A DNA stretch of 64,000 bases from Myxococcaceae bacterium JPH2 (GTDB taxonomy: Bacteria > Myxococcota > Myxococcia > Myxococcales > Myxococcaceae): positions 62,001-126,000 of the forward strand of contig JAEMGR010000021.1 of assembly GCA_016458225.1 (NCBI GenBank), written 5' to 3'. The stretch's first letter is position 1, and the number at the start of each line of letters is the position of its first letter. The position numbers were made by a program, and so were the translations under genes. A model generated the notes under the pieces. The model had not been told where the DNA came from and did no database searches. It saw nothing but the letters and a program-made list of their open reading frames with translations. Shown here piece by piece: positions 1 to 64,000 of the stretch.

Positions 1-1092
1 GGAGCGGCCTTGGGCATCCGGGTCGGTGCGGAAGCTGCCCGCGAGGAGCCCGCGGCGGAGGCCCGTGAGGCCGTCGTGGCCAAGGGGACCGCCGAGCCCG
101 CGCCGAGCGCGCCCGAGGGCACCGCGTCCGCGAAGCCCGAGCCCCTGTCCGAGGAAGCCGTCGCGCGCGTGGTGGATCGCGTGCGCGAGCTTGTCGCGGA
201 CGTCGATGCCACCGCGGAGCCCGTCGCCGACAACTCCGTGGGAGAAGCCGCCGATGCCGCGGACTCCGAGTCGGACGAGGATTCGGATGACGACGCGGAC
301 GATGAGTCCGATGAGGACTCGGACGAGTCTGACGATGACTCGGAGGATGCGTCCGATGAAGGTTCGGACGACGACGCGGACGCGTCCGATGAAGATTCGG
401 ACGACGACGCGGGTGCCGAGGCTGCGGACGCTGCCTCGGTGAAGGCTGGCGGCGCGAAGGCCTCCAGCACGGATGGGGACTCAGGCGCTGCCGATGCGGA
501 GGGTGGCGAAGAGGACTCTGGTTCGTCGGACGACGATGCGCCCTTGGACGAAGAGGAAGAGGACTCCACCGGCGAGGTGGATCTCGTCGCCGAGCTGGGC
601 CTGGACGATGGCTCGGAGTCCCCGACCGATGCGCGCGACCGTGCGCGACCGGGGTCGGCGAGCGCGGCGCGAGTCCGGCCCGAGTCGTCGAAGTCGGGAG
701 CCCCGCCGTCATCGAAGGCTCCGGTCCGTCGGACCTCGGACACGACTCCGCGCGTGCCCCGCGAGGATGCGACGAACATCGTCACCGCGCCTCCCAGCGC
801 CGTGGAGGTCTTCGTTCGGCTGGCGACCGGAGAGCCCGTCGAAGTGAACACGGGACGCTTCACCATCGGACGTGGGCCGCAGTGCGGTCTCGTCGTGAAG
901 TCCGAGCGTGTCTCGCGCGAGCACGCGGCCGTCACGCGCGATGGGGACGACGTGTTCATCGAGGACCTCAACTCCTCGAATGGCACCTGGTACAAGAGCC
1001 TGCGCATCAAGCGTCAGAAGGTCGTGGACGGTGACACGTTCATGCTCGGCAGCGAGGCCGTGGTCTTCTCGGTGCGCCCGAGAGACGACTGA
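1..1092 (+). CDS. FHA-domain protein with long acidic linker (5' partial)
   Basis: The reading frame is open from the first base of the window, so the true start lies upstream; 363 residues are visible. The last ~95 residues form a forkhead-associated domain, the phosphothreonine-binding fold: the motifs FTIGRGPQC, SREHAAV and LNSSNGTW carry the usual Gly-Arg, Ser-Arg-x-His and Asn-Gly residues. Before it lies a ~200-residue linker of Asp/Glu/Ser runs (DSDEDSDDDAD-like, bases about 260-420), which is low complexity and probably disordered. FHA proteins read out Ser/Thr kinase signalling, which is abundant in myxobacteria; this role is inference from the fold. A strong hairpin follows the stop at once, so transcription probably ends here. 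The N-terminal part, and any further domain, cannot be judged. Confidence 0.85.
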   Translation, partial: GAALGIRVGAEAAREEPAAEAREAVVAKGTAEPAPSAPEGTASAKPEPLSEEAVARVVDRVRELVADVDATAEPVADNSVGEAADAADSESDEDSDDDADDESDEDSDESDDDSEDASDEGSDDDADASDEDSDDDAGAEAADAASVKAGGAKASSTDGDSGAADAEGGEEDSGSSDDDAPLDEEEEDSTGEVDLVAELGLDDGSESPTDARDRARPGSASAARVRPESSKSGAPPSSKAPVRRTSDTTPRVPREDATNIVTAPPSAVEVFVRLATGEPVEVNTGRFTIGRGPQCGLVVKSERVSREHAAVTRDGDDVFIEDLNSSNGTWYKSLRIKRQKVVDGDTFMLGSEAVVFSVRPRDD

Positions 1093-1101
1093 GAACGCAT
1101 C

Positions 1102-1128
1102 CCGGCCGCTCGGTCCGCGAGCGGCCGG
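1102..1128 (+). terminator. Hairpin terminator after the FHA gene
   Basis: A perfect 11-bp inverted repeat (CCGGCCGCTCG / CGAGCGGCCGG) with loop GTCCG starts 10 bp after the FHA stop codon. No clear T-run follows, as is common in G+C-rich genomes, so termination strength is uncertain. Confidence 0.65.
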
Positions 1129-1164
1129 TGTCCCCAGTTCTCCCGAGGTCCGAGGCATGGCGGG

Positions 1165-1764
1165 ATGAGCGACAAAGAGCCGAGCGTTCGCGAGCGCATC
1201 CTGGTCGCGGCCATCACCTGCATCGAGCGCGACGGCCTGGATGCGACGGGCATCCGGGAGATTGCCCGCGAGGCGCAGGTGAACAGCGCGGCAATCAACT
1301 ACTACTTCCAGGGCAAGGAGAAGCTCATCGCCCTGGCGCTCGAGCAGACGCTGGAGCAGGCGTTCGGGAACGTCCTCGTGGACTTCGACCAACTGCGCGC
1401 CAAGGGGTTGGGGATTCGCGCCGCGTTCGAGGCCCTGCTGGATGAGCTGATGATGAACTGGACGGCGTATCCGCGCATCGCGCACGCGCACTTTCGCGAG
1501 GCGCTGGTGCATCAGCGCTACGAGGGGGCCGTCATCCAGCGAGTGAACGCATTCCTCGCGGAGCTGGCGCCTCGACTCGCTCCAGCCACACCGCAGCTGT
1601 CGGAAGTCGAGCTGCGCCTGGCGCTCTCTCAGCTCTGGTCGTCCATGTACCTGCTCGCGATGATGCCGCGCCTGTTCGATTCATTCGTCGCGCTCGACTT
1701 CCGCTCGGACAAGACCCGGCGAGCCTGGGTGAAGCAGGCCCTGCGGGGCCTGTTCACCGCGTGA
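1165..1764 (+). CDS. TetR-family transcriptional regulator
   Basis: A 199-residue one-domain regulator. Residues about 8-55 are a TetR helix-turn-helix (RERILVAAITCIERDGLDAT, then IREIAREAQVNSAAINYYF, in which the recognition helix ends in the family's YYxF signature followed by GKEKLI). The rest is an all-helical ligand/dimer domain with no recognisable subtype. Dimers of this family repress nearby promoters until a small ligand binds. The start at 1165 has a GAGG-like sequence shortly upstream and places the HTH at the usual distance. It lies 36 bp beyond the FHA hairpin, so it is probably its own unit. A 16-bp perfect palindrome 71 bp downstream (1835-1850) is a possible operator. The target genes are unknown; the adjacent CotH gene is the nearest candidate. 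Confidence 0.9.
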   Translation: MSDKEPSVRERILVAAITCIERDGLDATGIREIAREAQVNSAAINYYFQGKEKLIALALEQTLEQAFGNVLVDFDQLRAKGLGIRAAFEALLDELMMNWTAYPRIAHAHFREALVHQRYEGAVIQRVNAFLAELAPRLAPATPQLSEVELRLALSQLWSSMYLLAMMPRLFDSFVALDFRSDKTRRAWVKQALRGLFTA

Positions 1765-1834
1765 GCGGCGCCATCGTCGGTGCTCCCACGAGTTGCCCTG
1801 ATGGGGCAGTCACGTTCTCACCGAGGCGAGGCGT

Positions 1835-1850
1835 GACACTCAAGAGTGTC
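1835..1850. promoter_or_regulatory. Palindrome GACACTC-AA-GAGTGTC, possible operator
   Basis: A perfect 7+7 bp inverted repeat with a 2-bp centre lies in the 242-bp gap between the TetR gene and the CotH gene. The tiny centre makes an RNA hairpin terminator unlikely, and the size fits a TetR-type or other dimeric repressor site. Binding by the adjacent TetR protein is inference from proximity only. Confidence 0.35.
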
Positions 1851-2006
1851 CACCGCTGCACGGGAGAGCTGCGCTTTCGGGCGGCACCTCTGCTCGCGGG
1901 GTGAGCGGGCCGCCGCGTGACGGACAGTACGCCGCTTGCATTGGGGCGGGCCCACGAGGGCGGTGTGCTTTGTCTCTCTACGCCTTGGGCCGCCCGGGAG
2001 AACCGT

Positions 2007-3818
2007 ATGCGTGCAGTGTGGTCCTGGTGCGGGGTGGGTGTTCTCTTCCTCGCGGCGTGCTCGGGTTCCCCGCAGACGGAGGACGAGGGCGGTCCTCCTC
2101 CGGACGGCATGGAGGAGCCGGCGCCTTCCACCCCTACCGGTGGAGAGACGGGCACGGAGCTTCCTCCCGCCGAGCTTCCTCCCGAGGAGCCGGACGACAA
2201 CGGCCCCTCGCCCTCCACCGAGGAGCCTCCGCCCGACTCGCAGTCCGCCGCCCCGGAGTGGCCCGCGCTCCAGACGCAGATCGAGACCTACGAGCTGCGC
2301 TTCGACAAGTCGACGTGGGACTTCATCAACGACCCCGCGCATGACCACGAGTACGCCCCGGGCCACTTCCTCGCGCGCGGCGTGGACTACACGGTGGGCC
2401 TGCGCCTGCGCGGGGAATACGCGCGCGAGCACCCCAAGCTGAGCTGGAAGGTGAAGCTCCCCGACGGCTCCAAGCTCGACGGCGCCAAGAAGTTCAACTT
2501 CATGGCCGAGTGGCTCGACGCGGGCAACCTCTCCGATGTCTTCAGCTACGAGATGATGACCGCGGGCGGCGCCCAGGCCCCGCGCGCGCGCTACGTCATG
2601 CTCAACGTCAACGGCAAGCTCGAAGGCCTCTTCACGCAGGTGGAGCAGGTGGACAAGGCCTTCCTGCGCAGCCACCACATCGACGAGGACGCGAACATCT
2701 ACCGCTGCGGCGCGCGAGACTGCGAGATGACGCTCGCGCCCATCGCGCACTACCAGGACCCGTGGTCGAAGGAGACCAATGAGGACCAGCCCTGGGATGA
2801 CCTGCACGCGTTCCTCGACAAGCTGGCCCACACTCCGGAGCACGAGTTCGAGGCCTTCGCGCGTGACCACCTCGACCTGGACGCGTACCTGCGCTACCTC
2901 GCGGTGGGCATCGTCATTGGCATCCACGGCATCGATGACTCGGGCAGCTTCCTCATCCATGACCGCGTGAAGGACCGGTGGACGTATGCGCCCTGGGACC
3001 TGAACAACAGCGTGCTCCTGTACTGGCGCACCGAGCGGGTCGGCGCCTCGCCGGAGACGACGCGCGCCATCCCCGCCTATACCGCGTATGACTCGCGGAC
3101 CATCCGGACCTACGAGCACAAGCAGGCCAAGTACGGCGGCGCCCACTTCCCCTTCAGCGTGCTCAATCAGCGCATCTGGGACCGCCCCGTGTTCCGCAAC
3201 AAGGTGCTCGACTATGTGGATCAGCTCATGGCCACGGTCTTCACCCAGGAGTCGGCCTCGAAGCGCATCGATGCCCAGTACGCGCTGGTGAAGGATCAGC
3301 TCGCGCGCGACCCCTACGTCGCGCGGCCGCAGGCGGCCTACTCGCCCGAGTACCTGAAGCGGTACGTGGCCGGACGTCGCACGTACCTCACCAAGAACCT
3401 CCCGCTGGAGCGCCACCGGGGCGAGGGTGGCGTGGTCATCAACTCGTTCGGCGCGCTGCCGCTCGCGCCCGTGGGCGCCAACGGTGAGGTGGAGGGCTAC
3501 GTGGAGCTGTACAACCGCGAGTCCACGCCCGCGCCGGTGAGCGGCCTCATCATGACCAACGTCATCCGCGACCAGTACAAGTACAAGCTGCCGCCCAACC
3601 TGGTGGTGCCGCCCAAGGGCGTGCTCCGGCTCCTGGCGGATGGCAAGTCGGGCACCAACCATCTGCCCTTCAAGCTGTCCACGAAGGGGGGCGAGCTGGC
3701 CCTGTTCGATGGCAAGACGATGACGGGCGTGATTGACCTCACGTACTACGCACCGCTGTCGCCCGGGAAGTCATACGGCCGCATCCCCGACGGCGCCGAG
3801 ACCTGGAACTGGAAGTAG
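2007..3818 (+). CDS. CotH-kinase-family lipoprotein with C-terminal lamin-tail domain
   Basis: A 603-residue exported lipoprotein. The start at 2007 is preceded by GGGAG and gives a signal peptide ending in the lipobox LAAC at about residue 18; the frame is open further upstream but that stretch looks non-coding. A Pro/Glu-rich linker (to ~90) leads into a CotH domain (about 95-480), with YELRFDKSTWDF, LRLRGEYA, KLSWKVKL, and the motifs YAPWDLNNS and GIHGIDDSG in the kinase-like core. Residues about 490-603 match a lamin-tail (LTD) beta-domain (VEGYVELYNR, LRLLADGK, GGELALFDG). CotH proteins are atypical secreted protein kinases; LTD modules often occur on surface proteins. The substrate is unknown. 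The gene ends 9 bp from the convergent stop of the next gene. Confidence 0.88.
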   Translation: MRAVWSWCGVGVLFLAACSGSPQTEDEGGPPPDGMEEPAPSTPTGGETGTELPPAELPPEEPDDNGPSPSTEEPPPDSQSAAPEWPALQTQIETYELRFDKSTWDFINDPAHDHEYAPGHFLARGVDYTVGLRLRGEYAREHPKLSWKVKLPDGSKLDGAKKFNFMAEWLDAGNLSDVFSYEMMTAGGAQAPRARYVMLNVNGKLEGLFTQVEQVDKAFLRSHHIDEDANIYRCGARDCEMTLAPIAHYQDPWSKETNEDQPWDDLHAFLDKLAHTPEHEFEAFARDHLDLDAYLRYLAVGIVIGIHGIDDSGSFLIHDRVKDRWTYAPWDLNNSVLLYWRTERVGASPETTRAIPAYTAYDSRTIRTYEHKQAKYGGAHFPFSVLNQRIWDRPVFRNKVLDYVDQLMATVFTQESASKRIDAQYALVKDQLARDPYVARPQAAYSPEYLKRYVAGRRTYLTKNLPLERHRGEGGVVINSFGALPLAPVGANGEVEGYVELYNRESTPAPVSGLIMTNVIRDQYKYKLPPNLVVPPKGVLRLLADGKSGTNHLPFKLSTKGGELALFDGKTMTGVIDLTYYAPLSPGKSYGRIPDGAETWNWK

Positions 3819-3827
3819 CGCGCGGCC

Positions 3828-6041
3828 TCAGGGCGGCTCGGGGCTCGTCACGGACGCTCCCGCCGCCTCGACCACGACGGACTGGCTCGCTGTCGTGCGC
3901 GACTGCGGCCACCACCGCACCGCGCGGACCACGCTGCCCAGCTCATCCGTCCACGTGAAGTCCGGCGGACCTCGCAGGGACATGCGCCGCACGCTGGACG
4001 TGCTCCGCTGGAACGCGAGCCCCGAGGTGAAGTCCGCGTCCGGGCTCAACACCATCCACCGGCTGCTGGGCGCGTCGCTCGTGGACTCGTTGAAGACATG
4101 CGTGGCGTGCAGGCCGAACGCGCGCGCGTGCGCGAGCGTCACCGGCACCAGGTCCAGGTACTGATTGCTGATGTGCAGCGCCATCACGCCGTGCGGCGCG
4201 AGGTGGCGCAGGTACAGCGCCATCGCCTCCTCGGTCAGCAGGTGGATGGGGATGGCATCCGAGCTGAACACGTCCAGCGCCAGCACGTCGAAGGACTGGG
4301 GCTCGCCGCGCTCCAGCTCCTGCTCCAGCGAGATGCGCGCGTCTCCCTCCACCACGTCCACCCGGGCCTGTGTGTCGCTCAGGTAGTGGAAGAAGCCGTG
4401 CTCGCCCTTCGCGAGCGCGATGATGACCGGATTGATTTCGTAGAAGCGCAGCCGGTCCGCCGAGGACATCAATGCGGCGCTGGTGCCCACGCCCAACCCG
4501 AGCACGCCCACGCGCAATCCGGGGGAGAGGCCCTGGGCCTCGCGGCGCCGCCGCTGCTCGGCGATGGCCAGCCCCAGGCCCGTCTCGCGGGTGTAATAGG
4601 CGGTGGGCTCGCGGCGCTTGTCCTCCTGGATGAACTGCCAGCCGTGGGCGATGGCGCCGTGGCGCAGCGTGTAGCGGTGCACGTCTGGCTGGCCTTGGCC
4701 CTGCTCCAGCACTTGCACCACGCCGAAGAAGTTGCGCGTGGACAGGCTCATCCTGCGGTACTCGCCCATCCCGATGAGCGTCAGGTTGAGCGGCAACAGC
4801 ACCAGCAGCGCGCCGCCCACCACGCGCCACGCTCGCGCGGGCCGAGACTCGGTGGCGGGCTGGCGCATCCTCCCGCCGAGCGCCACCGCGCAGCACGCCG
4901 CCAGCGACAGCGGGTACTCCCAGTAGGCGCGGAAGAACGCGGGGGCCCACAGGCTGACGAACAGGCTGCCCAGCACTCCGCCCAACGACACCCAGAGGTA
5001 GAAGGCGCCCAGGTGCCGAGGCGCGGGACGCAGCCGGTACAGCTCGCCGTGACACACCATGGCTCCGGCGAAGAGGGTGCCCGCGTAACACAGGATGCGT
5101 GGCAGCAGCCCGAAGCCCGGCCCCGAGGTCTGCGCCACCGCCATCATCGCCACGCCAATGATGAGCAGCACCGCGTAGACGCCTCGCGCGTAGAGGGCCT
5201 CGCGCGCGAAGGCCAGGATGAAGGTGAGCAGGTAGACCGCGAGCGGCAGCACCCACAGCACGGGCCCGGCCGCCACGTCCTGCGACAGTTGATTCGTGGT
5301 GGCCAGCAGCAGCACCGACGCGCAGGCGCTGAGCCCCAGCCACCCGAGCGTCCGAAGCAGTCCCGGGCGAGGCGCGTCCGACTCCGGCGTCGTCGCTGTG
5401 GTGGGCTCGCTGGGGGATTCGTGGCGCCGCGCCACGTCCAGCGCGCAGGCCGCGCACGCGAGGGTGAAGGCCACGAAGCCCGCGCTCCAGCCCCACGTCT
5501 GCGTGCCTCTCGCCACCCAGGGCTCGACGAGCAGCGGATAGCCGAGCAGCGCGAGCAACGAGCCCGCGTTGGACAGCGCATAGAGGCCGTAGGGAGAGCG
5601 CCCGGGATGGGCCCGCGCGAACCAGGACTGGAGCAGCGGACCGGTGGTGCTCAGCACGAAGAACGGGGGCCCGAGCGTGACGGCCAGCATCGCCACCAGG
5701 CGGAGCACGGGCACTCCGTCCGGCTGCGGCCGCCACTCCGGCCCCGGCGCCAGCGGTGAGCCGGTGATGAGCGCTCGGGCCACCAACCCCGCGACCGCCA
5801 ACGCCAGCACGCCCAGGTGGAGCTTCGCCTGGGCGCGCGAGGGCAAGCGGGAGGAGACGGCGTGGGCGTAGGCGTAGCCCGCCAGCAGCGCCACCTGGAA
5901 GAAGAGCATGCAGGCCGTCCACACGCTCGAGGTGCCGCCGTACCAGGGGAGCGCATAGCGCCCCGCCAGCGGCTGCACACCAAAGAGGAGGAAGGCGCTG
6001 GCGAAGATGGCGAGGGCGTATCGGAGCATGGGGTGCCCCAT
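3828..6041 (-). CDS. Fused MFS-like membrane / spermidine-synthase-like protein
   Basis: A 737-residue two-part protein. Residues about 1-420 hold roughly ten to twelve hydrophobic segments (beginning MLRYALAIFASAFLLFG, then FGVQPLAGR typical of this family). Residues about 430-700 form a Rossmann fold of the spermidine-synthase/methyltransferase type: VGVLGLGVGTSAAL, the acidic FYEIN, VVEGDAR, and DVLALDVFSSDAIPIHLL. Soluble spermidine synthases transfer aminopropyl from decarboxylated SAM to putrescine; for the fused membrane proteins the substrate is not established, so a polyamine role is only suggested. A second in-frame Met at codon 5 is an alternative start. It converges with the CotH gene and is separated by 59 bp from the isochorismatase stop, so co-transcription with that gene is possible. 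Confidence 0.88.
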   Translation of the reverse strand: MGHPMLRYALAIFASAFLLFGVQPLAGRYALPWYGGTSSVWTACMLFFQVALLAGYAYAHAVSSRLPSRAQAKLHLGVLALAVAGLVARALITGSPLAPGPEWRPQPDGVPVLRLVAMLAVTLGPPFFVLSTTGPLLQSWFARAHPGRSPYGLYALSNAGSLLALLGYPLLVEPWVARGTQTWGWSAGFVAFTLACAACALDVARRHESPSEPTTATTPESDAPRPGLLRTLGWLGLSACASVLLLATTNQLSQDVAAGPVLWVLPLAVYLLTFILAFAREALYARGVYAVLLIIGVAMMAVAQTSGPGFGLLPRILCYAGTLFAGAMVCHGELYRLRPAPRHLGAFYLWVSLGGVLGSLFVSLWAPAFFRAYWEYPLSLAACCAVALGGRMRQPATESRPARAWRVVGGALLVLLPLNLTLIGMGEYRRMSLSTRNFFGVVQVLEQGQGQPDVHRYTLRHGAIAHGWQFIQEDKRREPTAYYTRETGLGLAIAEQRRRREAQGLSPGLRVGVLGLGVGTSAALMSSADRLRFYEINPVIIALAKGEHGFFHYLSDTQARVDVVEGDARISLEQELERGEPQSFDVLALDVFSSDAIPIHLLTEEAMALYLRHLAPHGVMALHISNQYLDLVPVTLAHARAFGLHATHVFNESTSDAPSSRWMVLSPDADFTSGLAFQRSTSSVRRMSLRGPPDFTWTDELGSVVRAVRWWPQSRTTASQSVVVEAAGASVTSPEPP

Positions 6042-6100
6042 GCTCTTCCCGCCCGGACGCCGTTGGTGTCAACCCCCCGACCGGACGAGGGGCAGGCGCC

Positions 6101-6700
6101 TCACGCCCAGGCGCGGGCGTTGGGGACCACCACGGCGATGCAGTCGCCGAGTCCCACCAGCGTCTGCCGGTGCAGTACGTCCGCCGGGACGACGTTCCCG
6201 TAGACGTCCGGCAGGTCGCGCGTGGCGCACGCCTCCGCGACGATGGTAACGCGGTAGCCCAGGTCGAACGCGGCGTGCGCCGTGGCGGCCACGCAGTTGT
6301 GCGTCATCGCCCCGACGAGGATGAGCTCCTTGCGGCCCGTGGCCTGGAGGCGCTCGTGGAGGTCCGTCTTCGCGAACGAGTCCGGCAGCGTCTTGATGAT
6401 CGTGGTCTCACCCGGCAGCGCCGCGACCTCGGGCAGCTCCTTCGAGTGCGGGTGGTCCGGGTTGAAGATGGGCGCGCCGGGCTTCGAGTGGTGGACGATG
6501 TGGAACACCGGCACGCCGTGCTTCCGGGCCAGCGCGAGCACCGCCGCCGACTCCTTCGCCGCCGCGTCGATGCCGGGCAGCTTCAGGGCGCCCTCGCGGT
6601 ACTCGCCCTGCAGGTCGATGATGACGAGCGCGGAGGACGCGAGCGAGGAGGGGAGGGTGGACAGTCCAGCCAGTTGGGTCAGGGTCGCAGGGGCGTTCAT
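6101..6700 (-). CDS. Isochorismatase-family cysteine hydrolase
   Basis: A 199-residue single-domain alpha/beta hydrolase of the isochorismatase/nicotinamidase superfamily. The likely triad is visible: Asp in LVIIDLQGEY (about 29), Lys in DSFAKT (about 105) and the nucleophile Cys in MTHNCVAATA (about 139). The start at 6700 has GGAG five bases upstream; a Met nine codons earlier lacks a site. Family members hydrolyse isochorismate, nicotinamide, carbamoyl or ureido compounds, and the exact substrate cannot be read here. It is divergently transcribed from a LysR regulator across a 98-bp gap with direct repeats, the classic layout in which the LysR protein controls the enzyme gene. Confidence 0.9.
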   Translation of the reverse strand: MNAPATLTQLAGLSTLPSSLASSALVIIDLQGEYREGALKLPGIDAAAKESAAVLALARKHGVPVFHIVHHSKPGAPIFNPDHPHSKELPEVAALPGETTIIKTLPDSFAKTDLHERLQATGRKELILVGAMTHNCVAATAHAAFDLGYRVTIVAEACATRDLPDVYGNVVPADVLHRQTLVGLGDCIAVVVPNARAWA

Positions 6701-6748
6701 GACGGCTCCGTTGTGAGAGACGGGCACTTCTCTACGCAGTCGCCGCGC

Positions 6749-6789
6749 GTGCAGGAATGCCTATACTCGCACCGTCCCCGTGCAGAAAT
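6749..6789. promoter_or_regulatory. Direct repeats GTGCAGRAAT in the divergent promoter region
   Basis: GTGCAGGAAT (6749-6758) and GTGCAGAAAT (6780-6789) are ten-base direct repeats starting 31 bp apart, about three helical turns, in the 98-bp gap between the isochorismatase and LysR genes. TATACT (6762-6767), a possible -10 toward the LysR gene, lies between them. LysR proteins bind extended sites in such gaps, so these may be contact points; binding is inferred, not shown. Confidence 0.4.
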
Positions 6790-6798
6790 TCACAGGCC

Positions 6799-7710
6799 AT
6801 GTCCGCGAAGCGTGAACCCGCCGAGGAGCTCGTCTGGGACGACCTCCGCATCTTCACCCAGATTGCCCTCCACGGCAGCCAGTCCGCCGCGGGACGCGCG
6901 CTCGGCCTGGACCACGCGACGGTGGGCCGGCGGGTGCGCCGGTTGGAGCGGGCCCTGGGGCGTGAACTCGTCGTGCCGCAGTCCTCTGGCTTCACGCTCA
7001 CCCCGGATGGCGAGGCGGTGCTCGCGCGAGCCCGAGCGATGGAGGAGCAGGCGCTGTCCGTGAGTCGCTTCGCCGCGGGCGCGCCGTCGCTCTCGGGCAC
7101 GGTGCGCTTGACGACCGTGGCGCTCTTCGCGGAGCGCTACCTGGCCCCCAAGCTCGCGAGCTTCCAGGCGGCGCACCCGGGCATCGAGCTGGAGGTCTTC
7201 GCCGACGACCGCAACCTCAGCCTGGCGCGGCGCGAGGCGGACATCGCGCTGCGGCTCGCGCGGCCTCAGCATGGCGAGTCACTGGTGGCGCGGCGGCTGG
7301 CCGTGATTGGTCATGGCCTCTACGCCTCCGAGGGCTACCTGGAGCAGTTCGGGGACGCGCCGCTGGATGCGCGCCGCTTCATCGGGCTCACGGCGACCCA
7401 TCGCGGACTGCCCGAGGTCCAGTGGCTGGAGATGTTCTTGCGCCAGGGTGGGCGCATCGTCCACCGGGTGAATCAGCACGGGGGCTTGTTGGGCGCGGTG
7501 CGGGCCGGCATCGGGCTGGCGGTGGTGCCGCACTATCTGGCGCGCGCGTACCCGGAGCTGCGCTCCGTGCCCTTCTCCTCGGAAGGGCCGCTGGTGCGCG
7601 AGCTGTGGCTGCTGATGCATCAGGACATGCAGGCGGTGCCGCGCGTGCGCAGCCTGGTGGACCACCTGGTCCAGCACGCCACGCGCGACGCGGCGCTCCT
7701 CTTGGGCTGA
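6799..7710 (+). CDS. LysR-family transcriptional regulator
   Basis: A 303-residue LysR-type regulator. An N-terminal winged HTH spans about residues 14-72 (DLRIFTQIALHGSQSAAGRA, then LDHATVGRRVRRLERALG). It is followed by the linker helix and a two-lobed effector-binding domain (about 92-300: GTVRLTTVALFAERYLAPKL, ADIALRLARP, AVRAGIGLAVVP). The start at 6799 places the HTH at the normal distance; an in-frame upstream ATG at 6757 would add an atypical arginine-free leader and overlap the likely -10. LysR proteins bind effector and usually autorepress while activating the divergent gene, here the isochorismatase-like hydrolase. It ends 30 bp before the convergent end of the large biosynthetic operon and is unlikely to be that operon's dedicated regulator. 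Confidence 0.92.
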   Translation: MSAKREPAEELVWDDLRIFTQIALHGSQSAAGRALGLDHATVGRRVRRLERALGRELVVPQSSGFTLTPDGEAVLARARAMEEQALSVSRFAAGAPSLSGTVRLTTVALFAERYLAPKLASFQAAHPGIELEVFADDRNLSLARREADIALRLARPQHGESLVARRLAVIGHGLYASEGYLEQFGDAPLDARRFIGLTATHRGLPEVQWLEMFLRQGGRIVHRVNQHGGLLGAVRAGIGLAVVPHYLARAYPELRSVPFSSEGPLVRELWLLMHQDMQAVPRVRSLVDHLVQHATRDAALLLG

Positions 7711-7740
7711 CTCCGCCGCGGGCCACCCGCATCCAGGCGG

Positions 7741-9257
7741 TCATGCGCTCCTCGGGGGGACCGGCTCCATGGGCGGGAAGACGCGCTGCTCGGGGGCGGA
7801 GGCGAAGCTCTGGAGCAGGAACTCGAACGTGCGGGCCCAGCCGCGCACGAGCGACGCGTCCAGGATGTCCCGGTCGTGGATGAGTTCGCCTCGCAGCGGT
7901 CCGTCGGGTTGCTCCTCCAAGGCCAGGGTGAGGTCGTGAAGCGTCGTGTCCGGCTCCAGGGGGAGCGGGGCGCCGCGCAGCGCGGCCAGTGTCGGCCGGG
8001 GTGTGGCGCCCTTGAAGACGAGCATCGCCTGGGGGGCGCGCAGGCCCAGGTCTTCGAGCGCGACGTCGGGATGGGCATACGCGTCCAGCGCCACGCGGCG
8101 CGCCTGCTCGAGCAGGTCCATGAAGCTGGGGTTGTTCTCGGGCCGCAGGCGCAGCGCCAGCGTGTTGACGAACGTGCCAATCAGCGGCGCGAAGTCCGGG
8201 TGCCCGCGGTGCGCCGCCGGCGTGCCGATGAGCAGGTCCCGCTGGCGACCCACGCGCGCCAGGAGCACGTAGTACGTGGTCAGCAGCACCATGAAGAGCG
8301 TGGCGCCGGCTCTGTGGCCCACCTCGCGCAGGCGTGCGACCAGCTCGGCCTCCACGAGGACCTCCACCGCGGAGGCCCGATAGGTGGGGTGCTCGGGGCG
8401 GGGCTGTGCGCCGGGGAGGGACAGGTCCTCAGGGGCGTGCTCAAGCTGCTGCCGCCAGTACGCGAGCTGACGGGAGAGTCCCTCGCCCTGGAGTTGCTGC
8501 CGCTGCCAGCGCGCGAAGTCGCCGTACTGGAGGCGCAGCGGACGCAGCGGCGAGGTGCGTCCCTCCACGAAGGCGGCGTAGAGGCTGGAGAGGTCGTGGA
8601 TGAGCAGGCTTCGCGAGGTGCCGTCCACCACGGCGTGGTGCATCAGCATGAGCAGCACGTGGCTGCGCGCGGCCAGCCTCAACAGCACGGCGCGGAACAG
8701 CGTGCCGTGCTCCAGGTCGACGCGGCGGCGGCGCTCCGAGTGGAGGTGGCGCTGCAGGGCGAGCTGCTGGGACTCGCCCGTCAGGTGGCTCAGGTCCAGC
8801 AACGAGAGGCGGGACGGTCCTGGCGGCGCGATGCGCTGCACGCACGTGTCTCCGCGCGCGGCCAGGCTCGTCCGGAGGACTTCGTGGCGCTCCACGAGCG
8901 CGGCCACGGCTCGGGCGAGCACGTCGAGATCCAACGGGCCCTCCAACCGCATGGCGAAGGCCGCCATGTGCGCGGGCCCCCGCTGCGGCTCGCGTTGCTC
9001 CGCGCGCCACAGCCGCTCCTGTGCGAAGGACAGGGGAGGCGGTCCCTCACGCGGAGGCACCTCCAGATGCGGAACGTCCGCGCCCGCTGGGGACTCCGGG
9101 CGCTGGAGCAGCTCCAGCAGGCGGGGCTTGTGCGTCATCAGCGCGAGGCGGAGGGTGGGGTCGACAGCGCCTTCCTTCGCGCGCACGCGCAGGTGGCCGG
9201 CCTCCGCCCAGAGTTGGACGTGGTGCTCGGCGAGGCGAGAGAGAAGTTGGTCCAGGT

Positions 9258-9261
<4 letters not shown>
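7741..9261 (-). CDS. Stand-alone condensation protein with TubC docking domain, last step of the NRPS/PKS line
   Basis: A 506-residue protein at the distal end of the operon. Residues 1-60 look like a TubC-type N-terminal docking domain (MNLDQLLSRLAEHHVQLWAE, then LRLALMTHKPRLLELL), which accepts the C-terminus of the preceding synthase. Residues about 75-490 form an NRPS condensation domain with LSFAQERLW and an intact catalytic motif HHAVVDG near 207, plus the later IGTFVNTLALR. No adenylation, carrier or thioesterase domain follows. Since this is the last gene and no thioesterase exists in the operon, it probably releases the polyketide acyl chain by amide or ester formation with a free or separately carried nucleophile. 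It overlaps the preceding PKS stop by 4 bp (ATGA). The acceptor is unknown. Confidence 0.88.
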
Positions 9262-15823
<6,562 letters not shown>

Positions 15824-15827
<4 letters not shown>

Positions 15828-18800
15828 CGGACACCTCGGGAGCCGCCGGCCTCGGGTGCGCGGCCGGTGGTGAGCGCGTCCGTCACATCGGCCTCGGACA
15901 TCTGCCTGACCTCCATCAAGAACGAGTCCAGCTCGGCATCGGGAGCGAGCACCTCGCGCGGCGGAGCGGGTGCTTCGACAGGGGCCAGCTCGCGCGCGAG
16001 GTGGTCCGCGAGGGCCTCGATGCTCGGGTGGTCGAAGACGACGCTCGCGGGGAACGAGCGGCCCAGTGAGGTCTGGAGCGCGTTGCGCAGCTCGGTGGCC
16101 ATGAGCGAGTCCATCCCGGCCTCGAACAATCCCTGCTCAGGGGCCAGGGGCTTGCTGGGGTCCAGTCCCAGCACCCGCGTGACGAGCGTGCCGAGGTGCT
16201 CGTGCAGCAGCCGTGGTTGATCCGCCACGGGCGCGGCGGCGTAGCGGCGTCGGAAGTCGCCGCCACCGGGTGTGCTCCGCGTCGCTTCGCCAACGACCTC
16301 GGAGAAGAACGGCGTGGCCGTCAGGCGCCCCAGCGCGGGCCAGTTCACGGCCACGACGCCCACTTGGGGACGCAGCTGTCCCAGGAGTTGCTCGAACGCG
16401 GCGAGCCCCTGCTCGGGCGACAGCGGCGTGACGCCCAGGCGGCGCGCGCGGTCCAGGCCGTGCCCGGTGGTGGCCATGCCCACCTCGGACCAGGGCCCCC
16501 AGTTGATGGCGAGCGCTGGCAGGCCGAGCGCATGGCGATGATGCGCCAGCGCGTCGAGGAAGGCGTTGGCGGCCACATAGCCGGACTGGCCCGCGTGCCC
16601 GAGCAGGGAGGCCACCGAGGAGAACAGGACGAAGAAGTCCAGCGGCTGGGCCAGGGTGAGCCGGTGCAGGTGCCAGGCGCCCAGGGCCTTGGGGCCCAGG
16701 ACCCGGCCGAAGCGCTCCAGGTCCTGCTGGAGCAGCATGCCGTCCTCCAACACCGCCGCGGCGTGGATGACTCCGCGCAGGGGCGGCATGGTGCGAGCCA
16801 GGCTCGCCAGCGCCGCTGCCGCATCGGACTCCACGCAGAGGTCCACCTGGAGCGTGACGACATGCGCGCCCATGGCCTCCAGCTCGCGCAGCGCCACGCC
16901 AGCTTCCACGGTGGGTGGCCGTCGGCCCAGCAGCGCAATGTGCCGCGCGCCGCGCTCCACCAGCCGTCGCGCCACCTTCAATCCCAGACCACCGAGTCCA
17001 CCGGTGACGAGGTACGTGGCCTCGGCCGGGAGGTTCATCCTCGGCATGCCTTGAGATGCCTCGGGCGCGCGCGACAGTCGAGGCACGAGCCGTTGTCCAC
17101 CGCGCAGGCAGACCTCGTCCTCGTCACCGCGCTGCCGCAACTCCGCGACGAGCTGCGTGGCCGCGTCCGCGCCGGGCGTGGAGTCGAGGTCCACGCGCAA
17201 GCACCGCAGCTCTGGGTGCTCCTGGGCGATGGCCTTGCCCAGCCCCGCCAGGCACGCCAGCTCGGGTCGCGTGGCTCCGTGAGGCGCTTGCGCGCCGCGC
17301 GTGACGAGCACGCATCGAGGTGGGGTGCCCGTCTCGGAGGCGGCCTGCACCAGATGGAGCGCGCCGCCGAGCAGGGTGCGCCACGCGGACATCAGCGCGT
17401 CCGGGCCCACTTCCCGGGTCGCCGGGACGTCCAGCGCCGTCAGGTGCAGGAACCCCGTGATGGGCCCTGCCTCGCTCAACATGCGCCGCGCGCTCGCGAG
17501 CGAATCCAGCTCCAGCTTGAGCGTGTCCGGCCCGGAGGGATGGGGGACTGCGTGGAGGCAGGTGGCGCCCGTGGCTCGAAGCGCGTCGCACACCGGTCGG
17601 CCCAGGTCATCCGCGTCGCCGAGCACGAGCCAGCGCTCCGGACTCGTGGGGGCCTCCGCGGTGCTGGAGGGCAAGGGCATGGGCCTCCACGCCGTCTCGT
17701 AGAACCAGCTCCGGGGCACTCGGTCCGAGCTGCCCAGCAGCGCCTCGCGCGGCGCCTGTTGGAACTCCAGGCGCTCCAGCTCGGCCAGCACGCGCCCATC
17801 GGGTGACAGCAGCGTGAAGTGCGCGGTGTGGACTCGCTCGCTCAGCGTGGGCCCGCCGTCGAGCCGCGCATGGACGAGCACCTCGGTGCCCAAACGCTCG
17901 TGCACGCGCAGCCGCCCGAGTCCCACGGGCAGGTAGAGGCTGCCGGCGGGTTGCTCGGGGAAGATGGCGCCGAGCACCTGGAAGCAGGCGTCGAGCAGCA
18001 CGGGGTGCAGCACGTACGCGGACGCGTCCGCGCTCAGCGACTCGGGGAGGGCGAGGTGCCCGAAGGATTCCTGATGTCCGCGCCCGAAGCGCGTGACGGC
18101 TCGGCAGGTGGCGCCGTACTCGATGCCCTGCTCGGCGATGCGCCGGTAGAAGTCCGCGACGGACACGCCCTCGGCACAGCGCCTCGCGAGGGTCAGCGGA
18201 TCCTCATGGCGCGAGGCCACCCCAGCGCTCGCCGCGATGAGCCGCCCCGAGGCGTGCAGCGTGAATCCGCCTGGGGAGAGGCTGTGCACCTCGAACGATG
18301 CGGGCCGCGGGCCTTCCGCGGGCGTGACGAGCGTCTGCACCGTGCGTGGCTCGCGGTCCTCATCGAGTCGCAGCGGCGTGTGGAAGCGGACGTCCTCCAG
18401 GCACAGCACTCCCTCGCCCAGCACCTCACGACCAGCCGCCACGCCCATCTCGAGGTACGTGGCGCCCGGGACGATGAGGGCGTCATGCACGCGGTGCGCG
18501 GCGAGGTACGTGAAGGCCTCGGTGCTCAGTGCGCCCTCGAACTGGTGCACCCTCGCGGCGGAGACGAGCCGTCGGCCGAGCAGCGGATGCCGCGCTGGCG
18601 TGCCCTCGCCCAGCGCGGGTCGCAGGCGCATCCAGTGACGCTTGCGCTGGAACGGGTAGTTCGGCAGGGGCACGCGCGAGTGCCGCCCCCCAGCGTTCAG
18701 CCGCGCCAGGTCCACGGGCGCGCCGTGCACCCACAGCTCCGCGAGGCTCGCGCGCGTCTGCTCCAGGTCCGAGCGCCCCGGACGCAGGCTCGGCAGCCAC

Positions 18801-21379
18801 TGCGCGCGCTCGTCGCTCACACAGGACCTCCCCAGGCCGAGCAGGACGGGAGCGGGGCCCAGCTCCAGGAGGACGTCCACGCCCTTGGCGAAAACAGCCC
18901 GCATCCCCGCGGCGAAGCGCACCGTCTCCCGAGCATGACGGCGCCAGTAGCTGGCGGCGCTCAGCTCCTCGCGCGCCAGCATCCCGGTGACGGTCGAGAT
19001 GAACGGCAGCTCGGGGACGCGAGGGCGGAGCGCGGCCACCTCGCGCTCGAGGTCGTCCAGCACGGGCTCCATCAGCGGCGAGTGGAACGCGTGCGACACC
19101 TTCAGCGGTCGGCACTCGATGCCCTCGCGTTGGAACGCGTCCGCCAGGGCGCGCAGCCGCTCACTGTCGCCCGCGAGCACTCCGTCGGTGGGGCCATTCA
19201 CGGCCGCGATGGAGACCTCGCGCGAGAATGGGGCCACGGCGCGCACCAACTGCTCCTCGCTGGCGTGCACCGCGAGCATGCCCCCGCGCTGAGGCAGGGC
19301 TTGCATGAGGCGGCCTCGGATGGCCGCGAACCTCAGCGTGTCCTCCAGGGACAAGACGCCGGCCACGTGCGCGGCGGCCAGCTCGCCCACGCTGTGACCC
19401 AGCACCATCGCGGGCTCCACACCCCAGTGTCGCCACAGCTCCGCCAAGGCGATACCCACCGCGACGAGCGCGGGCTGGGTATAGGCCGTCTCGTCGAGCC
19501 GCCCCGCGTGCGCGTCCTCGGCATGGAGCACGGACAGCAAGGAGTGCTCCAGGTGCGAGCGAAGGAGCGTGTCGCAGCGGTCGAGCACCTCGCGGAAGCG
19601 CGGCTCATGGGCGTACAGCTCGCGCGCCATGCCGGCGTACTGCGAGCCCTGCCCCGTGAAGAGGAAGGCCACGCGAGGCCGCCGTCCCGCCATCACCTGC
19701 CCGGACACCATGCCCGCCGCGGGCTGTCCCGCCGCGAATGCCAGCAGCCGCGCCGACACGGACTCAGGAGACGCCGCCGTGAGCGCGAGTCGATGGGAGA
19801 GCTGTGCCCGCCCCGTGGCCGCGCTGAAGCAGACATCCGCGAGCGAGACGTCCTGGCCCGCGCCGGTCAGCCACGCGGCGTGGCGTCGAGCCAGCTCCCG
19901 CAGCGCCTCGTCGCCGCGCGCCGAGAGCGTCAGCAGCGCGGGGCCGGAAGCCACCGCGCGAGCGCAGGAGTCCTGGGTTGGCGCGGGCGCCTCTTCGAGG
20001 ATGAGGTGCGCGTTGACGCCCGAGAGCCCGAAGCTGCTGACCCCCGCGAGACGGCGGCGCGTACCCCGAGGCCAAGGCGTGCGGCGTGTCACCACCGCGA
20101 CGCGGGTCGAGTCCCACGCGATGCGAGGGTTGGGCGTGCGCAGGTGCAGGTGCGCGGGGAGTTCCTCGTGCTGGAGCGCCAGCACCAGCTTCATGACCCC
20201 CGCGACGCCGGCAGCGGCCTCCAGGTGCCCGATGTTCGTCTTCACCGAGCCGATGAGCAGCGGCGCGTGCGCGGGCCGGTCGCCGCCGAACACCGCGTCG
20301 ATGGCCCGCACCTCGATGGGGTCTCCCAGCGGCGTGCCGGTGCCGTGCGCCTCCAGGTAGTCCAGGTCCCGAGGTGACAGCCGGGCGGAAGCCAACGCCT
20401 GACGCAGCAGCTTCTCTTGCGCGGGACCGTTGGGGACGGTGATGCCGCCGCTCTGCCCGTCATGGTTGACCGCCGAGCCGCGCACGAGGGCCAGCACCGG
20501 GTCTCCCGCGCGCAGTGCATCCGACAGGCGCTTGAGCACGAGCATCCCGCAGCCTTCGCCTCGCCCGAACCCATCCGCCGCCGCGTCGAACGTCTTCGAG
20601 CGTCCGTCTGGCGCGGTGGCGCGCATCTTCGACAGGACGATGCTCGTATCCGGGAAGACCATCAGGCTGACGCCGCCTGAAAGGGCCAGGTCGCACTCGC
20701 GCGCGCGCAGGGCCTGACACGCCAGATGCGTGGTGGCGAGCGAGGATGAGCACGCGGTGGCGACCACCATGCTCGGCCCCTGGAGTCCGAGGACATAGGA
20801 CAGGCGCCCCGCCGCGAAGCTCATGTCGTTGCCGGTGCCCATGTACGGCAGGTCCGCGGGCTCGACGCGCTGGAAGGGGATGCGGCCGTAGTCGCCGGTG
20901 ATGACGCCCACGTACACGCCCGTGGCGCTGCCCCCCAGCCGGTCCGCCGCGACGCCCGCGTTCTCCAGCGCCTCCCAGGTCGTCTCCAGCAGGAGCCGCT
21001 GCTGCGGATCCAACATGGCCGCCTCGCGCGGGGACATGTTGAAGAAGGGCGCGTCGAACTGGTCGATGCGCTGCTCCACGAAGCAGCCCTGCCGCGTGGT
21101 CATCTTCCAGAACGCGTCCGGGTTCTCGTCGTAGTAGGCGTCCGCGTCCCAGCGCTCCGGAGGCACCTGGCGCGTGGCGCACTGGCCCTCGCGCAGCACG
21201 CGCCAGTAGCGGGTGGGGCAGTGCGCGCCCCCGGGATAACGGCACGCCATGCCGATGATGGCGATGGGCTCTTCCTGAGCGGCCTGGAGCGCATCCAGTC
21301 GCGCGCGCAGGTCTCGCACGGCGATGGCCGCCTGCTGGAGCGGAGTGGGAGCTTCTCGTGGGGGCGTGGGAAGCGTCAT
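15824..21379 (-). CDS. Type I PKS, module 3: KS-AT-DH-KR-ACP
   Basis: An 1851-residue one-module synthase. The start at 21379 lies 8 bp after the upstream stop and opens with a helical docking segment ([18 protein letters not shown]) before the KS; a longer in-frame extension lies inside the previous gene and is ignored. KS about 43-470 (VATACSSSL); AT about 560-875 ([15 protein letters not shown], malonyl-type); DH about 930-1190 ([10 protein letters not shown], with Asp where Gly is usual, and [11 protein letters not shown]); KR about 1450-1640 (TGGLGGLG, catalytic SGYVAAN with Tyr near 1600); ACP about 1715-1790 (AGMDSLMA). No methyltransferase. The acidic C-terminal tail ([10 protein letters not shown]) probably docks to module 4. 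Expected output: one unmethylated C2 unit with a double bond. Confidence 0.95.
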
Positions 21380-21387
21380 GGCGTGCC

Positions 21388-24300
21388 TCAGCGGGGAACG
21401 AGCTGGAACTCCCGGGTGATGAGCGCCTCCAACTCCGGGTCCGACATGTCCCGCACGTCCGGCTCGTCCAAATCGACGGGCACGGCGGGCAGCGCGGCGA
21501 CGGGCTCGGGGGGAGGCAGCACGCCCAGCACCTCGCGTCCCAGGTGCTCCACCAGCGCTTCGATGCGCGGGAAGTCGAAGAGCAGGGTGGAGCGCAGCGG
21601 GCGCTGGAGGCTCACCGCCAGGCGGTTCTTCAGCTCCACCGCCATGAGCGAGTCCATGCCCAGGTCGAACAGCCGCTGCTGCGCGCCGACGTCCTCCAGG
21701 CTGCTCATGCCCAGGACCCGCGCGAGCTGGGTGCGCACGTGCTCTTCCATCAGGGCCCATCGCTCGCGTGGAGCCGCTGACTCCATGCGCGCGAGGAAGA
21801 CGGAGGGCTCGGTCGTCGTGGCCCGCGTCTCCGCGAGCAGGAGCGCGAGTGAGGGGCTCGCTCCGACCTTGCTCGCGAACTCGGCCCACGTGATGGGCAT
21901 GACGCCGACGTGGGTCGTCCCCGCCGCGAGCGCGCGCTCCAGGACGTCGAGTCCTTGCTCGGCACCCAGCGTGCCCATGCCCAGCGCGCGCAGCCGCTCG
22001 GAGGCCTGGGCCCGGTCGGCCGCGCCCACGCGCTCCCAGGCACCCCACGCGATGCAGGTGCAGGGAAGCCCGAGCGCGCGGCGATGGTGCGCCAACGCAT
22101 CGAGGAACGCGTTGGCGGCGGTGTGGTTCGCCTGGCCCCACGCGCCCAGCATCGACACCGCCGAGCCGTAGAGGACGAACAGGTCCAACGGCAGTGCTCG
22201 CGTGAGCCGATGGAGGTTCCAGGCCCCGTCCACCTTGGGCGCCAGCACCGCGCGGAAGCGCTCCCAGCTCATGCCCGCGAGCACGCCGTCGTCGAGCACT
22301 CCCACGGACTGGAAGACGCCCCGGAGCGGGGGATGGCGACGGGCCAGTTCATCCAGCACCGCGGCGAGGTCGGCCTCGCGGGAGATGTCACAGGCGCGGG
22401 TGAGCACCGTGACGCCCCGGCGTGCGAAGTCCTCCAATGCCTCGCGTGCCTCGGGACCCGGAGGATGCCGAGAGAGCAGGGCGAGGTAGCGGGCGCCTCG
22501 CTCCACGAGCCAGCGCGCGGTGAGCAGGCCCAGGCCTCCGAAGCCTCCTGCCACCAGGTAGGTTGCATCCGCGCGCAGGCGCACGGGCTGTCCCGACGCG
22601 AGGCGACCCGCGCGCACGAGTCGAGCCACGTGCCGCTCGCGTCCGCGCAGCGCGACCTCCTGCTCGTCGTCGGCCTCGAGCAGCTCCTCCACGAGGGCCT
22701 CGACCTCCAGGTCGTCGCGGGGATGCCCCAGGTCGATGGCGCGGCAGCGGAACTCGGGGTGCTCCCGAGCAATCACCTTGGCCATGCCCCAGAGCGGAGC
22801 CTGGGCCACACCCGGCAGGACGCCTTCGAGGGGCTGCGCGCCCCGCGTCACCAGCGTGAGGGTGGGGATGGCTCGGCGCTCGCGGTGGATGAGTGCCTGG
22901 AGGAGCCGCAGCACACTCCCGCAACCGCGCGCCTGGGCCGCGTGGAGTTCCTCCGGCGTGAGGTCTGGTGACGTTCCGCTGTCGAGCGACTCCAGGTGGA
23001 TGATGCCGCGTGGGTTCGGTATCGACGCGAGCAGGCGCGAGGGCTCGGAGTCGCTTCCGGCGGCTCCACGACACGCGAGGGTGCAGGTTCCGCCCTCTGC
23101 CTGGAGTCGCTCGCGGAGTGCCGCGCCCACGCCGCCCGCATCGCCCAGGATGAGCCAGTGCCCAGCGGCGCGACCCTCGCGCGGAGTCCTCGGAGCCCGA
23201 GCCATCAGCACGGCCTGCTGCCCCAACACCGGTGCGAGCCGGCCCCGAGGCGAGACGATGTCGGCCTCCTCGAAGCCCACCTCGAGGAGCGCCTCGCGCC
23301 AGCGGTCCGCGGGGAGGAGCGGGTAGTCCGCGCGGAGCCCTCCATCCTCGAAGCGCCACCAGCCTTCGGTCAGGCCGAAGGTGAGGTCCACCCAGCGCAG
23401 GGCGGCCGTTCCCTCCAGCAGGATGAGCGCGCCGCCAGGCGCCAGCAGCGTGCGCAGGTGGCCGAGGGTCTGCCGCGCGTCGCGCGTCGCGTGAACGACG
23501 TTCGAGGCGAGCACGAGGTCATAGCGCTCCTGGCCGGTGGGCTCGCGCTCGATGTCGAGCACGTCGTAGCGAAGGAACGGAAACGCGGCGAAGCGCTCGG
23601 CGGCGCGGTCGACGAAGAATCGCGAGACGTCGGTGAAGGTGTACTCGGTGCGCTCGGGCGCGAGCCTGGGGAGGATGAACGCGGTGGTCTCGCCCGTTCC
23701 TCCGCCGACCTCCAGGATGCGCACCACGCGACCGGGACGCGCCGCCGCGAGCGCCTGCTCCACCGTGCGCGCGGCCACGGTGTTCATCAGTCGGATGACG
23801 GGCGTGCCTCGGTACAGCTCGGCCACTTCCGTCAGGCTCGCGCCGGGAAACAGCAGATCCAGCGGGTCTCGCTCGCCCCGCAGGACGGCGGACAACTCGC
23901 TCCCGCAGCGGACCAGCATGGCGAACTGCGCGAGCGCGGAGGCCGAATCCGTGGGCCTGGGCGGAGTGGGGTGCCAGGAGGTATCCGGCAGGGCTCGCCG
24001 CACACTCCAGCCTGTTCCGGTGCGTTCCAGGACTCCTTCCTCGCCAAGGATGTGGAGCAGTCGCCCCAGCAGTCGGCGCTGCGAGGGGACGACCTGGAGC
24101 CGCGTGGCGAGCTCGCTCGCGCTGACGTGTTGCCCGGGGCGGAAGTCCGCGCCCATGCGATGGAATGCCGCGTGGATGAAGCCCAGGCTCATCGTCTCCA
24201 GTCGCGTCAGCACCTCCTCGTAGGCCAGGGCCTCGGAGGGAGAGACGAGCGCGGGGAGGCGAGGCTCCAGCGCCGAGGCGAGGTCCGCGGGACGGGGGAT

Positions 24301-27300
24301 GAAGTCCGCGCTTCGCTCGCCTCGGGGCGCGGGCTTCCACTCCACCGCGTAGAGCCAGTCCGAGGGGGCGAGCCCGCCCAGCATGGCCTCGCGGCGCGCG
24401 CGGCGCAGCTCCAGCCCCTCGAGGGTGACGAGCACGCGACCATCTCCGGCGACCAGTCGTGCATCGACGCGCAGCCGACCCTCGTCGGAGACAGGCCTCG
24501 GATGCGCCTCGCAGTAGGCCTCCGCGTGGGGCGGCTCGTGCACCGTCAGACGCCGCACGCTCACCGGCAGGAAGGCCTCACCTTCCACGGCCGCGCCGAA
24601 GCCCACGCTCAGGGCCTGAAGGCAGACATCGAGCAAGGCGGGGTGCAGGACGTAGCGCTCGGTGAATGGCGGGAGGGCCCCATGCGCCGCGCCTCCGCGA
24701 GGGGTGCGCCAGAGGGCTTGGAGGGAGCGGAAGAGTGGGCCCAGCTCCAGGCCGTGCGCCCGCATGCGCTGGTGATGCTCCTCGACGCTGAGTCGTGCCT
24801 CGCCCGAGGTGCCCGGTCTCGCGCGGCGTTCGGGGCGGGGCTCGTCTTCCCGGCGCACCGCGCAGCTCATGTGCAGACGCCAGGCGGGTGTCTCACGGTC
24901 TCCCTCCAACTGGCTGAAGACGCGGACCGCGCGCTGGTCGTCCTCCACGGGATCCACCACGGTGTGGACGCGGAGGGTGCCCTCGTCAGGGAGGAGCAGC
25001 GGATGGCTGAACTCCAGCCCTTCCACGCGCAGGGCCTCGGTGCTGAAGGCTTTCGCCCCGGCGGCCAGTGCCAGTTCGATGAATGCGGTGGCGGGGAACA
25101 CGGCGCGACCGAAGACGCGGTGTTGCCCGAGCAGTGGCGGCGAGGCCGTGCCCAGGTGCGCCTCGAAGTGCAGCTCGTCGCGCCCGTGCACGGGCGAATC
25201 CAGGCGACGACCGAGCAGCGGGTGTTCGGATGAAGCCTCCGGGACAGCGCTGCTCGTGGAGAACGCGAAGTCCGTCCGCGCGGTGGGGAGCCAGTGACGG
25301 CGTCGCTCGAAGGGATAGGTGGGAAGCGCGACGCGGCGCCCTGGGGCACCCGCCTCCAGTCCAGCCCAGCGAATGGGAGCGCCTTGGACGTACAGCGCGC
25401 CCAGACTCTCCAGGAGCTGGCGCGACTCGGAGGGGGCCTGGCGGAGGCTGGGCAGGAGCGGCGCCGTGGACGCGGACAGCAGGCCCCGAGCCAGCTCGGT
25501 CAAGGTGGTGCCCGGTCCCAGCTCCAGGAATGCGGAGGCGCCCTCACGGGTGAGCGCGCTCAGGGTCTCGGCGAAGCGCACGGGCTTGCGCACGTGTTCG
25601 ACCCAATAGCCGGCCTCGGTCAGCTCCGTGCTCACGGGCATGGCCGTGACGGTGGACACGAAGCGGCACTGCGGTGGGCTGTAGCGCACGCGCTCGGCGA
25701 CGGCCGCGAAGCGCTCCAGCATGGGCTCCATCAGCGGTGAGTGGAACGCGTGAGCGACTTCCAGCCGGCGTGACGCGATGCCCTCCGCGCGCAGCGCGCC
25801 GAGCACCGCGCTCACGGCCGCGCGATCTCCCGAGATGACGACATGGCGCGGGCCGTTGAACGCGGCGACGGCGAGCCGGCCTGCGTGGATGGACAGGGCG
25901 CGCTCCACTCGCTCGGGCTCGGCGAAGACGGCCGCCATGAGGCCCGCCTCGGTGAACTCCTGCATGAGCCGACCGCGCTCGGCGGCCAGCATCAAGCCAT
26001 CCTCCAGGGAGAACACGCCCGCGACGCACGCGGCGGCCAGCTCGCCCAGGCTGTGGCCCAACACGGCGGCGGGCTCGATGCCCAGCGAGCGCCACTGCAT
26101 CGCGAGCGCGTACTGAAGCGCGAACAGCGCGGGCTGGGTGCACGCGGTCCGTGACAGCGCCTCGCCCGTGCTGGCGAAGAGCACGTCGAGCAGCGGTGCT
26201 TCCAGGCGCTGCGCCAGTCCCGCCGCGCAGCGGTCGAGCGCGTCGCGGAAGTGGGGCGCCGTTTCATACAGCTCGCGTCCCATGCCCGCGTACTGTCCGC
26301 CCTGCCCGTTGAAGAGGAAGGCCACGCGCGGCGGCTCATCGCTCGCCACGCCTTCCATCGCTTCGCGGGAGCGCAGCTTGCGCACCAGGTCCTCCGTGCT
26401 CCGCGCGACGCAGGCGAACCGGTGCCGGAAATGGGCGCGCCCCGAGTTGAGCGTGGTCGCCACATCGCGTGGAGACAGCGCGGGGTGCGACTCCAGATGG
26501 GAACGGTGTCGCTCGACGAGCGCGTCGAGTGACTCCGGCGTGGTGGCGGACAGGGTGACGAGGCTCCACGGCCGCGCGATGACCGACGCAGTCTCCGGCG
26601 AGGAGGGGGCCTGCTCCACCACCACGTGCGCGTTGGTCCCCGAGAACCCGAACGCGCTGACGCCTCCCACGCGGCGGTCACCGAGCACGGGCCAGGGCGT
26701 GGGCTCGGTCACTACGCGCACGCCCAGCGCGCCCCATGGAATGCGCGGGTTGGGCGTCCGGCAGTGCAGCTGCGGCGGGAGGGTTCCATCCTCCAGGGCG
26801 AGCACCAGCTTCATCAGCCCGGCGATCCCCGCCGCCGCCTCCAGGTGTCCGATGTTCGGCTTCACCGAGCCGACCCACAGGGGCGCGCGGCCCGAGCGGT
26901 CTCGGGTCAGCGCCGCGCCCAGCGCCTCGACCTCGATGGGGTCTCCCAGCGCGGTGCCGGTGCCGTGCGCCTCCACGTAGCCGACATGCTCCGGTGCCAC
27001 CCGGGCCGCCTCCAGCGCGGCGCGAATGACGACCTCCTGGGCGGCGCCGCTGGGCACGGTGAGTCCCGCGCTGCGGCCGTCCTGATTCACGGCCGAGCCT
27101 CGGATGAGCGCGAGCACCGGGTCTCCCGCGCGGCGCGCATCCTCCCAGCGCTTGAGGACCACCACGCCACAGCCTTCGCCGCGCACCACCCCGTCCGCCG
27201 CTGCGTCAAAGGTCTTGCAGCGCCCATCCGGCGCCAGCATCCGCGTGCGCGACTCGATCATCGCGAGCACAGGGGTGAGCATCAGGCTCACGCCTCCGGC

Positions 27301-27993
27301 GAGCGCCAGCGCGCACTCTCCATTGCGCAGCGCCTGGCACGCGAGATGGACCGCGACCAGTGAGGACGAGCACGCCGTGTCCACCGTGAACGCGGGCCCT
27401 TGGAGTCCCAGCACATAGGCCAGTCGCCCCGCGGCCACGCTCAACGCCGTGCCCGAGCCGGTGTAGGCATCGATGTCCCCGGGCGCCCGCGTGGACATCC
27501 CGAAGTAGTCGTGGCTCGCCACCCCCAGCACCACGGCCGTGCGACTTCCCGCGAGCGTGCTCGGTGCGATGCCGGCGCGCTCCAGCGCCTCCCAGCTCAC
27601 CTCCAGCAGCAGCCGCTGCTGCGGATCCATCCGGTCGGCCTCGCGCGGGCTGATGCCGAAGAACGCCGCGTCGAAGGCATCCACCCCCTCGATGAACGCC
27701 CCGCGCCGCGTGGCGAGCTGCCCAGGTGCATCCAGCTCCGGTGCATGCAGCGCATCCACGTCCCAGCGCTCGCGAGGGACGTCCGTCACCGCGTCACGCC
27801 CCTGGGTGAGCAACGCGCGAAATGCCTCCGGGCTCGACACGCCGCCAGGAAAGCGACAGCCCATGCCGACGATGGCGATGGGTTCGTGGCGCCCGTCCTC
27901 GAGCGCGCGCAGCCGTGACTCCGTCTGCTCCAACGCGCGCAGCGCCCGACGCAGCAAGGCCTCGGAGGTCGAGGTGGAAGAGGGCGTGCGCAT
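21388..27993 (-). CDS. Type I PKS, module 2: KS-AT-DH-cMT-KR-ACP
   Basis: A 2201-residue one-module synthase with the same domain string as module 4. The start at 27993 forms TGATG with the upstream stop. It opens with a coiled-coil docking helix (ALLRRALRALEQTESRLRAL). KS about 42-470 (VDTACSSSL); AT about 560-870 ([14 protein letters not shown], malonyl-type); DH about 920-1190 (HRVFGRAVFP, LHPALLDVCLQ); C-methyltransferase about 1380-1615 (LEVGGGTGE, NVVHAT, LLEGT); KR about 1805-1990 (AGGFGGLG, LDD, catalytic Lys and second Ser present); ACP about 2080-2145 (LGMDSLMA). Odd: YGSAVS replaces the usual SS pair, and the KR tyrosine is His (QANHTAAN, near 1956). Expected output: an alpha-methylated C2 unit, reduced and dehydrated if the KR is active. 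Confidence 0.95.
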   Translation of the reverse strand: MRTPSSTSTSEALLRRALRALEQTESRLRALEDGRHEPIAIVGMGCRFPGGVSSPEAFRALLTQGRDAVTDVPRERWDVDALHAPELDAPGQLATRRGAFIEGVDAFDAAFFGISPREADRMDPQQRLLLEVSWEALERAGIAPSTLAGSRTAVVLGVASHDYFGMSTRAPGDIDAYTGSGTALSVAAGRLAYVLGLQGPAFTVDTACSSSLVAVHLACQALRNGECALALAGGVSLMLTPVLAMIESRTRMLAPDGRCKTFDAAADGVVRGEGCGVVVLKRWEDARRAGDPVLALIRGSAVNQDGRSAGLTVPSGAAQEVVIRAALEAARVAPEHVGYVEAHGTGTALGDPIEVEALGAALTRDRSGRAPLWVGSVKPNIGHLEAAAGIAGLMKLVLALEDGTLPPQLHCRTPNPRIPWGALGVRVVTEPTPWPVLGDRRVGGVSAFGFSGTNAHVVVEQAPSSPETASVIARPWSLVTLSATTPESLDALVERHRSHLESHPALSPRDVATTLNSGRAHFRHRFACVARSTEDLVRKLRSREAMEGVASDEPPRVAFLFNGQGGQYAGMGRELYETAPHFRDALDRCAAGLAQRLEAPLLDVLFASTGEALSRTACTQPALFALQYALAMQWRSLGIEPAAVLGHSLGELAAACVAGVFSLEDGLMLAAERGRLMQEFTEAGLMAAVFAEPERVERALSIHAGRLAVAAFNGPRHVVISGDRAAVSAVLGALRAEGIASRRLEVAHAFHSPLMEPMLERFAAVAERVRYSPPQCRFVSTVTAMPVSTELTEAGYWVEHVRKPVRFAETLSALTREGASAFLELGPGTTLTELARGLLSASTAPLLPSLRQAPSESRQLLESLGALYVQGAPIRWAGLEAGAPGRRVALPTYPFERRRHWLPTARTDFAFSTSSAVPEASSEHPLLGRRLDSPVHGRDELHFEAHLGTASPPLLGQHRVFGRAVFPATAFIELALAAGAKAFSTEALRVEGLEFSHPLLLPDEGTLRVHTVVDPVEDDQRAVRVFSQLEGDRETPAWRLHMSCAVRREDEPRPERRARPGTSGEARLSVEEHHQRMRAHGLELGPLFRSLQALWRTPRGGAAHGALPPFTERYVLHPALLDVCLQALSVGFGAAVEGEAFLPVSVRRLTVHEPPHAEAYCEAHPRPVSDEGRLRVDARLVAGDGRVLVTLEGLELRRARREAMLGGLAPSDWLYAVEWKPAPRGERSADFIPRPADLASALEPRLPALVSPSEALAYEEVLTRLETMSLGFIHAAFHRMGADFRPGQHVSASELATRLQVVPSQRRLLGRLLHILGEEGVLERTGTGWSVRRALPDTSWHPTPPRPTDSASALAQFAMLVRCGSELSAVLRGERDPLDLLFPGASLTEVAELYRGTPVIRLMNTVAARTVEQALAAARPGRVVRILEVGGGTGETTAFILPRLAPERTEYTFTDVSRFFVDRAAERFAAFPFLRYDVLDIEREPTGQERYDLVLASNVVHATRDARQTLGHLRTLLAPGGALILLEGTAALRWVDLTFGLTEGWWRFEDGGLRADYPLLPADRWREALLEVGFEEADIVSPRGRLAPVLGQQAVLMARAPRTPREGRAAGHWLILGDAGGVGAALRERLQAEGGTCTLACRGAAGSDSEPSRLLASIPNPRGIIHLESLDSGTSPDLTPEELHAAQARGCGSVLRLLQALIHRERRAIPTLTLVTRGAQPLEGVLPGVAQAPLWGMAKVIAREHPEFRCRAIDLGHPRDDLEVEALVEELLEADDEQEVALRGRERHVARLVRAGRLASGQPVRLRADATYLVAGGFGGLGLLTARWLVERGARYLALLSRHPPGPEAREALEDFARRGVTVLTRACDISREADLAAVLDELARRHPPLRGVFQSVGVLDDGVLAGMSWERFRAVLAPKVDGAWNLHRLTRALPLDLFVLYGSAVSMLGAWGQANHTAANAFLDALAHHRRALGLPCTCIAWGAWERVGAADRAQASERLRALGMGTLGAEQGLDVLERALAAGTTHVGVMPITWAEFASKVGASPSLALLLAETRATTTEPSVFLARMESAAPRERWALMEEHVRTQLARVLGMSSLEDVGAQQRLFDLGMDSLMAVELKNRLAVSLQRPLRSTLLFDFPRIEALVEHLGREVLGVLPPPEPVAALPAVPVDLDEPDVRDMSDPELEALITREFQLVPR

Positions 27994-30900
27994 CAGCCCA
28001 GGTCCTCCAGCTTTCGCTCCAGTCTCCGGATGACTTCCTCCAGGGGCGGCTCCTCCGCGGTCGCGGGTTCCCCAGCGAGCGCCTGCGGATCCATCCGAAG
28101 AACCTCGGTGGCCAGGTAGGTGGCGAGCTGCTCGACGCTGGGGTGCTTGAACACCACGACGGAGGGGAGGTCGCACGCGAGAGACGCCTGCAAGCGATTG
28201 CGGATCTCCAACGAGCCGAGCGAGTCGAGTCCCAGGTCGAAGAGTCCGCGCCCCATCCCCACCGCGGAGGGCGCCAGGCCAAGCACCGCCGCCACCTGCT
28301 CACGGACGTGGCTGCGCAGCAGTGGATGTCGCTCCGAGGCTGGCACGCCCTCCATTCGCTGGAGGAGCCCCGAGGCGCCCGCGCGTCGCGGCGACTCGAC
28401 CTGAAGCGCCATGTCCGCGAAGAACGTCGACGAATGGCTCGCGAGGAACGACTTCCAGTCGATGGGCGCCACGGCCACCTGCGCGCGCGAGTGACTCCAC
28501 AGGCGATGCAGCACCGCGAGCCCCTGGGCGGGCGAGAACATGCCGAGCCCTTGGCGGCGCAGGCGCTCCGCGGTGGCCTCGCTCGCCGCGGCTCCTTCTC
28601 CGGACCATGGCCCCCACGCGATGCTCAGCGCGGGCAGGCCGAGCGAGCGCCGATGCCGGGCCAGTCCATCCAGGAAGGCATTGGCCGCCGCGTAGCTGGC
28701 CTGTCCCGCGCTGCCCAGCAGCGACGCCACGGACGCGAAGAGGATGAAGAAGTCCAGCTCCACGCCCTGGGTCGCGCGGTGGAGGTTCCACGCGCCTTGG
28801 ACCTTGGGCGCCAGCACGTTCGCGAAGGCCTCCCAGGATTGAGTCTGCACGGGACCGTCCAGCACGGTGCCCGCCGCGTGGATGACCCCGCGCAAGGGAG
28901 GCATCGCGCGCCGCACGCCGTCCACCGCGGTGGCGAGCGAGCGCGGCTTCGATACGTCCGCCTCCAAGAGCACCACGTTCGCGCCGGTGGCTTGGAGCGC
29001 CGCGAGTCCCTCGCTGCCTTGGGGCGGGACGCGCCGTCCGAGCAGCGCGAGGTTGCGTGCGCCGCGCTCCAGCATCGCTCGCGCAACGAGCTGCCCCAGT
29101 CGGCCAAAGCCGCCCGTGATGAGATAGGTCGCGTCGGGCCGGAGGGGCTCGGGCGCTCCCAGCGCCTCCGCGGGACGAAGGCGGGCCACCCGGCGGCGCC
29201 CCGCGTCGAGCTGGACCTGCGCCTCCTGACTGCCCGAGCGCACCTCGGCGAGCAGCTCCGTGCACGCCTCCAGGCCGCTTCCCTGCGCCAGGTCCACGCA
29301 CCGGCACCCCAGCTCGGGATGCTCCAGGGCGATGACCTTTCCCAGCCCCCCCATCGCGGACTGGAGGCCCACGTCCGTGCCCTGCGTGCCGCGCGTGACG
29401 AAGTGAAGCGTGGGAGGCGCGTCGCTGCGTCCGGTGAGCGCCTGCACGAGATGCAGCGCCCCGCCGCAGATGCGCACGCTCGCGCGCGCGAGTCCCTCTG
29501 CTTGGAGCCCGGCGGGCGCGGGCGCGTCGAGCGCCCAGAGGTACAGCACCTGCCGCAGCGGCCGGCCGGGAGGCACGGCCTCATCGAGCAGCCGCGTGAA
29601 GTCCTCGGGACGCGCGGGGTCCACCTGGAACTGTCGCGGTCCTCGCCGCGCGTACCCCACGCCCGCGTGGACGACGACGCAGGACTCGCGGGCCTCCTCC
29701 AACTGCACCGCCAGCGTCTCGCCCAGGCCCTGGTCGTCCGCGAGGATGAGCCACGTGGACGGTGGCGGCACCACCTCGCGCACGGAGCGCGCCTGCTCTC
29801 GCCAGCCGGGCTCGTACAGCGCCTCGGCCAGCCCCGGACGGGCCTCGGGGATGAGCGCATCGCCGCGCGTCCTGCGCAGCTCGAAGCCCTCCACGCTCAA
29901 GCACGCGCTCCCGGTCTCATCAAAGAGGGTCACGTCCGCGACGAGCGGCGCGCGCGCGGTGACGCGGCTCACCAGTCGCGAGGGCAAGGGGAGGCGGTGC
30001 ACGCGAACCCGCTCGAAGCGCGCGGGCACCCACCAGTCTCCAGGCGCAGGGGGCGGGGCGGTGGCGACCACGGGCTGAAGACATGCATCCAGCACCGCCG
30101 GGTGCACGTGGTGCGGCGCGCAGTCAGCAGTCAGGTTCGCGGGGACCTCGATGCGCGCACCCACGCCCATGTCGTCGCGCCACAGCTCGCGCAGGCCGCG
30201 GAACGCCTCACCGAACGTGATGCCCAAGGCCTGGGCCCGCTCGTAGTGCGCTTCCCCTGTCTCGACCTTGCCGGTGCGCGTGCTGACTGCGTCCAGGCGC
30301 ACGGGAGGCTTCTCGTTGGCGCGTGCGGCGCGCACGAGCCCCACGGCATGTCGCGTCCACGTCGCACCCGCTCCCGCGCTGTCCTCGCGACGGAAGACCT
30401 CCACCTCGAAGGCCGCGTCGGCGCGCGGGCGGGCGACGACCTGGACGGTGAGTTCGCCCTGCTCGGGGAGCACGAGCGCGTGCTCCACGCGCAATTCCTC
30501 GATGACGAGCGCGCGCTCAGGCAGCGCCACGGCACCCGCGGCGAGCAGCAGCTCGACATGCGCCGTCGCGGGCAGCAGCGCGGTTCCTCGGGCGCGGTGG
30601 TCGCCCAGATAGGCAGGCGTCGTGGTGCTCAGGCGGGACTCGAACAACAGCTCTCCCGGCCGCAACGCCGCGGACTCCACGCGCGCGCCGAGCAGCGGGT
30701 GCCCCACGCGCACAGCCCCGCTGCGCGCTCCCGCCTCATCAGCCCAGTAGCGCTGGCGCTCGAAGGGATACGTGGGCAGCACCACGCGACGTCGGGCACG
30801 TCCCTGCTCGAAGCCCCGCCAGTCCACGGGCGCGCCTCGGGTGTGCAGGGCGCTCAGGCACTCCAACATCTGGCGCCAGTCGTCATGTCCTTGGCGCAGG

Positions 30901-33900
30901 CTGCTCAGCCACAGCGCGGGCTGTGCGGGCAGGCACTCGCGCCCCATCCACACCAGCGTGGGCTTGGGGCCTATCTCCAAGAAGGCGTGGATGCCGCGCG
31001 CGCCCAGCGTCCGCATGCCATCGGCGAGCCGCACGGGCTCGCGCAGGTGCCGGGTCCAATACCGCGCCGAGGCGACCTCGCGTCCCGCCAGTCGGCCCGT
31101 GAGGTTGGACACGAGCGGCACGGAGGGGGGCTGGAACGCGATGCCCCGCGCCAGCTCCTCGAACACCGGCAGCACGGGGTCCATGAGGTGCGAGTGGGCG
31201 GCCCGAGAGGCCTCCAGTCGCTTCGTCTCGATGCCTCGGGCGCGCAGGTCCTCCGCCAGCGCGCGCACCGCGGGGCCCTCGCCCGAGACGATGATGTTCT
31301 CGGGCGCATTGAGCGAGGCGATGGCCAGACGCGACCCGAAGGGTGTGGCGACCTCGCGGATCCGCGCCTCGTCCGCGAGCACCACCAGCGTCTCGCCCTC
31401 CAATCCAAGCTCCGCGATGAGCCGCCCGCGTGCCGCGACGAGCCTCACCGCGTCTTCCAACCCGAAGACCCCGGCCTGCAGGGCCGCGACGTACTCGCCC
31501 AGGCTGTGGCCGAGGACGGCATCGGGAGTGATGCCCCACGCGCGCCACACCTCGCTCAGCGCGTACTCCACGGCGAACAGGGCGGGCTGCGCATAGGCAA
31601 CCTCCGCGAGCCGCCGGCCCTCCTTGCCATACAGGACCTCCACGAGCGGCGTGTCCAGCTCCGAGCGCAGCAGGCCATCCACTCGCTCCATCGCGCGACG
31701 GAAGACGGGCTGCGTCTCAAATAGTCCCCGCCCCATGCCTGGGTGCTGCGCGCCGTGGCCGGTGAAGAGGAACGCCACGCGGGGCGTCCCCTCCGCGGTG
31801 CCGCGCACCACGCCTGGAGCGGCCAGTCCCTCGCGCGCCGCGCGCAGTTGCTCGCGCATCTCGCGAGGCGTGCGGCCCACGACGGCCAACCGGTGGGGCA
31901 GGTGCGAGCGGACGACGCTCGCGGTGTAGCCGATGTCCGCCAGCGCGGACTCGGGCGCATCCGCCAGCAGGTCCTCGAAGCGTCGCGACAAGACCTGGAG
32001 CGCGCTCGGGCTCCGAGCCGAGAGCGGCAAGAGGTGCAGCGGACGCTCCAGGTGGGTCGCGTCCCTCCGGCGCAGCCGCTCGGGCACGAACCGAGGCGCC
32101 TCTTCGAGGATGACGTGGGCATTGGTGCCGCCCACGCCGAAGGAACTCACGCCCGCGCGACGGGGATGGCCATCGTCCGGCCACGGCAGCAGGTGCGTGT
32201 TGACGTAGAAGGGCGTGCGCGAGAAGTCGATGGCGGGGTTGGGCGTGTCGAAGTGGAGCGTGGGCGGGATGAGGCCGCGCTCGATGGCGAGCGCCGACTT
32301 GATGAGCCCGGCGATGCCCGCCGCGGTGTCCAGGTGGCCGAAGTTGGACTTGGATGAACCCACCGCGCAGAAGCCCGTGTCCTCGGTGCCCATCCGGAAG
32401 GCCTGGGTGAGCGCGGCGATCTCCAGCGGGTCCCCCATCGGCGTGCCGGTGCCATGGGCCTCCACGTAGCGCACCGTGTGGGGTGGCACGCCCGCCATGG
32501 CCTGGGCGCGCGCGATGACCTCCGCTTGGCCGTCGCGGCTGGGCGCGGAGAAGCCCACCTTGTCGCCGCCGTCGTTGTTGACCGCCGCCCCGCGGATGAC
32601 CGCGTGGATGTGGTCGCCATCCGCGAGCGCGTCCTCCAGTCGCTTGAGCACCACCAGGCCGGCGCCGCTCGCGGGGAGGATGCCCTGGGCGCGCGCGTCG
32701 AACGGCCGACAGTGCCCGTCCGGTGAGAACATCCCGGAGCCCGGCTCGGCCAGATAGCCCAGGTGGTGCGGGACCTTGATGGACACGCCCCCGGCCAGCG
32801 CCATCTCGCAGTCGCGGTTCCACAGCGACTGGCACGCGAGCGCCACCGCCACGAGCGATGTGGAGCACGCCGTCTGAAGCGTGATGCTCGGGCCCGTGAG
32901 GTTCAGCTTGTAGGAGACCTGCGTGGCGACGAAGTCCTTGTCGTTGCCGAACAGCCGCTGGAAGTAGGGCAGCGGTTGGGAGAGGTCCAGGGCCGGGGAG
33001 AGGTAGTGGCCCATGCTCTTGCCGCCGAACACGCCGACCTTCTTCCCCGTGGCGTCCGGACGGTAGCCCGCGCGCTCCAGGGCCTCCCACGCACACTCGA
33101 GGAACAGGCGGTGTTGCGGATCCGTCAGCACGGCCTCACGCGCGGTCAGGCCGAAGAAGCCGGCGTCGAAGCCCGCGATGTCCTCCAGCACGGCGCCCGC
33201 CTTCACGTAGCGCGGGTCCTGGAGCAGCTCCCGAGAGAGGCCCTCGGCGAGCAGCTCTTCGTCGGTGAAGCAGCGCACGGACTCGATGCCGCCGGTGAGG
33301 TTGCGCCAGTACGTGTCCACGTCCGGCGCGCCGGGAAGCCGCGCGCTCATCCCGATGATGGCGATGGGGACTCGCTCCAGCGCGCTCGTACGAGCCTCCA
33401 GGACTCGGGCCGAGGGCGCTCCTGCTTCGCCCCGCCGCGCGCGCCCAAGGTGCGCGGCCAGCGCGGCCAGGTTCGCGTTCTGGAACAGCTCGGCGGTGGG
33501 GATGTCCACGCCCAGCTCGCGGCGGATGCGCGCGGCGATGCGCACCAGGTGCACGGAGTTGGCGCCCAGCTCGAAGAAGTTCCTCCGTCGGTCCACCGAG
33601 GGAACGTGAAGCTCGTCCCGAACGAGTTCGGCGAGCGCCTCCTCGACATCCGGAGGCGCCGCGCTCGTTTCGAGACTCCGAGGCGGAGGGGCGGGAAGCG
33701 CCGTCTCGGGCCGAGGGAGCGCCGCGCGGTCAAGCTTTCCGGTCGGCCCCAAGGGGAAGCGCTCCAGGATGACGAAGACGGCGGGGACCATGTGCTCCGC
33801 GAGCCGCTCCTGGAGATGCGCGCGCAGCGTCTCGGCACCCATCGCGGCGCCGGGCTTGTCCACCACGTAGGCCACCAGCCGAGGCGCGTGGCGATCCCCA

Positions 33901-36818
33901 TCCGCGACCACGACCGCGCCCTCGACCTGCGGGTGGGCGCGCAGCGCGGCCTCGATCTCTCCGGGCTCCACGCGGTGGCCGAGGATGGAGAGCTGGAAGT
34001 CGACGCGGCCGAGAATCTCGATGTTCCCATCCGGCAACAGGCGACCGAGGTCGCCCGTGCGATACAGGCGCTCGCCGGTGACGGGGTGGGTGACGAAGCG
34101 CTCCCGCGTGCGCTCCGGATTCCGCCAGTACCCTTGGGCCAGTCCTATGCCCGCGCAACACAGCTCACCGGGGACCCAGACGGGACGCTCGCGGAGCGCC
34201 TCGTCCATGACGTGGTAGCGCGTGTCCGCGATGGGCCGACCATAGGGAATGCTCGCCCAGCCCGGCTCGACGGCGCCGATGCGGTACCAGATGTTCCACA
34301 GGCTCGTCTCGGTGGGCCCGCCCACGCTCACGGGCTGCACACCCGGCACGAGCGCGCGCAGCCGCTCTGGCAGGCTGAGCGGAATCCAGTCCCCGCCGAG
34401 GAACGCCAGTCGCAGCGTGGGCGCCAGCGGTTCGGGCCGCTCCTGCGCGTGTGCGAGGAGCATCTCCATCATGCCGGGCACGGAGTTCCACACGGTGATG
34501 CGCTCGCGTCGCAGCAGCTGGGCCCAGCGCGCCGGCTCCTTGCGCGCGGCGGGCTCACACAGGACGAGCGCCCCGCCCGCGGACAGCATCCCGAACACGT
34601 CGAAGAGGGACATGTCGTGATGCAGCGCGGTCAGCGCGAGGACTCGGTCCTCGGGGCCCACCTGGAACTCGCGCAGCGTCTCGTCGAGCGCGTGCACCAG
34701 TCCACGATGGGCCAGCATGACGCCCTGGGGGCGACCTGTTGATCCCGAGGTGTGGAAGATGACGGCCAGGTCGTCCGGTCCCTGCGCGGGAGCGGGAAGC
34801 TCGTCGCGGTGAACGGGCGCGACAGGCGCGTCGGTCACTGACAGTCGCTGAAGGCCCTCGGGCCATTCGAGCTGTGCCTCCAGCCACGGTTGGGTGAGCG
34901 CCAGCTCGCAGCCCCCATCTTCCAGCAATCTCCACCGCCGCTCACGGGGCGCGGCGGCATCGATGGGCAGATACGGCGCGCCCGCGAGCGAGGCCGCGAC
35001 CGTGGCCACCACCTGCTCCCAGCCCTTCTCCATGACCACCGCCACCGGGTGGTTCCTGCGCGCACCCGCGCGCCTGAGCAGGGCTGCCAGGGCCGTGGCG
35101 CGCGCGAGCAGCTCGCCATGGGTGAGGGTGCGCTCGGGCGCGATGACGGCGGGGCGCTCGGGATGCGCGAGGGCCTGCTCCACGAAGCGCGTGTGCAGCA
35201 GTGCCTCCGTGCCCATTCCGTCGCGGCGCGGCCCGGCCGCCACGCGAGGCGCGGTCAACCGCAAGGGCTGCTCCCGCACGACGTCCGGCTCGGTCCCCAG
35301 TCGCTCCAGGAGCCCTTGGTACGCGGCGAACATCGCGTCGATGAGCCCGGGCGCGAACAGCTCATCGGCCGAGTCCCAGTTGAAGAACACGCCGCCGTCC
35401 TGGAACACGAGCTGATGGTCAATCCACACCTGAGGCGTCTGCGTGACAGCGTGCACCACGCGGCCGAACGCGCGGCCCAGCTGATCCACCCAGCACGAGT
35501 CCCAGCCCTCCACGCCGCTGGCGAAGCTGGTGAGCACCACGGGCATGAGCGCGCCGGAGATGCCCCCGCGCTCGCGGAAGAGCTGCCGGAGCACCTCCAC
35601 GCCCCCGATGTCGCGGTGCTCCAGGTCGCGGAAGAGCTGCGCCTGCAGCGCGCGCGCCCGCTCCTCGAAGGTGCCGCCCGTCCGATGGTCCACCTCCACG
35701 AGGAGGAAGGACGAGAACGTGCCCACCATCTTCCCCACGTCCTCGTGGAGCGGCAGGCGGTTGTAGAGCGGCACGTTCAGCGTGAAGTGCGGGCTCTTGC
35801 TGAAGTGCGCCAGCACCTCGGCGTAGCAGGCCAGCAGGAGCCCCGTCGGCGTGAGCTGGAGTTCGCGGGCGCGCTGGACGAGCAGCTCCCACCGGGCGCG
35901 CTCCAGCCGAGCCTCGCGGCGCACGAAGCGCGGTCGCCGCGCGCCCCGAGCCCCGGGCACGCGCGGCAGCTCCGGCGCGGGAGGCAGTGTGCCGATGCGC
36001 TCGCGCCAGTACGCCTGTGAGCGGCGGTAGCGCGCTGACTGGGGCAGCGCCTGGCTGGCCAGGACGTAGTCGCGGAAGGACGCGCGGTGCTCGGGAGGAT
36101 CCAAGCGCGCGTCCGGGTCTGCGTAGCACTGCATCAGCTCGCGGAAGAGGATCTGCACGCTCCACGAGTCGACGAAGGTGCAGTCGAGGCTGAAGAAGAG
36201 GCGGTGCCCCTCTGTCAGCCGCACCGCGCGCAGCTCGAAGAGCGGCCACGTATCCAGCGGAAGCACCTGATGCTCCAGGCGCTGGCGGTGCGCGTCCAGT
36301 CGTCGCTCACGCTCCTCCTCGGGCAAGGCGCGGTAGTCCTCGACGACGACTTCGTAGGCGGGGACCTGGGCGAGGATGCGCTGCGAGCCGTCCGCGGTCG
36401 CCACCGCGCGGAGCATCTCGTGGCGCTGGATGAGCTGGCGCCACGCCGCGCCGAGTCGCTCCGGCTCCAGCGTCGCGCTGTCGAGCTCCACATAGACATG
36501 GATGGCCGCGCCCAGCTCCACGTCGCCGCCGCGCCCGACCCAGTAGGCCTGCTGGATGTCGGTGAGGGGGAAGGGCAGGTGGCGCTCGCGAGGCCGCGAC
36601 ACGAGCGCCGGAAGCTCGGCCGCGCGCGCGTCGCCCTGGCCATGCGCCAGCAGCGCGAGGACCTCCGCCTTGTGCACCGCCAGGGCCTCGCGAAGCTCCT
36701 CGGTGAGCGTCCCGTGAGGCGCGTCGATGGCCAGCTTCCCGTCTTCGACCCACAGGCGGATGCCCAGGTCGAACACGCGCGTGAGGAGCGACGTGACGCC
36801 CCCATCCATGGGCATCAT
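27993..36818 (-). CDS. Hybrid NRPS-PKS: TubC-Cy-A-PCP-KS-AT-DH-KR-ACP
   Basis: A 2941-residue synthase that makes the azoline and first polyketide unit. Residues 1-60 are a TubC-type docking domain. Cy about 75-500 shows heterocyclisation motifs: DCTFVDSWS, TQTPQVWIDHQ, PVVLTS and NWDSADE. A about 530-1010 (HTSGSTG, YRTGD, GPTGKLDR); I read its specificity code as DMFNFGVLWK, closest to cysteine but not standard. PCP about 1055-1120 (ELGANSVHL). KS about 1150-1580 (TACSTSL); AT about 1680-1990 (GHSLGE, RAAHSHLM); DH about 2040-2290 (HRARGTALLP, HPAVLDACLQ); KR about 2560-2750 (TGGFGRLG, ASYAAAN with Tyr); ACP about 2830-2900 (LGLDSLGS); C-terminal docking helix. No oxidase domain lies in A, so an azoline rather than azole is expected. 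Start: GGAGGAG sits 5 bp before 36818; 36815 (TGATG) is nearly as good. Confidence 0.93.
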   Translation of the reverse strand: MMPMDGGVTSLLTRVFDLGIRLWVEDGKLAIDAPHGTLTEELREALAVHKAEVLALLAHGQGDARAAELPALVSRPRERHLPFPLTDIQQAYWVGRGGDVELGAAIHVYVELDSATLEPERLGAAWRQLIQRHEMLRAVATADGSQRILAQVPAYEVVVEDYRALPEEERERRLDAHRQRLEHQVLPLDTWPLFELRAVRLTEGHRLFFSLDCTFVDSWSVQILFRELMQCYADPDARLDPPEHRASFRDYVLASQALPQSARYRRSQAYWRERIGTLPPAPELPRVPGARGARRPRFVRREARLERARWELLVQRARELQLTPTGLLLACYAEVLAHFSKSPHFTLNVPLYNRLPLHEDVGKMVGTFSSFLLVEVDHRTGGTFEERARALQAQLFRDLEHRDIGGVEVLRQLFRERGGISGALMPVVLTSFASGVEGWDSCWVDQLGRAFGRVVHAVTQTPQVWIDHQLVFQDGGVFFNWDSADELFAPGLIDAMFAAYQGLLERLGTEPDVVREQPLRLTAPRVAAGPRRDGMGTEALLHTRFVEQALAHPERPAVIAPERTLTHGELLARATALAALLRRAGARRNHPVAVVMEKGWEQVVATVAASLAGAPYLPIDAAAPRERRWRLLEDGGCELALTQPWLEAQLEWPEGLQRLSVTDAPVAPVHRDELPAPAQGPDDLAVIFHTSGSTGRPQGVMLAHRGLVHALDETLREFQVGPEDRVLALTALHHDMSLFDVFGMLSAGGALVLCEPAARKEPARWAQLLRRERITVWNSVPGMMEMLLAHAQERPEPLAPTLRLAFLGGDWIPLSLPERLRALVPGVQPVSVGGPTETSLWNIWYRIGAVEPGWASIPYGRPIADTRYHVMDEALRERPVWVPGELCCAGIGLAQGYWRNPERTRERFVTHPVTGERLYRTGDLGRLLPDGNIEILGRVDFQLSILGHRVEPGEIEAALRAHPQVEGAVVVADGDRHAPRLVAYVVDKPGAAMGAETLRAHLQERLAEHMVPAVFVILERFPLGPTGKLDRAALPRPETALPAPPPRSLETSAAPPDVEEALAELVRDELHVPSVDRRRNFFELGANSVHLVRIAARIRRELGVDIPTAELFQNANLAALAAHLGRARRGEAGAPSARVLEARTSALERVPIAIIGMSARLPGAPDVDTYWRNLTGGIESVRCFTDEELLAEGLSRELLQDPRYVKAGAVLEDIAGFDAGFFGLTAREAVLTDPQHRLFLECAWEALERAGYRPDATGKKVGVFGGKSMGHYLSPALDLSQPLPYFQRLFGNDKDFVATQVSYKLNLTGPSITLQTACSTSLVAVALACQSLWNRDCEMALAGGVSIKVPHHLGYLAEPGSGMFSPDGHCRPFDARAQGILPASGAGLVVLKRLEDALADGDHIHAVIRGAAVNNDGGDKVGFSAPSRDGQAEVIARAQAMAGVPPHTVRYVEAHGTGTPMGDPLEIAALTQAFRMGTEDTGFCAVGSSKSNFGHLDTAAGIAGLIKSALAIERGLIPPTLHFDTPNPAIDFSRTPFYVNTHLLPWPDDGHPRRAGVSSFGVGGTNAHVILEEAPRFVPERLRRRDATHLERPLHLLPLSARSPSALQVLSRRFEDLLADAPESALADIGYTASVVRSHLPHRLAVVGRTPREMREQLRAAREGLAAPGVVRGTAEGTPRVAFLFTGHGAQHPGMGRGLFETQPVFRRAMERVDGLLRSELDTPLVEVLYGKEGRRLAEVAYAQPALFAVEYALSEVWRAWGITPDAVLGHSLGEYVAALQAGVFGLEDAVRLVAARGRLIAELGLEGETLVVLADEARIREVATPFGSRLAIASLNAPENIIVSGEGPAVRALAEDLRARGIETKRLEASRAAHSHLMDPVLPVFEELARGIAFQPPSVPLVSNLTGRLAGREVASARYWTRHLREPVRLADGMRTLGARGIHAFLEIGPKPTLVWMGRECLPAQPALWLSSLRQGHDDWRQMLECLSALHTRGAPVDWRGFEQGRARRRVVLPTYPFERQRYWADEAGARSGAVRVGHPLLGARVESAALRPGELLFESRLSTTTPAYLGDHRARGTALLPATAHVELLLAAGAVALPERALVIEELRVEHALVLPEQGELTVQVVARPRADAAFEVEVFRREDSAGAGATWTRHAVGLVRAARANEKPPVRLDAVSTRTGKVETGEAHYERAQALGITFGEAFRGLRELWRDDMGVGARIEVPANLTADCAPHHVHPAVLDACLQPVVATAPPPAPGDWWVPARFERVRVHRLPLPSRLVSRVTARAPLVADVTLFDETGSACLSVEGFELRRTRGDALIPEARPGLAEALYEPGWREQARSVREVVPPPSTWLILADDQGLGETLAVQLEEARESCVVVHAGVGYARRGPRQFQVDPARPEDFTRLLDEAVPPGRPLRQVLYLWALDAPAPAGLQAEGLARASVRICGGALHLVQALTGRSDAPPTLHFVTRGTQGTDVGLQSAMGGLGKVIALEHPELGCRCVDLAQGSGLEACTELLAEVRSGSQEAQVQLDAGRRRVARLRPAEALGAPEPLRPDATYLITGGFGRLGQLVARAMLERGARNLALLGRRVPPQGSEGLAALQATGANVVLLEADVSKPRSLATAVDGVRRAMPPLRGVIHAAGTVLDGPVQTQSWEAFANVLAPKVQGAWNLHRATQGVELDFFILFASVASLLGSAGQASYAAANAFLDGLARHRRSLGLPALSIAWGPWSGEGAAASEATAERLRRQGLGMFSPAQGLAVLHRLWSHSRAQVAVAPIDWKSFLASHSSTFFADMALQVESPRRAGASGLLQRMEGVPASERHPLLRSHVREQVAAVLGLAPSAVGMGRGLFDLGLDSLGSLEIRNRLQASLACDLPSVVVFKHPSVEQLATYLATEVLRMDPQALAGEPATAEEPPLEEVIRRLERKLEDLG

Positions 36819-37978
36819 GTCCACTCCTCCGCGTTGACGAGGAAGCAGGGGAAGTAGCCCGTTGCGCCTCGGTGATAGTCATCGGCGAGCGCGGGCAGCT
36901 CGTCGAACGTGTACAGCCGGCTGTCCACCTGCGGCATCCAGCCCCTGGCCTCGCCATAGGCCATGGCGTCCAGTCCTTCCTGGTAGCGCGCGAAGTGGGT
37001 GTGGATGTGCTGGTGGCGGGTGATGCACTCGCGCGCGCGCAGCAGCGTCAGCTCCATGCCCTCCTTCCAGCCCGCGGTGGCCAGCACGCCTTGTCGCGCC
37101 AGCGCCCGAAGCGTGGCCCGGTGGACGGGCGTGCCGATGTAGTCGAGGAACACGTGCACCATCGCCCCCTCGGTGCGGCGCGCGACCTCGGCCAGGAAGG
37201 CCATCTCCGCCTGCAGGTAGGCCTGGCGGTAGTCGCGGTCCGTCTCCATGCGGTGGGGCTCGTGGCTCAGCCGCCCGAAGGTGTTCCGGTCGATGGCCTC
37301 CAGCCCCGCGCGCTGAATCTCATCCAGGTGGTGCGGCGAGCCGGACAGCATGACGGCGCGCCAGCCTTGAGACTTGGCCAGGGTCAGCTCGGCCAAGGTC
37401 GTTCCACCGCCCCAGCCCCAGGCCTGCGGAGTGGGGCACTCCTCCTTGGGGACTTGAAGGCGGAAGACCGCCGAGGCCAACCGCCAGTTCGCCCAGGCCG
37501 TGACGTAGCGGACGCTGAACGCGGCCCACTGCGCGGGCGTGTGGCGCGAGTTCTCCGGGAGAGGGATGAGCTGCGCGCCGTGCAGCTTCATGAGCGTGGC
37601 CATGCAGCCCATCTGTCCCGGCGCCTCGTAGCCCAGGGCCTTGACGGTGTATCCGTGCGCGTCTGTCTCTCCGCTGGGGAACATCATCGCCAGCTGGCCC
37701 GCGCGCACCTGCGTGACGGCCTTGCCCGTCTCCAGCACGCGCACCACGCCCGCGTTGCCCAGCACCACCTGGGGCTCGCGCCGCACCTGGCAGATGTCGA
37801 TGGGCGTGCGGGCCAGCGCGTGCTCGGTGTTGCCCTCCCAGCAGCCACACACCGGCGCGGCGAGGACCTCGTCGTCGCGGATGGACTCCACGGTGACGCG
37901 CGTGCGCTTCAGGCGCGCGCGGCATGGGCGCCCCACCTCGCCTGCTTCGATGACCCAGGCATCGGCTTGATAGCTCAT
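36815..37978 (-). CDS. MDR-family (zinc-type) dehydrogenase/reductase
   Basis: A 387-residue medium-chain dehydrogenase/reductase. The N-terminal half is a GroES-like fold, and about 200-290 is a Rossmann domain with WGWGGGTTLAEL in place of the usual GxGxxG and the beta-strand end AVMLSGSPHH. The typical catalytic-zinc and structural-zinc cysteine clusters are not obvious (GCWEGNTEHAL occupies the expected region), so it may be a zinc-free reductase of the quinone-reductase or enoyl-reductase type. Inside the operon it could reduce an enoyl or azoline intermediate in trans, or oxidise a tailoring site; none of the PKS modules has its own ER. Its stop overlaps the start of the hybrid synthase (TGATG), so the two are translated together. 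Function beyond family is not certain. Confidence 0.75.
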   Translation of the reverse strand: MSYQADAWVIEAGEVGRPCRARLKRTRVTVESIRDDEVLAAPVCGCWEGNTEHALARTPIDICQVRREPQVVLGNAGVVRVLETGKAVTQVRAGQLAMMFPSGETDAHGYTVKALGYEAPGQMGCMATLMKLHGAQLIPLPENSRHTPAQWAAFSVRYVTAWANWRLASAVFRLQVPKEECPTPQAWGWGGGTTLAELTLAKSQGWRAVMLSGSPHHLDEIQRAGLEAIDRNTFGRLSHEPHRMETDRDYRQAYLQAEMAFLAEVARRTEGAMVHVFLDYIGTPVHRATLRALARQGVLATAGWKEGMELTLLRARECITRHQHIHTHFARYQEGLDAMAYGEARGWMPQVDSRLYTFDELPALADDYHRGATGYFPCFLVNAEEWT

Positions 37979-38016
37979 GACCTCACCCCCCCAAGCGCAC
38001 GTGGCGCCCCGGCGCC

Positions 38017-39825
38017 TTACAGCGTGACGAACTCGCGGCCCGTCCCCGTCGCCTCGGGCCGGGTCTCGGAGACCTGAGCGCGCAGCCAGCGCGCCAGCAG
38101 CTCGTCGGCCAGCACCTCCAGGCTCGTCGCCTCGAAGAATCGCGACACGGGCATGTCGATGGACAGCTCGGTGCGGATGCGCCCGGTCAGCTCGATGAGC
38201 CGCAGCGAGTCGAGCGCCAGCTCCTGGAGCGAGTGGATGGGCTGCTCCGGACGCTGTCCCCGCAGCGCCACCCGCACGAGCGTCTCGTGCAGGTACTCAC
38301 GCAAGAGCGCCTTGCGCCGCTCGGGGCTCGCCGAGCGCAGTCCGCCTAGCAGGTCCGCCGTCGCGGCAGCGGGCTTCCGCGAGGGAACATCCGCGTCGCG
38401 CGCGGACTCGATGCCCGCGGGACACGTGGGCAGGAACGCGGACGCGGGCCGCTCGGGCGAGGCCATCGCCTGGCCCAGCACCGCCAGGAAGTCCTCCAGC
38501 AGGCGCACCGCATCCGCGTCGTCCAGCAGGTGGCGCGAGTACTTGAGCGTGCCCGCGATGTCGCCACCGTCCTCGTGCAGCGCGAGGAAGAGGTCGAAGT
38601 CACACGTCCCACCGGACAGCTCCACCGGGCGGATGCGCAGCTCCGACAGCGTCAGCGCATGGCGCGGCGTGTTCTCGTAGGAGAAGAGGACCTGCGACAA
38701 GGGCTCGTCGCCCAGGTCCAACCCGTCCATGAGCTGCACGGGCAGGTCCTGGTGCGCCAGCGCGCCCGACACCACGCCTCGCGCTTGCTCCAGCACTTGC
38801 TGGAAGCTCGGGTCGCCGCGCAGGTCCGCGGGCAGCACGAGCAGGTTGGTGAAGTACCCGATGAGCGGCTCCACCTCGCTTCTCTGACGATTGGCGATGG
38901 GGCTGCACACGAACAGCTTGGGCTGATTGCCCGAGTACCGATGCAGCAGCACCTGGAACGCGGCCAGCAAGGTCATGAAGACGGTGACGCCCGCCTCGCG
39001 CGTCGTCTGGAGAACGGCCGTGGCCAGCGACGCGGGCAGGCGCAGCGGCAACACGCCCAGCTCGCGGCTCCGCGCGTGCGAGGTCGACGCGTCCGGACGG
39101 CCCACGCGCAGCCGCGGCCCATGGAGGCGGCTCGAGAGGCACTTGCGCCAGTGGTCCTGGAGTCCTTCCAGCACGCGGCCTCTCAGCCACGAGCGCTGCC
39201 ACCGCGCGTGGTCCGCGCACTGGATGGTCAGCTCGGGCAGGGGCGACGGCCGCTTCAGCCGGAACGCGTCGTAGAGGGCGGACACCTCGCGGAACAGCAC
39301 GTCCTGCGACCAGCCGTCGTAGATGATGTGGTGGAAGTTGATCAGGAGGACGTGGTCGTCCTCACGCAGCTCGAACAGCGTCGCCCGGAACAGCGGATCC
39401 CTCAGCAGGTCGAACGGGCGCCAGGCTTCGCGGGCCAGCGCCTCCTGGAGCCGCGCGGCGAAGCCCTCCTGGCTCGGCTCCAGCTCGCGCAGCGACACGC
39501 TCGACAGGCGGAACGCGCCGGGAGGGCGCACGCGCTGGACGACCTGGCCTCGGCTCGAATCGAACGAGGTGCGGAGGGCCTCGTGCCGATGCTCGATGGT
39601 CTCCAGCGCCAGCCGCAGCGCGCGCGTGTCCAGCGGCCCTTCCATGCGGAACGCGACGGGCAGGTGATACGCCGTGCCTCCGGGGTTGGCCTGGTCCAGG
39701 TACCACAGGCGCTCCTGCGCGAAGGACGCGCGCGTGCCTCCTTGGCGGGTGCCTCGCACCAATGGCGGCGCGGCGGAGCGCAGGGCATGCAGTCGCTGGA
39801 AGGCCCTCCAGACGTCGGCTTGCAT
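38017..39825 (-). CDS. NRPS condensation-carrier didomain protein (C-PCP), no adenylation domain
   Basis: A 602-residue protein. Residues about 20-450 form a condensation domain: SFAQERLWYLDQ, HRHEALRTSF and the catalytic HHIIYDGWS, all intact. Residues about 490-585 form a carrier domain around LALDSLRLIEL, with the phosphopantetheine Ser. There is no adenylation domain between or after them, so the carrier must be loaded in trans, perhaps by the stand-alone prolyl adenylation protein of this operon or by an enzyme elsewhere. The start at 39825 has GGAG eight bases upstream and forms TGATG with the stop of the preceding carrier gene; an ATG two codons earlier is too close to that site. Its product could be the nucleophile for the terminal condensation protein, which is speculation. 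Confidence 0.85.
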   Translation of the reverse strand: MQADVWRAFQRLHALRSAAPPLVRGTRQGGTRASFAQERLWYLDQANPGGTAYHLPVAFRMEGPLDTRALRLALETIEHRHEALRTSFDSSRGQVVQRVRPPGAFRLSSVSLRELEPSQEGFAARLQEALAREAWRPFDLLRDPLFRATLFELREDDHVLLINFHHIIYDGWSQDVLFREVSALYDAFRLKRPSPLPELTIQCADHARWQRSWLRGRVLEGLQDHWRKCLSSRLHGPRLRVGRPDASTSHARSRELGVLPLRLPASLATAVLQTTREAGVTVFMTLLAAFQVLLHRYSGNQPKLFVCSPIANRQRSEVEPLIGYFTNLLVLPADLRGDPSFQQVLEQARGVVSGALAHQDLPVQLMDGLDLGDEPLSQVLFSYENTPRHALTLSELRIRPVELSGGTCDFDLFLALHEDGGDIAGTLKYSRHLLDDADAVRLLEDFLAVLGQAMASPERPASAFLPTCPAGIESARDADVPSRKPAAATADLLGGLRSASPERRKALLREYLHETLVRVALRGQRPEQPIHSLQELALDSLRLIELTGRIRTELSIDMPVSRFFEATSLEVLADELLARWLRAQVSETRPEATGTGREFVTL

Positions 39826-40124
39826 CAGCATTGCTCCGCGCAGGCCCTGGCGCGCAGCCGGGCGAGGGTGAACACGCGGATGGCCTGGAGGCTGCGGAAG
39901 TTGTCCATGACGATGTCCGGCGGGCTCACGCTGATGTCGAAGCGCCGCTCCAGGAAGTTCACGAGCCGGAACAGCCCCATCGAGTCGATGACCCCGCGAG
40001 AGATGAGGCTGTCCTCCTCGGTCAGCCCGGCGTCGCGGGAGCGGAAGAGGAACTCCTGGTCGATGTGGTCGCGGATGATTCGGGCGACCTGCTCCTCGGT
40101 AAAATCTCCGATTGTCTGATTCAC
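39825..40124 (-). CDS. Stand-alone peptidyl carrier protein (probable prolyl/pyrrolyl carrier)
   Basis: A 99-residue carrier protein with a four-helix layout and the attachment Ser48 in GVIDSMGLFRL. The Asp-Ser-Met signature and the size match the free-standing carriers that hold proline while a flavoenzyme oxidises it to pyrrole (family of PltL/RedO). Identity as the prolyl carrier rests on its position between the proline adenylation gene and the downstream synthases and is inference. The start is GTG at 40124, with GGAG nine bases upstream. Its stop overlaps the C-PCP gene start (TGATG). An 81-bp gap separates it from the adenylation gene, the widest gap inside the operon; no promoter is evident there. 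Confidence 0.88.
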   Translation of the reverse strand: MNQTIGDFTEEQVARIIRDHIDQEFLFRSRDAGLTEEDSLISRGVIDSMGLFRLVNFLERRFDISVSPPDIVMDNFRSLQAIRVFTLARLRARACAEQC

Positions 40125-40205
40125 TGGCGTTCACTCCGGCTTCTGGGCATGGCACGCCCGTCGGGTCATCGACCCGTGAGTTGAACCTGCGTCATCGGGG
40201 CGGAC

Positions 40206-41768
40206 TCACCCGTGCTCGCGCGCCCGTTCCTGGAGCCGTACCCGGTCCTTCTTCCCCGTCGTCGTCTTCGGCAGCTCGTGACACGGGTCGATGCGGGCGG
40301 GGACCATGTAGCGGGGCAGGTACTCCGCGCAGTGCATCCTGAGTTCTTGCGGGCTGATGGCGGACGCGGCGCGGAGCACCACGAAGGCCCGCAGCTCGTT
40401 GCCGGTGAGTTCGTCGGGCAGCGTCACCGCCGCGCTCTCCTCCACGTCCGGATGCCGCAGCAGCACCTCCTCGACCGCGCCCAGCTCCACGCGGTGTCCT
40501 CGCACCTTGACCAGGTCGTCCCGGCGCCCCAGGAAGTGCAGGACGCCCCGCTCATCGCGCCGCGCGCGGTCACCCGTCCGGTACGCGCGCGCACGCCCTA
40601 GGAGCGGCCCCAGCACGGCCCGCGTGCGCTCCGGCATGCCCCAATAGCCGCTCATCACGGTGGGGCCCGCCACGCACAGCTCCCCCTCGTCACCCGGCCG
40701 CGCCTCCGCGCCGTCATCACCGAGCAGGAACACCTCGTCCCCGCAGCAGGCCCGGCCAATGGGCAGCGTCTCCGAGCCCTCCAGCTCTCTCGGCCCCACT
40801 GGCTGGAACGTGCAGACGTTCGTCTCGGTGGGCCCGTAGAGGTTGAGGCAGCGCACGTGCGGCAGTGAATGGACGAGCCGCCTGAGGTACTTCAGCGGGA
40901 AGACCTCGCCCGCGAAGAGCACCGTGCGCAAGGCGCGGAAGCCGTGGCGCTCCAGCTCGCCGCGTGCCACCAGCTGCGTGAGCACCGATGGGACGGAATA
41001 CCAGACGCTGATGTGCTGGGCCTCGATGAAGTCCGCCAGCTCGCGAGGAAAGACAGACAGGGCCGGCGGCACCAGGACAATGGCCGCGCCTGCCTTCGTG
41101 GCCGCGAAGAGGTCGAGGACGGACAGGTCGAAGTGGAGGGGCGCGTGACTCGACACGCGGTCCCCGGGACGGATGTCCGCCTCGGTGTGGGCCCAGTCCA
41201 CGAACGCGCGCGCGGCGCGGTGGCTGAGCATCACGCCCTTGGGCTGCCCGGTGGAGCCCGAGGTGTAGAGGATGTACGCCAGGTCCTCGGGGGACCCCTC
41301 GACAGGGGGCTCGCGCGCGGCGGGACCGGCCAGCGCCGCGTCCCACGAGAGGGTCGCCGGGCCGCCCGGGTCGGCGCGCCATGCCTGTGGCGCGGCGCCG
41401 ACGAGGATGGCGCAGCGCAGGCTGCTCACGGAGCCCAGCGTGTCCATCCAGGCGGGCGTGGTGAGCACGCCGGACAGCTCGCAGTCGCGCGCGATGAACT
41501 CCAGTCGCCACGCGGGCGCGGTGGGCTCCAAGGGCACGTAGGCGGCGCCGGCGCGCAGGATGCCGAACAGCCCCACCACGGCCTCCAGCGACTTGTCCAG
41601 ATGGAGGCCCACGCGGTGGCCTCGGCCGATGCCGTGGGCGCTGAGCGTGCGGGCCAGTCGCCCGGCCGCCGCGTCCAGCTCTCCGAAGGTCATGACGCGG
41701 AGGCCGTCAATGACGGCGGGCTGGTGAGCGAAGGCGCGCGCGCTGTCTTCGAGCAACGGGTACAGCAT
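40206..41768 (-). CDS. Stand-alone adenylation protein, L-proline specific (prolyl-carrier ligase)
   Basis: A 520-residue AMP-forming adenylation enzyme. Core motifs are present: LYTSGSTGQPKG, NLYGPTETNVC, YRTGDRA, and the terminal TTTGKKDR with the catalytic Lys. Reading the ten specificity positions by alignment to the GrsA frame gives D-L-L-Y-L-A-L-V-C-K, which I recognise as the code of the proline-activating enzymes that feed pyrrole formation (PltF, RedM, CloN4 type). The enzyme would make prolyl-AMP and load proline onto the 99-residue carrier. It is preceded by AGGAGGGGG five bases before the start and lies 19 bp after the dehydrogenase gene. This is one of the best-supported functional calls in the window. 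Confidence 0.93.
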   Translation of the reverse strand: MLYPLLEDSARAFAHQPAVIDGLRVMTFGELDAAAGRLARTLSAHGIGRGHRVGLHLDKSLEAVVGLFGILRAGAAYVPLEPTAPAWRLEFIARDCELSGVLTTPAWMDTLGSVSSLRCAILVGAAPQAWRADPGGPATLSWDAALAGPAAREPPVEGSPEDLAYILYTSGSTGQPKGVMLSHRAARAFVDWAHTEADIRPGDRVSSHAPLHFDLSVLDLFAATKAGAAIVLVPPALSVFPRELADFIEAQHISVWYSVPSVLTQLVARGELERHGFRALRTVLFAGEVFPLKYLRRLVHSLPHVRCLNLYGPTETNVCTFQPVGPRELEGSETLPIGRACCGDEVFLLGDDGAEARPGDEGELCVAGPTVMSGYWGMPERTRAVLGPLLGRARAYRTGDRARRDERGVLHFLGRRDDLVKVRGHRVELGAVEEVLLRHPDVEESAAVTLPDELTGNELRAFVVLRAASAISPQELRMHCAEYLPRYMVPARIDPCHELPKTTTGKKDRVRLQERAREHG

Positions 41769-41787
41769 GCGTCCCCCTCCTGCCTCG

Positions 41788-42933
41788 TCAGAGGCCCATC
41801 ATTCGAGCCACGAGGTCTCGCTGAATCTCCGAGGTGCCGGAGAAGATGCGGCTCCCCAGCGCGTCGCGCGCTTCCCGCTCCAGCTCCGTCTCCGTGAGGT
41901 AGCCCTGGCCGCCGTGGACCTGCACCGCGTCAAGGCATGTCTGTACCCAGGCCTCGCTCACGTGGAGCTTCACCAGCGACGCTTCCATCATCGCGCTGCG
42001 GCCCTGCTGCTTGAGCCACGCGAAGCGGTACAGCAACCCACGCGCCGTCTCCAGGCGCAGCCGCATCTCCACCAGCTTGGTGGACACGGCCTGGAAGTCG
42101 CCGATGGGCCGCTCGAACTGCCGGCGCTCGCGTGCATGTCGCACGCAGCGCGCCAGGATGCGCTCCATGGCCCCCAGCGCTGGCGCGAGGATGAAGCCGC
42201 GCTCGTACTCCATGAGCTGTGCGAACAAGGGCAGGCCCGCGCCCTCCGCGCCCAGGCGCTGCGACACGGGAACCTCGCAGCCAGCCAGCCGCAGCTCGCC
42301 CATGCTCGCGGTCCGCAGCCCCATCTTCGACACCGTGCGCTCGACGTGGAGCCCTGGCTGCCCACGCTCCACCAGGAACGCCGTCAGGCCCTCGCGTCCC
42401 CGCGCGGGGGCCACCGTGGCGAAGACCACGGTGAGGTCCGCCACGGGGGCGTTGGTGACGAAGACCTTGCGGCCCTGCAGCACGTACACGTCCCCGCGTC
42501 GGGTGGCCGTCGTGCGCAGCGCCGCCACGTCCGAGCCCGCCTCCGGCTCGGTCATCGCGTGGCTGCCCACGCGCGTCCCCCGGGCCAGCGAGGGCAGGTA
42601 GCGCTCCTTCTGCGCCTCCGTGCCCACCAGGAGGATGGGCAGCGCGCAAGCCCACAGGTGCGCGCCCAGCGCGAACCCGAGGCCGTTGTCCGCGCACCCC
42701 AGGCCCAGTCCCTCCAGCGCCTGAGCGGTGGTGAGCAGCGACTGCTCGGCGCCACCGTAGCGGCGCGGGAATGGCAGGCCGAGCACGCCGAACTCAGCGA
42801 CCCGCCGCCAGCCCTCGTGATTGAAGGTCCCGTCGCGGTCCAGCGCCACCACGTCGAATGAGAGCTGCTCGCGGGCGAACGCGGCCGCGTCTGACTTCAT
42901 CCGCGCGTCTTCGGGCGCCCACGCGAAGTCCAT
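41788..42933 (-). CDS. Acyl-CoA-dehydrogenase-like flavoprotein (prolyl-PCP to pyrrolyl-PCP oxidase)
   Basis: A 381-residue FAD enzyme of the acyl-CoA dehydrogenase fold: MTEPEAGSD, QVHGGQGYL and IFSGTSEIQR are family signatures. The residue before GTSE, the catalytic Glu in medium-chain dehydrogenases, is Ser here; instead Glu244 in MEYERGFI lies at the isovaleryl-CoA-dehydrogenase position, which is also where the prolyl-carrier oxidases (PltE, CloN3, RedW type) keep their base. Next to a proline adenylation gene and a free carrier, it most likely performs the four-electron oxidation of prolyl-S-carrier to pyrrole-2-carboxyl-S-carrier. GGAGG lies seven bases before the start, inside the end of the radical SAM gene (3-bp gap). 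Confidence 0.92.
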   Translation of the reverse strand: MDFAWAPEDARMKSDAAAFAREQLSFDVVALDRDGTFNHEGWRRVAEFGVLGLPFPRRYGGAEQSLLTTAQALEGLGLGCADNGLGFALGAHLWACALPILLVGTEAQKERYLPSLARGTRVGSHAMTEPEAGSDVAALRTTATRRGDVYVLQGRKVFVTNAPVADLTVVFATVAPARGREGLTAFLVERGQPGLHVERTVSKMGLRTASMGELRLAGCEVPVSQRLGAEGAGLPLFAQLMEYERGFILAPALGAMERILARCVRHARERRQFERPIGDFQAVSTKLVEMRLRLETARGLLYRFAWLKQQGRSAMMEASLVKLHVSEAWVQTCLDAVQVHGGQGYLTETELEREARDALGSRIFSGTSEIQRDLVARMMGL

Positions 42934-42936
42934 GGC

Positions 42937-44682
42937 TCAGCCTCCGCCTTGGGCGAGCACCGCGTGAGAGGCATTCCCTTGCAGCTCCGCCAGCATCGAC
43001 GCGGGCACGGTGAAGTCGTCGAACCAGCGGCCTCCGAAGGGGCGGGGGAGGGGGACGATCTGGTCACTCGAATGCGACAGGACGCGCCGGTTGTACGCGC
43101 GGATGTCGTCGCGCAGCGGAGCGGGCAGCGCGCCATCTTGCGTGAGCGCGCGCTCCATCTCGCCGAGCAGCGTCTCCGTCTCGGAGATGGCGGACAGGAT
43201 TCCCTGGCACACGCCGCGGGGAAGCACCCCCGCCTGTCCCTTGGCATCCACGAGGCGAGCCACCGCGCCATAGGTGGCGTCCTGGAGCTGGCGTCGTGAC
43301 AGCCAGCGCGTCTCGTAGTTGAGCCGCCGATGCCAGAGCGGCTCCACCATGGCGCGCCGATGCTCCTCCAGCGTGCGGTGGAAGAGGCGATAGCCGTGGG
43401 GCTCGGGGTCCTCGAAGAAGCGCGAGCCCGGGTCGAGGAACGGCACCATGGGACACAGCAAGGGCAGCACGCGCCGGCCCGGGAAGCGCTCCAAGAGGCC
43501 GATGCAGTAGTCCACCGTGTCGGAGATGGACTGCGGTGTCTGCTGGGGCATCCCGATGAAGAACCAGACCAGGACGCCCGCGATGCCCGCGTCGAGCGCG
43601 CGCGGAATCCAGGCCTCCATCTGCTCCATCGTGTACGTCCCGCGCCCGGACAGCTTGCTGATGACCGGGTCGTGCGACTCGGGCGACAGCAGGATGTAGG
43701 TCTGGCTGGCCTGGCCCATCCGCCGCAGCGTGTCCTCGGGCGTCAGGTGGAACTGCTCGACGAAGAGCTGGCGATAGCCGGCCTCGCGCACCGCCTCGAG
43801 GTATGCGTGGAAGCGCGGGCGCGTCTCCGAGTAGCACTGGAGCGCGTAGATGCCGGTGCGCGCGGCGGCGGGGCCCAGGGTGCGCAGCTCGTCGACGACG
43901 CGTGGATGGCTTTTCGGAATCAGCGTCTTCTTGACGCCCATGACCTGCTGGAAGGCCGAGCGCGAGCCGCCGCACCAACCACAGTCATACGCGCACCCGG
44001 TGTTGGGCAGCGTCATGATGAGCCGCGTCGCGGCCACGTCGCCGGGAGCGTCCCGGTAGAAGCCCCAGTCCACCGTGGCGTCGTTGGAGTCGCGGGCGGG
44101 CTTGTGCGCGAAGCCCGTGCGCTCGACACGGCCCTGGCGCTTGAACAGGAGGTTGGGGATGCCCTCCAGGTTCCGCTCGCCGCGCTGGAGGCGCTCGACC
44201 AACTGCCGGGTGGGCTCCAGCGTGTCGTAGCCCTGCACCACGACATCGATGGCCGGGTACTGGATGAGCTGCTCCGCGTAGTACGTGGCGGAGATGCCCC
44301 CGCAGAGGATGACCGCCTCGGGGTGGGCTCGCTTGATGCGGCCCGCCAGCTCGATGGCGCCGTGGCAGTGCGCCAGCCAGTGCAGGTCCACGCCGAAGAC
44401 GGGCGCCTCCAGCCGCTCCAACAGGCGGTCCACGTCCAGCGCCGGGTGCTGGAGCATCAGCGCCGCCACGTTGACGATGTCCACCGCGAGGCCGTGCGCG
44501 CGCAGGTGCTCCTTCAGCGCGAGGAAGCCAATCGGATACATCTCGTAGATGGACGTGACGTTGACGCTGTCGGAGTCGCTCAGATAGGCGAACAGCACGT
44601 CGTCCCGCTCGCGGAAATCATAGACACTCGGCGCGTGCAGCAGGAACAGGTCTGCTCGCAATGTGCTGAGTGGCTCGCTCAT
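42937..44682 (-). CDS. B12-binding-domain radical SAM protein, first gene of the operon
   Basis: A 581-residue protein. Residues about 10-170 fit a cobalamin-binding Rossmann domain (AHPEAVILCGGISATYYAEQ is the family's GG-x-xAT region). The radical SAM core begins at about 220 with a CxxxCxxC cluster, Cys230, Cys234 and Cys237 (TGCAYDCGWCGGS), which binds the [4Fe-4S] cluster. A C-terminal ~180-residue extension follows. Class B enzymes of this type methylate unactivated carbon or phosphorus, though a few catalyse ring contraction or other radical chemistry. As the first gene of the operon it probably tailors the pathway product or a building block; the target is unknown. The ribosome site is weak (GGAA eight bases upstream). 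Confidence 0.87.
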   Translation of the reverse strand: MSEPLSTLRADLFLLHAPSVYDFRERDDVLFAYLSDSDSVNVTSIYEMYPIGFLALKEHLRAHGLAVDIVNVAALMLQHPALDVDRLLERLEAPVFGVDLHWLAHCHGAIELAGRIKRAHPEAVILCGGISATYYAEQLIQYPAIDVVVQGYDTLEPTRQLVERLQRGERNLEGIPNLLFKRQGRVERTGFAHKPARDSNDATVDWGFYRDAPGDVAATRLIMTLPNTGCAYDCGWCGGSRSAFQQVMGVKKTLIPKSHPRVVDELRTLGPAAARTGIYALQCYSETRPRFHAYLEAVREAGYRQLFVEQFHLTPEDTLRRMGQASQTYILLSPESHDPVISKLSGRGTYTMEQMEAWIPRALDAGIAGVLVWFFIGMPQQTPQSISDTVDYCIGLLERFPGRRVLPLLCPMVPFLDPGSRFFEDPEPHGYRLFHRTLEEHRRAMVEPLWHRRLNYETRWLSRRQLQDATYGAVARLVDAKGQAGVLPRGVCQGILSAISETETLLGEMERALTQDGALPAPLRDDIRAYNRRVLSHSSDQIVPLPRPFGGRWFDDFTVPASMLAELQGNASHAVLAQGGG

Positions 44683-44813
44683 GAGCGGCGTTTCCGGCGT
44701 GGGCCCAAGGGGATGTCTGGGAATGGTGGGGGTAGATACAGCCGGCGCCGAGAATGGCCGTGGAGCCCCGGAATGTCCTTCGTCCCCCGGTACTGGAATG
44801 GAGGGATCTTCAG

Positions 44814-44843
44814 AACATAGGGGTATTTCTTATCTGTCTTGAA
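44814..44843 (-). promoter_or_regulatory. Candidate promoter of the NRPS/PKS operon
   Basis: The 283-bp gap before the operon contains one clearly A+T-richer stretch (about 44809-44855). Read on the minus strand it offers TTCAAG (44838-44843), an 18-bp spacer and TATGTT (44814-44819), a weak -35/-10 pair 132 bp upstream of the first start codon. The match is loose, and the compositional dip is the main evidence. Confidence 0.3.
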
Positions 44844-44886
44844 TTTGCGACAGGGCGGCGCCGAGCGGGCTTCGCACGAAACACCA

Positions 44887-44920
44887 CGGCCCGCTCCGGG
44901 TGGGTTCCGGAAGCGGGCCG
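44887..44920 (-). terminator. Hairpin terminator of the secreted-protein gene, upstream of the operon promoter
   Basis: An inverted repeat of 9 bp (CGGCCCGCT / AGCGGGCCG) plus 4 bp (CCGG / CCGG) with a one-base bulge and a 7-base loop lies 46 bp beyond the stop at 44966. On the minus strand it is followed shortly by GTGTTTCG. It would stop read-through into the biosynthetic operon. Confidence 0.5.
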
Positions 44921-44965
44921 CGCTGGCTCGGCAGAGATAGCGCGCTCGGTGAGGCGCGCGCGGGG

Positions 44966-45874
44966 CTACTTGAAGGATGTCTCCAACTCACCTTCGGCAC
45001 AGATGAGTTTCAGCCACTGCACGCCGGGCTTGGGGTCCTTCTTGAACAGACCGCCGCGGATGGAGTTCTGGTCGCCGGCCTCCAGGTTGCCCAGGACATA
45101 GTGGCTGCCGTCGGGCTTGCGGACGTCGCACTGGGTCCAGTCCTTGTCGCTCTGGTTGAAGACCGTCACGCGGTCGCCATCGCCCACGGCGTAGCCCTTG
45201 AGGGCGGCGGGGCGGGCGGGCTCGGCGTAGAGGAACTCGGCCTCGCCCTGGAAGCACTTGACCGTGACGCGGTCGGTGGGCGGCACCGGGGGGCTGGAGA
45301 ACTTCACCTTCATCACGGTGTCATCCGCGCCCGCGGACACGCGGCCCAGCTTGTAGAAGCGCTCGTCCGAGAAGCGCAGCATGCAGCCGGTCCACGCCTC
45401 CTCGGAATTGTTGTGAATCGTGACGCGGACGAGTCCGGACGCGAGGCTGCCGCGCAGGCGCGGGGCGGGCTCCGCGGCCTCGGCGGGCGGCGCGGGCGGG
45501 GCCGAGGGAGGCGGCTCCACCGCCACGGGGGCGGGAGCAGGGGCCTGCGCGGGAGCGGCGGCTGGCGCAGCGGCCGGAGCGGGAGTCGCCTCGGGGGCGG
45601 GCTTGATGGCGCGCGCGAACTTCGCGCCGCTCTTGACCGCGTCGGCGTTGAGCCGGACGAGGGCGCCCTTCACTTCCATGACGACGGCGGTTCCCACGGC
45701 CTTGGTGCCGTTCGCGTCCGCGAACAGGGTGACCTCGTCGCCCACGCTGGGGGCGTCCTTCGCGTCGACGTGCAGGAAGGGGTTGCCCGCGTCGATGAAG
45801 AGCTTCACGGGCTTGGACTCGGCCTGGGCGCCGGTCGTGAACAGCAGCAGCGAGACAAACAGTGCTTTCATCAC
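44966..45874 (-). CDS. Exported proline/alanine-rich protein of unknown function
   Basis: A 302-residue protein with a clear signal peptide (ALFVSLLLFTTGAQA, cleavage near residue 19). Residues about 20-92 form a small beta-type domain (VGDEVTLFADANGTKAVGTA). Residues about 93-140 are a Pro/Ala/Glu-rich flexible linker, and 140-302 contain two similar beta segments, each with an Asn-x-Ser turn and paired Cys (NNSEEAWTGCMLRF ... CFQGEAEF; NQSDKDWTQCDVRK ... CAEGELE), suggesting a duplicated disulphide-bonded domain. I do not recognise the family. Two adjacent Met codons make the start uncertain by one residue. It has its own upstream region with a nested inverted repeat and a terminator hairpin downstream, so it is probably monocistronic and independent of the biosynthetic operon. 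Confidence 0.8.
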   Translation of the reverse strand: MMKALFVSLLLFTTGAQAESKPVKLFIDAGNPFLHVDAKDAPSVGDEVTLFADANGTKAVGTAVVMEVKGALVRLNADAVKSGAKFARAIKPAPEATPAPAAAPAAAPAQAPAPAPVAVEPPPSAPPAPPAEAAEPAPRLRGSLASGLVRVTIHNNSEEAWTGCMLRFSDERFYKLGRVSAGADDTVMKVKFSSPPVPPTDRVTVKCFQGEAEFLYAEPARPAALKGYAVGDGDRVTVFNQSDKDWTQCDVRKPDGSHYVLGNLEAGDQNSIRGGLFKKDPKPGVQWLKLICAEGELETSFK

Positions 45875-46476
45875 ACTTCCTGGAAGAGGCGGTTGATTCG
45901 ACTCGGTTAGAAGAAACCGTCCGGCGAATCAAGCGGGCGACTGGCCGCGTGGGCAGGCCTATTCCTCTCGGGAATTGGATGCTGAGAAATTGGGCGCCCG
46001 TTCTTGGGGCGCGCTCACCCGCTGGCCTCCAGCTCCGCGCCGAGCGCGGCGATGCGGCGAGAGTCGCGCTGCCGCACGTGCAACATCAGGTCGTCGGTGC
46101 GGAGGGCCTCTGGACAACTCTCCCTTGGCTGGGCCTGCGCGGGAGGGCGGCGTGCACGCAGTTCAACCTGTCCCTTGGTGCGGTGATGCCCCAGGGGTGA
46201 ATGTCTGGCTTATCGCCAGCCCTTCTGCCGGCGGCGGAACGGCTCACGGGCATGATGGTCGTGAGGGTTCACCGCGGGAGGCGGCCTGGGGCGCGAGGTC
46301 CGTCCAGGAAGCCAGTTCACGCCAGCGAGCGAGGAGGCGACGCGGCGCTTCGGGCGGTGCTGCGCGCCGCCGCTCTCTCCACTGCCAGCAGATGCCAGAC
46401 CCCGGGTGTTGCCGCAAGCCCCCCCGCTCGTGCTCCACCATCGCCCGTTTCGTTCCAAGCGCAGGAGGGGCGAGTC
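45875..46476. other. Intergenic region between divergent genes, no gene seen
   Basis: 602 bp between the secreted-protein gene (minus) and the FAD monooxygenase gene (plus). I see no open frame with convincing coding character and no RNA gene. It holds a nested inverted repeat at 45894-45933 close to the minus-strand start, and GGAGGGG seven bases before the monooxygenase start. The rest shows nothing I can interpret. Confidence 0.6.
45894..45933 (-). promoter_or_regulatory. Nested inverted repeat upstream of the secreted-protein gene
   Basis: TTGATTCG (45894-45901) and CGAATCAA (45926-45933) are perfect 8-bp arms around a second inverted repeat, CGGTT (45905-45909) / AACCG (45916-45920), nearly concentric with it. 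It ends 20 bp before the start codon at 45874. It could be an operator or a structured 5' leader; the data do not decide. Confidence 0.4.
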
Positions 46477-47964
46477 ATGAACGCGGACGAGGTGACGCAG
46501 CACGCAGTGGTGATTGCGGGAGGAGGTCCGACCGGGCTGATGCTGGCGGCGGAGCTGGCGTTGGCGCGGGTGGATGTGGCCATCGTCGAGCGGCGCACCG
46601 CTCAGGACGTCGCCGGCTCGCGCTCGCGAGGTCTGCACGCGCGCAGTCTGGAGGTGCTCGACCAGCGCGGGGTCGTCGAGCGCTTCACCTCGCAAGGGCA
46701 GGCGGTCCAGAACGTCGCGTTCGGGCAGTCGCCTCTGGACCTCAGCGACTTCCCGACGCGTCACAACCACGGGCTCGCGCTCGTGCAGGAGCGCTTCGAG
46801 CGCATCCTGGCGGAGTGGGTGGGCGAGCTGTCGGTGCCCATCTACCGAGGGCGCGAGGTGACGGGCTTCGCGCAGGACGACACCGGTGTCGACGTGGCGC
46901 TGTCTGTCGGACATTCGCTGCGGGCGAAGTACCTCGTCGGGTGCGACGGAGGGCGCAGCTTTGTCCGCAAGGAGGCGGGCATCGAGTTCCCAGGATGGGA
47001 CGCATCCATCAGCTACCTCATCGCCGAGGTCGAGATGACCGAGACTCCAGCGGTTGGCATCCGCCGGGATGCGAAGGGCACCTATGCCATGGGCAAGCTG
47101 GAGGACGGCCGCGTGGGCGTCGTGCTCAGAGAGGAGCAGGTCTGCATGGGCGACGCGCCGACCCTCGAGCTTCTGCGCGAGGGGCTCATCGCGCTCTATG
47201 GGACGGACTACGGCCTGCGCCGCGCCACGTATCTCTCGCGCTTCACCGACATGACGCGACAGGCGGCGTCCTATCGCAACCGGCGGGTCCTCCTGGCCGG
47301 TGACGCGGCCCACGTGCACTCGCCGATGGGCGGACAAGGGCTCAACCTCGGCGTGCAGGATGCCGTGAACCTGGGGTGGAAGCTGGCCCAGGTCGTGCGC
47401 GGCGTCTCGCCGGAGACCTTGCTCGACACGTACCAGGCCGAGCGGCACCCCGTCGCGGCCCGTGCGCTGCGCAAGACCATGGCGCAGACCGCACTGAGCC
47501 GCGGTGACGCGCGGATGGATGCCGTGCGCGAGACGCTGACGGAGTTGCTGCGGATGGACGGGCCCCGCAAGCAGTACGCGGCGATGTTGTCGGGCCTGGA
47601 CATCCACTACGACCTGGGCAGCGGACATCCGCTGCTCGGGCGCCGAATGCCGGACCTCGAGCTGCTCACGCCCGATGGCCCTCGGCGCGTGTTCCACCTG
47701 CTGCACGAAGCGCGTCCCGTGCTGCTCCACTTGGATGAGCGAGCCCCCATGAATGTCGCGCCCTGGGCAGACCGGGTTCGGACAGTCGCCGCTCGCTACA
47801 CGGGAGCGTGGGAACTCCCGGTGCTCGGCCTCGTCGCGGCGCCTATGGCGGTGCTGATTCGACCGGACGGCTACGTCGGATGGGTTGGGGAGGGCACGGA
47901 CCAGGGGCTGCGTGAGGCCCTGGCCCGATGGTTCGGGCCGCCGCGTGAAGCCGAGGCGTCCTAG
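46477..47964 (+). CDS. FAD-dependent aromatic-type monooxygenase (class A)
   Basis: A 495-residue flavoprotein hydroxylase of the PheA/TfdB type, the group that includes tetracycline- and rifampicin-type hydroxylases. The nucleotide-binding motif IAGGGPTGLMLAAEL is near residue 13, the DG motif is in VGCDGGRSFVRK (about 160), and the FAD ribityl motif is in LLAGDAAHVHSPMGGQG (about 275-290), followed by LGVQDAVNLGWKL. The last ~110 residues resemble the thioredoxin-like C-terminal domain of this family. It would use NAD(P)H and O2 to hydroxylate a small aromatic or polyketide; the substrate is unknown. The start at 46477 has GGAGGGG upstream. Its stop overlaps the convergent peptidase stop by 4 bp (shared CTAG). 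It is 1.8 kb from the NRPS/PKS operon but not part of it; a tailoring role is possible but unsupported. Confidence 0.92.
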   Translation: MNADEVTQHAVVIAGGGPTGLMLAAELALARVDVAIVERRTAQDVAGSRSRGLHARSLEVLDQRGVVERFTSQGQAVQNVAFGQSPLDLSDFPTRHNHGLALVQERFERILAEWVGELSVPIYRGREVTGFAQDDTGVDVALSVGHSLRAKYLVGCDGGRSFVRKEAGIEFPGWDASISYLIAEVEMTETPAVGIRRDAKGTYAMGKLEDGRVGVVLREEQVCMGDAPTLELLREGLIALYGTDYGLRRATYLSRFTDMTRQAASYRNRRVLLAGDAAHVHSPMGGQGLNLGVQDAVNLGWKLAQVVRGVSPETLLDTYQAERHPVAARALRKTMAQTALSRGDARMDAVRETLTELLRMDGPRKQYAAMLSGLDIHYDLGSGHPLLGRRMPDLELLTPDGPRRVFHLLHEARPVLLHLDERAPMNVAPWADRVRTVAARYTGAWELPVLGLVAAPMAVLIRPDGYVGWVGEGTDQGLREALARWFGPPREAEAS

Positions 47965-50153
47965 AGATTGTCGTGGAAGTGGCTCATCACCCGCTCCCAG
48001 CGGCGCATGTTGAGGAGCGGGTCGGCCACGCGGTGGGTGGCGCCGCTGATGGCGAGCAGTTCGTGATGCTTGCCCGCGCGGAAGAGCGCGTCCGACAGCT
48101 TGAGCGCATTGAAGAAGTAGACGTTGTCGTCTCCCGTGCCGTGCAGGAGCAGGAGCTTGCCCACGGGTTTGTCTTCGTGGATGTATGTCACCAACGAGGT
48201 CCGCGAGTAGGCCTCGGGGTGCTCCTGCGGCAGGCCCAGGTATCGCTCGGTGTAGTGGGTGTCGTAGTCGTCCTGCACTGCTGTCGCGGCGCCCGCAGCC
48301 GCGGCCTTGAAGACGTCCGGGCGCTTGAGGACCGCGAGCGCCGCCATGTCGCCGCCGAAGCTCCACCCCTCGATTCCCACCCGGTTGAGATCCATCTCGG
48401 GGACCTCGGCTGCGAGTGCGCGCAGCGCGGCGATCTGATCATCCAGGGGGACGCTGTAGAAGTCATACTTGATGGCTCGCTCCCAGGCGCGGCCACGCAG
48501 CGGCGTCCCGCGGCCATCAAACCGGACGACGAGGTAGCCCTGGTCCGCCATCCACTGCGCGAGCAGATGCTGCTCCATGCTCTGATGCACGACGGTTTCC
48601 AGCGGCCCGCCATACACATTCACGATGACGGGCAGCTTCACACCGGGCTTGAAGTCACGCGGTCGCACGATGGATGCCCAGAAGCGCTCCGGGCCCACCT
48701 GCTGCACCTCGAAGCGAGGGAAGAAGGGCGGCTGCACGGCCAGAGAGGGCAGCAGGCCCACGCGAGTGCCATCCGCGCGGAGCACGGGGAACTGGCGCAT
48801 GGTCCGCGGTCCCTCGGAGGGGACGACGAGCAGGGCGCCACTCGCCGCGACCCATCCGCTCTCCAACGCAGGTCCCGTGTCGGGAGTGACGCGCGTGGGC
48901 ACGCCGCCACCCTGGACGCGCCAGAGATAGCGCTCGGTGGGGTTCGGCCCCCCGAGGAAATACAGCGCGTCCTGCGCGTCCACGTAGCGCACCAGGGCCC
49001 GGAACCCCGCCGAGGGAGGAACGAGCGAACGCGCGAGGCGGCCGTCCGCGTGGCGCCGCTCGACCTCGGGCGCGCCATTGCGCTCGGTGCACCACAGGAA
49101 GCCGCTTCCGTCCGCGAGCCACGAAGGGAAGCGCTGGTCCAGGTTGAGCCACGCCTCATCTTTCTCCACGAGCAGCGTGCGGGTGTTTCCAGTCCGAGGC
49201 TCCACCGAGAGGAGGCGTTCTTCTGTCTGCGCGCGGTTCTGCACGAGCACGGTCAGCGGGCCCTTGCGAGGCCATCTCACGGTCGCGAGGTACGGATACG
49301 CGTCCTGGTCCCACTTCGCCCAGACGGTGGGGCCGCCCGTGAGCGACGCGATGCCCAGGCGCACACGTGCGTTGGGGCCGCCCGCGCGTGGAAAGGCGAA
49401 GGACTCGGCGCCTCGCTCGGGGTGGGTGACGTCTGCGACGAGGCGCTTGTCGACCTGACTCACGTCGACTTCGGCGAAGGCGATGGCCTTGGCGTCGGGG
49501 CTCCACCAGTAGCCGGAGTCGCGGCCCATCTCTTCCTGGGCGACGAACTCGGCGACGCCGTGTTCCTTCTCCTGGGTTCCGCCCCGCGTCACCGCGTGCT
49601 CGGTGTTGCTCCGGAAGTCGACGCGGTAGACGTCGTGGTCGCGGACGTAGGCAACCTGTGAGCCGTCTTGCGAGAGCTTCGGGTCCATCGCGCCCGCGCC
49701 AGTGTGTAGCTCCGTCACCTTGCCGCTGGCCCGCTCCAGGACGTACAGCTTGCCGGAGAGGGGGAGCAGGATTCGCGAGCCGTCCTCGGAGAGGGTGTAC
49801 GAGGTGAAGCCTCTGCCGCGCGTTCGCAGGCGCTCGCGTCGAGCCCGCTCCTCGGTCGTCAGGGTCTCCTCGGCGCCTCGAAGCAGGCGCTCGGGGTCGA
49901 GCAGGTCCGTTGTCTGTCCCGTGGTGGTGTCAAAGGCATACAGCGTCATCACGTCGGACGAGGGAGGGCTGCGGAGGAAGAACACGGTCTTCCCGTCCGG
50001 GGCAATCTGGATGCCCATGGGACGACCGGTGCTGAAATACCGGGTCTCGGAGAGTTGCCGCAGGAAGGCGGAGGACGGGGGCTCGGCGGCCTGGGTCAGG
50101 GCAGGGACTCCGAGCAGGGCCAGCACCGCGAACCCCAGGCGCACGCATGACAT
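47961..50153 (-). CDS. Secreted S9 peptidase, dipeptidyl-peptidase-IV type
   Basis: A 730-residue serine peptidase with an N-terminal signal peptide (VRLGFAVLALLGVPALTQA). Residues about 35-460 form the beta-propeller, including the DPP-IV substrate-anchoring pair in EFVAQEEMGRDSGYWWSPD. The alpha/beta hydrolase domain (about 480-730) carries Ser in GWSFGG (about 597), Asp in HGTGDDN (about 672) and His in SGATHRV (about 706). GWSFGG differs from the more usual GWSYGG. The enzyme should remove N-terminal dipeptides, usually with Pro or Ala second, in the periplasm or outside the cell, fitting a predatory proteolytic lifestyle. I prefer the start at 50153, which has GGGGG seven bases before it; an ATG four codons earlier (50165) lacks a site. 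Confidence 0.93.
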   Translation of the reverse strand: MSCVRLGFAVLALLGVPALTQAAEPPSSAFLRQLSETRYFSTGRPMGIQIAPDGKTVFFLRSPPSSDVMTLYAFDTTTGQTTDLLDPERLLRGAEETLTTEERARRERLRTRGRGFTSYTLSEDGSRILLPLSGKLYVLERASGKVTELHTGAGAMDPKLSQDGSQVAYVRDHDVYRVDFRSNTEHAVTRGGTQEKEHGVAEFVAQEEMGRDSGYWWSPDAKAIAFAEVDVSQVDKRLVADVTHPERGAESFAFPRAGGPNARVRLGIASLTGGPTVWAKWDQDAYPYLATVRWPRKGPLTVLVQNRAQTEERLLSVEPRTGNTRTLLVEKDEAWLNLDQRFPSWLADGSGFLWCTERNGAPEVERRHADGRLARSLVPPSAGFRALVRYVDAQDALYFLGGPNPTERYLWRVQGGGVPTRVTPDTGPALESGWVAASGALLVVPSEGPRTMRQFPVLRADGTRVGLLPSLAVQPPFFPRFEVQQVGPERFWASIVRPRDFKPGVKLPVIVNVYGGPLETVVHQSMEQHLLAQWMADQGYLVVRFDGRGTPLRGRAWERAIKYDFYSVPLDDQIAALRALAAEVPEMDLNRVGIEGWSFGGDMAALAVLKRPDVFKAAAAGAATAVQDDYDTHYTERYLGLPQEHPEAYSRTSLVTYIHEDKPVGKLLLLHGTGDDNVYFFNALKLSDALFRAGKHHELLAISGATHRVADPLLNMRRWERVMSHFHDNL

Positions 50154-50463
50154 GACAACCCCCATCGACGCGGGGCCATGCGCGAGCGGACGATTCCGCT
50201 CGGGAGCCGGGCCCGCGCGCGAGAATGCAGCCTATGTGCCGGAGTGGTGCGTCTGGGCTGCCTAAGCAGTCTCGCTGGCGTGCGCCGATTGTGGGAATCG
50301 CCGTCCCAGAGGCGGACAACTCGATTGCGGGTGAGCGCCATCACTCTTGCTCGCGGCATCGGGCCAGTTGGGAGATGCTGTCGCGGCACAAGGCTGGGTC
50401 GCTGCCAACTGGATGGCTCAACACTCAGGTGCTGTGCAGCGATGCCTTGGTTGCACTCTCAAG

Positions 50464-50862
50464 ATGCTCGTCAAGCCGTTGCCGAATATTCATGACCCGT
50501 TGCCGGATGGTCGTACGAATCCGTCGATATCCGCGGATTGGCTGTATGTCGTTACCTCGATTGGACCGCGCGACTATCGCGTGGTGGATGTGTGTGGAGA
50601 ACCCATTCTGATTCCGATTTCGCTCTTCGAGGTCGTCGATGACTGGCTCCCGAGTGATTGGGTGCGGGAAGTCACAGTCGATGAGTCGGATGAGTGGGTC
50701 TCTTGGGGGAGGCCTGAGTTGCTGACACGTGGCTTCTTTGAGCGATGGCACGATGGGGATGTCCGTGCGATGCGGCTCTTCGCCGAGATCTATGCGGAGC
50801 TGTGGCGCCACCATGCGCCGCAGTTGCTTGGTCAGCCTTACGTCCTGAAGGACGGAATGTGA
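50464..50862 (+). CDS. Small protein of unknown function, lower G+C than its neighbours
   Basis: About 132 residues from an ATG at 50464; the frame is open upstream to 50347, so a longer 171-residue form is possible. No signal peptide or known motif is seen. It is soluble and acidic, with aromatic-rich segments (DWLYVVTSIGPRDYRVV, VVDDWLPSDWV, ELLTRGFFERWHDG). Its codons use noticeably more A/T at third positions than surrounding genes, which suggests acquisition. Size, composition and isolation resemble orphan immunity-type genes in myxobacteria, but no toxin partner is adjacent and I do not recognise a family. It reads toward the BlaI gene 99 bp downstream but has a separate promoter region from it. 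Confidence 0.6.
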   Translation: MLVKPLPNIHDPLPDGRTNPSISADWLYVVTSIGPRDYRVVDVCGEPILIPISLFEVVDDWLPSDWVREVTVDESDEWVSWGRPELLTRGFFERWHDGDVRAMRLFAEIYAELWRHHAPQLLGQPYVLKDGM

Positions 50863-50912
50863 GCTGACCAGGCGCCGCTCCAGGCGCTCGTCGTCGTGGG
50901 GCGGCTCCGAAG

Positions 50913-50955
50913 TACGACGGGCGTCGTTGACAACATACGATTCGGGTCGTACTTT
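50913..50955 (+). promoter_or_regulatory. Promoter of the blaI-type operon with two overlapping operator dyads
   Basis: TTGACA (50927-50932), a 17-bp spacer and TACTTT (50950-50955) form a good sigma-70-type promoter. Two 16-bp dyads of identical geometry overlap it: TACGAC-N4-GTCGTT (50913-50928) covers the start of the -35, and TACGAT-N4-GTCGTA (50936-50951) fills the spacer up to the -10; their centres are 23 bp apart. This is how a BlaI/MecI repressor would block its own promoter. The ATG at 50962 lies 7 bases after the -10, so the transcript should be leaderless or nearly so. Confidence 0.7.
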
Positions 50956-50961
50956 GGCGGC

Positions 50962-51351
50962 ATGACTGCGGATGCCATTCCGACCGAAGCGGAACTCGCC
51001 ATCTTGAGTGTGCTCTGGAAGCGCGGCCCGAGCACCGTTCGCGATGTCCACGAGGCCCTGGGGCGAGAGGACGGCAAGGGGGCGGGCTACACCACCACGC
51101 TCAAGCAGCTCCAGGTGATGGCGGAGAAGGGGCTGGTGAGCCGCGATGAGCGTTCCCGCAGTCACGTCTACGCCGCGAACGTCGCGGAGGCGCGCACCAA
51201 GCGCCAGTTGGTGAAGGACCTGCTCGAGCGTGTGTTTGGCGGGTCCTCGGGAGCGCTTGCCGTGCAGGCGCTGTCGCTCAAGCCCGCCTCGAAAGAGGAA
51301 CTCGAGGAGCTTCGGCGCCTGCTGGGCGAGGAGAAGCGAGGCAAGTCATGA
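50962..51351 (+). CDS. BlaI/MecI/CopY-family repressor
   Basis: A 129-residue winged-helix repressor: TEAELAILSVLWKRGPSTVR (first helices), GYTTTLKQLQVMAEKGLV (recognition helix and wing) and a C-terminal dimerisation region (ELEELRRLL). In staphylococcal relatives the repressor is inactivated when the partner M56 sensor-protease is triggered. The partner follows immediately with a 4-bp ATGA overlap. The promoter carries two matching dyads, so autorepression is likely. The start at 50962 fits both the domain and the promoter; the frame upstream of it runs through the promoter itself and is not coding. Such pairs in Gram-negative bacteria often respond to signals other than beta-lactams. Confidence 0.93.
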   Translation: MTADAIPTEAELAILSVLWKRGPSTVRDVHEALGREDGKGAGYTTTLKQLQVMAEKGLVSRDERSRSHVYAANVAEARTKRQLVKDLLERVFGGSSGALAVQALSLKPASKEELEELRRLLGEEKRGKS

Positions 51352-52937
51352 GCGCAGGCGCACGGCTGGAGTCCTGGGCTCAAGGGCTGGCGGAGTGGCT
51401 GGCGCATGGGGTGTGGCAGACGAGCGTCGTGGTGTTGTTCGCGGCCGTCGCGATGTGGCTGCTGCGGCACCGGTCGGCTCGGACGCGCTATGCGGTGGGG
51501 TGTCTGGCTTTGGCCTTGTTGGTGCTCGCACCCCTCGCCACGGTGTTGCAGACGCGCGCTCCGCCCGCGCCGGTGACGTGGGGCTGGACGGAAGGGCCGC
51601 TTGGCACAGCGCGACCGAGCCTGGTGGAGGCGCAGGCCCTCGCGTCGGTGGAGCCGCTGTCGAAGATGGCGCCAGCGCCGGCATGGGCCTTCGCTGACTG
51701 GGGGCCCGCGGCGCTTGGGGGCCTCTGGCTCGTGGGGGTGTTGGGAGGATTGCTGCGCCTGTCCCTGGCTTGGCGGCGGACGTCTCGGTGGTGGGTGCGA
51801 CCGGCGACGCCTGCGTCCTCGGCGCTGCGTCAGACCGTGAGCAGTGTGGCGGAGCGGTTGGGCTTGCGTCGTGCAGTGCGAGTCGTCGAGTCACCCTTCG
51901 CACCGTCACCGCTGGTGTTGGGCGTGGTGCGTCCGCTGCTCGTGCTCCCGCGAGGCGTGGAGGAGCGGCTTGCTCCCGAGCAGTTGGAGGCGGTGCTGGC
52001 GCATGAACTCGCGCATGTCCGCCGTCACGATACGTCCGTCAACTTCGTGCAGTGTCTGGTGGATGTGCTGTTCTTCTTCCATCCCGCGGCGCGCTGGTTG
52101 TCCAACCAGGTGCGACTGGAGCGCGAGCACTGCTGTGATGACGCGGCGGTGGGCTTTTGTGGCAGCGCGCGGGTGTACTCCGGTGCCCTGCTCGGGTTGG
52201 AGGAGCTTCGACAGGAGGGCGCCATGTTGTCGCTGGGCGCGGGAGCCCATCCGCTCGCGGGCCGCGTGCGCAGGCTGCTGGGATTGGCGCCCATGGTGGG
52301 GGCTCGCGGGGTGTGGCGCCTCGGTGGGGTGCTCGTCGTGCTGGCGGCGTCGGGGTTGGCCTGGACGTGGGAGGCTCCCGCGCAGACAGCTCGGCCCGAA
52401 CCGGGAGCACCTGGGCTCGCAGGGGCGACGTGCTCGCGCGCCGTCTATCCGAAGGACTTCACCGCCATCGCCTCCTATGCGGCCCAGGGGCGCGTCGTCC
52501 GCAGCCGGCTCTTCGTGTCGCGCTGCGGGCGCATTCGGTTGGAGCCCGCGGACCGCACGCCCGTGCAAGCGCTCCTCTATGATGCGAGCACGCTGGAGTG
52601 GGCGGCGCTGGATGTCACGGCACGCACGTATGACGTGCTCCCCGCGAAGAGCGACCTGGGGCTCCCGCTGCACCTGCCTGGGGGCTGCACCGAGCAGCGC
52701 GTGAGCTGTGCGTCACAGGGCGACGCCGACTTCGCGGGTCGCCGCACCCATCGCTGGCATCGCGTTCATGCGCCCCACGACACGGTGACGCAGTGGATGG
52801 ACGCGGAGCTGGGCTACCCCATCCGCGAGGACTCCAGCCTCTTCGGCGCCATCACGCTCTCGGACATCCGGATTGGAGACCAGGGCACCGCGCCGTTCAT
52901 CATCCCGAGCGACTACACGCGATTCGTCGCACCTTGA
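51348..52937 (+). CDS. M56-family (BlaR1-like) membrane metallopeptidase sensor
   Basis: A 529-residue membrane protein. Hydrophobic segments lie at about 24-40, 46-65, 120-140 and 322-340. Between the third and fourth is the zinc metallopeptidase domain with HELAH (about 219-223) in LAHELAHVRRHD and a later Glu-rich EREHCCDD motif typical of M56. The last ~185 residues, beyond the final membrane segment, form an extracytoplasmic domain with four to five Cys (ATCSRAVYP, SRCGRIRL, GGCTEQRVSCAS). This is not the penicillin-binding domain of BlaR1: no SxxK/SxN/KTG set is seen. The likely role is to sense an unknown signal and cleave or trigger cleavage of the BlaI-type repressor encoded just upstream. 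Confidence 0.9.
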   Translation: MSAGARLESWAQGLAEWLAHGVWQTSVVVLFAAVAMWLLRHRSARTRYAVGCLALALLVLAPLATVLQTRAPPAPVTWGWTEGPLGTARPSLVEAQALASVEPLSKMAPAPAWAFADWGPAALGGLWLVGVLGGLLRLSLAWRRTSRWWVRPATPASSALRQTVSSVAERLGLRRAVRVVESPFAPSPLVLGVVRPLLVLPRGVEERLAPEQLEAVLAHELAHVRRHDTSVNFVQCLVDVLFFFHPAARWLSNQVRLEREHCCDDAAVGFCGSARVYSGALLGLEELRQEGAMLSLGAGAHPLAGRVRRLLGLAPMVGARGVWRLGGVLVVLAASGLAWTWEAPAQTARPEPGAPGLAGATCSRAVYPKDFTAIASYAAQGRVVRSRLFVSRCGRIRLEPADRTPVQALLYDASTLEWAALDVTARTYDVLPAKSDLGLPLHLPGGCTEQRVSCASQGDADFAGRRTHRWHRVHAPHDTVTQWMDAELGYPIREDSSLFGAITLSDIRIGDQGTAPFIIPSDYTRFVAP

Positions 52938-52946
52938 GCCGCTTCT

Positions 52947-52975
52947 CCGGCGCGCGAGTGATTGCCCCGCGCCGG
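52947..52975 (+). terminator. Hairpin terminator after the blaI/M56 operon
   Basis: A perfect 8-bp inverted repeat (CCGGCGCG / CGCGCCGG, 13-base loop) starts 10 bp after the stop and is followed by CCTGTTTC. It would separate this operon from the next lipoprotein gene. Confidence 0.45.
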
Positions 52976-53137
52976 GCCTGTTTCACGTCTGCTTTCGCGC
53001 CGTTCTCGTGACGCGTGGCCTCCTCGCGAGGCGAACGCTGCTGCTCGTTCACGTCCGATGTTCCTTCGCGGCGGATGCGCTGGCCTCTCGGCCTGACGTG
53101 TCCCGGCCGAGCACCCGTCGTCTGCCCCGAGGTTCCC

Positions 53138-55078
53138 GTGAAACTGCTTCGCATGTTGTGGCTCGTGCTGCCGCTTGCATGTGCCAGCACCAGCACGCCC
53201 CTTGTGTCCACCGTCGCTGCGAATCCCAGAGCCCCGGCCGTCGTCGTCACCACGGCCACGGTGGAGGGCACGGTCCAGAGTGCTGCGAAGGAACCCGTCG
53301 CGGGAGCGGTGGTGGCGCTCATCCCCGCGCGCGAGGACTGGAATCCGGATCGCTCACCTCCAGCGGGGCGGATGCTCACGGGGCCAGATGGGCGCTTTCG
53401 CTTCGAGGGCATCGCTCCCGGAAACTACGGAGTGACAGTCAGTGCCCTTCGGCACGAGGCGGTCTTCACCGAGGTGCGGCTCACGGCGGCGGCGACCCCG
53501 CGTCAGCTCGACGTGATGCTCGCCCCCGCGCGGCATGTGGTTCGCGGCGGCGTGAAATCGGAAGCGGGCGCGCCGCTCGCGGGCGTCTGGCTGGACGTGG
53601 GTCGCTACAGCGACTTCTTGGGGGACATGCTCTATGTCCAAACAGATGCGCAGGGCGCCTTCGAGGTCGCGCTGCCTGTCGGTGAGTACCGCATCGCCCT
53701 CGGCGCCGAGGGCTTCCTTCCCACCGGACGCCAGGTGCGCATCGTGGAAGGGACGACCTCGCTGATGGCGGACTTCCTGCTGCGTGCTCGCCCCGAAACC
53801 GCGCCGCCCGCGCCGGAGGTGGTGTCGTGGGTGAAGCAGTCCCTGGTGCCTCTGTCGAGCGTGGAGGCAGGGCATGGCTTCGCGGACCTGCATCCACTGA
53901 AACCGTGGTTGTCCAAGGCACGCATCGTGTCGCTGGGTGAGGCGACCCACGGCAGTCGCGAGTTCTTCCAACTGAAGCATCGGATGCTGGAGTTCCTCGC
54001 CACCGAGCTGGGCTTCACGGTCTTCGCCATCGAGGCCAGCTTCGGCGAGTCGCTCGCCATCAATGACTATGTGCTCACGGGCAAGGGAGACCCGGCGAAG
54101 GCGCTCACGGGGCTGTACTTCTGGACGTGGGACACCGAGGAGGTGCTGTCTCTCATCCGGTGGATGCGCGCCTACAACGCCGACCCGCGCCACCCGAGGA
54201 AGCTCAAGTTCTATGGCGTGGACATGCAGACCTCCGCCGCTTCCGCGCAGGCGATCCTGGATTACTTCGCGCGAGTGGAGCCGGTCTTTCATCAGCGGCT
54301 GGTGGGCCCTCTGACGCCGTTCACCGACAAGGCTCAGGGTGAGTCACTGCGCACGCTGGAGTCCGGGAAGGTGCTCGCGGGAATCGTCGCGGAAGTGGAG
54401 GCGTGGCTTCGTCGGCATCCGTCCCGCAAGGGCGCGGAGAAGGCGCACGCGCTCGTGGGTGAGCATGCGCGCGTGCTCGGACAGTTCGCCGCGCGGACCG
54501 GCAGCCCGGCCGCGGACGAGAGCTTCCGGGACCTCGCGATGGCTCAGAACGCGCGATGGATTCTAGAGCACGAAGGCCCCCAGGCTCGGATGGTCCTCTG
54601 GGCGCACAACTCGCATGTCGCCACCGCCCTGGAGCAGGGACGTGTGCCCATGGGCAAGCACCTGCGTCAGGCGCTCGGTCAGGAGCTGTATGTCTTTGGC
54701 TTCGCTTTCAACCAGGGAGAGTTCCAAGCCATCCACGTGCCCAGCGAACCGAACGAGCCGCGCCGTGGCCTCAGTGTCCATTCGCTCCCTCCGGCCGACG
54801 TCGGCATGTTGGAAGGAGCGCTCTCCCAGGCAGGCTCGCCGCTGTTCGCGCTGAACCTGCGCGACCTGCCCGTGAAGGGCGCGGCAACGGAGTACTTTTC
54901 TCAGCGCCGATACACTCGCAACTTTGGGGCGGTGTTCAGCAAGGACATCCAGCCCGTGGCTGTCCGGGCCGTGAGCGCATACGACGGACTGCTCTTCGTG
55001 GAGCGCACCGAGGCGGCCATCCCTACCCCCACGGGCCGGCGTCCGCCGCCGCCTCCGCCCGTGAGCCGCACGCCTTGA
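53138..55078 (+). CDS. Erythromycin-esterase-family lipoprotein with carboxypeptidase-regulatory-like repeats
   Basis: A 646-residue lipoprotein. The GTG start at 53138, with GAGG five bases upstream, yields a short signal peptide ending in LPLAC (Cys about 15). Residues about 30-215 contain two carboxypeptidase-regulatory-like beta domains (VEGTVQSAAKEPVAGAVVAL; VRGGVKSEAGAPLAGVWLDV). Residues about 235-620 are an erythromycin-esterase domain: VSLGEATHGSREFF with the key His and Glu residues, FAIEASFGE, YGVDMQ and LWAHNSHVA. EreA/EreB open macrolide rings, while most family members act on unknown esters. The membrane anchor and the added beta modules suggest a periplasmic or surface enzyme rather than a cytoplasmic resistance enzyme. 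It has its own leader region after a terminator, so it is probably not part of the blaI operon. Confidence 0.9.
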   Translation: MKLLRMLWLVLPLACASTSTPLVSTVAANPRAPAVVVTTATVEGTVQSAAKEPVAGAVVALIPAREDWNPDRSPPAGRMLTGPDGRFRFEGIAPGNYGVTVSALRHEAVFTEVRLTAAATPRQLDVMLAPARHVVRGGVKSEAGAPLAGVWLDVGRYSDFLGDMLYVQTDAQGAFEVALPVGEYRIALGAEGFLPTGRQVRIVEGTTSLMADFLLRARPETAPPAPEVVSWVKQSLVPLSSVEAGHGFADLHPLKPWLSKARIVSLGEATHGSREFFQLKHRMLEFLATELGFTVFAIEASFGESLAINDYVLTGKGDPAKALTGLYFWTWDTEEVLSLIRWMRAYNADPRHPRKLKFYGVDMQTSAASAQAILDYFARVEPVFHQRLVGPLTPFTDKAQGESLRTLESGKVLAGIVAEVEAWLRRHPSRKGAEKAHALVGEHARVLGQFAARTGSPAADESFRDLAMAQNARWILEHEGPQARMVLWAHNSHVATALEQGRVPMGKHLRQALGQELYVFGFAFNQGEFQAIHVPSEPNEPRRGLSVHSLPPADVGMLEGALSQAGSPLFALNLRDLPVKGAATEYFSQRRYTRNFGAVFSKDIQPVAVRAVSAYDGLLFVERTEAAIPTPTGRRPPPPPPVSRTP

Positions 55079-55111
55079 ACGCCTGCGTGGAGAGTGTTCT
55101 CCGTGGGCGCA

Positions 55112-55543
55112 TCACTTCGTGCCGGCATCAACGATGATCGTCCCATCATTGCCGACGCGAAAGTCCAGGCCACCGATTCCATTGCCGGTGACATGCAGGT
55201 TGTAGTGCTTGCCGGGCTCCAGCGGACGAGCCTTCTGGTCCGTCTCGAAGCCGGCGGGCGCCTGCCCAAAGACGATGACCGGAGGGGACTCAACATTGCC
55301 GGACTGGGATGCGTGGATGGTCCAGACTTGCTGCCCGTCCTGGGTCGTCACCATGAGCCGGGTGTAGCCCAGCTTCCTATTCGTCCCCGCCTTTCCCCCC
55401 AGAGCGAACGTGGGAGCCGGCAGCTTCTCGCTGACGGTGGCTGGGCGGACCTCAATCATCGGGTCGCACGCCGTGAGCAGGAGCGCAGGGACAAGGGCCG
55501 ACAGGAGCGGAAGGACGCGAACGGGATGGGTCATCCCGAGCAT
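55112..55543 (-). CDS. Small lipoprotein of unknown function
   Basis: About 143 residues. A signal peptide with lipobox LTAC (VLPLLSALVPALLLTAC) is followed by a compact beta-rich domain (TRLMVTTQDGQQVWTIHASQ, then LEPGKHYNLHVTGNGIGGLD and VGNDGTIIVD). I do not recognise the family. Two Met codons (55543 and 55534) are possible starts, and neither has a strong ribosome site. It converges on the esterase gene with a 33-bp gap. The DoxX gene lies 172 bp upstream on the same strand; the gap has no clear promoter, so a shared transcript is possible. Confidence 0.75.
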   Translation of the reverse strand: MLGMTHPVRVLPLLSALVPALLLTACDPMIEVRPATVSEKLPAPTFALGGKAGTNRKLGYTRLMVTTQDGQQVWTIHASQSGNVESPPVIVFGQAPAGFETDQKARPLEPGKHYNLHVTGNGIGGLDFRVGNDGTIIVDAGTK

Positions 55544-55715
55544 CGATAGCACGGCCTGCTGCTCAGGCTGAATCCATGGCCGAGGCAGGGGAGCACTGGG
55601 CCCAGGAGCGCCTCGGTCGCAGAGCAGCGCATGCTCATGCCGCACCGAGGACGCCACCCGGAAACTCCGCGCGCTGGCGGAAGGTCTGTCCGCCAACGCG
55701 CTCGAATCGAAGGAG

Positions 55716-56153
55716 CTACGGGGTGCCGCGCGTGAGCTTGGCGCGGATGAACGCGTCCACCGAGAAGCGTCCGGGGCCGACGAGCAGCATCACCACGGAG
55801 ATGGACAGGTAGACCAGGGCCAGCTCATAGCTCGCGCCGTGGCCCACGAACGGGTCGCCATTCGCCACCGCGTGGGTGAGCACGGCGACGCCCATCGTGA
55901 AGAACAGTCCGAGGGACGCGAGCGGCACCAGCGCGCCGAGGATCCACGCCAGTCCGCCCCCGAACTCGGAGAGTGCGGCCAGCGCCTGGAATACCCCCGG
56001 CACCGGAGCCGTGGGCCCCATCCAGTGGAAGGGGTCCTGAATCTTGGACGTGCCATGCAGCACGAACGCGAGCCCGGCGACGACGCGCAACAGGAGCAGC
56101 GCCGCGCTTGCGGCATTGGAAGGAGGAGCAGGAAAGACGGATGCGAGCTTCAT
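55716..56153 (-). CDS. DoxX-family membrane protein
   Basis: A 145-residue integral membrane protein with four hydrophobic segments (AALLLLRVVAGLAFVLHG, LSEFGGGLAWILGALV, LGLFFTMGVAVLTHAVA, LALVYLSISVVMLLVGPG) and the DoxX signature region around HGTSKI and SEFGGG, ending in GPGRFSVDAFI. DoxX proteins are linked to thiol or sulphur redox balance and quinone-linked electron flow; the exact role here is unknown. The start at 56153 puts the first membrane helix at the normal place. It is divergent from a LytS/LytTR two-component pair across 188 bp that contains three direct repeats, so it is a likely target of that pair. Confidence 0.88.
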   Translation of the reverse strand: MKLASVFPAPPSNAASAALLLLRVVAGLAFVLHGTSKIQDPFHWMGPTAPVPGVFQALAALSEFGGGLAWILGALVPLASLGLFFTMGVAVLTHAVANGDPFVGHGASYELALVYLSISVVMLLVGPGRFSVDAFIRAKLTRGTP

Positions 56154-56214
56154 GATTGGACCCAAGGGAGAGCTGTGGGGGAGAAGTGAAACGCCCCCGT
56201 TCAATGTCACGCCA

Positions 56215-56265
56215 TTGGAGTGAGCGCCAGCGTGTTGGAGTGAGGTGTCAACCCGTTGGAAGCAT
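56215..56265. promoter_or_regulatory. Three direct repeats (TTGGAGTGAG type), probable LytTR binding region
   Basis: TTGGAGTGAG occurs at 56215-56224 and 56235-56244, and a degenerate third copy TTGGAAGCAT at 56256-56265, spaced 20 and 21 bp from start to start. LytTR-domain regulators bind direct repeats about two helical turns apart. The repeats lie between the doxX-like gene and the LytS/LytTR genes, so control of either or both is likely. Binding is inferred. Confidence 0.5.
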
Positions 56266-56341
56266 TCCATCGAGTCGCCGGCGGGTGCAACGCGAGGCCC
56301 GCTTCCCGGTGCGCGAGAGGGCGTGCGTATACTCCGCCGCC

Positions 56342-57391
56342 ATGACACGCGGCAGCTCATGGCGATGGTGGGTGGCATCGTTCGTCTATTGGACGTTGTC
56401 GGGGTTGGCTGCCGCGAGCGAGGCGCACTCCGTGGGCGGCGGCGCTTGGAGCGATGTGTTGCGCACGTCGCTCGTGGCCCACTGCCTCTGGGCCCCGCTC
56501 ACCTTGCTCGTCATCCGACTGGGGCTGCGCTACCCGTTCGAGCGCCCGCATCTCGTCGCCCGGCTCGTCCTGCACGCGGTGGGCGCGCTGGTGGCCTCCT
56601 TGGCGCGAGCCGCCGCCATCTACGCGCTCGACCCGTGGGTGGGCTGGTACGCCCAGCGTCCGGACTTCTTCGACGTGCTGGAGCACTCGCTGCTCTACAA
56701 CCCGTTCACCTACTTCACGGTGCTCGGCGTGGCGAATGCGCTCTACTACGCCGAGCAGGTGCGGCTGCGAGAAGGGCAGCTCGCTCGCGCGCAGCTCCAT
56801 GTCCTCAAGGCGCAGCTGCACCCGCACTTCCTGTTCAACACGCTGCACTCCATCTCGGCGCTGGTCCACCGCAACCCCGATGGAAGTGAGCGGATGATTG
56901 CGCGGCTGAGCGACCTGCTGCGCAGCACGCTGGACGCCGCGACGCGTGAGGAGGTTCCCCTGCGCGAGGAGCTGCGCTCACTCCAGCTCTACCTGGACAT
57001 CCAGGGCGTGCGCTTCGCGGATCGACTCACGGTGCGTCGGGACATCGACCCGGACACCCTGGGCGCGCATGTGCCCCACTTCCTGCTGCAACCCCTGGTG
57101 GAGAACGCCATCCAGCACGGCATCGCGCCGGGCTCCGAGCCGGGGACCGTCACGCTGGTCGCGCGCCGCGAAGGCTCCGAGCTGCGCCTGGAAGTGCGCG
57201 ATGACGGCCTGGGGCTCAAGTCGCCGCCCGAAGCGCTCACCCGGTCCGGTGGCGGCAAGGGCCTGTGGCTCACCCGCGAGCGGCTCACGCAGTTGTATGG
57301 CAGGGACCACCGGCTGGAGCTGCGAGACGCCGAAGGGGGTGGCACCGAGGTCCTGCTCGCGCTGCCGTTCCGCGCGGAGACCTCCGCGTGA
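56342..57391 (+). CDS. LytS/YehU-type sensor histidine kinase
   Basis: A 349-residue membrane histidine kinase. About four hydrophobic segments fill residues 8-145 (WWVASFVYWTLSGLAA; LWAPLTLLVIRLGL; LVLHAVGALVASLARAAAIY; FTYFTVLGVANALYY), with no recognised sensor domain. A short coiled linker leads to the His_kinase box QLHPHFLFNTLHS (about 159-171), with His162 as the likely phosphoacceptor. The ATPase part has LLQPLVENAIQHGI (about 248-261), DDGLGLKSP and GKGLWLTRERL. The start at 56342 gives the normal length for this family. The LytTR response-regulator gene overlaps the stop by 4 bp (GTGA). The signal is unknown. Confidence 0.92.
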   Translation: MTRGSSWRWWVASFVYWTLSGLAAASEAHSVGGGAWSDVLRTSLVAHCLWAPLTLLVIRLGLRYPFERPHLVARLVLHAVGALVASLARAAAIYALDPWVGWYAQRPDFFDVLEHSLLYNPFTYFTVLGVANALYYAEQVRLREGQLARAQLHVLKAQLHPHFLFNTLHSISALVHRNPDGSERMIARLSDLLRSTLDAATREEVPLREELRSLQLYLDIQGVRFADRLTVRRDIDPDTLGAHVPHFLLQPLVENAIQHGIAPGSEPGTVTLVARREGSELRLEVRDDGLGLKSPPEALTRSGGGKGLWLTRERLTQLYGRDHRLELRDAEGGGTEVLLALPFRAETSA

Positions 57392-58173
57392 GCACGCCGA
57401 TTCGCGTGGTCGTGGTGGACGACGAGCCGCTCGCGCGGGAGCGCCTGCGGGACCTCCTGTCGGAGACCTCGGACATGCAGGTGGTCGCGGAGTGTCGCGA
57501 TGGCCACGAGGCCATCACGGCCCTGGAGGATGCGCGACCGGACCTCGTCTTCCTGGACGTGCAGATGCCCGAGCCGGATGGCTTCGGCGTCATCCGGGCC
57601 ATCGACCCGGAGCGGCTCCCGGAGATCATCTTCGTGACCGCGCATCGAGACTTCGCGGTGCAGGCCTTCGAGGCCAACGCGCTTGACTATCTGCTCAAGC
57701 CGTTCGACCGGGAGCGCTTCCAGCAGAGCCTCGCCCGCGCGCGCGAGCGCCTGCGAGCCCGTGCCGCCCAGCCAGACGCGGAGCTGCTCGCGCGCCTGGA
57801 GTCCTTGTCCCAGCGGATGGCGCCGCCTCCCGAGCGCTACGTGAACCGACTGGTGGCGAGGGTGGGGTGGCGGTTGCGCTTCGTCCGAGTCGACGACATC
57901 GACTACCTGTCCTCCGAGGGGAACTACGTCTCGCTGCACGTGGGGAAGGAGTCCTACCTCGCGCGGGAGACGCTCAACGCGCTGGAGGCGAAGCTCGACC
58001 CGAAGCGCTTCGTGCGCGCGCATCGCTCGTTCATCGTCCAACTGGACCGGATTGAAGAAGTGGAGCCGCTGCCGCCCGGAGAGTTCGTGTTCGTCCTACG
58101 AGACGGCACGAAGCTCACTTCGGGGCGCAGCTACCGTGCGCGCCTGCAGCGGGCGCTCGACCTCGCTCCCTGA
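57388..58173 (+). CDS. LytTR-family response regulator
   Basis: A 261-residue response regulator starting at a GTG coupled to the kinase stop (GTGA). The receiver domain spans about residues 5-118 with the acidic pair in VVVDDEPLAR, the phosphoacceptor Asp in LVFLDVQMP (about 57), Thr in IIFVTAHRD and Lys in YLLKPFD. The LytTR DNA-binding domain spans about 155-258 (YLSSEGNYVSLHV, FVRAHRSFIV, SGRSYRARLQ). LytTR domains use ten beta-strands to bind tandem direct repeats; such repeats lie just upstream of the kinase gene, next to the divergent DoxX gene. Confidence 0.95.
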   Translation: MSTPIRVVVVDDEPLARERLRDLLSETSDMQVVAECRDGHEAITALEDARPDLVFLDVQMPEPDGFGVIRAIDPERLPEIIFVTAHRDFAVQAFEANALDYLLKPFDRERFQQSLARARERLRARAAQPDAELLARLESLSQRMAPPPERYVNRLVARVGWRLRFVRVDDIDYLSSEGNYVSLHVGKESYLARETLNALEAKLDPKRFVRAHRSFIVQLDRIEEVEPLPPGEFVFVLRDGTKLTSGRSYRARLQRALDLAP

Positions 58174-58287
58174 CGCGACATCATCCCGGCCGGTCCACCG
58201 TCCATCCCGGACCCTCCACGGTTCGTCACATCCTCATGGGGCTGCTCGCGTGTTCGAGCGACCTTGGTCGCGGCAAAGGAGCCGCGC

Positions 58288-59250
58288 ATGAACGTGATTC
58301 GTGGACTGGGAGTGAAGGGATCGTCCGTGGGTGCCCTGCTGGCCGGGGTGATGGTGAGCGTGTCGGGGACCGCCTGGGCCCAGGGGCCGTGGGCCGACGC
58401 CTGGGCGGCCGACGAGGGCGTGGGGGCGCTGTCGCGTGTTTCGTGCGAGCCCGGCGGTTCGCTCTTCGCGCCGGGGGAGATCTCGTTGCCGGAGCGCTCT
58501 GAGTACCGGCTGTCGTTCTCCGCCGACGGTCAGACGGCCTACTACCACGTGGACACGGCGGAGGCGCCGTACGGGACCATCTACGTGACGCACAAGGTGA
58601 ATGGGCACTTCGGTCCGGGCGAGGTCGTGTCGTTCTCGGGGACCTTCCACGACTCGGATCCATTCCTCTCGCCGGATGGGCAGTCGCTCTACTTCTCCTC
58701 CATCCGACCGGTGGACGGCGTGGCGCGCGAGGACTTCGACCTGTGGGTGGTGCACCGCTCCGGCAACGGTTGGGGTGAGCCGCAGCACCTGGGCAACGCC
58801 GTCAACTCGCCTCGGCACGAGCTGTTCCCGAGCGTGAGCGCGGACGGGACGGTGTACTTCGCGAGCGGCAACTTCGAGACGGACTTCGACATCTACCGCG
58901 CGCGGCGCCAGGGCAATGGCTACGCCGCGCCGGAGAACCTGGGCTCGGGGGTGAACAGCCCGGACTTCTGGGAGTACAACCCGTGGGTTTCGCCGGACGG
59001 CAAGATGCTCATCTTCGCGTCGCTGAACCGCCCCGGGGGTTACGGCCTGGGTGACCTCTACGTGAGCTTCAACCTCGCGGGCCGGTGGACGCGGGCGCTG
59101 AACATGGGCCCGGCGGTGAACACGGAGAAGGACGAGTTCCACCCGACGCTGAGTCGCGACCTGCGTCGCCTCTACTTCGTGCGGCAGACGTGGAACCCGT
59201 TCACGCCCTCGGACTTCTACAGCCTCGACACGCGCTGCCTCTTTCGCTGA
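58288..59250 (+). CDS. Secreted PD40/WD40-like beta-propeller protein
   Basis: A 320-residue exported protein. The start at 58288 has AAAGGAG six bases upstream; a signal peptide (LLAGVMVSVSGTAWAQG) is cleaved near residue 32. The mature part repeats the PD40 pattern of a Ser-x-Asp-Gly turn followed by a tyrosine/phenylalanine strand: FSADGQTAYY, LSPDGQSLYFSS, VSADGTVYFAS and VSPDGKMLIFAS, each in ~45-residue blades. This suggests a five- to six-bladed TolB-like propeller without a catalytic domain, likely a binding or scaffold protein in the periplasm or medium. A 16-bp hairpin follows the stop. It lies 114 bp after the LytTR gene and may be separately transcribed. Confidence 0.87.
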   Translation: MNVIRGLGVKGSSVGALLAGVMVSVSGTAWAQGPWADAWAADEGVGALSRVSCEPGGSLFAPGEISLPERSEYRLSFSADGQTAYYHVDTAEAPYGTIYVTHKVNGHFGPGEVVSFSGTFHDSDPFLSPDGQSLYFSSIRPVDGVAREDFDLWVVHRSGNGWGEPQHLGNAVNSPRHELFPSVSADGTVYFASGNFETDFDIYRARRQGNGYAAPENLGSGVNSPDFWEYNPWVSPDGKMLIFASLNRPGGYGLGDLYVSFNLAGRWTRALNMGPAVNTEKDEFHPTLSRDLRRLYFVRQTWNPFTPSDFYSLDTRCLFR

Positions 59251-59262
59251 GTGAATGAGGGC

Positions 59263-59301
59263 CGCAGCGCTCCCTTCGTTCATCGCGAAGGGAGCGCTGC
59301 G
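59263..59301 (+). terminator. Strong hairpin terminator after the beta-propeller gene
   Basis: A perfect 16-bp inverted repeat, 59263-59278 against 59286-59301 (arms beginning CGCAGCGC and ending GCGCTGCG), with a 7-base loop, lies 12 bp after the stop. No long T-run follows. It is the most stable hairpin I noticed in the window. Confidence 0.7.
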
Positions 59302-59485
59302 AGCAAGCAACATGGCTACTTCGCTGGCAGCGGATTGGGCTGTCACGCAGGTGTCTTCCGGGCGCGTTCCCATGATCGTGTTGGACGCCTGACACCTCTG
59401 CGGAACGTACCCCTGGCGCGTCCTTGCCTTCTCCAGATGGGGGCTGCTCATGTCCGCGCGGGACAAGGATTGCCCTGGGGGGCGC

Positions 59486-60813
59486 ATGAAGGCATTCGCG
59501 CTGGCTGCATTGGTCGCGCTCTCGGCCGGGTGCGCGACCGCGCGAGTCGTCAGGCTCGACACCGGAGTGGGCAAGCCGATTGTCTACACGCCGCCTGAGA
59601 CACCCTCCGTCGAGATAGACGCCTTGGCGTTCCGCCGTGCGGTGACCCAGTTCGTCCTCGACTTGAGGTTGGACGTTGCCTTCAGACAGCTCGAGCAGCA
59701 GGACGGACGCCGCTCGCTCTTGGCCTCCTCACGAGGACTTGCCTCTGGGGTACAGGGTGTCTCCGTGCCCGCGTCATATGAGCGAATCTGCCAACAGCAG
59801 GACGAACCGAATGACTGCCTGAGTCTCTTGGCGGGCGGGCTCACGATGGGGCCCCTGGAACGCCGGATGCTGGCGCTCTACTTCGCGCTCGATACCGTCT
59901 GGGAAGGCGTGGGGGATGCGGTCAAGAACCTCGCGAATGGCGCGGCGTTGCGGGCCATGGTGACGACGATGATTGGCACGGCGCTGGTGATGCTGGTTGC
60001 GCCCGAGCCCGTGACCAAGGTCATGGCGGTCGCGCTGACGGCCTCGCTGATTGCCTATCTCGGCACCGGGCCCGTCTGGAATCTCGGGCAAGGCTTCCTG
60101 GGCCTGCTGGACGAGTCACGAGACGCCACGAGTTTCGCGGAGCTGGAGCGCGCAGGGCATCGGTTCGGAAAGGTGCTCGGCGACAACGGGGCGCGGGTCT
60201 TGATCGTCGTCGCGCTGTCGATGCTCGGCGGGAAGAACGCCATGGCGGCACCAGGCGCGAAGATGCCGGGTTTCGCATTGGCGGCGGCGCGGGCGGAAGT
60301 CGAAGGAGGATTCGTCCTGTCGGGCGCGCTGTCGGGTGGGGTGCAGTCCATCTCCGTCGGCTCGGCTGGGGCGCTGAATGTGGTGCTTTCCCCAACGGCG
60401 GTTGCCGCGGTCGCGATGGGGGCCGGTCCTCCTGGGGGGCGGCTGGCGCAGGGGCGGGCGGGGGCATTCCGGGCGAGCCCGACGGAGAGATTCACCACAT
60501 CTGCACGGACAAGAACTCCATTTCAGAGTCGAGCGGAGGGCCGTGGACCCCGCAATTCGAAAAGATCTTCAGACGGGCCGGAATGAAGCTCAGTGTCCAG
60601 GCGAATCAGGTCAGGATTCGTGGGCACAAGGGGCCTCATCCTCGCGAGTACCACGAAGAGATCCTCCGCCGCATTACCCAGGCAACGCAGGGTTGCGAAG
60701 GTGCTGCCCATTGTCGGGCTGCATTGATGGACGACCTTGCACGGATCGCAGGTGACCTCGTAAGAGACGGCACCCACTTGCGGAAGCTCATTACAGGGGG
60801 CTTTGAGGGGTAG
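59486..60813 (+). pseudogene. Sit-type polymorphic toxin lipoprotein with C-terminal AHH nuclease domain, frame-shifted
   Basis: The start at 59486 gives a lipoprotein signal ending in LSAGC (Cys about 14). A ~300-residue region with hydrophobic stretches (MIGTALVMLVAPEPVTKVMA; VLIVVALSMLGG) is typical of myxobacterial Sit delivery regions. In this frame translation ends at 60586 with unrelated Arg-rich residues. In the next frame (codons starting at 60421, 60481, ...) an intact AHH domain reads through GEIHHICTDKN, WTPQFEKIFRRAG and GHKGPHPREYHEE to a stop at 60811-60813. A single missing base or a -1 ribosomal slip between about 60421 and 60480 would join them; a run of six G at 60434-60439 is the obvious site. 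The immunity gene starts 3 bp after. Whether this is a pseudogene, a recoded gene or a sequencing error is open. Confidence 0.75.
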
Positions 60814-60816
60814 GCC

Positions 60817-61392
60817 ATGGGACAGCGCTTCTATGATTTGAAGATCGATGTCCATGTTCCAGGGCGTTGGTACCTGTCAGAACCCACCACGGCTTCTGGC
60901 CTCGAGGTGGATGATATCTGGCGGTTCACGCGGGGGCGGCCCGTCGAACTTGACGAGCGGTTGCAGTTCCCGCTGTTTCGCCCAGGGACTCCGACGGACA
61001 TCGAGTTCGCTGGCGCGGGACAGACTCCCGTCGTCAGCGACCGAGTTGCTTCCATCTTTCGCGAGAGTGCACCGCGCGACGTGCAGCTCTTTCCCGTGGA
61101 GGTTGAAGGTACGGGCGAGCCGTACTTTCTACTCAACGTGGCTCGAATGGTGCGTGCGATTGATGATGCCGCCTGTAAGGAAGTCCAGCGCTATGCTGTT
61201 GATGAGCCTGTTCAGGCTCATCGCGCGGGGCAGTATCGATCTGTCTCGGGTTTGAGGATTGATAAGTCAAAGGTTGGCGATGCCCGGGTGTTTCGCCTGT
61301 GGGGCTTCTTTCCTCCCATCATCGTGGCCGATGAAATCAAAGATGCGCTCATGGCCGCCGGTATCTCGGGCGCTCGCTTCGACGAGGTCTGA
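60817..61392 (+). CDS. Imm11-family (DUF1629-like) immunity protein
   Basis: A 191-residue soluble protein that I recognise as the Imm11-type immunity family common in myxobacteria: MGQRFYDLKIDVHVPGRWYL at the start, RVASIFRESAPRDVQLFPVE in the middle, YFLLNVARMVRAIDD, and SGLRIDKSKVGDARVFRLWG near the end. It lies 3 bp after the AHH toxin stop on the same strand, the standard toxin-immunity order, and should bind and neutralise that nuclease in sister cells. Its coding DNA is lower in G+C than most of the window, as is usual for exchanged toxin-immunity cassettes. The open frame is intact, even though the toxin gene is frame-shifted. Confidence 0.85.
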   Translation: MGQRFYDLKIDVHVPGRWYLSEPTTASGLEVDDIWRFTRGRPVELDERLQFPLFRPGTPTDIEFAGAGQTPVVSDRVASIFRESAPRDVQLFPVEVEGTGEPYFLLNVARMVRAIDDAACKEVQRYAVDEPVQAHRAGQYRSVSGLRIDKSKVGDARVFRLWGFFPPIIVADEIKDALMAAGISGARFDEV

Positions 61393-61401
61393 GCGCCCCG
61401 C

Positions 61402-62232
61402 TCAGCGCGAGTTCGACTGCTGGCGGATCGCGCGGGCCTCGGCGGCGTACTCGCCGGGTGACTGGCCGACGACGGACTTGAAGTCTCGGATGAAGTGCGA
61501 CTGGTCGAAGTAACCCAGTTGCAACGCGAGGCTCGCCATGTCCGGTGCGTCCTCGGCTTCGAGCCGCAGGGCGGCTTCGTGCAGGCGGTAGCGCTGGAGG
61601 ACCCACTTGGGACTCACGCCCACCGCCGCGTTGAACCGTCGCTGGAGCTGACGCACCGGCAGGCCCGCGCGCGCGGCGACCTGCTCCATGCGCGTGATTT
61701 CGGGGTCTCGCGCCAGTCGCTCCACCAGGTCGCGCAGCAGGACGATCTCCGCGGGCAGGACGGGGATGCGTGTGACGAGGAAGTCCTCGGCCAGCGCCAC
61801 GCACCGCAGGGGCTCGGGCTCCGCGAGGATGGCGTCGCGCAGCGCATCGACGGCCGGTCCGAACACGGGCCTCGCGCTGACCGTGCGATCGGTCAGGCGT
61901 GACAGGGGCGCCCCGAGGAACGGCTGGAACGCGGCGGGGCGGAACTTGATGCCGAAGACGCGATCCTGCCCGCTCAGGCGTCGGCGGAAGCGCCGCGTCT
62001 GCACGCCGGCGAGCTGGCCGCGCCCTCGCTCGAAAATCCAGTGGATGCAGGGGTGCGGCAGCGTCTCGGCCTGGAGGGAGGGCAGGCCCCGGAGGTCCCA
62101 CCGGACGCTCCAGAAGTGCTCGATGTAGGGCGCCAGCGCGGGCGCGGGCAGCCATCGCTCGTGGGCGATGCGGTTCGCAGGCGCGCGGCGCTGGAGGACG
62201 CCGCGCGGGGCGTCGAGGCGGGAACGACTCAC
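61402..62232 (-). CDS. AraC-family transcriptional regulator
   Basis: A ~276-residue regulator. The N-terminal sensory part (about 25-165) has the pattern LAPYIEHFWSVRWDL, HPCIHWIFERG and VFGIKFRPAAFQPFLG seen in AraC proteins with a DUF6597-type domain. The C-terminal pair of helix-turn-helices (about 175-272) includes QVAARAGLPVRQLQRRFNAA and LALQLGYFDQSHFIRDFKS, ending in GQSPGEYAAEAR. There is no suitable ATG in frame; a GTG at 62232 is the best start and has no clear ribosome site, so the transcript may be leaderless or the start may be elsewhere. An open frame continues upstream, antisense to the DUF3224 gene, but looks non-coding. It is divergent from the DUF3224 gene, a plausible target. 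Confidence 0.87.
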   Translation of the reverse strand: MSRSRLDAPRGVLQRRAPANRIAHERWLPAPALAPYIEHFWSVRWDLRGLPSLQAETLPHPCIHWIFERGRGQLAGVQTRRFRRRLSGQDRVFGIKFRPAAFQPFLGAPLSRLTDRTVSARPVFGPAVDALRDAILAEPEPLRCVALAEDFLVTRIPVLPAEIVLLRDLVERLARDPEITRMEQVAARAGLPVRQLQRRFNAAVGVSPKWVLQRYRLHEAALRLEAEDAPDMASLALQLGYFDQSHFIRDFKSVVGQSPGEYAAEARAIRQQSNSR

Positions 62233-62364
62233 TCTGTCGCATGGTAGGGAGGTGTCGTGTTTTTGCAATCCAGTCCGAGGACGCTCGCCTATGTCCCGGC
62301 CCACGATTTCCCAGCCCCTGCACTCCACGGGCGGCGGCTTGCTCCGCCAAGGAAGGACTTCACG

Positions 62365-62772
62365 ATGAAGCACCGCGCCACTGGCCCCTTCGACGTCAAG
62401 GTGACCCCCATGCCTCCGGAGGCGCAGGCCAGCGACTCGCCCGTGGGGCGGCTGTGGCTCGACAAGCGCTTCCACGGTGACCTGGACGCGACGAGCTTGG
62501 GACAGATGCTCGCGGTGCGCTCCGCTGTCGAGGGCTCGGCGGGCTACGTGGCGATGGAGTGCGTGACGGGAACGCTGCAGGGGCGCACGGGCACCTTCTG
62601 TCTCCAGCACACCGGGACCGCGGTGCGCGGCGAGAAGTCGCTCACCATCACGGTGGTTCCGGACTCGGGCACGGGCGAGCTGCGCGGGCTGTCGGGCTCG
62701 GTGAAGATCCTCATCGAGAGCGGCGGCAAGCACTTCTACGACTTCGAGTACTCGCTGGCCGAGACGCCCTGA
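62365..62772 (+). CDS. DUF3224 domain-containing protein
   Basis: A 135-residue protein that is essentially one DUF3224 beta-barrel: LDKRFHGDLDATSLGQMLAV, GSAGYVAMECVTGTLQGR, FCLQHTGTAVRG, VVPDSGTGELRGLSGSVKI and FYDFEYSL. Many members are small cytoplasmic proteins of unknown function resembling allene-oxide-cyclase-like barrels. The start at 62365 has AAGGAAGGA upstream. It is divergent from the AraC regulator (132-bp gap), the usual enzyme/regulator layout, and its end converges on the basic protein gene with a hairpin between them. Confidence 0.92.
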   Translation: MKHRATGPFDVKVTPMPPEAQASDSPVGRLWLDKRFHGDLDATSLGQMLAVRSAVEGSAGYVAMECVTGTLQGRTGTFCLQHTGTAVRGEKSLTITVVPDSGTGELRGLSGSVKILIESGGKHFYDFEYSLAETP

Positions 62773-62800
62773 GCGCGGCGGCCCCGCTGCAAACCCTCAG

Positions 62801-62836
62801 GGCGCCGCGCCAGCGAATCGAATCGGGCGCGGCGCC
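62801..62836. terminator. Bidirectional hairpin between convergent genes
   Basis: An 11-bp perfect inverted repeat (GGCGCCGCGCC / GGCGCGGCGCC) with a 14-base loop lies in the 86-bp gap between the stops of the DUF3224 gene and the basic-protein gene. Outer CCCT/AGGG bases can extend it. It can serve both strands. Confidence 0.6.
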
Positions 62837-62858
62837 AGGGTGAAGGCGCGCAGAGGCG

Positions 62859-63461
62859 CTATCGCCGCGAGTCGCGCCGGGCCTGCTGGCGTCGTCCCTG
62901 CGCGGTCCGGTGCGCCACCGTGTTGACCGAGCTGAAGCGTCGCTGCTTCTGCGCGCCGCCCCGAGACTTCTGTCGCCGCACGTAGCCCGCGGGCGCGGCG
63001 GCCTTCTTCGCGCCGCGGACCCGTGAAGCCTTCGCCGTCGGGGCCCGCCGGGTCGCCGTGGCCTTTCGCGCCGGAGCCCGCTTGCGCGCGGGGGTGGCGC
63101 GCTTCCCGGTCGCGCTCTTGCGGACCCGCGCCGCGGGCTTCGCGCTCGGTGCCGCACGCTCCAGGATCGCGAGCCGCGCCTCGAACCGTCCCAGGGCCTG
63201 TTGGAACAGCACCGCCTTGCGCCGGGTGTTCGCGTTGCCCTGGGCCCTGCGCCCGCGCGTGGCGGGACGCTTGCCGCGTGCTTCCCCCATCAATCGCCGC
63301 GCCCGCAGCGCATAGCGGTCCTTCATGCCCCGCGCCCGCTTCACCAGGGCCTTGAGTTCCCGCTGCGTCAGCGCCGCCAGATTGCGTGGAGCGCTGGCGA
63401 GCACCAGCCGCATCTCCCGCTCGTTCATCAACGCCGTCGCCGAATCCCTCACGCCACGCAT
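62859..63461 (-). CDS. Lys/Arg-rich basic protein of unknown function
   Basis: A 200-residue protein starting at 63461, where GGAGGG lies upstream; open frame before it is non-coding. Residues 1-60 are helical and amphipathic (MRLVLASAPRNLAALTQREL). From about 60 onward it is extremely basic, with Ala/Lys/Arg/Pro repeats like histone H1 tails (KRATPARKRAPARKATATRR; KKAAAPAGYVRRQK). The tail probably binds nucleic acid. I do not recognise a named family; histone-H1-like DNA binding is an inference from composition only. It is divergent from the partial gene at the window end, with a 254-bp gap that includes an A+T-richer stretch around 63640-63690. Confidence 0.75.
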   Translation of the reverse strand: MRGVRDSATALMNEREMRLVLASAPRNLAALTQRELKALVKRARGMKDRYALRARRLMGEARGKRPATRGRRAQGNANTRRKAVLFQQALGRFEARLAILERAAPSAKPAARVRKSATGKRATPARKRAPARKATATRRAPTAKASRVRGAKKAAAPAGYVRRQKSRGGAQKQRRFSSVNTVAHRTAQGRRQQARRDSRR

Positions 63462-63715
63462 GGGTGCCCTCCCTCCGAGACCTGCCTGTCCTCGCGAACG
63501 GTTGCCCCCACGCCCCAACCCGGCAAGGCGCCTTGCCGCGCCGCCCGCTCCGCCGCCCCACCCCCGGGCGCGGGCCGCTGTGTCCTCTTTGCCAAATGTT
63601 TCCCAGGGGTTGCCCTGCCTCGAGGCCTCATTTCGATTTCTGAATCGGCAGGACACAACTGTTTGTCGGATATTTCGAGAATAGGAGTACCTCTCCCCAC
63701 TTTGGGTGCGCCGCC

Positions 63716-64000
63716 ATGAAAGTTCGCAACGACCTTCCGAAGCCCGCCGTCTCCCGCACCCCCGACACGAAGCCCGCGAGCGCCTCTGGCCAGGGGGCGT
63801 CCAAGGGCGTGGGCTTCACCCAGGCGTCCAGCTTCGCGCCCCAGGCGCGCCCGGCCCCGGTGGCGTTGAAGAACACCCTCACGGCGCCCCCGAAGCCGGG
63901 CCCCATCGCGCTCGACAGCGCCCAGGGCAAGGCGGCCATCCAGACAACGGTGGACTTCCTCCAGACGCAGAACGCGCAGTCCGCGGGCAAGGGCATCGTC
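63716..64000 (+). CDS. Start of an unidentified protein (3' partial)
   Basis: An ATG at 63716 opens a frame that runs off the window after 95 residues. The visible part (MKVRNDLPKPAVSRTPDTKP, then QASSFAPQARPAPVALKNTL) is Pro/Ala/Ser/Lys-rich and probably disordered; a more ordered helix may begin near AIQTTVDFLQTQNAQ. Such N-termini are common on large myxobacterial exported or effector-like proteins that lack a classical signal peptide, but no domain is visible and no function can be given. Coding-like codon use supports the frame. Confidence 0.6.
   Translation, partial: MKVRNDLPKPAVSRTPDTKPASASGQGASKGVGFTQASSFAPQARPAPVALKNTLTAPPKPGPIALDSAQGKAAIQTTVDFLQTQNAQSAGKGIV

Follow-up and report, generated by a model that had tools for sequence, protein, structure and literature searches.

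The first gene of a myxobacterial NRPS/PKS cluster encodes a cobalamin-type radical SAM enzyme from a clade that accompanies a proline cassette in three phyla

The cluster and its first gene

The window, meaning the whole stretch of 64,000 nucleotides from Myxococcaceae bacterium JPH2 that was analysed, includes an NRPS/PKS cluster, all features of which lie on the minus strand. The first cluster gene (42937–44682) encodes a B12-binding/radical SAM enzyme of 581 aa, here called P0001, recognised from the ORF and its Pfam domains. It heads a same-strand run of ten annotated genes and a small carrier-protein ORF, in the order radical SAM enzyme, dehydrogenase, adenylation (A) enzyme, carrier protein, condensation (C) domain-PCP, crotonyl-CoA reductase (CCR)-like protein, Cy-A-PCP-KS-AT-DH-KR-ACP, three PKS modules and a docked C domain. 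The P0001 gene stops 3 bp ahead of the dehydrogenase gene. Gaps of 3, 19, 50 and 38 bp separate the genes from P0001 down to the CCR-like gene, and the PKS ORFs thereafter overlap.

The dehydrogenase (41788–42933) was assigned to the prolyl-carrier-protein dehydrogenases of the ACAD family on profile scores of 402.7 bits for NF053553 (PigA) and 390.3 bits for NF045652, which are under the cut-offs of 500 and 650, respectively, and on its nearest PDB chain, the prolyl-ACP dehydrogenase 4irn (477 bits; the next two prolyl dehydrogenases score 310 and 280). It is thus far nearer to 4irn than to the PigA-type PDB enzymes. As 4irn is presumably AnaB, which we take to stop at pyrroline, the starter may be a pyrroline and not a full pyrrole. 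The stand-alone proline-type A enzyme (40206–41768; PF00501, 292 bits) matches two PDB L-proline--[prolyl-carrier protein] ligases (6o6e and 7thn) and its pocket code, read by eye, is DLLYLALVCK, which in PheA numbering we take to be a prolyl code. A discrete carrier protein of 99 aa with a DSMG attachment motif follows (39825–40124) and is equally placed in one of the related loci described below (L033). The next gene encodes a condensation domain with an intact HHIIYDG motif and a carrier protein (38017–39825; PF00668, 253 bits, and PF00550); its start is approximate, the ORF list having 38017–40155. The product of 36815–37978 is a CCR-like medium-chain dehydrogenase. Its score against TIGR01751 is only 44.8 bits (cut-off 378.55), although the gene accompanies the cassette genes in eight loci.

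The assembly line begins with a TubC_N-Cy-type C-A-PCP-KS-AT-DH-KR-ACP protein (27993–36824; Cy motif DCTFVDSWS), followed by PKS modules KS-AT-DH-MT-KR-ACP (21388–28176), KS-AT-DH-KR-ACP (15824–22141) and KS-AT-DH-MT-KR-ACP (9258–15827), the ORF starts of the first two being approximate. Hence, the two cis methyltransferases that had been predicted are present, the first in 21388–28176 and the second in 9258–15827. The last gene (7741–9261) encodes a TubC_N docking domain and a terminal condensation domain (HHAVVDG). No thioesterase was seen among the scanned genes, and ending on a stand-alone docked C domain suggests that a free amine or alcohol is condensed with the chain to release it.

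No cobalamin riboswitch was found in 44000–46500 at E ≤ 0.1, and a consensus scan for a promoter or terminator ahead of the P0001 gene, the consensus being uninformative for myxobacteria, found none.

Features of P0001

The original prediction of a B12-binding fold and a CxxxCxxC motif at Cys230/234/237 is borne out in full. Both domains score above their Pfam cut-offs (PF02310, 57.7 bits against 32.1, residues 42–154; Radical_SAM PF04055, 41.3 bits against 29.5, residues 227–392), and the three cysteines are exactly where predicted and invariant in all 22 aligned homologues. Asp99, His101 and Trp102 are also invariant among the aligned homologues, though no certain counterpart of the axial cobalt residue of CysS (Trp75) or TokK (Trp76) could be placed on P0001. 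The long C-terminal extension that had been singled out is not a special feature, as the TIGR04190 profile spans residues 11–502 and the structures of CysS and TsrM align up to residue 550 of the P0001 model. On motif, domains and fold, P0001 is a cobalamin-type (class B) radical SAM enzyme.

Searches with the P0001 sequence found no match in the PDB at E ≤ 0.01 and none among 72,556 plasmids at E ≤ 1e-15. Among the literature matches listed, 'TIGR04190' did not occur and 'Ta0216' matched only unrelated text; the titles and abstract openings listed describe no radical SAM enzyme of a pyrrole cluster from myxobacteria.

The enzyme is part of the cluster

The same gene order follows the radical SAM gene in Citreicoccus inhibens (L032), Myxococcus qinghaiensis (L033) and a further Myxococcus (L038), where the enzyme shares 95, 77 and 78 % identity with P0001, respectively. 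The prediction of a first gene in an operon-like run holds. None of the genes that precede the radical SAM gene in L033 and L038 has a homologue preceding it in the window, which makes this gene the left boundary of a unit that travels in one piece. Across 147 genomes of the same class, a P0001 homologue was detected in only four (E ≤ 1e-20), all of which are among the 30 that include the dehydrogenase (E ≤ 1e-100; hypergeometric p 0.0015, shared ancestry ignored). Hence, the P0001 gene belongs to the cluster and forms its left edge. As had been predicted, this implies a modification additional to the two cis methyl branches.

Leupyrrin and DKxanthene are made by pyrrole-starter PKS/NRPS clusters of myxobacteria, and the cluster in the window has low similarity to that for leupyrrin. 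A study of C. inhibens lists, on scaffold 1, an NRPS/T1PKS Region 1.1 with 20 % similarity to leupyrrin (PMC8538283), which is very probably this cluster. The parts of that paper available to us give no product for Region 1.1, and the same table includes a DKxanthene-like cluster on another scaffold (PMC8538283). The genome of the window (G000) encodes a second prolyl dehydrogenase (52 %; contig 33, L091) beside a PKS cluster, as would fit one of the DKxanthene type.

A clade distinct from TIGR04190

A scan of 84,980 species genomes with P0001 recovered 13 loci, eight of them close (63–95 % identity) and five at 34–38 % identity. The close loci, which together with P0001 make up a clade with 62–95 % identity to P0001, are found in the Myxococcota, the Actinomycetota (Phytohabitans and two Streptosporangiaceae MAGs) and the Chloroflexota (two Anaerolineales MAGs). 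In a tree of 48 rows, the nine close rows form one clade with support of 100/99 and a stem length of 1.26, and this clade was present in 100 % of 200 bootstrap trees, with the caveat that an outgroup row (L004, branch 5.0) joins it, possibly as an artefact.

The best curated family for P0001 is TIGR04190 (Ta0216 family B12-binding/radical SAM protein), at 379.8 bits over residues 11–502 and below the equivalog cut-off of 500. Other members of the close clade fall in the same range (375.1–400.4 bits overall), whereas a Dehalococcoidia homologue scores 615.9. P0001 and TIGR04190 share invariant residues, but the P0001 clade sits apart (100/99) and under the family's cut-off. Members of the clade have conserved stretches of their own, among them RDDxxFAYLSDSxSVN towards the N-terminus and GGRWFDDxTVP towards the C-terminus.

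Association with the proline cassette

The proline cassette is defined here as a proline-type adenylation domain, a carrier protein and a prolyl dehydrogenase. Cassette genes are on the same contig as the radical SAM gene in six of the nine loci found via that gene (the window and the eight close loci), namely the four myxobacterial loci, L034 and L036. Those with no cassette genes on the contig are L037 (11 kb contig), L035 (10 kb) and L044 (78 kb), of which L044 is a case of true non-linkage. At the level of genomes (L032, L033 and L038 being taken as G001, G125 and G123), all eight behind the close loci include a homologue of the proline A enzyme, and seven include a dehydrogenase with at least 50 % identity. 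In the remaining one, that of L035, no dehydrogenase exceeded 37 %; as one of its two A genes begins 169 bases from a contig end, this loss may be an assembly gap. Both A enzymes of this genome include the same FDLS, LFAGE and NLYGPTETNVC motifs. The pocket code is DLLYLALVCK in L036 (Phytohabitans), as in the window, and the near-identical DLFYIAWVCK in L034. In Phytohabitans, the start codon of the radical SAM gene overlaps the stop codon of the carrier-protein gene by four bases and the dehydrogenase gene is about 41 kb away.

As a background, the dehydrogenase (E ≤ 1e-100) occurs in 13 of 200 genomes in the family of the L037 genome (two previously known radical SAM genomes included); for the class that includes Phytohabitans the figure is 2 of 394, and for that of the L044 genome it is 14 of 199. 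Among 11 further dehydrogenase matches, three (L149, L154 and L155) include the radical SAM gene arranged as in L034; as they were found via the dehydrogenase, they show linkage and not an unbiased rate. The other eight are without it, three of these being of the same cluster type on contigs of only 8.7–13.2 kb. The order in L034, L149, L154 and L155 is radical SAM enzyme, P450 (on the other strand), PLP decarboxylase, glutamine-amidotransferase-like protein, dehydrogenase, A, PCP and acyltransferase, and we know of no product of this conserved Streptosporangiaceae cluster. In all four, enzyme and cassette lie on one contig, and neither a PKS nor an azoline module was encountered in the parts that were read. 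A search of 394 genomes of the Actinomycetes class at E ≤ 1e-12, with up to three candidates scored per genome, found a P0001 match only in Phytohabitans itself.

The distant homologues serve as a control. At E ≤ 1e-40, P0001 has matches in 51 of 199 Anaerolineae genomes, one of which is a member of the close clade. None of the other 50, which have only distant homologues, is among the 14 genomes with the dehydrogenase. Hence, the association is a property of the close clade and not of TIGR04190-like proteins generally. No close radical SAM gene was present in the other Anaerolineae or DKxanthene-like contexts that were read.

The reverse arrangement also occurs. Four myxobacterial loci (L068–L071, in G129, G131, G132 and G122) include the dehydrogenase, A, PCP, C-PCP and CCR-like genes at 60–76 % identity, and lack both the radical SAM gene and the PKS. 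The enzyme is therefore optional and not needed for the starter, and the product of this small operon must be a small proline-derived compound. Within the Myxococcota alone, the presence of the radical SAM gene also goes with that of the PKS. Across the phyla, the common partner of the clade is the proline cassette, not a PKS, an azoline module or a chain terminus.

Fold and nearest characterised systems

An AlphaFold2 model of P0001 (pLDDT 80.9, pTM 0.84), compared also by Foldseek, is most similar to CysS (Z 21.4, rmsd 4.1, 429 residues), followed by TsrM (Z 20.6), MgmA (20.3), AprD4 (19.9), TokK (17.8) and OxsB (17.7); the matches to CysS, TsrM, TokK and OxsB have Z of 17–21 over 394–459 residues. 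AprD4 is a dehydratase, and fold alone therefore cannot settle the reaction; B12 radical SAM enzymes also carry out ring contractions and cyclisations. TsrM, from the thiostrepton pathway, shares 17 % identity with P0001 and methylates an sp2 ring carbon, its own substrate being free tryptophan. Its mechanism is described as non-radical (PMC8992657). CysS (cystobactamid) is reported to act on a pantetheine-tethered substrate (PMC12846815), and a carrier-bound target for P0001 thus has a precedent; TokK (carbapenem) also has a pantetheine-tethered substrate according to its PDB title. However, CysS and TokK share only about 12–15 % identity with P0001, and CysS methylates an sp3 methoxy carbon rather than a ring.

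The nearest system in gene content is that of CloN6/CouN6 (clorobiocin and coumermycin), in which, as here, a cobalamin radical SAM-type enzyme occurs with a prolyl adenylation enzyme, a carrier protein and an ACAD dehydrogenase. This setting was encountered in the window and in L032, L033, L038, L034, L149, L154 and L155. CloN6 (accession Q9F8U1; PMC11659888) was likened to P0001 by description and gene context. Deletion studies are reported to assign to it the methylation of a ring carbon of the pyrrole-2-carboxyl unit (PMC8992657, PMC10849742) and to place this after pyrrole formation (PMC8992657, PMC10849742, PMC11218499); according to a 2022 account, it had not been characterised in vitro by then (PMC8992657). 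In the CloN6/CouN6 systems the ring goes to a sugar, whereas in the window it starts a Cy-A-PKS line. A B12 radical SAM tailoring enzyme beside a prolyl cassette is already known via CloN6. What is new here is the clade itself, that it has spread over three phyla together with one cassette, and its position heading a polyketide starter.

Proposed function and alternatives

Because CysS provides a precedent for a tethered substrate and CloN6 for a pyrrole, we propose that P0001 is a cobalamin-dependent radical SAM C-methyltransferase with the carrier-bound proline-derived starter as its dedicated substrate, a reading to which we give a probability of roughly 0.6. The methylation itself, the substrate, the timing and the ring position are inferred from the gene context and these precedents. 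In this scheme, the stand-alone A enzyme would load L-proline onto the discrete carrier protein and the acyl-CoA-dehydrogenase-type enzyme would oxidise it there to pyrroline or pyrrole. The radical SAM enzyme would then methylate a ring carbon while the unit is still carrier-bound, one SAM methylating cob(I)alamin and a second, if the target is sp3, giving the 5'-deoxyadenosyl radical, and methylcobalamin donating the methyl group to the ring. Extension of the methylated starter would then fall to the C/PCP protein and the Cy-A-PCP-PKS line. For a pyrrole ring, with its sp2 target carbon, a polar step like that of TsrM is conceivable; a pyrroline or proline ring fits radical abstraction, as in CysS.

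The target had been predicted to be the pyrrole, the azoline carbon or a chain terminus. The pyrrole is clearly favoured, the cross-phylum partner being the proline cassette, while the azoline carbon and the terminus are disfavoured because neither a PKS nor an azoline module appeared in what was read of the four Streptosporangiaceae clusters.

It is rather unlikely that P0001 acts on the carrier-bound proline-derived ring by something other than methylation, i.e. a radical oxidation, a rearrangement or C–C bond formation that gives an unusual starter. The genomic association accommodates this equally well, the clade lies far from TIGR04190 (stem 1.26) and under its cut-off, and the non-methylating enzymes OxsB (Z 17.7) and AprD4 (Z 19.9) have the same fold; but no feature of the clade was observed that points to another reaction, and most enzymes of the cobalamin radical SAM subclass are described as methylases (PMC12846815). 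The more far-reaching form of this idea, that the clade is a distinct radical SAM/B12 family which remodels the carrier-bound ring by rearrangement or a new C–C bond into a starter unseen in natural products, and has spread over three phyla with the cassette, appears a shade more doubtful.

Methylation by P0001 of some other part of the product, namely the azoline carbon, the polyene or the chain terminus, is similarly improbable. In its favour, no cluster in the Myxococcota has the radical SAM gene without the Cy-A-PKS line, and PKS and enzyme are both absent from the four cassette-only genomes. Against this, the stretches read of the Streptosporangiaceae clusters combine the enzyme with A, PCP and dehydrogenase but include neither PKS nor azoline module, and in Phytohabitans the gene overlaps that for the carrier protein.

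That P0001 instead methylates free proline, the A enzyme then loading methylproline, would agree with the lack of linkage in L044, as expected for an enzyme with a soluble substrate, but is very unlikely given that the A pockets of the window and Phytohabitans both have what we take to be the plain prolyl code, DLLYLALVCK. Finally, although distant relatives are frequent in the Anaerolineae (51 of 199 genomes), it is highly improbable that P0001 is a housekeeping TIGR04190-type gene beside the cluster by chance, as only 4 of 147 genomes of its own class carry it, always with the cassette dehydrogenase (p 0.0015, kinship ignored), and it accompanies the cluster even where the genes upstream differ.

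If P0001 is indeed a starter C-methyltransferase, a methylated starter unit that has so far escaped recognition is to be expected in myxobacterial polyketides. C-methylation of a pyrrole by a B12 radical SAM enzyme has so far rested, in the account cited, on the CloN6 deletion studies (PMC8992657). Nine or more gene sets from three phyla are available in the clade, among them the compact clusters of the Streptosporangiaceae with their A, PCP and dehydrogenase genes, and these suit direct tests of the substrate, of timing relative to ring oxidation and of a radical versus a polar mechanism.

More distant relatives

TIGR04190-like genes are common in the Anaerolineae (L112–L130), and the neighbours in these 19 loci gave no hint of the reaction. 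Two neighbourhoods recur, one MoxR/DUF58-like and the other 2-oxoacid:ferredoxin oxidoreductase-like, both named by eye from the sequence starts. Dehalococcoidia MAGs include divergent, head-to-head pairs of TIGR04190-type genes (L039, 1213–4847; L040, 812–4446).
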